A DNA stretch of 64,000 nt, taken from Bryum argenteum (taxonomy: Eukaryota; Streptophyta; Bryopsida; Bryales; Bryaceae). Below the pieces are notes generated by a model that was given only the letters and a program-made list of their open reading frames with translations, did not search any database and was not told the DNA's origin. The position numbers were made by a program, and so were the translations under genes. Of the stretch, positions 1-64,000 are shown piece after piece (position 1 is the stretch's first letter; each line of letters begins with the position of its first letter). The stretch is taken from contig CM073326.1 in assembly GCA_037043015.1 (NCBI GenBank), forward strand, positions 4,499,845 through 4,563,844, written 5' to 3'.

Positions 1-30
1 TGAATTAGAAAATTTTATAAACTCCATGGC

Positions 31-2898
31 ATGCTCAGTCCCATTAGATACAAGATGTGTACAGGAGAAGAAGACAATCCACATGCACCTACTCTTATGG
101 AACCAAGTGATGAAGAGATATACGACGGAACGCGAGTTGTAAAATGTACATGTGACGAAGAAGCTAAGGCGAGGTTACAACGGGATTGCCCTTGTTGTTG
201 TGAGAAATGCCATGTGTGCCGGAAATTTCGCAAACATACTTTGGCATTGAATTATTTGCCTTTTAGCCTTGGATTGCACACATGTGTGAGAGCAGAACGT
301 CATGCCACGAGTTTCTTGAAATTTGGAGGAATCGCAAGCAATGGTTGCAAAAGAGTATGGATTACAAGCCACCTGCTATTACCCAATTTTGGCATGGACA
401 AAGAATGCGGGAGCTCCAAGATTTTTGGAATCCTAATGCTTAGTGGAAATCGCCGGTATACTGCTCTAATCCTTCATGTCGTTCTGTGTTTTGAGCATTT
501 CCAACAAAATGTGCCCAATTGCTGCAAGGTTGGGACAATGATTTGCAGAAATATCGAATCGAGTGCTCATGCAGAACTATTTCTGAAACCACTCCTTCAT
601 TTATTGAGGTGAGAATGAAAAGTACAACCTCAAAATTTTCCTTTGTTCTAAATTCCTAATAACTTATAAGGACTATATACTTGTGAATGCATTTTTTATA
701 CTTTAATTATTTTATTGAGCATTGCATGATAGTTAAGTTATGAAAAAATTAATGTATTCTAGTTGAATAATCTTATTAAACAATATGTTTCTTACATGTA
801 ATTTGCCAAAAAGATAGATTTTTACAACAAATTACAATTATTTTATTCTTTAAAGATTTCTTAAGTTTTATTTATCATACATACGTGATGAATTAAAAAA
901 ATATAGAAAATTATAATTTTGTTATAGACATTGTTCTTGGTATGATATTATTCTATTATTTCTTAATATAATATCTATATTTTTAAATTTAAAATTTACA
1001 ATGCTTTAAACAACTTTGTGAAATCGTAAAAATACATTAATCATAATGTTCTTGGCAATAGGGAGATCCCCCGAACTTTGCAATTGGTGCTCACTCGGAT
1101 GAATTTTTGTCTGCAACAACAAAGTACAAAGACTCCTGTGCAGTGGAGATTGAGTTATTGAATACGGGGTTGTAGAATCTCAAGCGCCCAATGCTTGTAG
1201 TATTGATCTCTGCATCCTCAAGAGAAATTGTAAAGGACTTGGAAGAAAGCGTCTTTGCAGTGTTTCTTGAGCCCCTCATGAGAAAATTAGAGTCAACATT
1301 TGTTGAAAGATTTGAGGTAAATTACAACTATCCACCTCAAATCATTGATCAAATTTTGTCTAATCTAGATGTGCGTCAACGTGTGAATCTTCGAGCGATA
1401 CTCATGTATTGGATGGGAAACCATCCAGCATAATGCAAGGTGGAAAGCTTTAAACTATTTGGCTATCATCTATGTGGCCGTTGTCACTTGAAAGGAAAGT
1501 ATGCACAAGGACGCGGCGTTGTGTATCCGGACAATCGATGTGAGGTACACTTTCCACATGAGAGCCGAACAATTGACGAGATTCAATTGGAGGCTGAAGA
1601 TATTGCAACCTCAGCTTCTTCTAGCCGCTCAAGACGTGAAAATAATGTAACTTCACTATCTAAACTTTGGAGACTTCACTCTATATATGGTTTTGATTTA
1701 AGTCTAGATTTGGTCTACGATGCAATGCACATATTGTCACTCAACCTATTCAAAACCTTCATTAAACACTTAGTACAAAAATGTGCAGCTCAAGAGCTAG
1801 AAGTTGCGTTACAAAAAATCATAAGGCAGAGGCCAAAGCGACTTGGAGGAAGATGACCACATAATATCGTAAATAGGCTTTCATATTGGAAAGCTGAGGA
1901 ATTCCAGTAGTTCATCATATGGTGCCTTCCGTATTGCATCGAGAGAATGGACATTCATCAAACAGAGAGGTTATATAAGATTGCAAATATTCTTTTCAAG
2001 ATTGCAAGATTGTATTTTTCACATACACGGACCTATGGATGGATTGAAGAGTCTATCAAGACAACACGCGATTTGCTATCAACATGGCGCATCGAATGGG
2101 AGGAATATGTTACCTGAAGTGGATCAATTCTACACCATGTTGCAGGTCAGTTCTCATTAATAATTTTAAATTTTTATAGTATTCATATGTATAATATTGA
2201 TGGGATATTATTTAATTTTCATTCGGCTTAGTGTAAATGATCATTGTTGTTCTTCATAAGAAATGAAGAAATGTTGGACGATGTAGTTAGATATGGCCCC
2301 CATGACTCATATTGGTGTTATCGTTTTGAAAGAAGTGTATCATTATACAAGAGTATCAAAACTAATCAAAAGTTGAGTGAAGTAACATTTTGCAAATACG
2401 AAGCCCGTGTTGCATACAGGACCGCAAGAAAAAGTTTATTTGACGATAGTGACAATCTTTATCCACCACAACGAGTTGTAGTCGAAATCTATAAACAACT
2501 TATGACATCAAATTTTCGTCCTAAACTTGGAATAGGTACTTTGTTGAATCCATTGTATAAATTCATTTCTTGAAGCTTATAATGCTCTAACTATTCTCCC
2601 TCATTGGAAAATTTGTACAGTTTTTTTAGTTGTTGAAATCGTATGAAATTTATAAACTAACATGATTATATGTGGGAATGTATGCAGCTAATGATGTTTA
2701 CGAATGCTTTGAATTCCACAAAAAGGGAATCATCGTAGCAAAATTACAAGTGGAGGCAATTAGGTTGGAAAAACTTAGGGAGTTACTATTACCTTGTCAT
2801 TGTAAGGAGATATTTTAATTCAAAGGAATCTTTGTGGTGTGGAAAGAAAGTAACGTGATTCCAATGGCAAAGAGTATCCAAAAGTATTTACGCAAGTA
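31..2898 (+). pseudogene. CACTA-like (tnp2-type) transposase relic
   Basis: A decayed transposase read in several broken frames. Pieces at about 175-420 (C..C zinc-like motifs and a WRNRKQW-type segment), 1060-1433 (starting GDPPNFAIGAHSDEF, ending YWMGNHPA), 1440-1856 (GYHLCGRCHLKGKY, then LSKLWRLHSIYGFD and a YDAMHILSLN segment), 1885-2110 (WKAEEFQ, CLPYCIER, RTYGWIEES) and 2270-2573 (RYGPHDSYWCYRFERSV, EVTFCKYEA) follow the order seen in tnp2/DUF4218 transposases of the CACTA group. Known family traits: the GYxGCxxC-like zinc site, the DxMHxxxLN motif and the GPxxxWWxFxFER segment. Stops and frameshifts separate the pieces; introns could explain some but not all of them (for example the stop between GNHPA and CKVESF). 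No terminal CACTA motif or TIR was found, so the ends are approximate and the left end may lie outside the window. Function lost; family assignment fairly sure. Confidence 0.7.
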
Positions 2899-3160
2899 TT
2901 GGACTGCGGAGGACTTTCGAATGATATTACAGTAGAACACTTTAACAATTATATTGAAAAGAAGATTGCCAAAGGCGTAGGGCGCCTCGCAGAGAAATTA
3001 GTGAAGGAAGGAGATGTGGTCAGTGGCTTGCTGGTGCGCAAGGACTTCACGTACCAGCTCATGGCGCCAGAGGATCTGCACAAATTCACGCAACTTTCCA
3101 CAGGCACTGTCATGCAACGCTAGTCGGTGCCTTACATGGGCTCATTTACAGTCTCAATGA
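2899..3160 (+). pseudogene. CPSF73-like gene fragment
   Basis: A ~75-residue open segment resembles the stretch after the beta-CASP domain of the pre-mRNA 3'-end endonuclease CPSF73 (CPSF3). Visible landmarks are GRLAEK, VVSGLLVRKDFTYQLMAPED and FTQLSTGTVMQR. A TAG stop follows MQR, yet the same frame continues SVPYMGSF, as the family does (QRxxxPYxGxF), so the stop looks like a mutation within homologous sequence. The metallo-beta-lactamase core is absent, so this cannot be an active nuclease. It directly follows the tnp2 relic (the frame ending YWTAEDFRM), suggesting an exon captured by the transposon or an insertion next to it. It is more GC-rich than its surroundings, as expected for recently captured host exon sequence. 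Confidence 0.65.
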
Positions 3161-5648
3161 ACCACAATGGGTCATGAAACTCTCCTGTAACAACTGGCAA
3201 CAGAAAGCTACTACTATGGAATGGAACATAGAGAACGTAATTTTGTGGAATAGGGCTTCGTATAGGATAGCCTCAAATTTGTGTACATCCTCTACAATAT
3301 GTAATTTATCACACATTGTACTTTCAATAAATTTAAAATTTGTGTAATTAATTCTCATTCATCCAAAAAAACAAGTCTTATTCATTTGTCAATTTAAATT
3401 TCATTCATTGTAAATACAAGTTTCATCCATCTAAATGCATATTTATCATGCATCCACCATTCATCAAAAATCATGTTTTCATTCATCCATTTAACGTTTT
3501 TTCATTCATTGCCCAAGCCTTGAAAAAAGAAAAGTTCACAGGGAAGAAAGTTTTAAACTCTTCCTTGAGTCTCACTTTTTTGCATAGGACGAGAACTTTT
3601 CTCTCAATCAAAATATCCCTAAGAAACACACGGAAAAATCCATTATATTATTGCGTGGAAGAACAATATAAGTTTCTTGTGCCAAGGACGATGATTTGTT
3701 GCATAGGCTGGCATAAGCTAAGTATTTCAGTCAGATTGATTTGAAGTTTAAGTGTTATCCAATCAGAATTCTCCAGCTTGACGTAGCCAAAACGGCCATA
3801 AGAATTCGATATGGATTTCAATTTTTCTTAATACTTCCATCCTTCCATCCTAGAGCGGGCAACCCGGAATCAGAGAGCTACAAATATAGAGCAGGGACAG
3901 TTGCCAAACAAAGTGCGACTCCGACAGGAAGGTCTACTTCGAACCAGGCAATGAACTGTGCGACGAGACTAAACGGCGGGGGCTGGGACTTGCAAGGCCG
4001 GCCAACGACAAACAACACAGCTCATGAACTGCTCAGTAAAAGACTCGATCTTCTACACACACTCTTCCACATACTTTGCAATTGAGTATGTAAAACTGCA
4101 TCAGCTCATCAGCCTGGAGGTTCTGCTCGGATCGATATCAAACAAGATAGTGATTATGGGACAACTGGGCCTGCAGATTCTATGTCCATGGACCTCGATG
4201 CCATGCTGCAATTCTCAACCTAAGGATCTCAGGAAGTACTACACACTTGGGAAGCGAGAGAAAAACATGTAGATTTTCATCAAGTAAGCGGAAACACTCA
4301 GTGACAACGGAATCAACTTGTCCTTGACAAGTGCAGAACCAATTCACAAACTGACTAAAAAATCTTGTACAGTGTTGCTTACGACGATCGTGAACCCAAT
4401 CAACAACCGTTTTAATGTTTGTATTTGTCATGACTGTTGCACAAAAGTCTAAAGAAACACTATTTCTTCCGGGACATAAAAATACAAATACTTTCTGACA
4501 CCGGTGATTGAAAAAGAGGTTGGCTCCTTCAATACCAAACGGATAATGGCGATGAGAATGGCAATTGCCTCACTCGGGCAGGAGCTCGAGCATGAGCTAG
4601 GGCCTTCGATTAGCTTGGGATAGCAATTACAAAATCGATAAAACAACAATCGAAGTGACGATTATTGGATTCGATGAAGCAGGTAGTATCGACCAGAACA
4701 ACTCCAATCCGAGAATATTTTGTGCACTGGTGACGTCAGGAACCTAGCAAAAGTTTTGGAAAGAGCTCAAGGGGCTCTTAAGGACCTTTAAGGGTTAATG
4801 ATGCCTTCAGGTTGTGCAATCCTCATGCGGGTTTCACTACTATGAGGAATTTCATTTTTCTCAAATAGATGAATTAATATGTGGTGGTCTACATTGCTGA
4901 CATATTGATTTACTTCGAGATGTTAAAGACTATCTAAAACATGTCAAGAAAGTGCTTTGAGATGTTAAGGATAACAAATTCTATTCGAACGCAAACAAGA
5001 CTACAAGAGTGACTTTGCACTTAGGATATTTAAGTTTTTGAAATATGTACTTGACGGCAAAAAGGTAATGCCCAAACCATGAAGATAAAACCAATTAATA
5101 GTGGCTAGTTTCAGTAACACAAAAATGTGTTACGTCTTTTTTGGTTAATGAAAAAACCACAAAATGTCAATAATCCCAAATTTGTCGTGTGCTATAAATG
5201 AATGTTATTTCTAAACTTGTTGAACCTTGTTTTTCGATTAGGGCCACACATTGTTACCTCATTTGGAAACTCTAACGAATAGTAATTAATTAATATATTA
5301 ATGTATAAATAAAAATATATTATAAGGATTACTGTAAATTGAATGATTTTTAAAGATTGAAAAAAATATTCATAATTCATCAAATGATTTAATTTTTGGT
5401 TTCATAAGATTTTTACCTTATTTTATTACAAGATTACATTTTATGTAACTTTTTGGTTATATTACATTAAAATTATTGGTTGATTTGCTATTATCAATAT
5501 TGCAAACGCAATATGTCTCCAGCCATTGGAAACAAAATATTGCCTTGACGAGATAGCAACCAAGAATGCTTGTTTCAATTTTAAGAGCAAGTAGCTTCAA
5601 TGTTGAGTTATATAGCTTAATATTTGTCTCACTTCATTTATTGATTAG
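3161..5648. other. Intergenic stretch without a supported gene
   Basis: No recognisable protein, RNA gene or complete mobile element. Around 3345-3515 the sequence is rich in CATTCAT/CATCCAT words, which could be the subterminal array of the CACTA-like relic upstream, though no terminus was located. ORFs of 60-115 codons here (for example at 3448-3744 and 3741-4085) have no recognisable composition or motif. Confidence 0.5.
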
Positions 5649-5659
5649 TAATTTTACAA

Positions 5660-5890
5660 TATATATATAAGAACTCCGAGCTTCTACTAAGAAGGCCGGC
5701 GTGAATACGGTGTCTGTTCGTAATGATATTACCTCAATGGCCACAGGACAGAGTGGTAAAAGAACATTACTACTCACCCCTTTCGGGAATAGACACCCTA
5801 AAGTAACCTGAGCTTGACGACCCTGATTGGACGTGAATAAATTGTTGAATTTGTGTATTGGCTATGATAATCAAAATGTATGGAGGTATA
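5660..5890 (-). other. 3' UTR and TA-rich tail of the LINE
   Basis: Between the end of the ORF2 C-terminal domain and the target duplication. On the minus strand it ends in a short TA-repeat tail (about 5660-5669) rather than poly(A). The segment at about 5670-5765 is closely similar, in opposite orientation, to the 103-bp element at 38398-38500, which identifies the conserved 3' tail of this LINE family. Confidence 0.65.
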
Positions 5891-6515
5891 TTATAATGGG
5901 GGTTCGAATAGTGCGGGGAGAGGTTGGTGGTTTTCAAGTTTTTGTTTATGGAGGAGGATGGAAGCGGCATGTTGAATTGCAATTGTATTAATAGATTGTA
6001 AAGTGTTATATATTTGTTTTTTGTTAAGTTGGAATGTGGCTTCTAGGTGAGGTATGGATGGAGTGTGGGTGGTGCCTCTAGCGCCAGCGGTGATGACGAT
6101 AAGTGGGTTGACTTTCCAGCCTTGTATAGCAATTGAGTCTAGTAAGGGTTGGTATTTTAGTGTTTTGTTTGTGATGGTTTCTTGTGGGAATCGGTCATTG
6201 CAATATGTGAATTCTATGTATTGGATGGCGATGTTATCATTTGGTTTTGTTGGAGGAGGTCCTTGATAGGGAAGGCCTATAACACATAAGAGGTCTGGTT
6301 TGAAACGTGCATTACAATGGCATCTACGTGTGTCACAAGTACAAGGTAGGAGCCAGTGGGGGACTTTGTTGTCCGGGGGTGTGTTGAGGTGCTTTCCTGC
6401 ATTCATGAGTATAAAGCACCTAGCTTTGGTGTTAGAGAGGATGAGTTGTTTGATGGTTTTGACTGCTTTGTTGTGTCTGGTAACTCTGAGTGCATGGATA
6501 TGTTGTTGGGGGCAT
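5891..6515 (-). pseudogene. LINE ORF2, C-terminal domain
   Basis: Last part of ORF2, restored by removing the MITE at 6520-7491. The frame passes from WLHILL directly into KCPQQHIHALRVTRH with a single TTAA. It contains cysteine/histidine-rich segments (CTCDTRRCHC) and the motif VITAGARGTTHTPS. A GxRG-type motif near the C-terminus follows RNase H in many plant and algal LINE-related proteins. The exact role of this tail is unknown. Confidence 0.65.
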
Positions 6516-6519
6516 TTAA

Positions 6520-7491
6520 CCCCTAAACGTCCCTAGTGTCGAAAAACGACATTTTGGATGAAGGGCAGAAACTTTGAAGAGCCATAACTTCTTCATCCGG
6601 ACTCCGTTTTTGACGAAATCACTTGGGTTGGGTCCCAAATTAAGTCTAAATTGTGTGGTACAAATTGCAGACCCATTCAATGAGGTATGAATTAATGGCA
6701 TGCATTTTAGTGACAGCAGCTTTTGGTTTTGAGATTTCAAACATTGGGCATGTTTCACCATTGCAAGCCAATTATGCAAAACCAAAAATAGTTTTTCATG
6801 AGTTTTTTTTACATAAGTATGATCTTTAGATGTATTCTAACAACTTTCTAGTTGCAAGTTTTTCGATCCAAATAACTTTGCTAGTGGATTTGCAATGATG
6901 TTTCTACAATGAAAAAAGTGAAAAAATGGATGAGTTTTGAGGAGCTAGATCTCCTTCATCCACCGTTAGATTTCGACTTTATTCTTTGGGATAGATTCCA
7001 ATCATAGTCTATTTTAAGTGGTAGAAACCTTAACCTAATTGAAGATGTATTGAAGATAGGGCATGGATTTGAGTGCAAAGGGTCTAGTTTTGGACTATTT
7101 TTCCTTTGTAAATTTTGAGGCAGTTTTCACCATTGGAAGGCTACTATTTGAGCCAAGATATTTTTTGATGAATTTTTTTGGTACAAAAGTGTTTTTGAGA
7201 TGAAGATGAACAACTTTCTAGTTGGTGATTTTTTGATTGCAAATTTCATGTTGGTAGTATTTTCACTTCAAAGTGGAAATGATGGTATTTTGTAGCCTGT
7301 TTTGCGCACTAATACGTTACGATCCCCCAATCTATGAGGTCCCATGAGTCAAGTTTTGGCCCACATGATCTACTACAAGTCTATTACAAGTTTGTACGGT
7401 TAAGATCTGAATAGCTTATCTTTATTTTCATCTATATCACTTTTTTTGAAAATGAGTTTTTGGCTAAAAATACCCCAAGGACGTTTAGGGG
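6520..7491. mobile_element. MITE-A copy 1, TTAA target, inserted in LINE ORF2
   Basis: A 972-bp non-coding element with inverted ends cccctaaacgtcc (left) and ggacgtttagggg (right), flanked by TTAA at 6516-6519 and 7492-7495. Removing the element and one TTAA restores the ORF2 frame, so both ends and the 4-bp duplication are well supported. TTAA duplication plus termini starting CCC are known traits of piggyBac; Kolobok elements also use TTAA. No transposase is encoded, so it must have been mobilised in trans. Related copies lie near 44640, 51170, 52470 and 54880. Confidence 0.88.
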
Positions 7492-7495
7492 TTAA

Positions 7496-9149
7496 GGAGA
7501 ATGTGTAGCCACGTGTCTGCGTCTGTGGAGGTACAGATGGGGCATGTCTTTGATGGGAACCTGATATTTCCGAAGAATAGTTGTTTCCTTGCGTGGCCCA
7601 TGTATTGACCGGTGCGAAATTTTAGTATGCTCGTAATTTGTGAGTCTGTGATTGTTGGGTTGGTCCAAAAGGCATTGGAAGATGTAGCATGGATATTCGG
7701 GTTAGATGTCCATTTATTTATGTTAGGGAAGTTTTGGGCTAATATTGTAAGATTGGTGTCACGGTCATGTTTGGCAAGATATGTGGCGAGGTTTCTAACT
7801 GGGCCTTTATCAAGTCTGTGATGTGGTCCGGGCCATGTATCCTTTTGATAGTAGAAGGGGGTGGTGTGTGCGTATTCGTAGAATTTGTGGGCGAATTTGT
7901 AGTTTTTGTCGTTTCCTTCTTTTGCGAGTTTGTCAGCTTTTTCATTACCAGAAATGTTTACGTGTGCGCGTACTTTGTAAAATGTGGTTGGATGTATTCT
8001 GTTTTGTAGCATGGTAGTAATAGCAATAAGTGTGTTTTGGTCTGGGTGATTGTGATGAAGAGTGGGGTGTGATATTTGTGTTTGGAGAAGGTATAGACAG
8101 TTGACACAATCGGTGAATATATTAGCGGGTTCATTCATGTATGTTGTAGTAAGGATTTTCAGTGTTTTGTGTATGGCGAGAAGTTCTGCTCGAAAGACGG
8201 TTTGAAGGCCCGGGAGTCTTTTGGAGATTTGAATATCCGGTTTGGTTGGGTTGTATATACCATAACCAGCGGTCTCTGGGAGCCAATGCCCGTCGGCTGT
8301 TTCTTTGGGAGGTGTGAAGGAACCGTCTGTGTAATAACTATGTTGGGGAGCGACTTTAAGAGGGTACTGTGTGTAGTATTGTGGGAGTGGGGGAATGTTG
8401 AGGAAGTTGTGTGTGTATACTGGGGGATAAAGTATTTTTGTCCAATTCTTGTTTTTGTTGACTGTGGTGTTAGGAGGCGTGGGAGGAATGACTTGGAGGT
8501 GGAATTGTGAGATGGATAGGTGTTTGAGTGTAGTTTCTAGATTTTGTATATAAGGTGTAGGGGTAATGTTTTGGGTTTTATGATGGATGTAGAGGATTAG
8601 GAGCGTATTTGGTTCGGAGCGAGGTTTTTTGTGTGTGGTAGGAATGGTGGGTTCTTCGTAGGTGATTGTGTCAGCGGTAAAGTGGGCAAGAATGTGAGTG
8701 TCTGGGAACTCGGTTGAGTATGGTGTTGGGTTGTGGAACCATTGGTTGTCGGGCATAACAATTATGGTCATGGTGTTGTGGTCTTGTTTGGCGGCTAATC
8801 TTGCCCAGTGTATGGTTTGTTGAGTGGTTTCATCATTGTAAGGGTGGGCGTATCCTATCCCTTGCCATTTATGTTGAAAGGCGGTGCCAATGGAGCCAAA
8901 AATTTTGTCATGGGGAAATGCGGAGTAATACTTAGTGAATTGAAGAGGACACGTTACTGGGGAGGAGAAATATGAGTGGGTAATTTGGAAAGAGGTGATA
9001 AGTGTGTCAATTATGGATGTTGGAAGCGTGTGGTGTTTTGTTGTGGTGGGATTGCGTTTGGAGAGTGTGTGGTTGTAGCGTTTATATAGCCAGATGATTT
9101 CTGTTTCGAATGATTGGGGGGGAGGAACTAACGCGGTGTGCATATTCAA
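7496..9149 (-). pseudogene. LINE ORF2, RNase H domain and following region
   Basis: Minus-strand continuation of ORF2. RNase H motifs appear in order: YYTDGSF (first catalytic Asp), FRAELLAIH (Glu), NIFTDCVNCLYLL (Asp) and KVRAHVNISGNEKADKLAKEG (HxxxxGNxxAD). All four catalytic acidic positions look preserved. Downstream are FRTGQYMGHARKQLF and CPICTSTDADTWLHIL, a CxxC..H type motif common after RNase H in LINEs. The frame ends in a stop provided by the MITE inserted at 7492. Upstream (9150-9530) the reading frame is broken, so I mark it as pseudogene although this block itself is open. Confidence 0.85.
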
Positions 9150-10421
9150 ACATGCGTGGTATTGTTTCCATAGCCATATGAGCCTTGCTGTGGGGATGGT
9201 GAGGAGGAAATGGCCGGTATCATCAAATATATGTGCTATTTTTTGAGTGATTTGGATGGTGGGGGAGTGTGTGATGATATCTTTGTCAGGGTTGCAGTCG
9301 TGGATGTGGATTTGGGTGAGGGGGATGTTTGTAGGAGGTGGTATGAAGCGGGTGTCTCGAGCTTGTGGGATTGAAAAGGTGGTGTGGGTAAGGCGTTTGT
9401 AGAAGGCGTGTGTTTGTCTTGTGTAATGTTCACATAAGAGCCGAGTGTTATGACTAATGACTGACGGGTAGTTTAACGGAAAGAAGTCTTTGGTGGATAG
9501 CCAGGTGTTATACTGGGGGTGATCATTTATTTCCCAGTGGCATTTGTATTTGGTGATAGAGTGAGAAATGTTGTATATGTCTTTTTTTTTGTGTACATTT
9601 TATGTGTGGATATGTGGTGAATAGGGAATTGGGTTGGATTTTTGAGGATATGTGATGGGGGAGGTATTGAGGCAGGTATTGGTATTGGAATTGTATGTGT
9701 TGGGGGTGGGGGCGTGGGGGGGTATATTTCGTGGTTATGGGTGACGTATTCAGGTTGGAGGCGGTGAGTTGGTAGATGGGTGTTGCATGGATGATCGCAG
9801 TCTGAGGTGCAGTTGGTTTGACAGAACAATTGTTGGGCGATATTGAGTGCACTACGTTCTAATTTGGTAGGAACTTTGTAATTTAATTTGAAATCAATAT
9901 GTGACATTAAGGCGGTGCCATTCGGGAGGGTGAGATGTTTGATTTTGTATATATTTAGAAGAAGTTTGTGCAGTAATCTGAAGGATAATTTGGAGTCTAA
10001 GTGGGGTAGGAGGTTTGCTGCTTTGGATATCCGTTGGGTTTCAAGTTCGGTTGCTTCAAGTTGGAAGTTGGCTAGTGTGCATTTGAGATGTATACCTCCG
10101 GCTTCTTTTAGTAGGTATAGTGTTGTGGTGATCGGGGAGTGTATGCAATCCATGTGCTTAATTCGAGGTATCTCTTTGGCACCACCAAATTTGGCGAGTA
10201 TATGTTGGGTGAGACCTTGGTAAATGGGGCCAAGGCGGCCAGTATCATTTAACGCGTTGCGAAGTTGGTCTCCAATGCATTTGAGATAGGCGTTTTTGAG
10301 AGAGAAAGCTTCGAGGCCAAAGTTTTTGTGGGGTAACTGGGCTATAACATTTGCTGTGCATTGGGGCATACCGCATATGTGAACCCAAAAACCACCATGA
10401 GGTGGCATTTGGTCACAAGGG
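9150..10421 (-). pseudogene. LINE ORF2, RT thumb to RNase H linker (broken frames)
   Basis: The frame from about 10421 begins KTPCDQMPPHGGF and continues NFGLEAFSLKNAYLKCIGD, a segment typical of the region after the RT core. It then runs through a Cys-rich patch (CQTNCTSDCDHPC) into a Pro/His/Thr-rich linker ending at 9527. From 9526 to 9150 the homologous reading continues only by switching frame (pieces around 9236-9433), so at least one frameshift and stops have accumulated. The ATG at 10561 lies in the inserted LTR-like element and is not a real start. Confidence 0.65.
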
Positions 10422-10426
10422 GTTTT

Positions 10427-11861
10427 GAAGAGCAAGATTAGATGAGAAAAGAAGAGGGGAAGAAGGAAGACAAGAAGAAGATAAGGAAATAGGAAAGAAG
10501 AAGAAGAAGAGAACCACCGGCCGGATGGCTTGGAAGTGGTCTCTACTCTTTTGATTGCCATTCCTTCGTCTTAGGTCCAAATGGGGCGTGCCATAGCTTT
10601 TTGGAAAGCTAAGCTCAATGTGCACCCGCCCCTAAAATCTCAAAGGCAGAAGATCAACGAGCTAAGACTGATTGCTGTTTGACTGTGGCGGTTTTTGCCA
10701 CTGCCGGGGGGAAAACTTTTTCAACACCCCGACTTTGGAAGCTCATATCTCCCTCTCTACAACTCGGAATTGAGCATGCTTTATACCATTGGAAAGCTCT
10801 ACTGGAGCTCTATCTAGTGTAGAAATCTCAGAGGAGTTGAAGAAAAATCGAGTGAGTTATGGGGGAAACAATCTGGCTGGCTTTCATAGGGCAAGAACAA
10901 GCTCTTATCTTAATAACAAAGGAACTCAATAAGGAGGAGGAAGATGAGTGAGGCAAGACAAACATTTTGAGAAGGGCTCTCCTTCTCCTAACTACTAACA
11001 CTTCAACAACAAGATCATTTTGAGAAGAGCTCTCCTTCTCCTAACTACTAACACTTCAAAAGCAAGATCATTTTGAGAAGGACTCTCCATCTCCTAACTA
11101 CTAACAATTCAAGAAAGATGATCAAGGTGAACAAAGAGGAAAAGGAGGCCCATGGCCTTCCTCCTCCTAACTACATAGATGGATAGGTAGGTGAACAAAA
11201 TGGAGGAGAAGGAGGCCCAAGGCCTCCCTTCTCCTACTCTAACCTAAACTAAGAGGAAATGGAAGAGGTGAAGATAGTTTGGAAACAAGCTATTAAGTAC
11301 CAAATGGGAGCCGCTAAAGAGGCGGCTCATCATAACCCTAACTAAGGCCTAAGCCCTAACTAAGGCATGGATGAATGACCGCCACTCCACGCGCTCCGTC
11401 CTTGAAGCCTCCATCCTATCAACGACTTCATCAATGGATGTAGCTCCCACATGCTACTACAAGGTTAGATGAATGAATCTCTCAACAACCAAATTTCAAA
11501 CACAACAAGGACATCAAAGACTACTTGTACAAGGCCCATGGCAAATTTCTAACCCAACTCCAAGTCCCTAATTCTTACGCTAATCAAACCAAGGATCCAC
11601 TAGGGGGCTTTTTACCTCCTCTAGTCCTTCCTTATCGAACCAATCACTCCTAATCTAAACTAAGCTCAAAATTGATGCTAAATAATCTACCAAAGGCCTT
11701 GCGACAACTAATCTTTAATATACCTATTGCATTCAAAACTCAATTATCATAAATTCATCAAATTACCTCAAGATGTCATGGTTTGCAAACACTTCATTAA
11801 TAAAAATCCATTATTAGTAACACTTAAGCAAAAGAGAGCTTACACGCTCTCACAGCATATC
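10427..11861. mobile_element. Solo-LTR-like insertion in LINE ORF2
   Basis: A 1.4-kb insertion separates the RT domain from the rest of ORF2. Direct repeat GTTTT at 10422-10426 and 11862-11866 is the likely 5-bp duplication, which is the size made by LTR-retrotransposon integrases. It has no coding capacity, a purine-rich left part (10435-10515), a segment near 10735-10820 that resembles plant Ty3-type LTR sequence by eye, and a 53-bp tandem repeat. Canonical TG..CA ends are not exactly at the inferred borders (TG at 10426, CA at 11854), so borders may be off by several bases and the T-run makes the duplication less certain. Confidence 0.55.
10963..11121. repeat. 53-bp tandem repeat, three copies
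   Basis: Three successive copies of a unit beginning cattttgagaag and containing ctctccttctcctaactact, starting at 10963, 11016 and 11069, inside the solo-LTR-like insertion. Confidence 0.8.
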
Positions 11862-11866
11862 GTTTT

Positions 11867-14413
11867 TTAGATACTGGAGATTTTTTTGTCAAGTTTTTTA
11901 ATCATCGGTAGTGAATATGGGACTGCATAAAAGCTGTAAGCGATTCCTGCGCGTATGACTGTATCCACCATGCTGATTTTTTGTTTTATTGTTGCGGGGC
12001 ATGTAGAGAGTTGTTTGCATTGTTCAATAAGTTTTTTGGTAGTGATGTGGGTTTGTAGCTTCCATTTTAGTGTTGGCACTACTTGTATTCCTAGGTATGG
12101 ATAAGATTCATTTTGGTGTAGTATAGGTAGCGGTTGGTTTTTGTAATTGATGTTTTGAGTTTGGAGGAGGGTTTTGAAGGCGGTGGGTGTGAGGTTGGAT
12201 TTGTTTGGGCAGCCTGTGATTGCACATTTTGGTGTGCCAACCTCTAGGCCTGTCCAATCACTGTAGCGTTCGATTTTGTTTAATTGTGTTTGTATTGCTG
12301 GCAAATTGTTTGTGAGTGTTGCAAGATCGTCTGCGTATGCAGCAGAACTGATGTGGGAGTTTGATGTGCCAAATTTGTATCCATGATTGCCTGTTTGTAG
12401 CCATCGGAGGAGTGGTTCTAAGAATATGATGAAGAGGTATGGGCTCAGGGTGTCACCTTGGATGGTTCCTCTTTGAATTGGTATTGGTTTGGTATGCCCA
12501 AAGTGTTCACCTGTGTATATGGTAGTGGAGTTGGAGTAGATATTGCCAATAAGCATTATAGCATCTTCCGGGTATCCTAGGTCTTTCATGATTGCGAGAA
12601 GTCTAGCATGGTCCAATGAGCCAAAGGCGTTTTTGAAATCTATGTACATAATGTATATTTCTTGTTTAGTGATTCGAGCATCTTCCAGAGCAGCCGTGAG
12701 GAGTTGTATTTGGCGTGTTGTGCTGCGTTCTGCACGAAAACCTTTTTGGCTATCATGTAATATTTGGTGGTTTTCGCCGTAGGCGGATAATAAGAAGGTG
12801 AGGGTGCTGGTGAATAGTTTGTAGATAGTGTTGGCTAGGGCAATAGGTCGATGATTTGGAAGAAGTGAGGGATCTCCTTTTTTGTAGAGAAGTATTGTTA
12901 GAGTGGTTTTCCAGGATGCGGGAATTTTGTTTTGTTTGTAGCAGTGGTGGAAGAAGAAATTTAGCATTTCGTGGAAAGATTGTGGCATGTTTTTGAGTAT
13001 TGAGTTAGGAATTTTGTCTGGCCCTGGGGCTTTATTTTTGGTGAGGTTTTGGAGACATATGTCATATGTATTGAAAGTATAATATGTATGCAGTGGGAGT
13101 TCGGGAGAGCCCCTTTTTTTAAGAGTGAATCCATCTAATTCGTGCCATGGATATTGACGTACGGCACAAGTACATGTAGGGGTGTGGTCAGGTTGGTAGT
13201 AGCATGTGGGGATTGTAGGGCGGTTAGTGATAGACTGTTGTAAGAAGATTTTGTGAGCAATGTCCTCCGGGTTGGTGAGGATTTCATTGGTGTTCGTGGT
13301 TATGCAGTCTAGAGGTGGAGAGTCTATGTTTTTGAAAACTCGGGCATTGACTTTTTTCGGGCTAGTGGTATATAATTGTCTATATTTGGTTATGGCTTTT
13401 CTGACGGATTGGCGTGTGTGTTTTGTGGTTATAGCTCGGGCTTTCTTATTTGCAGTTTTAGCTAAGTCGGAGAGGGTTTTGAGCCATTCTTGTTTATGTT
13501 CATTTAGAGGGGGAGCAAGTGGTATGTTGGTATAAGGATGTTGCTGAGTTGCTTGGAGTATTGGATGGTTTTGCCAGTTATCATCTGTGTTGGCGATGTA
13601 GATAGTTTTTCGGATTATGTGGTATGTGGATAGGTGTTGTTTCCAAATCTTTTGGGTTTTGCGGGGTAGAAAGCCTCCTTGAAGGGAGGTTTGGTAAGTT
13701 AATATTGGGATTGGTGGGGCAGTGCATGTATCAATGATTGTTTTTGTGATATTGTTAATTAGGTGATCTAGTTGGGTGTAGGCAGTTTGCCATTGAGAAG
13801 GGGTAAGTTGGTCATTAGTCAAGAGTGTTGTAAGGTTTGTGATTTCAAGTGCATTTTTCTCAAAAAATGTGGTGGTGAATGTTTCAAGGTTGGTTTGTGG
13901 GATGGGGTTAAGTAGTCGGGGAGGTTTAGGAGCGGGAGCTGTTGGAGTTCTTGCGAGAAGTATATGTGGGGGGATGTGAAGGGTTACCGGGGAGTGGTCT
14001 GAGTTGAGGTTCTGGGTGTGGTTTGTGGTAGAGGTAAATAGTGTGGGTATAGGTGAGTGTATGTAATATCCATCAATGAGGCTAGTGTCTGCATAATTAT
14101 ATCCACCTTGTCTTGAAAATGGACTATTAGTAGCGATATATGTCAGGTTAAGGCTATCAGTGAAAGTTCGCCATTGTATGTCTTCGTCCTGTGGGGGGGT
14201 GGTATGTGGGGCGTGTTGTCTGCCAATTAGGGCTATATTTCTATTAAAGTCTCCGCATAGTATGTGGAGATGGTTAGGGTGTGCGTGAATTTGGTTAGTG
14301 ATTGTGAGTTGTATGGTTGGTATTAATCCTACATCTTCAGGGTGTGATGGCATGTAGAGATGAAGTAGCAACAGTGGTGTGAGAGGTTTGTTTGCGATAA
14401 TTAGTATTTGGAG
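11867..14413 (-). CDS. LINE ORF2, second half of APE endonuclease and reverse transcriptase
   Basis: Open from the transposon junction to a TAA at 11867. The first part completes the apurinic-type endonuclease: LHLYMPSHPED, ILCGDFNRN (catalytic GDFN) and NLNSDHSPV (SDH). The reverse transcriptase follows with motifs YKKGDPSLLPNHRPIAL, QKGFRAERST, MYIDFKNAFGS (first catalytic Asp), RGTIQGDTLSPYLF and AAYADDLATL (YADD catalytic pair). All core residues are intact. The upstream codons down to 14614 belong to the inserted DNA transposon, not to the LINE. The reading frame joins the 26221-28658 part without shift when one GTAT is removed. The TAA at 11867 looks like a point mutation of a Gln codon, after which the frame would resume as KTPCDQ at 10421. 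Confidence 0.87.
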   Translation of the reverse strand, partial: LQILIIANKPLTPLLLLHLYMPSHPEDVGLIPTIQLTITNQIHAHPNHLHILCGDFNRNIALIGRQHAPHTTPPQDEDIQWRTFTDSLNLTYIATNSPFSRQGGYNYADTSLIDGYYIHSPIPTLFTSTTNHTQNLNSDHSPVTLHIPPHILLARTPTAPAPKPPRLLNPIPQTNLETFTTTFFEKNALEITNLTTLLTNDQLTPSQWQTAYTQLDHLINNITKTIIDTCTAPPIPILTYQTSLQGGFLPRKTQKIWKQHLSTYHIIRKTIYIANTDDNWQNHPILQATQQHPYTNIPLAPPLNEHKQEWLKTLSDLAKTANKKARAITTKHTRQSVRKAITKYRQLYTTSPKKVNARVFKNIDSPPLDCITTNTNEILTNPEDIAHKIFLQQSITNRPTIPTCYYQPDHTPTCTCAVRQYPWHELDGFTLKKRGSPELPLHTYYTFNTYDICLQNLTKNKAPGPDKIPNSILKNMPQSFHEMLNFFFHHCYKQNKIPASWKTTLTILLYKKGDPSLLPNHRPIALANTIYKLFTSTLTFLLSAYGENHQILHDSQKGFRAERSTTRQIQLLTAALEDARITKQEIYIMYIDFKNAFGSLDHARLLAIMKDLGYPEDAIMLIGNIYSNSTTIYTGEHFGHTKPIPIQRGTIQGDTLSPYLFIIFLEPLLRWLQTGNHGYKFGTSNSHISSAAYADDLATLTNNLPAIQTQLNKIERYSDWTGLEVGTPKCAITGCPNKSNLTPTAFKTLLQTQNINYKNQPLPILHQNESYPYLGIQVVPTLKWKLQTHITTKKLIEQCKQLSTCPATIKQKISMVDTVIRAGIAYSFYAVPYSLPMIKKLDKKISSI

Positions 14414-14417
14414 GTAT

Positions 14418-14445
14418 AACACACAATTAAACAATTGTGCACTTG
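14418..14445 (+). repeat. Left terminal inverted repeat of the 11.8-kb transposon
   Basis: Starts aacacacaattaaacaattg and ends gtgcacttg; pairs with 26189-26216. Further gtgcactt copies follow at about 14457 and 14482, likely transposase-binding subterminal repeats. Confidence 0.8.
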
Positions 14446-14871
14446 TACGTATAAAAGTGCACTTATGTAAGTACTCTCTAGTGTGCACTTCGAAACCCAA
14501 ATATATGGCTTGGAGAATGGGTTTTTTGATAAAAAATTCCACCAGTTTAAAATCATATAGTTTTTGTAGAATAATGCATGTTAGAGAATAAATAGTTTTA
14601 CCCAATGTCCTCAAGAATGATTTGTAATATTTGTCAGTTAATATGGTGACGTCTTACTTGCGACATGAGACATAGTACCCGGAAAATAATGAACATGATA
14701 CATTTGTAGATATATTTGTAGATACAAATATGGGTGTTACCCCAATCCTTGTAATCATTTCTAACTCTACGTCTACCACTATACCTTCACTGGATACATT
14801 TAACTTGTTCATACATAAACACTTCATATCAATTACCAAACAAGCCAAGGTAAATGTACTAGGATCATAAC

Positions 14872-17505
14872 CTACTCATTGGTATTTAAGGCTGCTTGTA
14901 AGCGTTCGTCGTCAATAGCTTCCGTTTGCATGGCTATATATTCCAGAATGTGTGCCTTTGTGGATTGAGGAATACGAACTCTCCTCTCTACCTGCACTCC
15001 GTGTACTATGCGCTTCTCCGACGGTTGAACGACATTCACCGATACGCGTTGTTCGTCAAACCATGAAAAAATACACGCCTCTTTCGGTACCCAACTGTGC
15101 CTCTCACCGGATGGCTCCCACAAGGACTCCATGCAATTTGCATAGCGTTGTGTAGTGGACCCCGGTTCTTCAACGACGCCATCTCTCATAATGGGGCAAT
15201 ACCAACATACTTTAATCTTTAACCTCCATGAGTTTTTCCCCTCTTCAATCACCTTTCCTAGGTAAAAGGGTATGCCTGCTTCTACCTCCTCTCGAACAAC
15301 ACTCAGCGCAACAAATTGACCAGTATTGATGTCCATCTCAGGATTGAACGATGGAAACGGATCGTTGCTACCTCCTTCTTTGTCTCGTACGGAGATTTCT
15401 TCAGTGACGCAATGTCGACTAGTTCGTCGTGCAGTATGCACTGCTTGATTTGATGGTCTCTCCTTTCGTGGTCCAAAGTATCCACGAGCCTCTGCATTCG
15501 GGAGCATGTCCACAATCTGATCCACAACGGTTCTCTCGCGATTTTCAGCAGTAGTATTTTCGCTCGGTATCGAGGATAAGCATCCCGAAGGTTCTACGTT
15601 GGATGCATAGGATGGCCAAAACGCTGATGACTCGTGATTGGCGATGCGGTCCTTTTTTGGAAACTCTGCTAAATATTGTTTCAACCTTTGTGCCTCATGT
15701 TTTGCATCACGGTTGACTTCCACGTATTGCAATCTTTGAATACACCTATCCTTGTATGCAATAAAATCGTCTAACGCCTTGAGCTCCCGCTCATCCGCTG
15801 CATATACAGTCGCAAAATCGGGGCGTTCGAACCTATTCGGGATAGATCTCAGAGTTTGATCTCCTCTCTCCGGTCCCCAAGCATCCTTGCAATAGTGCTT
15901 ATGTTGGACCTTGACGTTACAAGCACCGTCCCGATTGCTAGAATAGAATCTCATGTGGTGTGGAAATGTGATGCCAACCAATGAATCCGATCCCGTCAAT
16001 AATGTGCTCACGACTTGATTGCTATCATGCTTGTGGTGAGCTCCGAACCACACATCACAGTACAATCCAATCCCATGCACCAAGGCCCCGCATAGATGGG
16101 TCTTTACAAACCGATGCTCGATATTCTTGACAGTCTGACGTATTCGGGGTACCATGGTTGTATTCTGATCCATGCCATCTACTATAATACACATGTACAT
16201 CTCAGGGTTGATATAACAAGACCTCTTGAATATCCAATAATGTCTACGTTCCTCCATTTGATTGAGCAGATGTAACATGAACACCTCTTTAATCCTTATC
16301 TTGGCATCGGCATTGGTTGTCCCTTCCATGGCACATTTGTACTCCCAGCAGTGATAACATTTTGAAAACCTAGAGAACGGGGGTACTTGGACATGGGAAT
16401 ACCTTAGCCGCCACATCCTCCGGAATGAGCTCATGGATATCGTTTCGCCGTTGCAAATTCTCTTCACCTCCTCGTTCACGTAGTTGAATACATCAGATTT
16501 TACTGTATTCACGGGAAGAAGAATAAGCGGCAAGACCTCGTTGTCACTCTTGCGACGAATGGATCGGTGGGGTTGAGGACAACCGGCTTCATCTACGAAG
16601 CACTTAAAGCAAGCCTCGGCAGCAGACATTCTGATACTCTCTCTAACTGGATCTGAAAGGGTATTACCGTGAACAGCTGTCACTCTGCCATATATCAAAC
16701 AATCTTTCTTCAAGTCCTTGAAACGCCGTTGTGAATATCCAACCGCTACAGCGTAGCACGCATTGCAAACCTCTTTGCCGTCCAACTTTGTCACAAACTT
16801 ATCTCTACGATTTCCATCGGTTTGTGTATAGAACGAAACCAACATCTGCCTCACCCATGTACTCCGAATTGTATACTTAGACCCCCATGCATTGTACCGC
16901 ACGTCCAAGATATACCTTGCTGGAATATCTATTAAGCAATTTCTCTTGCATCCACCTTTTGCTATTGCATCTTGCACGCTTATCAAATTTACCTTTGCTT
17001 GTGCACCATCACCTGGTCTTCTCTCCCTTGCGACTCGCCTTGTCCTATTCTGCATAGAATACCGTCGGCGCGTTTGTCTTACAAATGCCAACCCATCAAC
17101 ATGTGGTAGATCTCGGATGTTGTCAGAAGGAGGTTGGGAAAATGGTGAATTTTCATGTACGGGATTTGAGGCTTGGCTACTTCTTCGTGATGTCGCATTG
17201 GAGCCCGGTGTGTGAAACTCCTCATCGAAATCAAATATCGGAGTCATCATCGGTACATTTGGCGTTTGAGATCCCTCTTCACTTCGTGCGTTTAATATAT
17301 TGGAATCCATAGCCACTATACGTACCAAGGAGCAGTCCCAACGAATTGTCGCTCCCCTAGACAATTCTAAACGTTCTCCAACCACATCTCCAGTCCAGTG
17401 TAATTCGTCAACTACATGAGTGACACGTACTGCAACCTCGGAGGGAAACAATCTCATTCCGTTCAATTCCATGCCACTTTTGAATGCATTGTCCATAATC
17501 GCCAT
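14872..17505 (-). CDS. Transposon protein with DUF7869-like core (putative transposase)
   Basis: 877 codons from the first ATG at 17505; the frame is open six codons further but without ATG, and a possible splice acceptor (ggtggtag) sits just upstream, so a 5' exon is possible. Around residue 265-285 is VCNACYAVAVGYSQRRF. Near 430 is CYHCWEYKC. At about 490-560 is IIVDGMDQNTTMVPRIR, then HLCGALVHGIGLYCDVWF and HHKHDSNQVVSTLL. The series DGMDQ..T, H.(T/C)GA.VHG and HDSN..V..LL is the signature I know from the uncharacterised DUF7869 family of eukaryotic repeat-borne proteins; its Asp residues could form a DDE-type site, which is inference. A basic NLS-like patch (RQTRRRYSMQNRTRRVARERR) lies near residue 150. 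The C-terminal 200 residues are unrecognised. Confidence 0.7.
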   Translation of the reverse strand: MAIMDNAFKSGMELNGMRLFPSEVAVRVTHVVDELHWTGDVVGERLELSRGATIRWDCSLVRIVAMDSNILNARSEEGSQTPNVPMMTPIFDFDEEFHTPGSNATSRRSSQASNPVHENSPFSQPPSDNIRDLPHVDGLAFVRQTRRRYSMQNRTRRVARERRPGDGAQAKVNLISVQDAIAKGGCKRNCLIDIPARYILDVRYNAWGSKYTIRSTWVRQMLVSFYTQTDGNRRDKFVTKLDGKEVCNACYAVAVGYSQRRFKDLKKDCLIYGRVTAVHGNTLSDPVRESIRMSAAEACFKCFVDEAGCPQPHRSIRRKSDNEVLPLILLPVNTVKSDVFNYVNEEVKRICNGETISMSSFRRMWRLRYSHVQVPPFSRFSKCYHCWEYKCAMEGTTNADAKIRIKEVFMLHLLNQMEERRHYWIFKRSCYINPEMYMCIIVDGMDQNTTMVPRIRQTVKNIEHRFVKTHLCGALVHGIGLYCDVWFGAHHKHDSNQVVSTLLTGSDSLVGITFPHHMRFYSSNRDGACNVKVQHKHYCKDAWGPERGDQTLRSIPNRFERPDFATVYAADERELKALDDFIAYKDRCIQRLQYVEVNRDAKHEAQRLKQYLAEFPKKDRIANHESSAFWPSYASNVEPSGCLSSIPSENTTAENRERTVVDQIVDMLPNAEARGYFGPRKERPSNQAVHTARRTSRHCVTEEISVRDKEGGSNDPFPSFNPEMDINTGQFVALSVVREEVEAGIPFYLGKVIEEGKNSWRLKIKVCWYCPIMRDGVVEEPGSTTQRYANCMESLWEPSGERHSWVPKEACIFSWFDEQRVSVNVVQPSEKRIVHGVQVERRVRIPQSTKAHILEYIAMQTEAIDDERLQAALNTNE

Positions 17506-19064
17506 GCCTACCACCACACCCAAAGATTAGAAAGCAGTTCTACCCGACTATTTTGTTGAGATACACATATCTCAACTAATCCATCACGTAATTGTCTCGC
17601 TCGTGCCGCCCGTAGTAATCGTGAACCTATTGAGCTATTGAACGAGATATTACCTCCTTGGATGTCTCCGATTACAACATGACTTTCTATTGTATCGTTT
17701 TCCATCATAGCTGCTTTTGCTTGACTATGAACCTGATAATCAGAAAATAATAATAAAATGGTAAGAATTGGCTAACGTGGTGGTATATAAAATCTGTAAC
17801 AAGCTTGATTTTGGACCGACTACCATGTGTTCACCTTTCACTACAATCCTAATTATATTTTACATAGATTAAATTTATGTCAAAATTCCATCGTTTGCCA
17901 CTTAATGTAGTCACGTGTAATCCTAGTTATTTTAATTTTTGTAATTGAACTTCTAAGATAGAAAATTTGGTAGATCCGTGAAATTTATATAATTGTCACA
18001 ATGTATAGACATTATAAACATATAAAAGTACTTATTATTACTTACTATTATGATATAAACAAATCATGTTTATCCCAGTACCGGCAAATGAATTTTGTCC
18101 AACAGTTTCATATATGTCAATACCTATACTTTTACTTCCCATAAACCCCTAAACGACCAAATAGGAGTTTTAAACCACATCTTGTAGAAAGAAAGAAATT
18201 TATGAAAGACTTGAAGATCTCTGAGTTTTATGAAATAAGCCTTCATTTTGTTACCTTGTCGGACAATGTGTGAAAATGGTGTTTCATATTGAAGACAATA
18301 AATTATTTTTGGATATTTACAAATTAGGTAATATTTTCTACATGATGTTTTATGAAAAAACTGAATGTCAACAGGCATCCTTATCAAAACTTGCATACAT
18401 GCCGAATTGCATGTTACTCTTGACATTCTTCACTTCTTTTCAATTTAGAAATAAATTATATAATTTTTTTGTTTTTTTGTAGCATCTTGAAAAAGTTTGT
18501 ACGAATTGGATGTTTAAACATTGTGAAATTAAGTTTTATTTTTAGTGGATACAATATGATATACAAAAAAATCACACGGAAAATAAGGAGGTTTGCATCA
18601 CATTTTGTAATAGAAAAAAACAAAACCAAAAAACATTAAGATCTCTATGTTTCATTTGGAAGACAAGAAGTCTTTGTCCTAGCATGTCTGAAAATACACC
18701 TTTTTTAATTGAAAGAATCTATGTGACAAAGAGTTTCATAGCAAAAGCGTTTGAAATTTCACGCACTCCAAAAACCTGAGCGCACACCCCATTTTGAACT
18801 TTAATAGAGTTATAAAATAAAATTGAAAAACATTGTTTACTTTTATTGTAGTTATTTATTAACATGTATGATCGAAGATGATGAATTTGTGATCACTCCA
18901 TCTTATATTAGTATAGAAGAAGATTGTATGATTATATTTCCATATACTAGTTTCTCCTAAATATACGAGCTAGTTCAAAACCTAATCAATCTATTTTGTT
19001 GATGCTTCAAGAGGTGAGCATCATGACAATTTTTATTACAAACCCTACTTTTTAAAGAATGGGA

Positions 19065-19086
19065 GGGGTCTTAGGCCTAAGACCCC
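19065..19086. repeat. 22-bp perfect palindrome
   Basis: ggggtcttagg followed by its exact reverse complement. A degenerate version (ggttcttaggtctaagaccc) recurs at about 19139-19160. Located in the centre of the 11.8-kb transposon. Confidence 0.85.
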
Positions 19087-19679
19087 ATAGTAGTGATTAC
19101 CTTGTGATTACCTTAGAGTGGCTTTCTACACAAGGTCAGGGTTCTTAGGTCTAAGACCCCAAGGTCTTACTCCTCCGACTTCTACTGCAAGTTAACTTCT
19201 ACTGGGAGTTGACATCTACTGCGAGTTGTAAAAGGCAGCAAACATATGTACGTTCGAGCTCCTTCATGCTGGCACTCCTGCGCCTTGCAACGCGTCGGAG
19301 CTCACGAACTTTCTTTCTCCATTCTTCTACGCTTCTCCTTCTCGTTTTCCGCTCAGAGCTTCCTCCTGGAGCGTCGTTCTTTTGCAACTTTGGTAAGTAT
19401 GGAGGAGTGACAAGTTAAAGTTGTGCAATCTCTATGCCTCTACGCCTTGTGCAGGGTCTGCGTTTGCCGTGTGATGCGCATGCGCCACTGCTGGTAAATG
19501 CGCTTGTTTGTTGTGTGCGCCAGTGCGCACGTCCTTCGTTGTGCTCTGTGGAAGTGAAGTCCATGTGCGTCTGCTGTGCGGGGAAGTCTATGCGTCTGCC
19601 GTGCGGGGAAGTCTGTGCGTCGGACCATCAGTCAGCCGGTTTGTGTCTGCGCCGGTGCGCTAGTTCTGCTTGGGGTGAA

Positions 19680-19980
19680 GGGGGGGTATCTATTGCGGCA
19701 GTCTGCTTGAGGGAGGGGGTAGTTCTGCGTGGGGGTAGTAGGCTGCTTGGGGGGTAGAAACAACTGGGGGGGGGTAGAGCCGCTTGGAGGGAGGGTAGGT
19801 ACATTTGGGGGGGTAGGGTAATTGCAGGGAGGGTAGGGTGCTTGGGGGTGTAGAGGGTACATTTAGAGGGGTAGAGTACATTTGGGGGGGTAGGGGGGGG
19901 GGGGGTAGGGGCCAGGGGGGGGTAGGGGGTGCTTGGGGGTAGGGCTACTTTGGGGGTAGTAATGCTTGAAGGAGGGGTAG
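19680..19980 (+). repeat. G-tract array with G-quadruplex potential
   Basis: About 300 bp of runs of three to thirteen G separated mostly by tagggt, gcttg and acattt spacers. Imperfect repeats of a unit like gggtag..gcttgggg are visible. Many consecutive G-runs on the plus strand could fold as quadruplexes; this is inference from composition. Confidence 0.7.
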
Positions 19981-20032
19981 GGGATCTCTGGTCACTGCCA
20001 TCTGGCACAATTTTGTGTCGTGGGGTGGTGCA

Positions 20033-20164
20033 GTCTGAGGCCTCGGACCCCTTTTCGGGGGCAATCTGCTTTGGGGAAGTCTTTGGGAGGGTCTACGGAC
20101 GGTGCAGGTGGCCCGATCTTAAATCGTAGGGGGTGTGTGCGCCTCGAGGTCCGAGGCCTCAGAC
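20033..20164. repeat. 16-bp inverted repeat flanking a 100-bp GC-rich spacer
   Basis: gtctgaggcctcggac at 20033-20048 and its exact reverse complement at 20149-20164; each arm contains the palindrome gaggcctc. Both arms are followed by ccccttt, so the right arm is also part of a local direct similarity. Confidence 0.8.
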
Positions 20165-20515
20165 CCCTTTCCAAGCCCAAACCTCCTACGGAAACTGCCT
20201 CCGTTCAAATATTATTTGATGTGCACATTTTGAGCATAATCACCAAGATTTGAAGTACGCTTTGAACTTTCTGCACTTTTAAGTGATTCAGCTACTAAGT
20301 AAACTATTTTCTTCACTACGCGTTTCATTGATACTTGAGGATTGTCAAATTACCAATTCACATGGTGCCTTTAGTACTCATGTGCTTTCACTTGTCTTGT
20401 AGGCAGTCTTTGACATGACTAATTGTCATAATGTTTAAGTGATTACGTAGGTTTCAGCTTGAATAACAAATAACACATCACGGTGCTTGATCTGCGGAAA
20501 CTCAATATGAGTACG

Positions 20516-20727
20516 CTAAATAGGTAGATTAGTGTTAGATACACTAATTTATATGAACATGTTATAAGTTTTTACTGTTGGTCAATATTTTACCCTCTAC
20601 ATCCGTCAAGATGTGGATCCTTCAAGAGTATTGGAGTCAATACTATTGGTAATATTTTTTTACCAGAAGTAAAAACTTATAGCAATTTCAAATCTTATAA
20701 AAATCTAACACTAATCTACCTATTTAG
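20516..20727. repeat. 212-bp inverted-repeat (foldback) sequence
   Basis: A perfect 25-bp inverted repeat starting ctaaataggtagattag at 20516-20540 pairs with 20703-20727. Inner segments also pair (ttataagtttttact with agtaaaaacttata; tattttacc with ggtaatat). It may be a small MITE nested in the transposon or a structured upstream region of the 21510 gene. No clear target duplication was found. Confidence 0.7.
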
Positions 20728-21509
20728 TCTAGTGAATGACATGTTTGAACATGTGTAAGTTCTGAAATTACAGAACGAGCTCAGAATCAAAGCCTTCACC
20801 ATGAGCTATTTTTGTACTCAAAGTAAATTGTATGTGTACTGTCTTGGAGGAATCAATGTGTGCAATATTGTTAACTCCTCTTACTACATGATAAAACTAT
20901 CTATTCAAATATCATCTAACGTGTAGCGTAACTTCATGTAAACCATAAGAAATTTTATAAGAAATAATGTAGATTGAGATGAGAGAGAATGTAACCTGGT
21001 TTTGTGGAGTTATAATTACGTTCGCAAAGCTTTGATAATAGAAAAGTTACAAGAATGAGGGTGTTTCTCTTTTTCTATCTTATAAGATTTATACCAAATA
21101 GTTGTGCTTGCAAAAGTATGAGAGCTTAGAGTCATTTGAAGCATTACCAAAGAACTTAAGGTCTGATAGATAGATCATACAAACCAAATAGGTAGATTTT
21201 ATTACACTCTTATAGTGCTTTTTCACAAGGTAGGATGAAATTTGTTGAGTGGGAACAAAGCCAATGGTCAAGATCTTATTGAAGTATTGACTATTATTTT
21301 GGTCAAAGAGTTTGAAACATGTAAATATATAAATAATAAAATATATATTGGGAATGTTTGAGCTCCTGTGTTTGCACAAGTTTTTTTAATATGCTACACG
21401 TAGTCTCTATCTTTGAAAATAAACATGTACGTATGACAAAACTCAAGATTTTGATTGTTTTGATTGTTGTGTATGTTCTACTTCAGGTTTGAGTTTCGAG
21501 GACTGCATC

Positions 21510-24500
21510 ATGGAAGAGACTGTTTCTCGAATGCCGTGGCTTCAGCATGGTTGGTGGTTGACTGTGGGAGATTCCAACAAAGTGATATTATGGATTACAA
21601 TTTATCCTATCATCGAGGGACATCACGCAACAACATTAGGGAAGAGGTTTGGCGAGGTCATTACCATACGAACCCTTCCTTCGCACAAGATATACATCAC
21701 GTGCAAATCGGAATCCGGTTGTGAATTAGAGCCAACATTACTCTCGAAAAGGTTGGTTTTTAAACCGGTTCCGGCAATACTGTTGAAGACGCCACGGTTG
21801 CTGAATCACATTGATGCGGTCCAGAGGGGTTGGACATCTACACATCCGGACGTGCGTGTTGCTCGGCGGAAGAATGTTGATGCATGTATGAGACTATCAC
21901 AGGAGCAGAGAATGCTTCTCACGAGGCTCATGAAGGATCATACAGAGTTTGAGGCATTAAAAGCGGTGAACCCGGTTCAAGCAGCCAGCCAAGGAGCTCC
22001 GGCAGTGCCAAGTGAGGACGATCCTATTTTTCGAGTATTTGCAAAGCCGCACGTCTTGGATCATAGGCCATTATCAGATTCAAGTATTCCTGCAACAAGT
22101 TTGCAGGAAGCGTCTCAAGAACAGCCGGTGGCATGGGTTGCTAATGTTGAAGGAAGTCTTCGTTCGACGATTGCTGAAGGACGTGGTCGCCCTTCAAAGC
22201 GGGCTAGGGGTGCCTCTCAAAATATAGCGTCTACTTCCCATAATCAGCCAACTGCCTCTAATGCCGCTATTGACAGGTCGTTTGGAAGGAATCCATCACT
22301 GCGTGGAGGAAGGAGCCGAATGACAGGTCGTGGCGAGAATGCTGTTGAAGGTGGGAGGCCTCGGTTGGTAGTTGTACCAAATGCAACCCTTGGAGGTTCG
22401 GTTGGAAGAGGATCAACAAGCCGGGTACGTCGGGTCTCTCGTACGGGCCGAAGTTCATCTCGAAGTCAGCAAACGCCTTCAACATCAACAGCAGGAGCTT
22501 CAGTGCACATATCACCAGTGGATGATGAGTCACTGTACTATTCAGATGAAGCTGCCAATGGAGAAGAGAGAGATGGAAATATTATCACCGGTGTTGCACC
22601 ACTCCGTTTTGTGAATGCTCCCGTGCCGACAAGAGCCGATATTGCAAAAGGATCTTTATGGGGAGAAATTGAGTTCTATGCCCATATTGATAATATTATT
22701 GCGCCGAGGAATCCTGATACAAACCACCGTTTGTTATCGGAGAAAAGGGTGGGAGAAGTTTATAACATGCTACACGATCATCTCAGGAGGAATGAAGTGG
22801 CCAAACTAGTACTTCGTCCGGTGAAATACATTATCCATGAGACATTGGATGATGGTCAAGTTCAGATGGAGCAAGTGTCATTTCCGACCGAAGGTACTGC
22901 AAAGGAGTTCACACGAGTATATAACTTGTATGCTCCCACATCAGGACACGACAGCGAGGCTTCTAAGATCACGTGGCTGCAGAGGCACATCATCTGGGAG
23001 CCTGTCGATGGTCAACATGTTGTAGCTGCCTGTAAACTCGCACAGGAGCATTACAAGACAGGGAAGCTCAACCGATTTGAGTACGAATCTACTTTCATGA
23101 AGCGGATGTCCTCCTTTGTAGTTTTTGATGATCCGATCATATACATTTTGAAGTCAGTACGACTCAACATGGCGGCTCATACGGGGAAACACCTTTCTAC
23201 AATGTCCCAAGATCTGAAAAAGCTTCGAGAGATATGGGAATACTACGGAAGGCCAAATAGTTTGATTCGCGCGGACGACGCTCGGAGAGCACGAGCTTTG
23301 GTGGCTGCAGCTAGCGCTGTCCAGAGAATACCCAAAGATGATGAAATTGTCACTATGAAGACGTTGGCATCTAGGTTGGTGAACTTGACGCATCAGGCTT
23401 GGAATCCAAGTGACGAATGTTTTGAAGGTATTCTTCAGGTATGCAAGGACTATGAGAATGGCTTCTTGTTTCATAGCAAGGGTGATGAGACTAGATGGAA
23501 AGAGTTGGCTCAGAAGAAGGACCTTGATGTTACTGTGGATACACGGCCAAATCGATTACGCATGACTCCTCAATGGTTTAAACCATTGACTAGGATTCCA
23601 GATTCTTTATACTTAGGTATTATAAAGTCGTGTGCAGCAAAAACTGTACGACCGGATGGTATTAGGCCCTCTCAAAAATATTATTTTGATGGAGTTGAAG
23701 TAAAGGATCCGAAGTCCCACACTCTTTCCGGTGCGGTGGAGCGGATCATGAGCAGAGAGGCGGTCAAGAATATGATTCGGTATTTGATGGTGGAGAATGG
23801 AGCAGCGTCACCAAGATCCATGGAGGAGTTTTTTGTCTTATCAGTATCAAAGTATTTTCCCGGGGGACTAGAGCAACTCCAAGATTTTGGCACGTTACTG
23901 AGTTCGATTATGAAGACTAAGTGGGCCGCTCCAGAAGTAAAGAATGTGTCTGAACTTGACGATATACGCGACCTCATTCCTGCAATCATCAGCAACCATT
24001 TTGAAGATGTTGGACAAGGGGGGGTTGGCTACTATACCCCACCTGTACCCGAAGATCTATTGAGCGCACAAATTTGGGAGTGGAAGATGAATCTCAAGTT
24101 ACCAGGCGATAATGCTGCAGACACTCTTCTTGTTCGATATAGGAGAGGGCTATTCCGTCGAGATACTGTCTTACTCAAGCAGTCATACCTATGGGTTATA
24201 GATTGTCGCCGTGGTGGAGGTCGATACGGAGACGGTGTCTGGTCTGATGACCAGTACGTGAAAATCATTGAGCAATTGAAGTTATGGATGTCAAACATCG
24301 ACCGATGGAATGTCGTGTTTTTGCTTCCGCCTGGTGTATACTACACGGCGGAAATGTTGGTGAAGTTGAAGCTTCCGGTGGATTGCTCTTATCTACGCGG
24401 ATGTTGGAGCTTCCGATATACTCCAAAGGATTATCCACAGAACATCAAAGAGGCCAACTCTTTTATTCAGGCGGTGGAAGCTACCGGCGATGTTCTTATT

Positions 24501-25640
24501 TACCTACATCATCCCAGCAATTCAACAGCCAAGTTGAATATTGTAGCTTCAACCGTACCACTTCCTCTTGTGTTCCACGACCGTCGTGGAAATCCCAGAA
24601 AGCCAGTTGAAGCCGATCCTCTCGAGAGATCTCCAATAGAGTTGGCGAGGTTGGTCGAAGCATACATGCCTCATGGTTGGGGTTTAGTGGCATGTAACAT
24701 CGGAACTGCCATCCCAACAATATTGACGTCAACATTCAAGGGAAACGACGTCATTGTCATTGACGATTGTAGCAAGAGGGATTCATTTCTTCATGATGAG
24801 TTATCACAAAAGTTGGGAGGCCAACTTGTAATCCCAATAAGAGTTGCAATGTCTCCGAGACATCGGGCTGGTGATGGGGCAACAAGTGAGGGTGATCCAA
24901 TGGCTCGAGCGCATGACAATACGGAATCTGAGTACGAACGGTTAGGTTTCAACATAAGAAGGCCACAGGACCATACACCGGCATCCTCTAGTTCTGAAGA
25001 TGAAGTGTCTCCCGCATCAAGTGGCGGTCATGAAAATGATGAAGAAGTGGCAACAAAAGAGGGAGACGAAGGGGCCGATTTTACGGTATCGGAATACGAT
25101 TCAGTACCAGAACCGGAACCTGAAGGACCGCCGACTGAACTTCATACATCGTCTGTTGTTCCATCAACACCGCAATTTGAGGTTGTAGCAACTGAGAGGA
25201 CACTACAAATGGGGACGGATGGCGAAGAGACTATAGAAGACGACAACAGAGTTTCAGAGACCCAAGAAGATGATCATTCTATAGGGATGGAAGGCGGAGA
25301 TCATACTCTTCATCATTTTCACGTCATGCAGAGATTGGTTGAAAGGTCGTCTGGAGAGAATCCAATGGAGCAAGGATCTATGATGGATGGCGAACACGAC
25401 GGTATCCAGTCAACTAGCGGTCCCTCTTTCAAAGAAATCTTTGGTTCAGGATATTCGTTCAGAGATGGCTTCTACTTTGATGCAGATGGAATAAGGCACG
25501 TAAGGAGAGGAGAGTCCGGTAACTATACATATGAACAACACACAACCGTTGGCACATCAGCCGGATCAGTGCCCGATGAATTGGTGGATGCTATGGTAGA
25601 GAACGCAATGAGCCACGCGACTGGCCTTTCATCTATGTAG
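21510..25640 (+). CDS. Transposon protein with a DNA-methyltransferase-like fold, catalytic motifs missing
   Basis: 1376 codons from the first ATG; the frame is open a little upstream, and a good splice acceptor (ctacttcag) at 21478-21486 suggests a 5' exon. Residues ~235-340 are Ser/Arg/Gly-rich and basic; residues ~1130-1376 are acidic and low-complexity. At about 890-1095 the order of elements resembles N6/N4-type DNA methyltransferases: YLWVIDCRRGGG where the family has D-P-P-Y, then WSDDQYVKIIEQL, VVFLLPPG, and ERSPIELARLVEAYMPHGWG followed by VACNIGTAIPTIL and NDVIVIDD where the family has DxFxGxGTT and FIGIE. The DPPY and FxGxG residues are replaced, so catalysis is unlikely. The fold assignment is inference from pattern. 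Its pairing with the DUF7869-like gene inside one element suggests a structural or DNA-binding role in transposition or silencing evasion. Confidence 0.6.
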   Translation: MEETVSRMPWLQHGWWLTVGDSNKVILWITIYPIIEGHHATTLGKRFGEVITIRTLPSHKIYITCKSESGCELEPTLLSKRLVFKPVPAILLKTPRLLNHIDAVQRGWTSTHPDVRVARRKNVDACMRLSQEQRMLLTRLMKDHTEFEALKAVNPVQAASQGAPAVPSEDDPIFRVFAKPHVLDHRPLSDSSIPATSLQEASQEQPVAWVANVEGSLRSTIAEGRGRPSKRARGASQNIASTSHNQPTASNAAIDRSFGRNPSLRGGRSRMTGRGENAVEGGRPRLVVVPNATLGGSVGRGSTSRVRRVSRTGRSSSRSQQTPSTSTAGASVHISPVDDESLYYSDEAANGEERDGNIITGVAPLRFVNAPVPTRADIAKGSLWGEIEFYAHIDNIIAPRNPDTNHRLLSEKRVGEVYNMLHDHLRRNEVAKLVLRPVKYIIHETLDDGQVQMEQVSFPTEGTAKEFTRVYNLYAPTSGHDSEASKITWLQRHIIWEPVDGQHVVAACKLAQEHYKTGKLNRFEYESTFMKRMSSFVVFDDPIIYILKSVRLNMAAHTGKHLSTMSQDLKKLREIWEYYGRPNSLIRADDARRARALVAAASAVQRIPKDDEIVTMKTLASRLVNLTHQAWNPSDECFEGILQVCKDYENGFLFHSKGDETRWKELAQKKDLDVTVDTRPNRLRMTPQWFKPLTRIPDSLYLGIIKSCAAKTVRPDGIRPSQKYYFDGVEVKDPKSHTLSGAVERIMSREAVKNMIRYLMVENGAASPRSMEEFFVLSVSKYFPGGLEQLQDFGTLLSSIMKTKWAAPEVKNVSELDDIRDLIPAIISNHFEDVGQGGVGYYTPPVPEDLLSAQIWEWKMNLKLPGDNAADTLLVRYRRGLFRRDTVLLKQSYLWVIDCRRGGGRYGDGVWSDDQYVKIIEQLKLWMSNIDRWNVVFLLPPGVYYTAEMLVKLKLPVDCSYLRGCWSFRYTPKDYPQNIKEANSFIQAVEATGDVLIYLHHPSNSTAKLNIVASTVPLPLVFHDRRGNPRKPVEADPLERSPIELARLVEAYMPHGWGLVACNIGTAIPTILTSTFKGNDVIVIDDCSKRDSFLHDELSQKLGGQLVIPIRVAMSPRHRAGDGATSEGDPMARAHDNTESEYERLGFNIRRPQDHTPASSSSEDEVSPASSGGHENDEEVATKEGDEGADFTVSEYDSVPEPEPEGPPTELHTSSVVPSTPQFEVVATERTLQMGTDGEETIEDDNRVSETQEDDHSIGMEGGDHTLHHFHVMQRLVERSSGENPMEQGSMMDGEHDGIQSTSGPSFKEIFGSGYSFRDGFYFDADGIRHVRRGESGNYTYEQHTTVGTSAGSVPDELVDAMVENAMSHATGLSSM

Positions 25641-26188
25641 ATCAATATTCGGATCATTGTGTTAGAGGTGTGCATTTGTTTGACACGGTAGAATATAGTA
25701 GAGTGATTGAAATGTTGGTTCTTATTTACGACATCAAGATTATTATCCAAATATTATATTTTGTTGATGTCTATGTTTCTTGTCAATTTTATTGTACATC
25801 GAGAGGTTGTACACTTTGAATATTGTTGACGTGTAGTAAACGAATCGTGTTGTCACTTCAAATCGAGATAATTTATGGTTTAATAAAAGTTTGAAATAAA
25901 TATTGTATGCACATTGAATGCAAATACGGACAAACAGTACGTGATTATTATTGTAGTTCTGTAGACCAAAATGTACTAGAATTAAAGTGATGATGTATGT
26001 TCATTGGATATATTATAACCACATAGTTTTCCAATAGCCGTGAAAATTCAAAAATGTCGGTTTATTATATTATAGATCTTCCAGTATAACTAGAATATAG
26101 AATCCTTTGCAAATTTCAATCTAGAAGATTCAAAAAATAAATTAGGTGGATAATTTTTTTTAATTGCATGCCAAAAAGTGCACTTGCC

Positions 26189-26216
26189 CAAGTGCGTAAT
26201 TGCTTAATTGCGTGTT
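26189..26216 (-). repeat. Right terminal inverted repeat of the 11.8-kb transposon
   Basis: Pairs with 14418-14445. Just inside it, aagtgcacttg and aagtgcg words mirror the left end. Confidence 0.8.
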
Positions 26217-26220
26217 GTAT

Positions 26221-28658
26221 GGGGAGATGGTTGCCGGAGATGGAACTTTGGTAATATTTCCCGGAGAATCATAATTTTGATGTATAAGTGTGAGGAGACC
26301 ACCACGAGCGGGGGTGTAGGACATTCTTTGTTGAATACATCTAGTAAGGGCATGTGTGTTGTTGAAGATGAGTTTGTATTGTGGAAGCATGCGTTGGATG
26401 TATTTTGTGGATTTATTAGCTGTAAGTTTGGTTTCTTGAATAGTAATGATTGCAGGAGAGTTTTCTATAAGTTTGTGGAGGCTTGGAAGGGCGGTGTTTA
26501 GTGAGGCTGCGTTCCACGTCGTGATGTGATTATTTTGTTGAGTTGTAATTTGAGGTTGTGGTGCAATAGAAGCGATGGGTGGCCGTGGGGGTGGATGTGA
26601 ATATTTGGGGAGTGTATCTTTGCATTTTAAGGATTCGATGAGTAATGCATCTGGGAGGTATGGAAATGCATTTTTGAGTGTATCTTGGTTGATAGGATTG
26701 TTGGATTCTAGGATATATTTATAGAGTTTTGTGTGTATGGTGTTAGATGGTTTAATGAGATGGTGGTGTGTGGTGAGGAATTGGGTGTATGGATGTGCGT
26801 GGTTTAAGTGTCTATCAGGGTTATTTGGTAATCGGGAAAGTGTGTTGAGTAGAGATGTTGTCCAATATGGATGTGGGTTGGATAATATATGTTGTTCGCA
26901 AAGTGGTAGATTTGGGCCAATAGTGGTGATTAGTGCGTATAAGAGGTGTGAGGGTGGAAAATGAGAATGGTTTTGTATGTAGCGTGTGAGACATGGGTGT
27001 ATTGTTGTACTTGTGTGGTGGTATGGATGATTGGGTTGGATTGTGGAAGAGAATATGGAAGCAAGATGGGTATATTCAGGATAGAGCATTATTGTACAGG
27101 GAATGAAATAGGTTCGGCTGCGTCTTCTATGTTGTGCCGGATGGGCGTGTAGGATGTTTGGCATAGGACCTGGGTTGGATTCTATGTCACCACAAAGGAG
27201 CAAGAATATTTGATTAGGGACAAATTTACTTGTAACTATTTTGGCTTTTGGTTTGGATAAGTGTGTGTGCGTGTAGAGGTAAAATCGAAAGGTGATGTGA
27301 GAGTTAAGGTTAGGCATGGGAGGTTCTAGGTGTGCTAGAAAGTGACTTGTTACTAGGTGTAAGAATTTTGGATGGGATATGATTTCTGTGATGTGTTGAA
27401 GAAATAGGTTTATGAGGTTTGTGTGTGTTATGTAGATATTTTGATGGGATGTTTGTGAGTGTTGTGGGTTTGGTGTGCTAAAGTTTTTGGATTGAATGTG
27501 TGGTGTGGAGAGGCATGTGTCAAGAGGAGGAGGGGTATTTGGATTAGAGTGTTTGTATGGTAAGATATATAGATAAGTGCATCGATCCTTTCGAAAGGGG
27601 CAAGTGTGAATGAAGTGTCCGTTTGTTATGCTAGTGACCTGATTCTCATTTGGGCAAGAGGAATTTGGAGTATTACTAATGACTTCCATAGTAGGGCAAA
27701 AGAAGGGATTTTGGATGTTGGTGGGGCAGTAATTTTGGGGAGTTTTGGGGGTGTGGGGAGGCCAGGTATGGGAATGAGGGGGGGTTTTGGACTTTACTGG
27801 GGGGATGGGGTGGGTATATGATAGGGAAGAGGTCCGGGTATATACTGGGGGGAGGGGCTGGACAATTGAGGTAGAGAGGGACCGGGTATATACTTGGGGT
27901 AGGAGCCGGGTATACGAGGGGGAGGGGGTCCAGGAGTCTGGGAGGGGTCGGGTATAGGTATGTGGTAGGTTCGAGAGGTGTATCGTTGAGTTGGGCCGGA
28001 GTACGGGTATTGGAGCAGATGTTGAGTGGGGCAGTTGGGTATGATAAAGAAGGTTTTCGAGGATAGGCACCGTGGGTGGCTTCTTTGAGAAGCTTAGCCA
28101 AGGGGTATAGAAACCAAAGGAGCCTATGTACTTGTGCGGCGAGGAAGGCTGCCTGCGGGCGCGATGTCTATGGGTGCAAATTAAAAGTCTAGAGAGAGGT
28201 GTGGGCGTTGCGGCAAAGGGTTCATCGCTGTGGTGTACTCTTTGCGAGAACCAGATGGGGTAGTTTGAGCAGAGGAGTATTGAGGTTGAAACTATATGAA
28301 GAGCGCAGGGGTACTGGGCGTTATGTGTGATGGGAGACTGAAAGTGAAGAGTTGTTGTGGGTAGGATGCTCAGAGAAGGAGAAGTAATTGGTAGGTAGGG
28401 AGGGACCATAGAGGAGAGAAGTGCTGGGTCTTTACTTGTATGAGTGTGTTGAACTCGTAATGCATGAGGTAAGGGAGAAAGACACAAATATATCTGTGAG
28501 AGTGTAGAAAAGTTGAGTAAAAGTGCCATCCTAGGAATAATGTAATAGGTAGTAATGTGAAGCTTCGAGCCTACAAGCATCTGATGTGAAACCAGAAGGG
28601 GGAGAAAACATGCTAGCAAAAATAGGGTTGCTCTAAACATGTATGGTGTTTTACACAT
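26221..28658 (-). CDS. LINE ORF2, N-terminal part: leader, 2A motif and first half of APE endonuclease
   Basis: Start chosen at ATG 28658, which overlaps the ORF1 stop in the string ATGTGTAA; an alternative ATG at 28715 would overlap ORF1 by 65 nt, and the frame is open back to 28739 without ATG. Residues 1-26 are hydrophobic (MFRATLFLLACFLPLLV), like a signal peptide or anchor. Residues ~170-360 are Pro/Tyr/Thr/Ser-rich with repeated YTRPLP- and PPVYTR-like units. Residues 490-498 form a consensus 2A motif. The endonuclease begins near residue 735 (HITTWNAASLN) with IITIQETKL, supplying catalytic Asn and Glu. Sequence is cut by the transposon at 26220 (after ATISPY); the endonuclease continues at 14413. 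If 2A works, translation yields a ~497-residue leader protein and a separate APE-RT-RNase H protein starting with proline. Confidence 0.85.
27165..27191 (-). other. 2A ribosome-skipping motif in LINE ORF2
   Basis: Nine codons read GDIESNPGP, preceded by QIFLLLC. This matches the known 2A consensus D(V/I)ExNPG|P with the leucine-rich approach typical of 2A in non-LTR retrotransposons. It lies in frame between the low-complexity leader and the endonuclease. The expected break is between Gly497 and Pro498. Confidence 0.9.
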
Positions 28659-30756
28659 CAAAGGTGATGTTATCTGGAAGTGGAGGGTTTGCGGGTGGAC
28701 CCTCGGGTAGTCCATTGGTAAGTGCCGAGAAGATTCCACTCATGTGGTGACTATATTCACGTGAAGCTGATGTGAGCAGTTGAAGTTGATGTGCTAAATG
28801 AACCTGATGTTGTTGTTGCTGGGTGGTGACGTGTTCAATGCGTTCCGTGGTGTGATTGTTGATTGTGGTGCCGATAGAGTTGAGATGTGATTTGAGGCGA
28901 TTTTCAACTGCAAAGATGGAGTTCTCAATCTGGATCAAGGTTGGAGATGCAGTAGTCTCATTCTTGAAAGCGGTGAGGGCGTCAGCAATGACTTCTCGGG
29001 TAGGACGTTGATCTTGGATTTTGGCAGCGGCTTGTGGATTAGATCCTTTCAAACTGCGGGCATGCGGAGAAAAGTCAAGCAGTCTTCCTAGACAACGCAC
29101 TCCCTTGAGGTTGCACCATTGAGTGTACACTGCTGCGTTGAGACATCGAATCGTGGCAAGGCCGTCATGGCGATTCAGAGGGTCCCCTTCGGCTTGGTTG
29201 TAGTGGATGTTGATGACATTCTTGGGTCCAAGTAACTTGTGCAGTGCAGCGGTGATGGGTACCTGAGCAAGGTCCATAGGCAAGCCACGAACAACAATGG
29301 AGGTAGAAAGGGCCTCTGGGACATTAGTATGATTAGACCTATCTGTAGGGGGGAGTGTAACGCTTAGGCGAGCGTTACCAAAGTAGATGGGAGTGTCTAG
29401 GAGGTACTGTTTAGTTTTAGCAGATGCTAGAGTGATTTCTGCAAACTCAAGTTCCTTTGACTGTTTGGTAACTCTTACAAATTCAAGATTAGCCCCGGCA
29501 AGATAGCCATATCGAGTTAGTTCACCTAGCAGTTGTCTAGACGTGTAGTGTGCTAAACGTGGGCTTGTTAGTACTAATTTGCGGTTAGTAGCGGTAGAAG
29601 GAAAGTCAAATCCTTTCTCTATTTTACCAATGACATAGGAAGAATCATGGAGTTGTAGAGTGAAGATTCTTGAACCTTTGCGGAGTCCTATGCCGTCAAT
29701 ACTAGGGTTGAGAAGGTCCACCTTGAGGAAACCAAGCCAATTCTTGGTAACGGGGTGAACTATGGCTGTGACTGGTTTACGGAGTCTAGTGGCAAGAGGG
29801 ATGCCCATAGAGGCAAAACGAGCAATGGCCGCCTCTTGCACGTCATGCTTTTTCATCTCATGGTACCCATGGTCAAATCTTATAACAATTTGGTTAGTAT
29901 GACATAAACCTGTGTGGACGTCAACATCTAATCCATATGGGACTTGAGTTAAGTGTAAATACTGACCTGGGAGGCCGTCCGGACGCGCGCTAGGGTAAAG
30001 CAATTGTGGGACATGAGGGAAGGCATGACGGAGGGAGTGAAATTTAGAGAGTTCAGATTCTAGCATATCAAATGTTAGTAAATTAGACTCAGATGTGTCT
30101 AACCATTCAGGAAGGCCGCGCTGTATGTTCATCTGCTCATGGACTGAAAAGGTGAGCCAGAGCTTGTCAACATAATCAGCAAATGATGGTGGGTTAGTAG
30201 GAGTGAGAGTTATAGAAGTGCCTGGAATGGGAGCAGTACTAGGAATGAACAAAGGGCTAGATTGATGCGAGGCGATGTGATCTGAGGCTGTGCTGGCCGA
30301 AGGAACGTTAGCTGACTTTGGCCTCAACATATGGAGATTCTGTTGGTCTTGGATTGGTGCAGGCGGTGCATCAGCAACTTTGAGCGGTTGTTGGACACGC
30401 ACAGAGGTCATCTCTTGGTCAGTTGTGGCTGGGGTCCGGTATTGTTGGGAAGAGTGAGAGTCATGTTGTTCATGTTCCACGTCTCCATCGCTGTCGTTAG
30501 CGATCGTTTGCAGGCGGCGCTTCCGTTGTAATCGAGAAGAAGTAGGAATCGGTACAACTTGCTCTGGTTCAGGTGCACAGTCCTCTGGCCAGTCTCGGAT
30601 GGCGGTGGGTGCATCAATGGCGAGAGCATCCATACCTGCTGAAATTCTTTTCTTGCGTGAATGCGAAGAGCTGGAACGACTTGATTTGTCCGAGACAGAT
30701 CTTAGAGAGTCCTTGGAGCAAGTACTAGCACGTGCAATGCTTTTTGGGCGAGGCAT
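28651..30756 (-). CDS. LINE ORF1: RRM and coiled-coil nucleic-acid-binding protein
   Basis: 701 codons from ATG at 30756, chosen because the protein there becomes typical coding sequence (MPRPKSIARAS); the frame is open upstream to 31572 in low-complexity, repeat-derived sequence. Residues ~1-60 are basic and Ser-rich (SDKSSRSSSSHSRKKR), a likely nuclear signal. Around 485-565 is an RRM-like segment (SIVVRGLPMDL..., NINIHYNQ-like strand, GLATIRCLNAAVY). The C-terminal ~130 residues have a heptad-like and Gln/His-rich stretch (ENRLKSHLNSI, TTQQQQHQVHLAHQLQLL), probably a trimerising coiled coil. RRM plus coiled coil is the known ORF1 architecture of L1/I-type LINEs; no CCHC knuckle is visible. 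The stop overlaps the ORF2 start, suggesting termination-reinitiation. No disabling mutation in this ORF. Confidence 0.75.
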   Translation of the reverse strand: MPRPKSIARASTCSKDSLRSVSDKSSRSSSSHSRKKRISAGMDALAIDAPTAIRDWPEDCAPEPEQVVPIPTSSRLQRKRRLQTIANDSDGDVEHEQHDSHSSQQYRTPATTDQEMTSVRVQQPLKVADAPPAPIQDQQNLHMLRPKSANVPSASTASDHIASHQSSPLFIPSTAPIPGTSITLTPTNPPSFADYVDKLWLTFSVHEQMNIQRGLPEWLDTSESNLLTFDMLESELSKFHSLRHAFPHVPQLLYPSARPDGLPGQYLHLTQVPYGLDVDVHTGLCHTNQIVIRFDHGYHEMKKHDVQEAAIARFASMGIPLATRLRKPVTAIVHPVTKNWLGFLKVDLLNPSIDGIGLRKGSRIFTLQLHDSSYVIGKIEKGFDFPSTATNRKLVLTSPRLAHYTSRQLLGELTRYGYLAGANLEFVRVTKQSKELEFAEITLASAKTKQYLLDTPIYFGNARLSVTLPPTDRSNHTNVPEALSTSIVVRGLPMDLAQVPITAALHKLLGPKNVINIHYNQAEGDPLNRHDGLATIRCLNAAVYTQWCNLKGVRCLGRLLDFSPHARSLKGSNPQAAAKIQDQRPTREVIADALTAFKNETTASPTLIQIENSIFAVENRLKSHLNSIGTTINNHTTERIEHVTTQQQQHQVHLAHQLQLLTSASREYSHHMSGIFSALTNGLPEGPPANPPLPDNITFDV

Positions 30757-31215
30757 GGTGGCGGAATAGTGTACAATGTAAGCTGCAGAGAGAGGTAGTT
30801 GGAGTGAGCGTAAGTTCTTGACATACCAATCAGAATTAACAAATAAACAGCACGGTAAAACTGAATTGTTACGGAGGGTGAATGCGTACCTGAAATGTGT
30901 TTGTTGGCGGGTGAGTTTGGAGTGTGTATGGGGTTGGTATTTATAAGTGCAATGTTTGAGTATCATGTGGGTATCGCATGAGGTAGAGGTGAGCGGTGCT
31001 ACAGTTCTTGTGGGTCGAGTTTTTCTCCTTTTGCCGTCAGTGTGCCGAATTTGGTGGACAGGTGTGTTCTGGTTATTGGAGCTGAGAATTGATCGGGGTG
31101 GGGGTGTCGTGGCTATTGTCATGTGGTAGTGATTCATGGCTAGAAAAGTGGCAGCAGTGTGAGTGTAATGCGGTGGGTGCGAATGCATGGAGGTTTCGGT
31201 GGGAGGTGGATAAGA

Positions 31216-31359
31216 TGGATCGGGAATTATGGTGGTATTGTGGTGCGGTGTGGGTAGATGAGTTGGATCATGAATTTCGGGAGAAGTGCGGTGCGGTGTC
31301 AGTAGATGAGGTGGATCGTGAATTTCGGTGGAAGTGCGTTGCCGTGTGAGTTGGTGAGA
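31216..31359. repeat. 48-bp tandem repeat, three copies, in LINE 5' region
   Basis: Units start with tggatc at 31216, 31264 and 31312 and share gaattt..gg..gtgcggtg..gtagatgag. Copies have diverged by several bases. Confidence 0.75.
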
Positions 31360-31740
31360 CTGAGATCCGGAGAGATCGAGGGGGGGAGCGTGGTGGTGTT
31401 TGGGAGAGAGTCGAGTTACGGTGGACTGCTGGGGAGGAATGGGTGATGAAGTTCGAAGATGTGGTTTGCAGGTTGTGCGATGGGCATCTGAAGGTGGCGG
31501 GTGTATGATTATAGCAAGAAGGTCGAAATAGTGGGTACTGGCAGATTGCGAGTACAAGAATAGTATAGGCATATGGACGGAGTCACGGAGGTGGTAGTAG
31601 GAGTAGAAATGAAGTATATGTGTGGGATTAATCCGTTAATGGATATTGTAACCGCATGCTTTTTAATGTAATCATTATGATTATCTAATCGTGTGGATGA
31701 GTGGTGTTTGGCGTGTGATGATTGACTTGAATGGGTGTGG

Positions 31741-31860
31741 TTGTATGTAAAGAGTATTGGTTGTTTGTGTGTTATTTGAGCAAGTTTGACGTGGTGTATG
31801 GAGTGTGTAAAGAGTATTGGGTGTTTGTGTGTTATTTGAGCAAGTTTGACGTGATGTATG
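31741..31860. repeat. 60-bp tandem repeat, two copies, in LINE 5' region
   Basis: Two nearly identical 60-bp units at 31741-31800 and 31801-31860, each with gtaaagagtattgg and gtgttatttgagcaag; only a few substitutions between them. Confidence 0.85.
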
Positions 31861-31960
31861 GAGTGTGTATGTGGTAAGTGTAAAACATGTATGTGTGTAT
31901 CTATTCTGGGAAAGGCCAGCAGGTTTCCACAGTGATCAGTATTGGTGTATGGAAACTGTG

Positions 31961-32140
31961 ATTGAGTCGGTGTGATGTGTGAGGTAGATCGAGCATGAGT
32001 ATAATAGAAGGAAGCGTGTAATTGAGTTGGTGTGATGTATGAGGTAGTTTGAGCATGAGTATAATAGAAGGAAGCGTGTGATTGAGTCGGTGTGATGTGT
32101 GAAGTAGATCTAGCATGAGTATAATAGAAGGAAGCGTGTG
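31961..32140. repeat. 60-bp tandem repeat, three copies, in LINE 5' region
   Basis: Units begin attgagt at 31961, 32021 and 32081, each with tgtgatgt, gagcatgagtataatagaag and gaagcgtgt. Same period as the array at 31741, different sequence. Because 60 is divisible by 3 the minus strand reads as a 20-residue repeat. Confidence 0.88.
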
Positions 32141-32181
32141 ACTTATCTAGTACGAGGGTAGTCAAGATTACGAGGGCGTCT

Positions 32182-32577
32182 TCAGGTTCTGCGTGGTGGC
32201 TGCGAGAGGCCTCTAGTTGAAGGAGACGGGTGCGCGTGGCTCGTGGCTCGATTCTGGCTGCGGTTGTGGAGAGGGGTCGCGGCGGCGCTATGGTTGAACA
32301 GGTCTTTATGCGACAGCGAGTTGGGGATGCTTTTTCGAGAGGTGTATCTGCAGCTGGGAGGAGGACTTAGGACTGTGTAGGTAGCATGCTGGGGTGATAC
32401 TTCTAACAGCTGTAGCAGGATATGAGGAACTGATCTCTTTGGAAAGCTATGTGTTTCCCATGATTGAGAGCTCTGGGGTGCGTGCGTGCAAAGGCTTTCA
32501 GACGGTGCTACGAGTGCCGCGGTAATGGCGAACTGCAGAAAGGTTGTGAGACTACGATACAAACAAGGGAGCGCCAT
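32182..32577 (-). CDS. Possible small ORF at the LINE 5' end, hydrophobic leader
   Basis: 131 codons from an ATG about 90 nt inside the inferred 5' end of the LINE. The N-terminus is hydrophobic (LTTFLQFAITAALV) like a signal peptide; the rest is Ser/Pro/His-rich without recognisable domain. It could be a short upstream ORF that affects ORF1 translation or simply chance. No homologue is recognised. Confidence 0.3.
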   Translation of the reverse strand: MALPCLYRSLTTFLQFAITAALVAPSESLCTHAPQSSQSWETHSFPKRSVPHILLQLLEVSPQHATYTVLSPPPSCRYTSRKSIPNSLSHKDLFNHSAAATPLHNRSQNRATSHAHPSPSTRGLSQPPRRT

Positions 32578-32679
32578 GGTGCTACTCGAAATTTTTCTAA
32601 GTCCAGTGATTCATCTAATCGGAATCTGCGGAGCTGAGAAGCTCCATCCTCCCCTTCCTATTTACTACTAATTTTACAA

Positions 32680-33063
32680 CAACCTACAACACTCTAGATT
32701 ATAAATTTATAGCTCATGTAAGATAATGCGGTTGAATGGTTGAGATTGATCACATGAAAGCACAATTGTATTTTTTTATGCATGCTTGTTTGCCTAATTG
32801 AAACATGGATTATTGTCAAGTAATAAAAATCTCTTTATGATAGTCTTTGTAATCATGTGCAAGATTTTAAACTTTGACGATATAAAGTATATGTAAGCCT
32901 TATTTATAAGGCCCTTCTATTAATGTGGAAGTTTTCCTAGGTGAGTATTAAAAGAATTTCTACAGTCAACTCTTCTCGCAAGACATGTTCTAGCAGTAAG
33001 GCAAGGAATTGAAGCTTTACCACAAGAGCTAGCTCTAATTCAAGTTCTAATCGAAAAACTAGA
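32680..33063. other. Short AT-rich spacer
   Basis: Lies between the LINE target duplication and the Tc1-type element; no gene or repeat structure seen. Confidence 0.4.
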
Positions 33064-33065
33064 TA

Positions 33066-34691
33066 CAGTGTGTGGCAAAACTGAGTCAACCTTGTTGAAA
33101 GAGATTATTTGGCCGTCAATTCCTAACAACTCAATAAATGAAATGACCATTTTTAACATGGAGGACATATAATATGGAGTGTATTAGTTGACATAGCATC
33201 CATGGTGACATATAAAAAAGTTATAAGGAGATACATGTCTTCCACCACATACACTTGGCTTGACTCAGTTTTGCATGGCATGCCATAATAAATGCAATGA
33301 AGTGGTAAAAAATGGATGGAAGACTTTTATGACCAGATTGGCATGGGCACAAGGAGTGTCTATCTTGACATACTCCATGTCAACTTAGTGCACATTGTAA
33401 GCAGAGTGTGAGGACAGACCATGGTGCACTTAGATGAGCTTTGTGGTAGTGCTCGAAAAGACCTTGATAACTCTATTTTGGTGATGTTGCAAGCTGGTAG
33501 GACTACAAGAGATGTAGCACATGAGTTGCAGGTGTCTCAGAGCCATGTTGCAAGACTTAGAAAGAAGAGATTATGTGATTTGTCAGCTAGTAGTGGTGGT
33601 AGACCACAAGTGCTAAGTGATGATGCGAGAAGAGAGCATGTGTTCGTGCTGTCACATCAGGAGGTTTTGAAAATGCTACACAAGTTGCCCAACATGTACG
33701 CAAGGAATGCCATGTTACTGTGAGTGTTGATACAGTGCGAAGGACTTTACGTGCAGCAGGCTTGAGATCAAAAGTGAAGCGAAGAAACCAAAATTGAACC
33801 GAGAAACACATTAAGGATCGACTTGAATTTGCTAGGCGCCATCAACATTGGACCGTTGGTGACTGGAAGCATGTCATCTTTTCTGATGAGGCCAAGGTAA
33901 ATCGATTTTGCTCAGATGGTCGTAGTTGGTGTTGGATTCGCAATGAACAATCTTGTGATTCAAGACAAGTGCAAGAGACTGAAGTGAAGTTTGGCGGTGG
34001 TTGATGATGGTATGGGGTTGCATGACATTCCATGGCCCTGGTATGTTATGTAGAATCGAAGGAAGAATGGATCAACATCAATATAAAGAAATCTTGCAAA
34101 GAGATTTATTGTATACCATCTGTGCATATGATCTTGATCCTTCAAATTTGATTCTTCAGCATGACAATGATCCCAAACATACAGCAAAAAGTGTTCGGCA
34201 ATGGTTGAGATCACAAAATTTTGATGTTCTTAAGTGGCCTGCACAATCTCCTGACTTGAATCCAATTGAGCATTTTTGGGCTGGACTGAAACGTCGTCTT
34301 AACCAGTATGAAAGGGCTCCAACAGGAATTTTAGAATTGTGGGAGCATATTGAGGAGTGTTGGGCTTCTTTAGCAATAGAGGAGTGTAGGAGGTTGTATG
34401 AAAGCATGCCAAGGCGGATCCAAGCAGTTTTAGCCGCTAAAGGCAAGTGGACAAAATATTGAGTTGCTTTCTGATAGTGGATGCAAAAGTGAGTCAAGGA
34501 ACATAGTTTCCTTTAAATGTAATTTTCTTGTACATTTTAATGTAAGAAGGAACTTCTTCTCCATCAAATTGTAGCCCATTCAAATTGCTATATTGCACAA
34601 TTTACACATTCTAAAAATCTATTGCCAAGTTTTCCACATTGCTAATCAAATTACGAATTTCAAGAGTTTGACTCGGTTTTGCCACACACTG
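33066..34691 (+). mobile_element. Tc1-type transposon, complete ends, dead transposase
   Basis: A 1626-bp element with inverted ends cagtgtgtggcaaaactgag (left) and the matching reverse end ctcggttttgccacacactg (right), flanked by TA at 33064-33065 and 34692-34693, the standard Tc1/mariner target. Both ends carry an internal, inverted copy of the gcaaaactgagtca motif (about 33261-33280 and 34481-34499), giving two candidate transposase sites per end. It encodes a frameshifted DD34E transposase. Confidence 0.9.
33421..34462 (+). pseudogene. Tc1-type DD34E transposase, frameshifted
   Basis: N-terminal helix-turn-helix around TTRDVAHELQVSQSHVARLRKK and GRPQVLS; then, after a shift of frame near 33665, VSVDTVRRTLRAAGLRSK; then HVIFSDEAKVNRF (first catalytic Asp), MMVWGCM, LILQHDNDPKHTAK (second Asp) and SPDLNPIEHFW (Glu). 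Thirty-four residues lie between the second Asp and the Glu, so the triad is DD34E as in Tc1, not the DD39D of most plant mariners. Stops or frameshifts near 33720, 33800 and 34000 disable it. The last piece (34001-34462) is open to the natural C-terminus. Length fits a ~340-residue Tc1 transposase. Confidence 0.9.
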
Positions 34692-34693
34692 TA

Positions 34694-36783
34694 GATTAGA
34701 AGTACTAGTCGACACTTCGTCTTTTAAAACATTAAGCTTTTGCCAAAGGTCTTTTAGGATTTCAATCCCCAAATATTGGTACGGGAGAGACGTAACAAGA
34801 TCGTGATGGAAGAAAAGATCGTGTAAAGTTAGGAAATAGAGAATGTAGGGTAAATTTAAAAGCATTTATGGATCAAAAGCAATAGAACTCGATAACCGAT
34901 CCACAAATATTTGAGCTTTGATAGTCCTAATCCATAATAAATAGTTGTTGCTATCAGCTATCAATTGTGGCAATTATAAAGGTTAGAGTCCCATTAGAGG
35001 GTTGACATTAGTAACATTCAGCGAAAAATTAAAATATAAAATAGTTAGTAGAAGATAAATTTGTAAAGTAAAAATTATAAATTTAAAGAAATAAGGTTTA
35101 AAATAATATAAGTTAAATTAAAAGGTAAATTTCAAGATAATACAAATTACAACAGAAGTAAAAGAGTAGATGTAAAATGGTAATGATAAAAAAATATAAG
35201 AAAAACGTGAAAAAGTAAAAATAAAAAAGTGAATTTAAGTGAAAAATAAACAATAAAAAATTTATAGTAAATATTAAATAGTAAATAGTAAAACAATATA
35301 TGGTTAAGATAATTTGGTAAGTGTAAAAGTAAAAAAATCAATGGAAACGTGGAAAATATTATTATTTTAATGTGTAAATTAGAGATATGGAGAAAGGAGT
35401 CTAGGGAGTTTTTAGGATGTGGTACAAGAGTTGAAATATAGAAGAAGGGTTTGGAAAGAAGTTTAGAGAAGAAATTGAGGTATGTAGAGAAAACTTTTGG
35501 GAATAAAGAGCTTTTAAAGAACAACTAAACAAGTAAGAACAAAAAAATCGAAACAAAATATGAACAAAATGTACAGAGATGAAGAAATACTAAGTTTGAA
35601 AACAACAAAACGAAGTTGTGAAAATTGTCAAGAAAGCTAAGAAAGAGATGAAGTTTAGAGTTAGGAGGGAAGATTAGAAAAGAAAGAACTTGTTGTTCTG
35701 AATTCCTTCTAAGAGATATCTGAGATATAACATCGAAAAAGTAGAACTAAAAACTAAGATAGAGTGTGCTGATAACGTGCTAAAGATGCAAATAATAACA
35801 AGGAGAATACAAAGTAAGCACTAAGAAGATAAACACAAAACAAATAGTCTTAAATTGAGAGTAAGAGTATAAATAGACGTACAATTAGAAAAAAGATGAA
35901 TACTACTTCTCTCTCATAAGTCCAAACTTGGTGGTATTTTACACTAGTGACTCAACTAGCTACTTGACAAAGAAGAGTACATGTATAAAGTTTAACTCTC
36001 AACAATACAACCCTTAGAATGGAAAAATAAATTTCAAAAAACCATCCACATACAATGTACGTTGAGGGCAAGTAAAGTAATTGCATATAATTTAAAAATA
36101 ATTTATTGTGTCATTTTCTCAAACATCACCTTCTAACAACAAAAAAATTTAAAGAAAAAGTTGTCGTGTACAAATGCTTGTGCCATTTCAACTTCAAACT
36201 TTTCATAACCAATTCAAGGAAGAGTCCGAAAAGCACAAACCATGCACCACCAATCAAGAAAGGGGAGTCAACATTTTCTTCCAACAAAAAGCAAAACCAA
36301 ATGTGAGAGAGACATGATACCCCCCTCAAGCGTCCCAACCGAGGCCTCAAAAAGAACACCGTTCAAGATCCATTTTCTTTCCTTTTTTGAATGATTTATT
36401 GTGATCAAAAACGACGTTGCAACCTTTTAGAAAATTCCTTCAATTATTGGGAGGTGACTTGTCTAATGTTTTTTTTTTTTTTTTTTTTTTTTCATATATT
36501 TCTTTTGCCAATAGAAAAAGGCTTTAGTACTTCAGACATGCAAAAGTGGGCCATCTTTTAATTGCAAAAGTGGTGGGTACCTATTTCCTTGCTTTGTGGG
36601 AATAATAGCTAAAGTGCTACTAACGGCGTTTTCAAGGTGGCAATGGTGAGTTCAATTTTTCATCCAGATTTTGAATGAGATCAGCATCGTTGGATGAAAT
36701 CACGGCTTCTTTAGATGATTTTCGTTTGTATGTTATACTGGCTATTGCCAAGAACAATCTTTAGTAGCAATATGAGTTAATTC
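34694..36783. other. AT-rich stretch without a supported gene
   Basis: Long A/T-biased sequence (35.0-35.5 kb nearly all A/T with scattered G) and a T-run of about 25 at 36470-36492. No motif, TIR pair or coding signal found. The ORF at 35147-35524 is Phe/Leu/Tyr-only low complexity from the A-rich strand and is rejected. Confidence 0.5.
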
Positions 36784-36787
36784 TTAA

Positions 36788-37149
36788 CCCTTAAACGCCC
36801 TTGGGGTCTAAATCGGGCAGCCCAAAATTGGATCACAGCATCTTTTGGACTTGGGCATCATGAATAGTGCACTTTTTGAACTTGGGCATCATGAATGGAC
36901 CAATCAATGATGAGCTTGCAACCTCCTACAAGGTTATGTACCACCCCAACCTACCTACCACAATTCTTTCAAAGCACAAAATCCTTCAAACAAATTGTGA
37001 TTTGAATTGTAAAAATTCACTTTTTGAATACATCATAAGATGGTGACCAGTTTGACATCAAAATATAAGTGAAATGTTGAGTACAGTGAGAGCTACAGGG
37101 AAGATTCGGTTGGAATCATGCCCCTCGGGCTTGCTTGGGCGTTTAAGGG
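36788..37149. mobile_element. MITE-B copy 1, TTAA target
   Basis: A 362-bp non-coding element with ends cccttaaacgccc and gggcgtttaaggg, flanked by TTAA at 36784-36787 and 37150-37153. Contains the paired phrases ttgggcatcatgaat repeated twice about 30 bp apart. Its right TTAA is also the left TTAA of the next copy. Confidence 0.88.
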
Positions 37150-37153
37150 TTAA

Positions 37154-37518
37154 CCCGTAAAAGCCTAAGGTGTTTGAAACGGGCAGCCCGAAATTGGATC
37201 TCAACATCTTTTGGACTCGGGCATCATGAATAGTGCACTTTTTGAACTTGGGTATCATGAATGATCCAATCAATGATGAGCTTGCAACCTCCTACAAGGT
37301 TATGTACAACCCCAACCTACCAACCACAATCCTTTCAAACCACAAAGTCACTCATACAAATTGTGATTTGAATTCTAATATTTCACTTTTAGAATGCATC
37401 ACAAGAAGGTGACGAGTTTGACATCAAAATATAAGCGAAAAGTTGAGAACATTGAGAGCTAGAGAGGAGATTATGTTGGAAAAGAACCCCTTGCCGAGTC
37501 ACCTTAGGCGTTTAAAGG
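37154..37518. mobile_element. MITE-B copy 2, head-to-tail with copy 1
   Basis: A 365-bp element similar to copy 1 over its full length, same orientation, flanked by TTAA at 37150-37153 and 37519-37522. The two copies share a single TTAA, so one either inserted into the duplicated target of the other or the pair arose by tandem duplication. Confidence 0.85.
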
Positions 37519-37522
37519 TTAA

Positions 37523-38384
37523 AGGTCTAAGGGTGCTTTTGTGGCCAACATATTGTGGTTTTTTTCGTATTTGCATGTCTGTACCTTGGAGTCTACTCTA
37601 ATAGGAAGTTTGTATTTGAACAAATAGCTTTCTGTTGATACATTGCTAGCCTCATTATGTGAAATACCTTCTCATCTTAGTGTGGAATTAGATACCGCGT
37701 GTGGGAATACGTATGAGAACCCAAACCCGAATTGCAATCAATTGGCTCAATGATTTGCTATGCGTTTTTTTCGAGGCATGCGTATCATATATGTATACAC
37801 TTCGGAGCACCATTGAGATTGAGTCGTGGTGTCCACTAACTTTTTTCTAAAATTGTTGAGGGCGTACACAACTAATGTCAACTTATTGTCTTGTGATTAC
37901 TTTCATGCAATCTCACCAAATCTATGGGATTGATCACTCCCTAAAAAATTCTCTAAACATAATGTACATCAATTCTCACATCCATACCGTTGGATTCCCG
38001 AAACATGCCTTTATATTATCCTCCTACATTTAAAGAGCAAGACGTATGCATGGTCTACGGTTAGATTACTGTATCTACGCCTCACGTGGGATGTTCTAAG
38101 GTTGACCCCCTAAAGTGGAAAAAGAGCTCGTTTTGGACTGTTGACTCAAAACACAAATGTTGTTTCTACAAAAACTGGAACTTTGACTTAATATATCTCA
38201 AAGGGGGAGCTAAGAAAAAAAGTGATTAATCCAAGAAATTACATAAAAAGGTTTGATGATGGTAAAAGAGATATATATAGAAGAAATTGATATCTTAATT
38301 ACTCAAATAATTATTCTGCAAGAAAATTTACTACAAGGTTGACACAATTGCTAAAAAAGTGATAAAATTTCAACCACATTATAG
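37523..38384. other. Intergenic stretch
   Basis: No gene, RNA or repeat structure recognised between the MITE-B pair and the short LINE tail. Confidence 0.4.
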
Positions 38385-38397
38385 TGGAAAACTTAAA

Positions 38398-38500
38398 GTT
38401 CCAAATTATCCTTGTCCGGTGGCCATCAGGATATTAGCATTACGAACGGACACTTCATTCACGCCGACCCCTTAGAAAGAGACTGGAGTTTCTATCTATC
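38398..38500 (+). mobile_element. 103-bp 5'-truncated LINE copy (or SINE) with 13-bp target duplication
   Basis: Flanked by the exact direct repeat tggaaaacttaaa at 38385-38397 and 38501-38513. The body (ggtggccatcaggatattag, attacgaacggacac, ttcattcacgccgac) is closely similar to the reverse complement of the LINE 3' tail at about 5670-5765, and it ends in tctatctatc. This is either an extremely 5'-truncated insertion of the same LINE family or a SINE sharing its tail. Confidence 0.8.
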
Positions 38501-38861
38501 TGGAAAACTTAAATCCACAATTCTTAATACACTTATATTTCGTTCTTGGATTAGTTTGGCTTGATTATTATTCATATATTTAGGTTGATGAATTTCCTTA
38601 TAAGATGCAATAGTATACCTATAACTGATTATTCTACATCACTTCATTTACATATGCATTATTCATTTGGCTATTCAATTCCTATATATTCTAACCTTTT
38701 AATTTACTCGCCCATGTATGCATACGGTACAATTTTTAAGATTTTTTTTTTTTTTTCCTCAAAGTAAAATAATAATCACAGTTTTACTCTTTGAATTTGC
38801 TCCTTAAAAAATAAAAAGAGAATATTTTATTTACTTTGTAGATTTTGTAAATACAAAGTTA

Positions 38862-39611
38862 TCATGGTTTTAAATTTTCTATACTATTTTCTAATTCAAA
38901 ACCATCCTCGCATGTTGTGTTAAACATACAATGCTCAAATTCTTTTTGAACAAGTTCGTTTCGTTCCGCTATGGTTGAGGTTTTTCTTCTTCCTTCTTGC
39001 TTTTGTACTAATTTTGTCCTACATTTGTGTTCTTGTAATTTTTTATGCCTTCCAAACGGCATCCAAGGGTCTGTTTCCGGAGGCCTATATAGACGTACCA
39101 AAGGTCTGTTCTCACGCATTCTCTTGTTTACCCAGTAATCATAAACTACTCTAACTTCTTTACTTCTGATTAGACCACCACATAGACATGATGCAATATT
39201 ATCAAAATCCAAATATAAGTCTTTGTATTGTTGTTGATGAAGATGTGCTTCCTTCTCAAAGTTGTCCAAAAGCCTTTCGAAGGTCTCGTCGCCAATTCTT
39301 ATAAGACCATCTTTGCCTCTACATCCTTCATTGATATTGGTTTCAGCTAACCAAAGTTCATCTTCATCATCCATATCATAGATGATTCTCATTTGTGCTC
39401 TTTGAAATTCATCTTCATCTACATGAATGTATGTAGATTTTGGTCGTTCAAAAATACCATTCCGTATTTCAGAAAGAGCACTTTCTTTAAGCTTCACAAT
39501 TGGAATTGCAATTTCTCCGTTTAAATTTGTTTCACTAACTTTCTTAATATATTCTTTGCATAATTTCTGAAATCCCTCCCACCCGTAACGGTTGTTAAGT
39601 TTCCTTGCCAT
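38862..39611 (-). pseudogene. Enhancer-of-polycomb-like gene fragment
   Basis: 249 codons, intron-free, starting at ATG 39611. Around residue 75-90 is IIYDMDDEDELWLAE, followed by DETFERLLDNFEKEAH and EVRVVYDYWVNKRMRENRPLVRLYRPP, then a basic Arg/Lys/Gln-rich tail. This order (acidic DxxDExWL, F-E-xx-xxxxEK, VYxYWxxKR, LVRxxxPP) is the EPL domain of enhancer-of-polycomb proteins, scaffold subunits of NuA4-type histone acetyltransferase complexes in the nucleus. Plant family members are much longer, so this is truncated at both ends. It may be a processed or captured copy; an AATAAA-like signal lies just past the stop. It could also be a real short paralogue, since no internal stop is present. 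Confidence 0.6.
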
Positions 39612-39798
39612 CCAATGAGCATCTTATTTCAACAAGGCAATTGGTATTTCAAGGATCACGTAACAAAGCTTAAATTCTTAAATTTATATACTACATAAGA
39701 TGATTCTCTTGATAGCTTTTACATTTTTATTTTTAGATTTGAGGTAAGAATTCGATCCTTTCCTGTTGCAAACAGTCCTAAATCGTAAGTTCATAATA

Positions 39799-40071
39799 AG
39801 GTTGAGTGTCCTAAAAGCACCAACTTAAGAGATCTGACCTATTTTTAGCACTAGTAAATTCAAAATAAAATTATGACCACATTCGAAGGAGGATTGCAAA
39901 AATTTGCAACATGTAATTCGCATTTGTGAATTTTATACAAAATTCCAAAGTGCTAAGTAAGATTTGACCCAATTGCGTTATATACAAATGAGGTACATCT
40001 GTATTTTCACAATCTACAAATGAGGTACAGCGCGCTTTTGAGTTCCCTGGCGCTTTTAGGTAGTCCAACCG
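39799..40071 (-). mobile_element. MITE-D copy 1, TA target
   Basis: 273 bp with inverted ends aggttgagtgtcctaaaagcacc and ggcgcttttaggtagtccaaccg, flanked by TA on both sides (39797-39798, 40072-40073). Same family as 45670-45952 and 58520-58867, opposite orientation. TA duplication points to mobilisation by a Tc1/mariner transposase. Confidence 0.82.
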
Positions 40072-40460
40072 TAAACTGATTGAAATCTAATAAGTCTCTG
40101 TAATGAACTTCCAGATTACTAAAACCTGTTTGAACGTTATTCTCCATGTAAACATAAACAAATCCAAAAAAAGATATAGGCACAGCAACAACTCAAAGTA
40201 TGATAAAAAAAACCTTCACATGGCAGGCTTGTGGTTTCTTACTAATCAGAACTGCATCATCCTCAGCTTTGCTAAAGAAGCACCTGAGCAATTTTGCTTT
40301 GTGATGAATTGATAGTATCGAATTAGTCTCTCTGATGTGCTCAGAGGACTTTCCCAATCACTCTAACCTAACTATTAATACTTTTATCAACCTGGTTCTG
40401 CAACCATGAAAAAGGATTTAATTACAGAAGTACCTCAAGGTAAGAAAAGAAAAGCCTCTC

Positions 40461-40709
40461 TCATTTCTTTCGGTGAACCTTCTCCTTGATCCATCGTAAG
40501 CTGGACGAAGTGCCAGACTTCACTTTCTGTGCACTAGCAGCTGCAGCAGTCTTGGTCTTTTCCACACTATGACTCGCTGCTTCTTTCACCTTCGCCATCT
40601 TGCTGTTCTTTTGCCCGCCCTGTGTCCCTTGCACATCCTCATCAAAGTGCTTATCGTATTGATCCGCCCAGCCAAATCCGTTCGATTCCTGCCTCTCGTA
40701 GGAAGCCAT
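40461..40709 (-). CDS. Small basic plant protein of unknown function
   Basis: 82 codons from ATG 40709 (MASYERQESNGFGWADQYDK). The N-terminus is acidic/aromatic, the middle is Ala/Lys-rich (KVKEAASHSVEKTKTAAAASAQKVK), predicted amphipathic helix, and the C-terminus is SSLRWIKEKVHRKK. I recall short plant proteins with a WADQYD N-terminal motif and a W-I-K-basic C-terminus but know no function. A splice acceptor (gattgcag, ending at 40740) upstream of the ATG and a donor (gcg/gtaagc) at 41267 define a 528-bp intron in the 5'UTR, supporting a real, transcribed gene. First exon probably starts near 41480-41500, just past a 33-bp tandem repeat. Confidence 0.72.
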   Translation of the reverse strand: MASYERQESNGFGWADQYDKHFDEDVQGTQGGQKNSKMAKVKEAASHSVEKTKTAAAASAQKVKSGTSSSLRWIKEKVHRKK

Positions 40710-40739
40710 TTCGAACTATGCGCAGAATATCGACTATAC

Positions 40740-41267
40740 CTGCAATCGAAATGCACACTTAGAACAAAATGCACACTCAGAACGAAAGGCTTTCGTGCTT
40801 GCGACCAAAAAAGATAACACAAAAAATCAAAACAACGTCAACTATACCAGCGAATCCAAAAACGCAAACTTGGAACAAAGTCGACCTCGAATTGCGACCA
40901 GACGACCAAAAGAAAAAAAAATCAAGAAAATCTATAAAATTCAAAGCACAACCTGGAAGCTACAAAGAAATCGAAAGATCGACGCGGAATACAAAAGCTT
41001 CGTAAATCAAACTACACCAGTGCATCAAAGCAATGCCGAACAAAAATCAAGAAAATCCAAAAAGCACAGAATTCGATGGAGAAAGAGCGCGAAGCACATA
41101 AACGAACTTGAGACTAGAAAGAAAGATGAAACTCTAGGTCGACCGACGCAGAATACTAAAGCTGCTCCAATCTAACTACACTAGGGCATCGTTACGAGAA
41201 GCAGAATACAATTATAAGACTACCAATAAAAAAGCAAGAAAAGCAACAACAGAAGGAACTTGCTTAC
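40740..41267 (-). other. 5'UTR intron of the small basic protein gene
   Basis: Donor gtaagcaag at 41267 and acceptor tgcag ending at 40740 on the minus strand. A-rich in plus orientation, hence T-rich in the transcript as plant introns are. Leading introns of this kind often raise expression; that is general knowledge, not shown here. Confidence 0.6.
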
Positions 41268-41342
41268 CGCAAAGAAGACGACGATCGGAGCTAATGTCGA
41301 TTCCTCACGATCGCTCAGGGTTGATTGCTCGGGATCGGGGTA

Positions 41343-41475
41343 GACTGTTCAAAGCCGCGATCTAGTGCCCGGGGTCGATTGTTCGAAGCCGCGATCTAAA
41401 GCCTGGGTTGACTGTTCAAGCCGCGATCTAGAGCCTGGGGTTGATAGATTGGGGTCGCGATCTTGCTAGAGGTTC
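41343..41475 (-). repeat. 33-bp tandem repeat in 5'UTR, about four copies
   Basis: Units gactgttcaaagccgcgatc... and gattgttcgaagccgcgatc... repeat with a period of 33-34 bp within the inferred first exon of the 40461-40709 gene; all share gccgcgatcta. Confidence 0.75.
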
Positions 41476-41809
41476 TGAATGATTACCACCAAAGAAGGAG
41501 TGCTTTTCTTAAAGGGGCTGGTAATCCGTCGATACGACGCCGTTTTCGACGCGGTTTGTTGGCACCGGCGGATTGAAACAACGAAAGAGGAGTGAGAAGA
41601 TCGGTGCGGCGTTTGCTGGGGCGGGTGCAGCAGATCTAGCTACTCAAAGCTGAGCACACGACGAGAACGACCGACGCGTGAATGCGCGCGGCGGTCACCA
41701 CGTGCTGGAGCTGAGGTGGTAGAGGAAATGGGTCGAACTTCGAGGAAGCTTCCTTTGTGGACAATTGCGTTGATAACGTAATTAGGAAGTGATTGGTTTT
41801 ATTAATTAA

Positions 41810-42602
41810 CCCTTGAACGTCTAAAGGTACGTTCCCACTTGGCCTTAGAGGTGGTGTTAGAAGGTGGTCTTATCTCTTTAAAAGAGTGTGTGTCCACACC
41901 TACATTCTTTAGTAATTACCAATCCTATATGGATGCCCACATGGCACACTCTAAAACTTGGAGGACAAAAAAATATTAGCTAGTATTTGGGAGGACAAAA
42001 GATAGTTGAGCATTAGTAGGCAAGTGTTAAGGAAGCACCACAATTAGAAATATTCTCAAGTTTTGAAGACTTAAGAGTGGTCTTAGTTAATGGGGCCTTT
42101 GAGGAGCCATTATGTAATTGAGGCTACTTTTCAAGACACTTTTCCAAGCCTCATTGATGAGGCCTTCCCTAAGAATAAGGAATTTCCCCAAAATTGTGGA
42201 GGTCTTAAGTTTTAATGTATGCTCTTATCAAAGGCCAGGTGGGAAGGGGCCTTAAGGTGACCCGAGGGGGTCCTTTTCCAACAGAATCTTCTCTGTAGCT
42301 CTCAATGTGCTCAACTTTTCGCTTACATTTTGATGTCAAACTGGTCACCTTCTTGTGATGCATTCAAAAAGTGAAATCTTAGAATTCAAATCACAATTTG
42401 TATGAGTGATTTTGTGCTTTGAAAGGATTGTGGTAGGTAGGTTGGGGTTGTACAATACTTGTAGGAGGTTGCAAGCTCATCATTGATTGGATCATTCATG
42501 ATGCCCAAGTTCAAAAAGTGCACTATTCATGATGCCCAAGTCCAAAAGATGCTCTGATCCAATACTGGGCTGGCCAAATCCGTATAGCCTGACGTTTAAG
42601 GG
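41810..42602 (-). mobile_element. MITE-B copy 3 with a nested TIR insertion
   Basis: Left end cccttgaacgtc after TTAA at 41806-41809, right end gacgtttaaggg followed by TTTA (a decayed TTAA). The MITE-B body runs from about 42250 to 42602 in reverse orientation. The left third (about 41829-42247) is a separate insertion bounded by ttcccacttggcctt and aaggccaggtgggaa, an imperfect 15-bp inverted repeat with no coding capacity. Confidence 0.75.
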
Positions 42603-42609
42603 TTTATGT

Positions 42610-43940
42610 TCTTTTTTCTTTTCCTTGTTGTTTTCATTTTCTTTTGTATTTATCCTTTTTCTTTTTTTTAATGCACTCCATCATCAGGCTTGAAGCTTCC
42701 AACATTGTCCTATATCAAACAATGTGGCACTAAATTAAGAGCAACCATAGTCCATCCGCAGAAAATCGTCCAGATCGCGTGAACCTTTTTTTTGTGGCGA
42801 GTGCAATCTAACAAGCCTCCGGCCCGATGCTTCGACGTGCAAGTTGTCCCTCCATCTCGTTCTACTTACAACAAATCCCTAATCTACATTTACTGCAAGT
42901 TGCTTTCATTGATCCCGAAATGTCCTAGTGTGTTTCCGAGCCTTCGAAATCAAAATCTGGGATTTCGACCACTTTGTATAAGTTGAAGTATGATTCAATC
43001 TTCTTTATTTTTATTCTTTCCAACGGTAAGATATTTAAGATGACTACTTGCACTAACACCATGTCTAATTTCAACTGTTGAATGTTTACCATTTGTGAGA
43101 TCGTAACATTCAAAGTTGATGTGTCAAGTTTTTTTGCAAATATTGAAGCTTGCTTTTGTAAATTTTGAACGTTGCCCTTGTAAAATTGATAAGACCTTGA
43201 GCTTGGAATTTTTGAAATCTAAGTAGTAATATCAGTACAACTCATTTTTGAAAAAAAATAAAAAATAAAAATAAAAGTAGGTTTTTAAGGTGCCACATTT
43301 CGGCTCGCAACCCAAGAATTGTCTTAGAAGACTAAAAAATTGGAATCTAATTATGCAAGTTTTACCACATACACTTTGCAGTATAAGTAGAATCTAGTAA
43401 AAATCTTAGGCAGAAATATTACTTTCTAAGAGTTAACCTCCAATTGGTCGCCGTGAAACCTCTTCACTTTCATTGGATTACAAGACTGCTCTAGTCGCTC
43501 TTTCTTATCGAGTTCTCTACTTTTGTGGCTTTTGGGGATTTGCCCATTGAACACCTGCTTCGTTAAAAGTGCTCATAGGCATGTGCACTTTTTTTTACAT
43601 TGAAAATACATGTTTCGTAAAAACGATCCATAAAGTGGTAAGTTTTTTGGATGTTGTGTCTCGCACTTATAACTTTTCACTTGTGTACCTTGGATATCTT
43701 TTCTATTTTCCACACGAGCACACATGCCATGGTAGGCATGTGTTTACCCTCCTCATGCACCAAAAATCATGAACTGTGAGAGAACAAAGTCTCAACAAGC
43801 GAAAGAAATTTAAGGAGACCATTTAACAATTTGGCTAGCGTGAGTGATAGCGTGTGCGTTGGGTTACATTTTCTTATCTCTCCGTGCAAGTGTAGTTGGC
43901 AAACCTCTTCACTAATCACACTAGTGATGCTCTAAGGAAC
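42610..43940. other. Intergenic stretch
   Basis: No supported gene; short ORFs at 42792-42986 and 43569-43772 lack any recognisable motif. Confidence 0.4.
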
Positions 43941-43949
43941 ACTCTACAT

Positions 43950-44096
43950 GGGGACTTAAGCAATACATGGGGCTGAAGGAGTGCAAAAACCCCTCTCATG
44001 TGATTGATATAATTGTTATTTGAACGTTGAAAAATGAACCAATCACATGAGAGGGATTTTTCGACCTCCTGAAACCCATGTACAACTTGATTCCCC
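43950..44096. mobile_element. 147-bp foldback (MITE-like) element
   Basis: The two halves are imperfect inverted copies: ggggacttaagcaatacatg, ggctgaaggagt and aaacccctctcatgtgattg on the left pair with caatcacatgagagggattt, acctcctgaaa and catgtacaacttgattcccc on the right, leaving a ~30-bp loop. No clear target duplication. Confidence 0.7.
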
Positions 44097-44639
44097 TTAG
44101 AAAGCTTAAAGTTTAATGTTCTTTTTTACGTTAAGAAGGTTTTCTAAGCTAAGAATAGAAACCATTCCTACTATTATCAGTCTCAAATAAGGCACATACA
44201 ACTTTACCGTGGACTTTGCTTTCTATAATCCTTGTTCTAGATACTACTGTTATTCTTTGTTAATTGCTAACATTTTTAAAGTGTAGTTATTTAAACCATA
44301 TGAAATTTAAAGGTCAATCTCTAATTTTAAGTCCTAAAACAAAGTCATCCTATCATTAAGTCTAGAAGATATGAAGACACATTCAAGGTTTTTACTTTTT
44401 TGCACAAGAGAGTGAACATTTAAATCGAAAGCCCTATTTTTCCTTGTTGATATCTTGTTAATTCTTGACCAACATAGCTACACTCCGGTTCTAATGTTCG
44501 TATGTGAGTTTTAAATGCAAAAAGTGAAATTTGGAGCATTTTTTAACCACTTTAATTATGTTGACACTAAATAGAATGAAATTTGTAGTTGCTTGAGCAT
44601 GGTTTTCTTAAGTCTTGGGAAAACACCATCGGTACTTGA

Positions 44640-45361
44640 CCTCTAAACGTGCCAAATGTCGAAAAACAACATTTTTGGATAGATGGCACCAACTTTGAAG
44701 AGTAATAGCTTGTTCATCCAAGAATTCTTTCGAATGAAATCACTTGAATTGGGTTCAATTCAATTCCAGTTTTTGTGGTAAAAATTGCAAATCCATACAT
44801 CAAAGTATGAATTTATGGCAAGCAAGTCAGTGAAGGCATCTCTTATTTTTGGGTTTCAAACATGGGGCATGTTCTACCATTGCAAGTCTATCATGTGAAA
44901 TCCAATTTACTTTTTTTGGAACTTTTCTGCATAAGTATGATCTTCTTCAAAAACTTTGTAGTTGCAAGAATTTTATTTGAATAATTAGGTATTGGATTTG
45001 CAATGATGTTTCAATACTCAAAAAAATTCATAAATTTCATGGTTCTCATAAGGTTGTTTCTCATTCATCCACCTTTGGATTTCAATTTCGTTTGTTGGAT
45101 TACACTCTAATTTGAGTTTTGTTATAGTGGTAGAAATCTTAAATCATCCAAGATGTAAGGAAGACAAGGCATGCATTTTAGTGCAAGGGGTCATTTTTTC
45201 CTTTGTAGATTTTGGGATGATTCTCACCATTGCAAGGAATAATTTTGAGCCAAGAAATTATATTAATAAACACTTTCATATTGAGATGAAGGTGAACATC
45301 TTTCTAATTGATGATTTTTTCATTACAATAGGTATAATGGTAGCATTTTAGCCTAAAATGA
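44640..45361 (+). mobile_element. MITE-A copy 2, right end lost
   Basis: Begins cctctaaacgtgcc after TTGA (decayed TTAA) and follows MITE-A copy 1 closely (gtcgaaaaacaacattttgg, catccaccttt, gagatgaaggtgaaca), ending near gtagcatttt where other elements begin. The terminal ~240 bp of the family are missing. Confidence 0.7.
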
Positions 45362-45363
45362 TA

Positions 45364-45649
45364 CCGTACCACCATAGCAAGTTTGTTCATAATTTATTTT
45401 TATTTTTTGAAGCGTAAAAGATTAGAAAATACAAGCCAAGAGTAACGAAAAGTTGGGAAATTGTGAGTTACTGCAACAGACAACTGGATGAGTTACTAGA
45501 GCCTCCTGATCATCTCTCTCCTTTGCATAGGATTTTCCAGAAAACAAAAGAATGAATCTCAAAAAAATTAATTTCGTGCATACAAAATTTATTTTTCAAA
45601 CAAAATAAATATTCGTTCATTGAGGACAGAACCTGCTATGGTGGTACGG
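45364..45649 (+). mobile_element. MITE-E copy 1, TA target
   Basis: 286 bp with inverted ends ccgtaccaccatagca and tgctatggtggtacgg (perfect 16 bp), flanked by TA at 45362-45363 and 45650-45651. A second, decayed copy starts at 58209. Confidence 0.85.
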
Positions 45650-45669
45650 TATCATCCTAGGCTTGTATA

Positions 45670-45952
45670 CGGTTGGACCACCTAAAAGCGCCAGGGAACC
45701 CAAAAGCGCACTGTACCTCATTTGTAGATTGTGAAAATACAGATGTACCTCATTTGTATATAACACAATTGGGTCAAATCTTACTTAGCACTTTAGAATT
45801 TTGTATAAAATTCACAAATGCAAATTACATGTTGCAAATTTTTGCAATCCTCCTGAAAACCTAATTCGAATGTGGTCATAATTTTATTTTGAATTTACTA
45901 GTGCTAAAATAGGTCAGATCTCTTAAGTTGGTGCTTTTAGGACACTCAACCT
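45670..45952 (+). mobile_element. MITE-D copy 2, TA target
   Basis: 283 bp, ends cggttggaccacctaaaagcgcc and ggtgcttttaggacactcaacct, TA on both sides (45668-45669, 45953-45954). Only 18 bp right of MITE-E copy 1. Confidence 0.85.
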
Positions 45953-46637
45953 TAATTTAGAATGGCTTCGTGAGATGCTTCTTCTATTGAAGAACATGAA
46001 TGACAGACATGGTCACATGGGAAAGCATGTGCAGGCACATGGAGTAGTACAGGGACATCGTGCTTGCTTGCTTGGCTTGCCCACTTTCTCCCTGTTTAAG
46101 TTAGTTGTTGCCAATTAAGCTTATCCTGCATGTTGTTGGTAACCAAACAGGATCGTGTCATGTTCTGTACACTGTCAATCGACAAATATAAAATTGGTTT
46201 TCTACTCCCCTCTTAAAAACAGGGGAAAATCCAAACCTCCAGGAATTGCCAAGTTCCCAACTACTGTACTAATCTGCAGATACATTCAACAACATGATTC
46301 ATCTTTCAAACAAAGTGCCAGGCCACGCTTTCTTTCTTCATCACTATCTTGGATCGCCAGTGGTTTCTGACCATTAGTGTAAATTGCAGAAAAATGATGG
46401 AGGATTCTCTCTTTCAAGTTATAAGCAGGTTGATAACTATTCTGATTAAGAATCTAAAAATAAAAGGATTTGCAGCTACTTGAGACATCGTCCAATTCGA
46501 GAAAAAGTTACCGAGCCTTCGTATAAATACAAGTAAAAATGTTGTAAGAGGATTCTCCTTTCGAAACTCTGCATTTATCTACTCTCTGACTAAACTCTTG
46601 TAAATCTGCAGATTTGGTAAACACAAGAGCAAGATAC

Positions 46638-49236
46638 TTAGTTCAGTCCTCCTTTGGAGCGCGCTTTGGATTTCGTCTTCTTCACCACCATCTTCACTTC
46701 AGCCAGTTCCTCCTCACCCCAAGGCTTGAGGTCACCAGGAGGACCTTCAGTCCAATTCAAGGAAGGTGATTGAATGAAAATGCTCGGATCATGGGGTAGC
46801 TTCCTTGCGAGGCCATTGAGAATCTGGTGGAAGGCATCACCAGGCTGCGCAGGGCGAGGGAACAGCATGGCTTGCTTCATGGCAGGATTAGCAAGCAATC
46901 GCTGCTTCTCAAGCACATCTTCGGGAGTGATACTGGAGAGGATCCTGTCCAAGTTGGGCACATCCTCCTCGGCGACAAAGACACCGATCTTCTCCCAGGG
47001 TATGGCGTCTGCGAAGGGCAGGACTATGTCGTCTGCTATGATCACTGGAATGCACCCGAAAATCACTCCTTCTACTAATCGTGGACTCCACGGCGCCCAT
47101 CCCAAGGGGCACAGGCAGAAGATCGCTCGTTGCATGTCCTCGTAGTAGGTTAGTGGATGGTTGCTTGAGATGTCGAACAGTGGATTGTCCTTGAAATTCT
47201 CCCATATCGCTGCCCTTGCACCCCTGCCATCCATCCATCCATCCCCAGCAGACCAGAATATCTCAATTCACTGCTTAATACTTTGCACCATCAAACCGTC
47301 ACACACGAGAGATTCAAAATTGACAAAGATTCATGCACATATCTGACCTCACTTTCCTTTCTATTGTCGTGGGTTCATCCTTCATTAGTGACAACAACAG
47401 TGCACTTCAATATTGACTCATCTTAGCAACTCTTCTTCTGTTACTTGTTATTGTCTCGTTAAGAGGTTAACATCTTTGAACAGATTCGATCTCATCATTA
47501 TATTTGTATTTATAAGGATCGTTTATTAGTGTTTGATTGTCTTCATGTTTCGTATATTGACCCACCTTAGCAACAGGAGCGAACTTATTTGTTCATGAAG
47601 TTATGAATCAGCTGCACATCAATAGCCTCTGACCTTTTGATGGAGTCTATTATTAAAATCTTCCTCACATAGAAATCTACGATCATATTCAACTCATAGC
47701 ACAGTTTAGCGAAGTTAAGAAAGTTCATTTTTGCCACAAAGAACCGTCGGTACATGTTGGTTTAAATGCTAAAAAGTACCTTCCACCCCACGATACATGA
47801 ACAAAATCTGCAGAATCAGTGGCGTAGCTGTAGAGGCACTTACCGAGCATAGTATCCACCTTCAGGATCGTTGCCATAATCGTAGAACAAGCCTCTGAAA
47901 TAAGCGAAGATGGAGCGTGGGGTACTTGGTGGAGTCAAGCGAGTTTGCATCCTCTCCGGTGGAGCGTAAGGCGGAATCACGATCGAATCCTCCTTCAAAC
48001 ACACGTGATGATTCTGCCCAAATGTTTGCACCAACGTTGCTTTCTTCAGCAGTGGCAGAATTCCTCGCTCTATCGCCTTCTCCTCCTGCACCAACACTGA
48101 CCCTTGTAAAGTCCACTGACGACGATAGCCTCGACACAATCAACTTGTGCAGAATCATAGAAATCAAAGCATACTTAAGAGTGGATGTTTTGGAGTTGGT
48201 ACCTGGTAATGGAAGCAGGCAGCAAAGTCATGTGGCACAACGAAGAAGTGGTCGGCGCCCTCGGTGCGGTTCCAGTACGGCCAGTGATGGGAAATGTAAC
48301 TGATAGCACTTCTCATCACCCTCGGGGATTTGAAAGGCAACGGGAGGCCATTGGGAGTGAGGTCGCATGTTGTGTACACGGGAGTGTAGAACCAGTCGGC
48401 TTCGTCAGGATTCAACGTGCGCACGGGACTTTCCATAAGAAAATCGTGAAGAAACTCCTCCACGGCGAACATGTGAGTGAGACATCGAGGGTCTTTCTTC
48501 AACCAATCTGTGTTATACTTCCTGAAAAACCCACGACCCAGCCATTCATACCATGAAGATCAAGGAAAAAAGCATCAAGCTCCTTGAAAGAGATTCGTAC
48601 AGCTTCACTCTCACATTGTGTAGAATATACATCCAGGAGCTTGAGCACAACCATTCCTTAAGAGAGTGATCAATGGGAATTCTCCACATGCTACCAAAGA
48701 AACTAGTGCTATGACTGTATATTAGAATCTCACAGTAAGCGATTATATCGACACAATCACAAATTAGAAATGGTTACCTCGGAATGTCATAAATGAATAC
48801 TTTCAGACGACCAACGGGATTGTCCTCAAGCACATCACCCGCACTTCCTGCGAACAGAATTACCATACTTTTATTACGCCATTCCAAAATGCAAGACTCC
48901 AACATCTCTTCTGTCAATTTAGGTCGTACACCATTAAAACTCCAACTCTAAATAAAATGTACCATACATGTGAAGCTCTTATCAAGGTTACGACTAATTC
49001 TCACATGATGCTGCTGAGATCCATGTAGCATTCACATTCTTATGTTTCTTGGCTACCGAATGAGCAGATTCAGAACTTGCATATTACAATGTTCGGCAAT
49101 TCAAAAGTAGGGTACCTGAGATTCGTTGATGAGCCGCTTTGGGGTGGTGGGCACCTTTCGAATGGGCACCTTGGAAGTGACAGAGGAAGAGTAAGGTGAT
49201 CACACCGATGAAAACCCAGCTCGATGCGCGATCCAT
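46638..49236 (-). CDS. IRX10: IRX10-type GT47 glycosyltransferase (xylan synthase subunit), five exons
   Basis: Exons on the minus strand: 49236-49116, 48847-48778, 48521-48203, 48085-47844 and 47223-46638; all introns are GT-AG and the phases join to 446 codons (445 residues). The protein has an N-terminal hydrophobic segment (SSWVFIGVITLLFLCHF; signal peptide or anchor), then the exostosin/GT47 domain: GRLKVFIYDIPRKYN, DPRCLTHMFAVEEFL, SPVRTLNPDEADWFYTPVY, HHWPYWNRTEGADHFFVVPHD, YFRGLFYDYGNDPEGGYYAR, CLCPLGWAPWSPRLVE and IPVIIADDIVLPFADAIPW. These are near-diagnostic for IRX10/IRX10L, the beta-1,4-xylosyltransferases that elongate the xylan backbone in the Golgi (with IRX9 and IRX14 partners in flowering plants). 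After the conserved DLKPW there is an extra ~25-residue Lys-rich tail. The open reading frame and clean splicing indicate a functional gene. Confidence 0.95.
47224..47843 (-). other. Intron 4 of the IRX10-like gene
   Basis: 620 bp from the donor gtaagtgcc at 47843 to the acceptor ggcag ending at 47224, with a (GGAT)n run just before the acceptor on the minus strand. The three other introns are 117, 256 and 268 bp. Confidence 0.85.
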
Positions 49237-49442
49237 TGAGCTCTAATTACAGTGAAATTGCACCATTCTCTCGAGTCTAAAACCCTAATCAGATCGGTAA
49301 TCGCTCCGAAAGAGAAAGGAGCTCCATCCTCGTACACTGAAATTGGCAAGTCAATAGCGAATCGTAAGTCAAACGGCGACGAACTCAGCTGCCTGGTGCA
49401 CATGGCTCGCCCCACTGCTCTCAGAACGTCCGTTCTTTCTTC

Positions 49443-49505
49443 GTCGACGATAGTTCTAATTACGTCGACGATCATTTTAACCACGTCGACGATCGTTCTG
49501 ACTGC
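49443..49505. repeat. 21-bp tandem repeat upstream of the IRX10-like gene
   Basis: Three units each beginning gtcgacgat at 49443, 49464 and 49485, about 210-270 bp upstream of the start codon; in the 5'UTR or core promoter region. Confidence 0.85.
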
Positions 49506-51165
49506 ATCGTGGAACCCTTTTCACACTGATTTTTTAACTTTGAACTTATTAGTAATAATGTTCAAAATGTTTTATTAATAAGTGTGAAAAATATCTTATT
49601 AATTAATAGTAAGAATGGGGTAAGCGTTCGTAGCAGCTACCAAGGAGGATGGAGGAGGGGAAATGAGCCCCCTAATTTTTTGATGTATAGACATTAAATG
49701 TCAAGGAGTAGGCTTCCAAGGGTAACTTGGGGTCGCAGACCTCAAATTTGAATTCAAAATTATCAAAAACGGCCTTGGGAGGTCCCCACGGATTCTAGGG
49801 TGCCTCCTTCGTAGCTGCCACGAACCATTGCCCGTAAGAATGCCCTCCTAGAGAAAAGTTCCCATATTTTTTACATCTAGCATCAATGTTAGTATAGTTT
49901 AAGAATAGCCTATGTGCTTTTTGTTTTTGGGACAAAATTTGTATTAAATTGAAATTTCTTTTTATTTATGTGCACTCTCACTATATTCTTGCGTGCTAAA
50001 TATGAATAGTAGAAGAACTTAAAATTGAATTTATTTTTTGGTATTGGAACAAATATTAGTTAGATAAGAGAAAATATCACACATTGTAATGAAACATACA
50101 AGTGTATGATACATGAAATTTTGCACCTTTTTTTTCTAATATTTTTTTTAAAAAATGGTTGTAATTTAGAAACACGGGGTTTTTTTTGACAAAGGGATGA
50201 AATAATTGCAGATGCTTGCCTTCCTTTTCAAATTATGAATACCTTTGTCTTAGACAAGAAAGAGACCTTTGAAAGGTTCTTTTTTGACAAAAGATGAGAT
50301 AATTGCAGACACAGTTGCCCTCGTTTTCAACTTATGAATACTTTTGTCTCAAATAGAAAGAGACCTTTTGAGCGGTTATTTTTTGAACGATGAAGGAAAT
50401 AATTGTTTTCATTGTTTTCAATTTATGAATACCTTTGTTTGAGACATATGAAAGTTCATTTTTACTTTCAGTGTGAGAATTTAAGGTTGATTACACTTTT
50501 GAATTCCAACAAATGTGAAACAATACGCTTTTAATATTTCACTCTTCAACAAACTAGTCAACTTGTGTTTCTTTCATTTTTGTCAAATAAGTATACAAAC
50601 TTATTGATGTGTATCAACCTTACTCCCTTCTTCTCTTCTTCATTACTCTTATAAAGTGATATGCATTAGACCACTGAGAGGGTCAATATTAATTTTGGTG
50701 CAAGAATAAAAGGTTGAATGTTGCGGGTGGCTTTCAACATTCAACCTAAAATACACGTAGATGATAGAAAACACCTTTAGCATTTTATAAATCTTTGTTA
50801 TTGAATTACCTTATCCTTGCACATTTTTAACACTAAAATAAAAATGAAACTTACAATTGAACAAACCACTTTGGACCCTTCAAACTTATATAAAAATAGG
50901 CATTTGAAGGGTCCAATACTACTTTGGGTACCCTCAAATGTTTTAAGTTATAAATGGCTCCTTCATTTAATGAGCGTCAACGCCAAGTATAAATCCACTC
51001 TAAAAAAGAAACACCCAAATTTTACCATGCTTCTTATAGTTATCTATACTTAAAATATGAAATTAATCATGTACATGTTTTCAACATTTCTTAATAATAT
51101 TGTTAAACTTTTTTATTCATATATGTTTATGCCAAGTTGGGATCTTCATCCAAAGTATATGTTAC
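49506..51165. other. Intergenic stretch upstream of the IRX10-like gene
   Basis: AT-rich; no gene. Contains the 98-bp tandem array at 50183-50470 (separate entry). Confidence 0.45.
50183..50470. repeat. ~98-bp tandem repeat, three copies
   Basis: Units start with ttttttgac/ttttttgaac, each with aataattg, ttatgaatac and ctttgt; starts near 50183, 50281 and 50379. Related words (gacctttgaaaggttc) recur in the long repeats at 53.5, 57.9 and 60.3 kb. Confidence 0.75.
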
Positions 51166-51169
51166 TTAA

Positions 51170-52465
51170 CCCCCTAGATGCACCGAATGTCTAAAAACAA
51201 TATTTTCTAAGACAAGCTCAAACTTAAAAAGCTTATCCAAAGTATGTTTTTGACAAAATCACTTTGGTTTAATTCTAAATAAAGTCTAGTTTGTATGAGA
51301 AGAATTTCATATCCATCCAAAAAGTTATGAATTAAAGACATGCAATTTAGCGAAGGGAAATCGTGTTTCTCTGATTTTAAAGATGTGGCAAGATTTAATC
51401 ATGGTGCCAATTTAGTTTTTCAATAATTTATTTCTGAACAAGTATGATCCTAAGATCAAAGACAACAACTTTGTAATTGAAAGATTTTTTGGTTTAACCC
51501 CTAAACATTTTTGTTATTTTTAGCCAAAATACACCTTCAAAAAAATTGTCATAGAGGAAAATTTTCATAGTTGAAAATAATTTAAGGTTCATGTTTGCAA
51601 TTTATGAATAAAAATAATGGTTTTTCTCATTTTTTCTACTTAAATGTGACATAGAACAATAAAAAGTACGCGTAGATTCAAGTGACATACTTATTTGTCA
51701 AAAATTTAGAAGCATGATGACTTGACCATTGTAGACTAGGAACTATTAGAAGTATACTCTTTTATATGTAAGGTTCATCTCTAAAATGACATATAAATCC
51801 ATCATTATACACATAATTATGATTACTTCGCACCAAAAATAAATCAATAAAATACAATGAGATTCTTCAAATAAATTTTGGATGGAAACTCCTTGATTAT
51901 TAGTTCGAGTCCCAAATTTTTTCATTGATTGAAAAAATTAAAAAATAAATAAAAACCCTCAAATTTTGATTAAATAACTTGTGTCATATAATCATAATTA
52001 CGTGTATAATGATGGATTTATATGTCATTCTAGAGATGAACCTTTTATGTCGTTTTGGGTGCGTAATTTTAGATAACATTTTCGACAATATTTTTATTAG
52101 TGATTGCAAGGCTATTATTGGAGCCATAATTATTTGCTTATTTTTTATTATATTCTTGGGATGAGGGTGTAAGTGAGATGAAGGTGAACCACTTTCTAGT
52201 TGGAATTTTATTATTGTAGTAGCTTTGTTAGTAGGATCTTTTCAAAGTGAAAATGAGTAGAATATGTATTGTGATTTGAATATGAACATGTTATAATCTC
52301 GCAACCTATGAAGCTTTGTGAGTCAAATTTTGGTCCACAAGATCTACAATAAGTCTATTACAAGATAGTATTGTTAAGATCTAAATATCTCATCGCCATT
52401 TTCATTCATAACATGTGGTTCCAAAATGTGTTTTTTGGCTAAAAATAGGGTGAGACATTCGAGGG
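51170..52465 (+). mobile_element. MITE-A copy 3 with internal insertions
   Basis: Left end ccccctagatgc after TTAA at 51166-51169; right end gacattcgaggg before TTAA at 52466-52469. Both halves align with MITE-A copy 1 by eye. Near 51494-51498 (ttaacccctaaacattt) a further, reverse-oriented MITE-A end is inserted, and an inverted-repeat element follows at about 51775-52043, accounting for the extra length (1296 bp). Confidence 0.7.
51775..52043. repeat. Long-TIR element, arms about 60 bp
   Basis: aaggttcatctctaaaatga, followed by catataaatccatcattata and cacataattatgatta, is repeated inverted at about 51981-52043 with only a few differences. It looks like a MITE with unusually long arms nested in MITE-A copy 3; the target duplication is not clear. 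Confidence 0.65.
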
Positions 52466-52469
52466 TTAA

Positions 52470-53385
52470 CTCTTAATCGGGTTGAATGTCAATAATCAAC
52501 ATTTTGGATGACTGTAGCAACTTTGGAGTGCCAAAACGTCTTCATCCAAAGTCGTTCTGGAAAAACTCACTTGGGTTGCACCTTAAAGGAGGAAGTTTTG
52601 GAGGCAATTACGGAAAAGTATATAGAGTTTTTTACTTTTTTTTTATTTTTACGTAATCTTGATGAAGGGTAACAACTTTCTAGTAGAAATATATGTTCGG
52701 ATCTAAATATGTTTGGCATTGGATTTGCAACGATGTTTTTGTATTGACAGAAAGTAAACAAATGTATGATTTTTGAGGAGCTATATCTCTGTCATCCACC
52801 ATTGGATTTTGACTTTTTTTTGGGATGGATTCAAATTGTTGTTTAGTCTTAATAGTAGAAATCTTGACAAAATCAATGATATATTGAAGATAAGGCATAG
52901 ATTTGAGTGCAAAGGGTTAAATTTTAGACTATTTTTTCTTTCTAAAGTTTTTGGTAATTTTCTACATTGCAAGGTCATTATTTGTGGAAAGAACTATTTT
53001 CTTGGATTTCTTTTTTTTGAGGGTGTGATTGAGATGAAATTATACCCCTTTGTAGTTGGTGCTTTTTTATTGCAATAAGAATATTAGTAGCATTTTCACT
53101 TAAAACTGAGAAAGTGGAGGTTTTGTGATGTTTTTTGAGTACTAATATGTTACGATCTTGCAATCTATGAGGCATCATGACTCAAGATTTGACCCACATA
53201 ATATACAATATGACTACTACAAGATTGTACGGTTGAGATCTGAATAACTCACCTTTGTTTCCATTTATGACACTTTTTTTTTGAGAATGTGTTCTTTTCT
53301 ATACCAATGAGTCCAATTAATTAGGAGTTAAGTATCTTTATGAGTAAATAATGTTTTGGCTAAAAAAACCTTGAAATTTATCCAA
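52470..53385 (+). mobile_element. MITE-A copy 4, sharing a TTAA with copy 3
   Basis: Begins ctcttaatcggg right after the TTAA that ends copy 3, same orientation. Follows MITE-A to about 53296 (atgacactttttttt, gagaatgtgtt), has a short insertion near 53300-53350, and resumes ttttggctaaaaa; the right terminus has decayed. Confidence 0.65.
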
Positions 53386-53389
53386 GATC

Positions 53390-54620
53390 TTGAATTTTGG
53401 AAGAGAAAAAATGCAAGAAAGAACATAATAACACTAATAAGTCTCAATATTGGATATATACACACATTGAATCTTATTGACAAGTGAATAAAATTATTGG
53501 ATTTGCATTTGTCCTATTTCAACTTTTTGATACCTTTGAGTCACATAGAAAGTGACCTTTGAAAGGTTCAATTTTATTCTTGAAGGAGAAAGATAAGGTC
53601 GATTGTTGTCAATTAGCTTTCGGCTTCAACCTTTATTGATAACTACACATATTTCATGACCTTTAGTCAGCAGATCACCTCCAACTTTTACCTATTCAAC
53701 AAATAAGTAACTGATTGCAAATACACGTACCTTTAGTGCTTTAACCTTTTCAACAAAAAGAGTAAATTAATAGCATATATATGTACACCATCTGTGAAAA
53801 AAAAATCAAACTGTCACTGTCATTTGAGTTTGCATTTCTAACCTTCATCGTTAAATGAAAGGATACACCTTCAATATAAAAACATTCATCGATCGGTGAC
53901 ATGATTTATGTATTAGTAGGTTTTGTTGTTTTTACAAGAAATAAAGAATTCACAACTGAAGCAATGTATCGTGGCAATTTTTTATTATGCTAATTTTGTA
54001 ACAACTTATACTTAGCAAAATTATATGAAAAGAGGTTAATTGTTAATTTTATTATTTCACGAGTTATATAACTACAGGTTATATGTAGATCCAACATTCA
54101 ATGACCTAGCCCTCTACCCAAAGTGTAAGTCCCTTATAAGAGAGAGACACAAGTTTTTATATCATGTCCCTCAACTCAATGTATAAATTCACCACGAGGA
54201 GCTTATGGAATCTAAAATGGTTGTTTGGTATCTTAGGAAACTTAGATGAAGAATCAAATTTTAATATTTCGAGCTATACTTTGGTCTGGGAGCGCCACAC
54301 ATACAAGAATTACGTGGCAAATTTTGCAAAGCCACGTTTCAATTTTTGAAACATTTGAGCAAATTTTAGTTTGCTATTTAAGAAAAAAATAAATGAAGCT
54401 CTTTATCTTTATTTCTTTTCTATATTTTTATGCAATTATCCTAACCAAACTGCGAATCATATTTTCAAGTGACCGAAGTTATTTACTCTACCAATTTTAC
54501 AAGGACATGTTTTAAGATATTCAACTCCGAGTCTTGAGGTTTCTTGTCGTAATACAATTTATTCATTTATTCTCAAATCTAAAGGGTGATTTACATAGTG
54601 GTTTGGTTTAAGATCTTATA
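53390..54620 (+). repeat. Long dispersed repeat R, copy 1
   Basis: Shares an ordered series of segments with copies at about 57780-59455 and 60110-60702 plus 62337-62870, including cctttgagtcacatagaaag, gataaggtcgattgttgtc, cggcttcaacctttatt and ttagatgaagaatcaaattt. The 61-codon frame at 54164-54349 recurs at 62500-62685 with conserved WERHTYKN, but has no known domain and is frameshifted in copy 2. Nature unknown; no transposase or terminal repeats seen. Confidence 0.65.
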
Positions 54621-54879
54621 ATTGAAAGTACAAAAAAATAGAATAGAATTAAAGCATGCCTCAAATTCAACATTGTGGTTGAAAATTTCAAAGTTAACTT
54701 GACAACCTACTCACATATCAAACTTGAAACTCTTTTTGTTTTTTTTTCTTTGACCTCATTTTGATAAAAAGTAAAAGATTCTTTTCAACCTCCAACCTTT
54801 GAGAATTGAACTAAAATAAGAACTTTAACTGTTGAAGAAATTGAACAAACATTATAAAGTTTGAAGTTGTCGTATGTTG

Positions 54880-55590
54880 GTGGTGTATCATTAACTAGAA
54901 GTCATTTACAAACTAGAAGTCATATACTTTCAATTCAAATACTTTTCGTATTGGATATGTGATGGTGCTTCTACAATGGGAAGTGTGAACTAATGGATGA
55001 TTCTTGAGGAGCTATATCTCCTTCATCCACCATTGGTATTTTACTTTATTTTTGGGATGGATTCCAATTAGAGTGTAGTTTTAGTGATGAAAACCTTGAC
55101 ACAATAAAAAATATTGAAGGTAAGGCAAGAATTGGTGTGCAAGAGGTGTAATCTTGAACTACTTTTCTTTTGTAAAAGTTTTGGCAAACTGGTGGTTGCA
55201 AGGCTATTATTTGACTCAAGATTTTTTTAAATATTTTTAAATATTATTTATTTATTTATTTATTTATTTTTCTTGTACAAGGGTGTTGTTTAGATGAAGG
55301 TGAAGAAATTTGTCATCGATAAAATTTTCATTGCAATTGGTCCATTGGTAGCATTTCCACTTTAAAGTGAAAATGATGAAGTTTTGTATTGTGGTATAAG
55401 GATTACAATGTTAGGATCTCGCAATATACGAAGTTACATGACTCAAATTTTGGTCCAAATGACCTTCAATAAGTCTAACACAAGTTTCTACGATTAATAT
55501 CTGATTAACTTATCTTTGTTTTTACTTATACAAATTTTAAAGAAATTGGGTCTTTTTACTATAAATACCCCGAGCTTTTAATTGAATATC
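54880..55590 (+). mobile_element. MITE-A copy 5, truncated at the left
   Basis: Aligns by eye with the right two thirds of MITE-A copy 1 (tatctccttcatccaccatt, tcaaattttggtcc, aagtttctacg, tataaataccccgagctttt) and contains a (ATTT)n run at about 55245-55270. The left end is missing and the right end has lost its TTAA. Confidence 0.65.
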
Positions 55591-55714
55591 ATGAAAAAAA
55601 AACCTCGGCTTCAAGAATTGATGATGTAGTGATTTGTTGCCTTTTATTATTTTCATCTCTTTTGCAATTTCTATGTTACTTGCTATAAATTGGTTTTGAG
55701 TTTTTGAACTTTAA

Positions 55715-56038
55715 TCCTTAAACGTCCATGGGGTCTGAAACGGGCAACCCACAATTGCATCCCAGCATCTTCTGGACTTGGGCATCGTGAATAGTGCACT
55801 TTTTGAACTTGGGCATCATGAATGGACTAATCAATGATGAGCTTGCAACCTCCTACAAGCCTCCAACCTACCTACCACAATCCTTTCAAAGCACAAATCA
55901 CTGATACAAATTGTCATTCGAATTGTAAAATTTCACTTTTTGAATGCATCGTAAGAAGGTGACCAGTTTGACATCAAAATATAAGTGAAAAGTTGAGTAC
56001 GGTGAGAGCTATAGGAAAGATTTCATTGGAATCAAGCC
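55715..56038 (+). mobile_element. MITE-B copy 4, right end lost
   Basis: Starts tccttaaacgtcc after TTAA at 55711-55714 and follows MITE-B (cttgggcatcgtgaatagtg, atcaatgatgagcttgcaac, gacatcaaaatataagtg) until about 56038, where the terminal segment is replaced by unrelated sequence. Confidence 0.75.
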
Positions 56039-56347
56039 CCCTAAATCAAAACCTACAAACTAGAAGTCCAAATCTTAACCCAAAATCACATTTTCTTTTA
56101 CAATATCCACTCACCTAGATATGATGAGATACTAATCTTCATAAACCTTGAGATATCCTTGCAAGCTAAAATAATTTTTATTGTTGTTTTGGACAAGCCT
56201 AGATGAAGGAATTAAAATCAATATTTTTGCTTGAACTACATGGTGTTCTCTACACTACAATTTGTATCTTCAAAAGATTGTTGAGTCAAATTATAATTTT
56301 TGAGTTTTTTGTCACAACTTTTAGTTTTCAGTCCTTTGGCGCTTTAA

Positions 56348-56703
56348 CCCTTAAAGGTCCTTGCAAGTCCGAGGGGTTGTTTCCAAGAGAATATGCCTTG
56401 TAGCTCTCATAGTACTCAACTTTTCACTTATATTTTGATGTCAAACTGGTCACCTTCTTGTGATGCATTCACAAAGTGAAATTTTACAAATCAAAGCACA
56501 ATTTGTATGAGTGATATTGTCCTTTGAAAGGATTGTGATAGATAGGTTTGTACATAAACATGTAGAAGGTTGCAAGCTCATCATTGATTGGTTCATTCAT
56601 GATGCCCAAGTTTTAAAAGTGCACTATTCATGATGCCCAAGTCCAAAAGATGTTCTGATCCAATTTTGGGCTGCCCGTTTCAAACCCCAAGGACCTTTGA
56701 GGG
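56348..56703 (-). mobile_element. MITE-B copy 5, TTAA target
   Basis: 356 bp, ends cccttaaaggtcc and ggacctttgaggg, TTAA on both sides (56344-56347, 56704-56707); reverse orientation relative to copies 1, 2 and 4. Confidence 0.85.
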
Positions 56704-57184
56704 TTAAAATGCATTCTCTGTTTAGAAAGTTAGAGATTTTAATTTTAGAAACTTTTTTTGACTAACTCCTTACTCAAAATTCCAAGTGGCCAACAATTAA
56801 ACCTTACCAATTCCACAGGGGCAACCTTCAAAAAGTACTAGAATTAAGTATTTTCAAAGTTTCTTTGTACTACTACATTTTCTTTTTTTTGTTCAAAAAT
56901 TGAGATTTATGATAATTTTTTCCCCAAATTCACAAAATTTTAAAGTTACCTACTCACCATTCGCTTTTCACCCATAAACCACATATAATTATTTCATGCA
57001 TGTTTCCATGATTCTTTGTTTTTACACCTTCTAGAAATATTATGCATGAAGGTTCGAAAAGCGTTAAAGATCCATAAAAAATTGTAATAGCATTCTCAAT
57101 ATAGTTATCTATATGGAAAGAAATATGAGCAAGATGTTTGGGGTAACAATTTTCAAGTTTCGCTTTGCAATGCGAGAATAGAAA

Positions 57185-57192
<8 letters not shown>

Positions 57193-57237
<45 letters not shown>
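57193..57237. repeat. (TA)n microsatellite
   Basis: About 22 TA units after an A-run. The repetitive Ile-Tyr frames across it are not genes. Confidence 0.95.
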
Positions 57238-57240
<3 letters not shown>

Positions 57241-58208
57241 GAAAAAAAAGTTTAAAAAATCTAAAAAATCTTCCCACCAACTTTGCATGTTATGATCCTA
57301 CGAATGGGGCACATCCAATAGTTGAAATTTTCCATGATAGCACTTTCCTTGAAGATCCCATGGTTGAATTTGGAGAAAATAGTAAAACGTTTAACACATT
57401 TAAGCACGGTGCTAAAAATACAAAGTTTTAGTTTTGGAGCTCTTAATAACACGAAGATTTTTAAGTGTTAACCCCTAAAGATCCACGGCAACCAAATCAA
57501 CAATTTGCTATTTTGGGCAGCCTAATGAAGGAGTTAAAATTTATAATGTTCTCTCGCATTTGTACTAGGCGCTACCTATATTGCAAAGGTGTTCTGAAAT
57601 TTGCAAAACTAGATTCCACTTTTTGAACCTTCATCTATAAATTTTAGGTTTTAAGCCCAAAACAAGCAACTTAAATTAAGACTCTAATTTTATTTATTTT
57701 TCAAAGTTTGATCGGAACCAAATCACTACTCAAGTTTCAAAGTGACTCAAGTCAAAAAGTTTTATGACAAAGTTTACAAAGGCAACCTCCAACAACTGTA
57801 AAAACAATCTTCATAGGAAAAAGTAGAATAACACTAAAAACTATGAATAGTATGTATGTACACCAACAATCTTGCTGACAACGGAATAAAATAATTGCAT
57901 GTGCGGTTGGCCTATTTCAACTATTCGATACCTTTGAGTCACATAGAAAGTGACCTTTGAAAGGTTCATTTTTATTTTTGAGGTAGAAAGATAAGGTCGA
58001 TTTTTGAGGTACAAAGATAAGGTCGATTGTTGTCCGTTAGCTTTCGGCTTCAACCTTTACTCATAACTACACATATTTTATAACCTTTAGGCGACTGTTC
58101 ACCTCCAATTTTTACCACATTATTTAACAAATAAGTATTTAATTGCAAACACATGCACCTTTAGTGTTTTAACCTATTAAAAGAAAAAGTAAAGTAATAG
58201 CATATACC

Positions 58209-58460
58209 GTACAACCATAGCAGGTCTGGACATAAATAATTATATCTTTAAAAATCAGGTGTTTTTAGAAATTACAAGCCAAGAGGAACTAAAAGTTGAG
58301 AAATTATATTATTTCCAAAAACCACTTTATTGTGACGAAAGGGTATCCAAAATATGAGAAATTATATCCAAAACACAAAAGAATGAATTTAAAATAAAAA
58401 ACTATTTCTGGCGCACGAACCTTTTTTTTACAAAAAAAAAAAAAAAAAAAAAACTAAAAA
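58209..58460 (+). mobile_element. MITE-E copy 2, decayed
   Basis: Begins ccgtacaaccatagcagg after TA; inner part matches copy 1 (gaaattacaagccaagag, aactaaaagttgagaaatta). Right end not recognisable beyond an A-run at about 58432-58453. Confidence 0.65.
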
Positions 58461-58519
58461 TTCACATTTACAGCGATGTATTGTGACAATTTTGGATTTT
58501 GCTAAGTTTGTAACAACTA

Positions 58520-58867
58520 CGGTTGGACTACCTAAAAGCGCCAGGGAACCCAAAAGCGCGTTGTACCTCATTTGTAGATTGTGAAAATACAGATGTACCT
58601 CATTTGTAGATTGTGAAAATACAGATGTACCTCATTTGTAGATTGTAAAAATACAGATGTGCCTCATTTGTATATAACGCAATTGGGTCAAATCTTACGT
58701 AGCACTTTGGAATTTTGTATAAAATTCACAAATGTGAATTACATGTTGCAAATTTTTGCAATCCTCCTGAAAACCTATTTCGAATGTGGGCATAAATTTA
58801 TTTTGAATTTACTAGTGCTAAAATTAGGTCAGATCTCTTAAGTTGGTGCTTTTAGGACACTCAACCT
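58520..58867 (+). mobile_element. MITE-D copy 3, with internal 32-bp triplication
   Basis: 348 bp, same ends as copies 1 and 2, TA at 58518-58519 and 58868-58869. It is longer because a 32-bp unit (gtacctcatttgtagattgt..., ending atacagat) is repeated in tandem about three times between 58563 and 58660. Confidence 0.85.
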
Positions 58868-59458
58868 TAATAATTAGCAAAATAAAATGAAAAGAGGTTA
58901 CTCAAATATTTATTATCAATTTTATTATTTCACAAATTATATAACTTTAAGTTATATGTAGCTCCAACATTCAATGACCTCTACCCAAAGTGTAAATCCA
59001 TTATAAGAGAGTGACACAAAATTCATATCATGTACCTCAAATCAATTTATAAATTCACAATGAGGAGATTTTGGAATCCAAAATGGTTTTGTGGTATCTT
59101 GGGAAACTTAGATGAAGGGTCAAGTTTGAATATTTTGTCACTCTCATACGGGAGCGGCACACATACAAGAATTTTGTGGTAATTTTGCAAAGCCACATTC
59201 CAATTTTTGAACCATTTGAGCAATCTTAGTTTTCTATTAAAAGAAGAAAAAATTGAAGCTCTTTTAACTTTATTTCTTTTTTTGAATGTTTTATGCTATT
59301 ATCCCAACCAAGTTGCTAATCATATTTCCAAGTGACCGAAGGTGTTTACTCTACCAATTTTACAAGGACACATTTCAAGATTTACAAACCCAAGTTTTGA
59401 AGTTTCTTGTTGTAATACAATTTATTTATCTCTTTTTCAAATCTAAATGTTCATTTAA

Positions 59459-59718
59459 CCCCTAACTTTCTTTAAAACCCAAAACGAGTTTTGGAGGTTC
59501 CTGCAGGAGAAAAACTCAGCCAACTTTGATCATTGTAATCTCACAAATGAGGAAGAATGAACGGTTCGGATTTGGTATGTGAGAAGAATGTCAAGTAAAC
59601 TTTGGAATCTTACAGTTGAATCTTTTAAATAATGCTTAGATTGAGATTTGTTGAGCTTGATCTAGAGGAATGTCGAATTTTGTGACTTAGACCGTTTTGC
59701 AACAAGGAAATTTAGGGG
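59459..59718. mobile_element. MITE-C, TTAA target
   Basis: 260 bp with ends cccctaactttc and gaaatttagggg, flanked by TTAA at 59455-59458 and 59719-59722. Repeat copy R1 shows the uninterrupted site (atctaaagggtgatttacat then agtggtttgg, about 54580-54605), which supports clean insertion. Body unlike MITE-A or B; only the outermost bases are shared. Confidence 0.82.
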
Positions 59719-59722
59719 TTAA

Positions 59723-60702
59723 CATTGTGGTTTGGTATAAGGTCTTATAGTTGAAAGTACCAAAAAAGTGACCCAAGTCCAAAAGTTTACTAGTTTTACA
59801 AATGCAGCCTCCAACAACTTTAAAAACAATCTTCACAATTTTTTAGTGATTTTACAAAACAAAAAAATCTTTCAAAATTTGCCTAAAACTAAAAATTTGA
59901 AAATTTTCCTTTTGTTTTTTTTTATTCTTCCGCTCAAAATTCACAACTCTATAGAGACACCTAGTGACAGTCCAGTAGTTTCTAAAACCAAATATATCTA
60001 ACATGATGCATGTTTTTTGTGTGTTGTTGTTTTATGACCTTCTTTTAGAAGATAATTTGCATGAAGGTCAGACTTGTGAAATGAGTAGCCAAATTTTTGC
60101 ATGAGCGTACCCAACTTGATTACCTACACAAATTTAAATATGAAATACTGAATTTTGAAAGAAATAAAATCCAAGAAAAATAGAATAACACTAAAAACTC
60201 TGAATATTCTATATATGCATATTCAATCTTGCTGACAAGGGGATAAAATAATTGCATGTGCATTTGGCCTTTCAGTCAACTTTTTGATACCTTTGAGTCA
60301 CATAGAGAGTGACCTTTGAAAGGTTCAGTTTTATTTTTGAGGTAGAAAGATAAGGTCGATTGTTGTCAATTAGCTTACGGCTTCAACCTTTATTGATAAT
60401 TACACATATTTTATGAAGTTTAGTTGACAGGTCACCTCCAACTTTACCTATTCAACAAACTAGTAATTATTTGCAAATACATGTACCTTCAGTGCTTTAA
60501 CCTTTTCAACAAAAAAGTAATTTAATAGCATATATTTGTACACCTCATGAAAGGATACACCTTCATTATAAAAACATGCATCAATAGGTGACAACAATTA
60601 TGTATTAGTAGGTCTCGTTGTTTTTTAACAAAATATAAAAAATTCAAAACTAAAGCGTTGTATTGTGGCAATTTTGGATTTTGGTAATTTTGTAATAACT
60701 AA
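59723..60702 (+). repeat. End of repeat R copy 2 and start of copy 3
   Basis: 59723-60140 continues copy 2 (cattgtggtttggtataagg, cacaactctatagagacacc, gcatgaaggtca) and is similar to 62840-63060. From about 60150 copy 3 starts (aatagaataacactaaaaac, gataaggtcgattgttgtc) and runs into the Helitron at 60703. Confidence 0.6.
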
Positions 60703-60716
60703 TCTATATTACAATA

Positions 60717-60778
60717 CAGGAGGCTTTGTCTCACACGACGGTTCCGCGCTGGAATCCGTCGTGGAGACTTGCCTCCTG
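60717..60778. repeat. 62-nt near-perfect hairpin close to the Helitron 5' end
   Basis: caggaggc pairs with gcctcctg, gtctc with gagac, cacgacgg with ccgtcgtg and ttcc with ggaa around a gcgct loop. It is far more GC-rich than its surroundings and starts 14 bp inside the 5' terminus. Confidence 0.88.
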
Positions 60779-61320
60779 TATCCACACAACCAATATTGGA
60801 ATAGAAAGTAAAAAAACTAGAAGTAGATTGTAGCTAAATCTATGACTTAGAATTAAAGTAGGAACTGAAAGTAAAAAGAGTAGGAGTAGACTGTTGGTCT
60901 TTTGAGAAAGGAACTTCTCTCAAAGAGATAAGATTGTTTTAGACCTACGGTTAAAAGATAGGAAGATCTATGCGTTAGCTCTAAAATTGGAATATAAAAT
61001 AAAAAGACTAGAAGTAGTCTTTAGTTTTTTTAGGTATTTAGATAGTAAAAAGATATAAATGTGTTAGAAAGAAATAGGTAGCGGATGTCTTTTGAGAGGT
61101 TTGATAGTCTTATTTGCGAGGAGGTCAATAGTGGTACCACTAATTTAAAAAATTGGATGCTTCAAGTTTTAGATCCTTTTGATCCCAATTTTGACTCTTT
61201 AATGACAAAAATTTCATGGCTTGATGCCGAGTTGTGAATTAGTAATTGAACCTCGTAGGTTAGTACATGGGATAAACAAAGATCCGTTAGACGGATCTTT
61301 GTTGCATTTCCTCCCACTCG

Positions 61321-62052
61321 ATGCGCGAGGTTATTGATTTGAACGGTAATAGGGAGGTTGCTAGACGTAGCTACGGTGTGATTTTTAAGTGTCACATAAT
61401 AGGAGTCGATTTCATTCCAAGAGAAGAGGAGTACGCTTGTAAAGCCTTCATTAGTCTTGTTCATAGAAATAGTTTTCAATCAATGAACATAGAAGCCACA
61501 AGTTGTTCTTTGGTCCATCCTCTATTTATGAAATTATTTGCCATACATCCTTCTAAACCGCATGGATATATGCGATGGTGGAATGCTGGAACTTTGAGAA
61601 GTATGGTCTTGAAGCGCAATGGAAAATCACGTATGGAGCCAGGAGTGGATGCTGACAATGTGAAGTTGTTTCAACGACTACGAATCCGATTGTCTTGGCA
61701 CTTTTTATTTGGTATGCTATTTCTGTATAAAAATGGTAGCATACATTGTGATTTGTCTCCGACAACATCTTATTACAGAGAAGAAGATAATATGTACATA
61801 GGTGTTTGTGATTGGGGATTTGCATGTAAGATAGAGTTTCCTCTCGCTATCCAACTATGCATATCCATCACAAAAAGAATTGGAGGAGATAGAATAAGAC
61901 GGCCTTGGGTGGATCCATCTTTAATGAGTGTTTATGGATCAAAAGTAGCTAAATTTAGTTTAGCTAACGATGTGTATGTTACATCAAGGATAGCATCTTG
62001 GATTATAGGGCCTTTTGATGAAGACGGTGAGATTTCGTCCCATGATTTATAA
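61321..62052 (+). pseudogene. Divergent protein-kinase-like fragment inside the Helitron
   Basis: 243 codons from ATG 61321. Kinase-like landmarks appear in order: RRSYGVIFKCH (degenerate glycine loop), YACKAF (where the ATP-binding Lys is expected), LRIRLSWHFLFGMLFLYKNGSIHCDLSPTT (catalytic loop, HCD for HRD, with the loop Asn replaced by Thr) and IGVCDWGFAC (DWG for DFG). The C-lobe ends early (IIGPFDEDGEIS). The missing loop Asn and truncated ends argue against an active kinase. The segment CSLVHPLFMKL and RWWNAGTLRSM suggest it derives from a specific, unusual plant kinase-like family that I cannot name. Carried by the Helitron, so probably a captured gene copy. Confidence 0.6.
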
Positions 62053-62336
62053 GATATACACTCATGGCCTATGGTTGCTCAGTAGTGAACCTGCAAACGA
62101 ATGTTATAATACCCTTTTATAAAGAGTAAAGGGATTCCAACGGTCAATACCCATTTTGAGGAATGATCCAATAGAGACCATGTTTGAGACCATTGATGTA
62201 TATTTTATTAATCTAAATATATAAATTCGATATGTATTTTTTAATATTTTCTGTATAAACTTATTTGAAGTTTATGAATGTTTTATAGCTTTAGGCAATC
62301 CAAGTTGAACGTGCTCAACGGCACGGGTCCCACTAG

Positions 62337-62870
62337 TACTTAGCAAAATAAAATGCAAAGAGGTTTCTGAAATTTTTATTATTACTTTAATCATTTTACA
62401 AGTTATACAACTTTAATTTATATATACCTCCAACATTCAATGACCTCTACTCAAAGTATAAATCCATTTTAAGAGAGAGGGAGACACAAATTTTTTATCA
62501 TGTTCCTCAAATCAATGTATAAATTCACTAGGAGGAGATTTTGGAATCTAAAATTGTTGTTCGGTATCTTAGGAAACTTAGATGAAGGGTCAAATTTTAA
62601 TATTTTGAGCTATAATTTGGTATGGGAGCGGCACACATACAAGAATTTCATGGTAAGTTTTGCAAAGCCAAGTTACAATTTCTGAATCATGTGGGCAAAT
62701 CTTAGTTTTCTATGTAAAAGAGGAGAAAATTAAGCTCTTTGACTTTATTTCTTTTCTAAAAAACTATGCTATTATCCTAACCAAATTGCTAGTCTTTTTT
62801 TCTTTTCCTTTTTCTTTTTTTTTTTCTTTTTTTTTTTTCCTCTCAAAATTCACGACTGCATAGAGACACC
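62337..62870 (+). repeat. Repeat R copy 3, right part
   Basis: Continues copy 3 after the Helitron (tacttagcaaaataaaatg, gacctctactcaaagtataa, tagatgaagggtcaaatttt) and ends in a T/C-rich run at about 62795-62840. Confidence 0.65.
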
Positions 62871-64000
62871 TAGTAACCGTCCAATCGTTTCTAAAACGAG
62901 ATATATCTAATGTGATACATGTTTTTTGTATGTTGTTTTTTTATGACCTTCTTTTTAGATAATAATTTGCATGAAGGTCAACGTGAAATGAGTATCCAAA
63001 TGTTTGCATGAGTGTACCCAACTTGATTACCTACATGAAAATAAATATGGGAAAATGTTTGAAATAAAAATCTCAAGTCAAGTTTCCCTTTGCATCACGG
63101 AGACGATGTTTCGCAAACAATGCCCAAAAAACTTTCGCACTGACTTTCAATGTTATGATCTCACATATGGTGCAAATCTAACGGTTGATAATTTTCATGG
63201 TAGTACTGATAGTAGGTAGGTTTGGAAGTGCAAAAGTAGGAACTTTGACCATAGTAGAAAATTATAGTTTTTTGGTTACGAAAGTCCAAAAAACGATTAG
63301 ATTTTTATAGTAACATCATGCACCTCTTACTTACATTTGGAGCAAGAATTTTCATTCATTCACATCAAAATTGAGAAAAATAACTTTTAGATGAAAAATC
63401 CTTTATTTGCCCATACTCAATTGTCAACTTCCAATTCTTTTGCCGAAATAGCCTCCTTGGAAGGGACTCCTAAGCAGCAGTAAGAAAAAAAAAAAAAAAA
63501 GAGAAGGCGGTTAGAAAAGAGAAAGGTTGTGGCCCACGTGGCCCGGCCTTTACGAGGTGTCCCATGTCCATGATTCACCTAGGATGAAAAAGTGAAGACT
63601 CATACATTTATTCATACATTTATTTTTGAAAAGTTTTTAGATGTCAAGCAAAATATTGCTTTCTCACTTTCTCATGTGAGAATCTTGAGTTCTATTCTAA
63701 TTTTGATCATTACGAACTTTAGGAATTTGAATTTAGAACTAAATGCTCATGTACCCAAGTTTGCCCAAATAGCCTCGTCTAAAGTAGGGAGTGCTCTAAA
63801 ACGGAGGAGTACCAATAATGGAACTCTTGGTTTCTTCACACATGAGTGCCAAACATTATAGGGTGTCAAATTAGGGCACCACCTATGAGGTCCCCTTTTA
63901 AAAATTATAGCAAATTATAGAAGAATCCAAATATAATAGTTCCACTTGCTCTTTCCTTTTCACTTACTTTTCCCCATTGCACAAAAAAAAATCATATCAC
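62871..64000. other. Repeat-derived and intergenic sequence to the window end
   Basis: 62871-63240 resembles 59940-60140 and 57120-57350 in segments (gcatgaaggtca, ttgcatgagtgtacccaact, aatgttatgatctcac). Beyond 63240 nothing is recognised; an A-run lies at 63485-63500 and the ORF at 63592-63861 has no known motif. Confidence 0.45.

Follow-up and report, generated by a model that had tools for sequence, protein, structure and literature searches.

Non-LTR retrotransposons that encode 2A peptides are known from the clades CR1, L2, Rex1, Crack, and Ingi, and those of animals tend to consist of a single open reading frame, without an ORF1. Among APE-type LINEs, 2A is known from animals and trypanosomes, as cited in the parts of PMC12846837 and PMC11512398 on which we draw here and below. 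In plants, StopGo functions in artificial constructs, and the plant-related text we drew on from that first source, a 2026 survey, finds no evidence that plant viruses use it naturally (PMC12846837). The 2A-bearing N-terminal signal sequences of sea-urchin NLR proteins are also reported to be active in plant cells (PMC4981915, in the sections used here). The literature searched, whose coverage was without Odon 2013, Luke 2014, and the systematic survey of Rao 2025, gave no earlier account of plant retrotransposons with a 2A.

The motif described here, GDIESNPGP, lies in a 64,000-nt stretch of the genome of the moss Bryum argenteum (the window, meaning the whole stretch that was analyzed). Judging from sequence, it is very probably the C-terminal core of a functional 2A (StopGo) within ORF2 of a moss family of APE-type non-LTR elements, where it would separate a leader from the endonuclease-reverse transcriptase (EN-RT) protein. 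As in the 2A LINEs of animals and trypanosomes, the motif is in frame in the EN-RT reading frame, upstream of the endonuclease, and has the strict form D(V/I)ExNPGP. Unlike those elements, the moss family has a land plant as its host, carries a PCIF1-like domain between the reverse transcriptase and RNase H, and at some loci has two in-frame 2A cores. It also differs from the single-ORF animal elements in keeping an ORF1 in 18 of 20 fetched loci of subfamily A (all but L011 and L020, as fetched); the structure without ORF1, a correlate of 2A LINEs and not a strict definition of them, is not the usual one in the moss family.

Features of the 2A-bearing LINE and of the transposon nested in it (window coordinates)
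Feature	Position	Strand	Remark
ORF1-like frame, 973 aa, without Pfam/NCBIfam match	28651..31572	-	homologues 5' of 2A in 18/20 subfamily A loci
ORF2 leader frame, open, fast evolving	27192..28739	-	overlaps end of ORF1 frame by 89 nt, +1 frame
Extended 2A tract, ...FVPNQIFLLLC-GDIESNPGP	27165..27266	-	~30 codons before NPGP; pN/pS windows
2A core GDIESNPGP	27165..27191	-	translation; predicted skip between G (27170-27168) and final P (27167-27165)
~213-aa region between 2A and EN, conserved among copies	26526..27167	-	would begin P-M-P-N after skipping
AP endonuclease, N-terminal part, cut at 26216/26217	26217..26525	-	weak TIGR00633 match
Nested DNA transposon, ~11.8 kb, not LINE	14418..26216	.	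TIR AACACRCAATTAARCAATT..., 4-bp TSD ATAC
EN remainder, Exo_endo_phos_2, E 3e-4, below curated cut-off	13985..14362	-	profile match
Reverse transcriptase domain, RVT_1, E 8e-28	12083..12874	-	profile match
PCIF1-like methyltransferase-fold domain, PF12237, E 2e-15	8742..9116	-	profile match
RNase H domain, E 1e-12	7914..8336	-	profile match

An 859-codon open frame on the minus strand (28739..26160) carries the motif, with NQIFLLLC before it and MPNILH after it in the translation. The initial annotation had read GDIESNPGP in frame in ORF2 after QIFLLLC, and minus-strand translation of 27191..27165 bears this out; its match to the 2A consensus likewise stands, since the peptide fits the core (D/G/C/N)(V/I)ExNPGP given in the part of PMC12846837 that defines it. 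Counted from stop to stop, the frame has its first ATG at residue 9 and the asparagine of NPGP at residue 522, which makes the earlier figure of about 490 codons after the likely start roughly right, the start being presumed. When the window was searched with the DNA pattern for D[VIM]ExNPGP, the only match was at 27166-27188 on the minus strand, and none of 100 dinucleotide shuffles contained one.

The identification of the element as a LINE was supported by the RVT_1 and RNase H domains downstream on the same strand and by another copy, L023, which holds leader, 2A, endonuclease, and reverse transcriptase in one frame. PDB matches of the window reverse transcriptase are restricted to R2-type and LINE-1 ORF2 proteins. 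For the region between the 2A and the endonuclease we obtained no Pfam match, and a single-sequence fold of the post-2A region was uninformative (mean pLDDT 37). The exonuclease III match that follows (TIGR00633, residues 739-795, E 9e-4) is far below the curated cut-off and starts about 215 residues after the 2A. Endonuclease models match better downstream of the 2A in the same frame of two other copies, so the position of the motif upstream of the endonuclease, as originally described, holds; in both L016 and L023 the AP endonuclease and the reverse transcriptase share the frame of the 2A.

The ORF2 frame exits the LINE at 26216, the edge of the nested transposon, and the remaining endonuclease, reverse transcriptase, PCIF1-like, and RNase H sequences resume beyond it, between 14413 and 7485 on the minus strand. 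The transposon has terminal inverted repeats of about 28 bp and frames of 883 aa (minus strand) and 1383 aa (plus strand), neither with a Pfam or NCBIfam match; its boundaries, inverted repeats, and target site duplication were read by eye from sequence comparison. Without this insertion, some 2.5 kb would separate the 2A from the reverse transcriptase in the window, in line with other copies. The closest fetched copy, L009, is 97.7% identical to that of the window over 5.1 kb. Because the inserted transposon splits the endonuclease, the window copy is dead and no intact protein is possible from it; the family is not dead.

The window has several other features. On the minus strand, tandem repeats with periods of 48 and 60 nt at 31197-32141 mark the 5' side of the LINE and extend over the beginning of the ORF1-like frame. 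A Tc1/mariner-like element at 33064-34693 has 29-bp inverted repeats (93%) around a DDE_3 transposase that is split over two frames. A 49-nt segment at 38425-38473 is 82% complementary to 27595-27643 of the LINE leader and is perhaps a fragment of an oppositely oriented copy. Farther along, at 46638-47234, lies a fragment of a GT47 exostosin gene (Pfam), whose PDB matches are only animal-type exostosins. Neither an Rfam nor a tRNA scan gave any match in the window.

The strict pattern GAY RTN GAR NNN AAY CCN GGN CC occurs 167 times in the 258.8 Mb assembly (89 forward, 78 reverse), whereas the reversed-pattern control occurs 0 times. Linkage of motif, family, RT, and PCIF1-like matches was counted on contigs C1-C4, for which the set of strict matches is complete. 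At least 80 of the 85 motif matches there fall at recognized family sites; the other five comprise two upstream members of tandem pairs, two with a reverse transcriptase approximately 2.5 and 3.5 kb downstream, and one less than 1 kb from a family match. Protein and family searches score about 145 to 150 candidates each, and their counts are lower bounds. Two protein searches gave 103 distinct family sites on these contigs, among the matches listed, of which 80 keep the strict motif and 23 (two of them inspected) do not; these counts favor keepers of the motif, since the queries themselves carried it. On the same contigs, 49 of the 69 RT matches listed are preceded on their own strand by a strict motif no more than 6 kb away. 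In 39 of these cases the distance is 2480-2531 bp, and 200 sets of shuffled positions put through the same test gave a mean of 0.165 and a maximum of 2. The remaining 20 divide into nine with a non-exact family site only and 11 with neither.

Seventeen of 20 loci fetched by rank have the strict motif, and the remaining three read GDIQSNPGP, GDIKSNPGP, and GDIES*PGP. All 10 of a set of small regions are strict as well, a result that is not independent because six of them were already among the genome-wide motif matches. Many long open frames surround the motif, the longest of 2941 aa in L023, where an open 2285-aa stretch takes in, all in a single frame, the leader, 2A, endonuclease, reverse transcriptase, and beginning of the PCIF1-like domain. 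One query for relatives in viral contigs returned eight pattern matches, none of which was confirmed.

PCIF1 (PF12237) is an m6Am methyltransferase family. The PCIF1-like domain of the moss LINE, between the reverse transcriptase and RNase H, is found at 150 or more scored places in the genome. On contigs C1-C4, among the matches listed, 44 of 69 RT matches have the domain within 5 kb downstream, and 44 of 72 PCIF1-like domains have an RT match upstream. At the position of the PCIF1 NPPF motif, AHPYN is found in the window copy and AHP in L023, which is cut off after these three residues. The domain may therefore be inactive, given AHPYN in place of NPPF in the window copy.

To describe selection on the peptide, we used 21 of the 24 subfamily A copies, having dropped L009, L027, and L028 (each with 95% identity or more to a copy that was retained). 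Rows were required to have the NPGP codons and a near-core, which left out L024, the one of the 20 ranked loci with a stop in the motif. The comparison of the nine motif codons across copies that the initial annotation had proposed gave a dN/dS of 0.06 and, over 43 sites, 28 DNA spellings for eight nonapeptides. Values are 0.07 at codons +4..+40, 0.17-0.30 further downstream, and 0.30 at -47..-19; on the 5' side of codon -47, in a poorly aligned part, they are 0.58-0.79. In the stretch -18..-6, pN is 0.149 and pS 0.746 (pN/pS 0.20), and the computed dN/dS of 0.04 depends on silent sites that are saturated.

Ten-codon windows of pN/pS across these copies follow the same course: 0.74-1.13 upstream of -50, 0.36-0.50 between -50 and -11, 0.15 at -10..-1, 0.05 at 0..9 (NPGPMPN[IV]LH), and at least 0.126 downstream. 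The window -20..-11 (0.36) is no lower than many downstream windows. Constraint on the peptide thus sets in some 50 codons before the motif and peaks at the motif itself, where the low pN/pS is partly built in, since rows were selected for the NPGP codons and a near-core; residues outside that selection, the G at -5 and M-P-N at +4..+6, are also fixed or nearly so. Pairwise differences among the 28 spellings number 389, 0, and 1793 at codon positions 1, 2, and 3. Because third positions vary freely, selection acts on the peptide and not on the RNA, and conservation at the RNA level is ruled out. Neutral-rate decay is likewise ruled out, by dN/dS, by the pN/pS windows, and by the many spellings of few nonapeptides. 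Copies lacking the motif, or degrading it at a neutral rate, had been named beforehand as evidence against a 2A; the opposite was found, in the number of strict matches, in their retention at most listed family sites, and in purifying selection.

The sequence around the motif belongs to one open reading frame, constrained on its downstream side; upstream it is open, with constraint reaching back some 50 codons. At 33 sites taken together, the ORF2 frame has 73 stops between codons -200 and -48, against 304 and 252 in the two alternative frames; between -120 and -48 it has 20, against 132 and 94. The leader is conserved over about its last 50 codons only, and since it is not conserved beyond codon -50, the leader protein may have no fixed function.

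These observations bear on a second reading, in which ORF2 would start near an ATG at codon -47 and give a hydrophobic leader of about 50 aa that ends in the 2A, so that skipping would decide between leader-bearing and leader-free ORF2 protein (dual targeting). Dual targeting is described for the sea-urchin NLR 2As, whose N-terminal signal sequences resemble the moss case in having a short hydrophobic tract that ends in 2A; unlike them, the moss 2A is internal to a long open frame and lies in a retrotransposon (PMC4981915, as far as its sections on these sequences go). The onset of constraint about 50 codons before the motif agrees with such a start, as does an ATG exactly at codon -47 in 14 of the 24 subfamily A sites. 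Against it, seven of the 24 have I, V, or L at that codon, among them L016 with its 1611-aa open frame, and three have an ATG at -39; none of the candidate start codons 5' of the 2A is conserved. Initiation only at the -47 ATG is weakened by its absence there in 10 of 24 sites, and the frame farther upstream (codons -120 to -48) is kept open. We regard a short N-terminal leader as possible but rather unlikely.

The sequence before the core takes several forms: FIPNFLFLLLCGDIESNPGP is typical of subfamily A, YHLTKCGDIETNPGP or HHLLKCGDIETNPGP of subfamily B, and HHIIALLLLCGDIETNPGP represents a third form. These different contexts (FLLLCG- in A, YHLTKCG- in B) share one core. The L-rich class of StopGo sequences ends in (A/S/C)G with D at p12 and S at p15, and an L-rich example is active in vitro (PMC12846837, in the part that sets out the classes). 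FLLLCG-DIESNPGP of subfamily A fits this class as compared by eye with the text of PMC12846837, having, like viral StopGo, the core octapeptide behind an L-rich upstream sequence with p12 = D and p15 = S; unlike viral StopGo, it lies in a chromosomal retrotransposon of a plant. Position p15 is S in 20 of the 24 subfamily A sites and T in subfamily B contexts such as YHLTKCG.

Six loci with pairs of strict cores were examined, and in each the two cores are spaced by a multiple of three (723-1536 nt, or 241-512 codons). Three of the six (L029, L032, and L035) have no stop between the cores, whereas 1, 5, and 10 stops lie there in the rest. More than one in-frame core is also found in those Paavivirinae picornaviruses that have multiple 2A-NPGP (PMC11512398, in the portion that treats them); unlike in these viruses, the moss cores are paired in some LINE loci only, at the spacings given and open between in half of the pairs. 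L029 (G000:C5:2173000-2179500) has two strict cores together with the degenerate CDDIETNLGP and GGDIEPNTGP, all within a frame that stays open for 2166 codons. The presence of four such cores suggests that the 5' end of ORF2 was duplicated more than once.

A third reading is that the motif is an ordinary structural or targeting element of the ORF2 protein that resembles a 2A and gives little or no skipping. Some retrotransposon 2A-like sequences have tested inactive. Conservation in the moss family runs on downstream of the core, through MPN[IV]LH and with dN/dS nearly as low over codons +4..+40 as at the motif, and the motif therefore borders on a part of the protein that is itself under constraint. 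However, the fixed residues are those of the StopGo core, the same core is kept behind different upstream contexts, and some loci have another in-frame core ahead of the main one. The L-rich context, moreover, matches a class with an example active in vitro (PMC12846837, same part). Taking these together, we consider an ordinary protein motif improbable.

We also weighed whether the element or its contig could come from an animal or fungal contaminant, given the 2A-bearing LINEs of animals and trypanosomes and the Tc1-like transposase that adjoins the element. Family copies are, however, present on each of contigs C1-C11, and the window lies on a contig of 20 Mb. Of the 25 contigs in the assembly, ten are longer than 16 Mb (C7 as judged from the positions of its matches), one measures 7.0 Mb, and one, of 114.6 kb, is the plastid, whose PsaB best matches PDB 8htu, 6l35, and 7ksq, which we take to be Physcomitrium structures; this bears out the plant host assumed for the LINE. 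The GT47 gene fragment in the window, moreover, presumably resembles the plant IRX10 type. Contamination is accordingly very improbable. Least credible of all is a chance match or a decayed, functionless relic, a reading that the disruption of the window copy by the nested transposon might invite and that stands against protein-level purifying selection and the many long open frames (up to that of L023), with chance itself excluded by the 167 matches against none in the reversed-pattern control and by the empty dinucleotide shuffles.

We return, then, to a functional 2A that separates leader and EN-RT protein as the most probable explanation of the motif. A ribosome that reached the end of ...FLLLCGDIESNPG would hold a nascent chain in its exit tunnel that blocks formation of the bond with the next proline. 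The leader would be released with a 2A tail, and translation would resume at that proline (P-M-P-N...) to yield a separate EN-RT-(PCIF1-like)-RNase H polypeptide. Some 25 residues are given as the extent of the sequence responsible for skipping (PMC11512398, in the text on 2A function). Both the activity and the efficiency of the moss sequence are predictions, as are the site at which ORF2 begins and any function of a released leader.

More tentatively, the moss lineage may use 2A as a modular device. The paired cores raise the possibility of duplicated cores giving polyproteins with two or more skip sites (leader-2A-accessory-2A-EN-RT) and a variable accessory leader, in elements that keep both ORF1 and the PCIF1-like domain. 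We hold this broader proposal to be somewhat less likely than not.

If the motif does function as predicted, it would be a case of natural StopGo use in plants, and the conserved, multi-copy chromosomal family in this moss would make that 2A the plants' own. Its members would offer native 2A sequences with an evolutionary history on plant ribosomes, together with a natural alignment of well over 100 sites from which to learn which 2A residues matter. The link in LINEs between having a 2A and lacking an ORF1 would then break.
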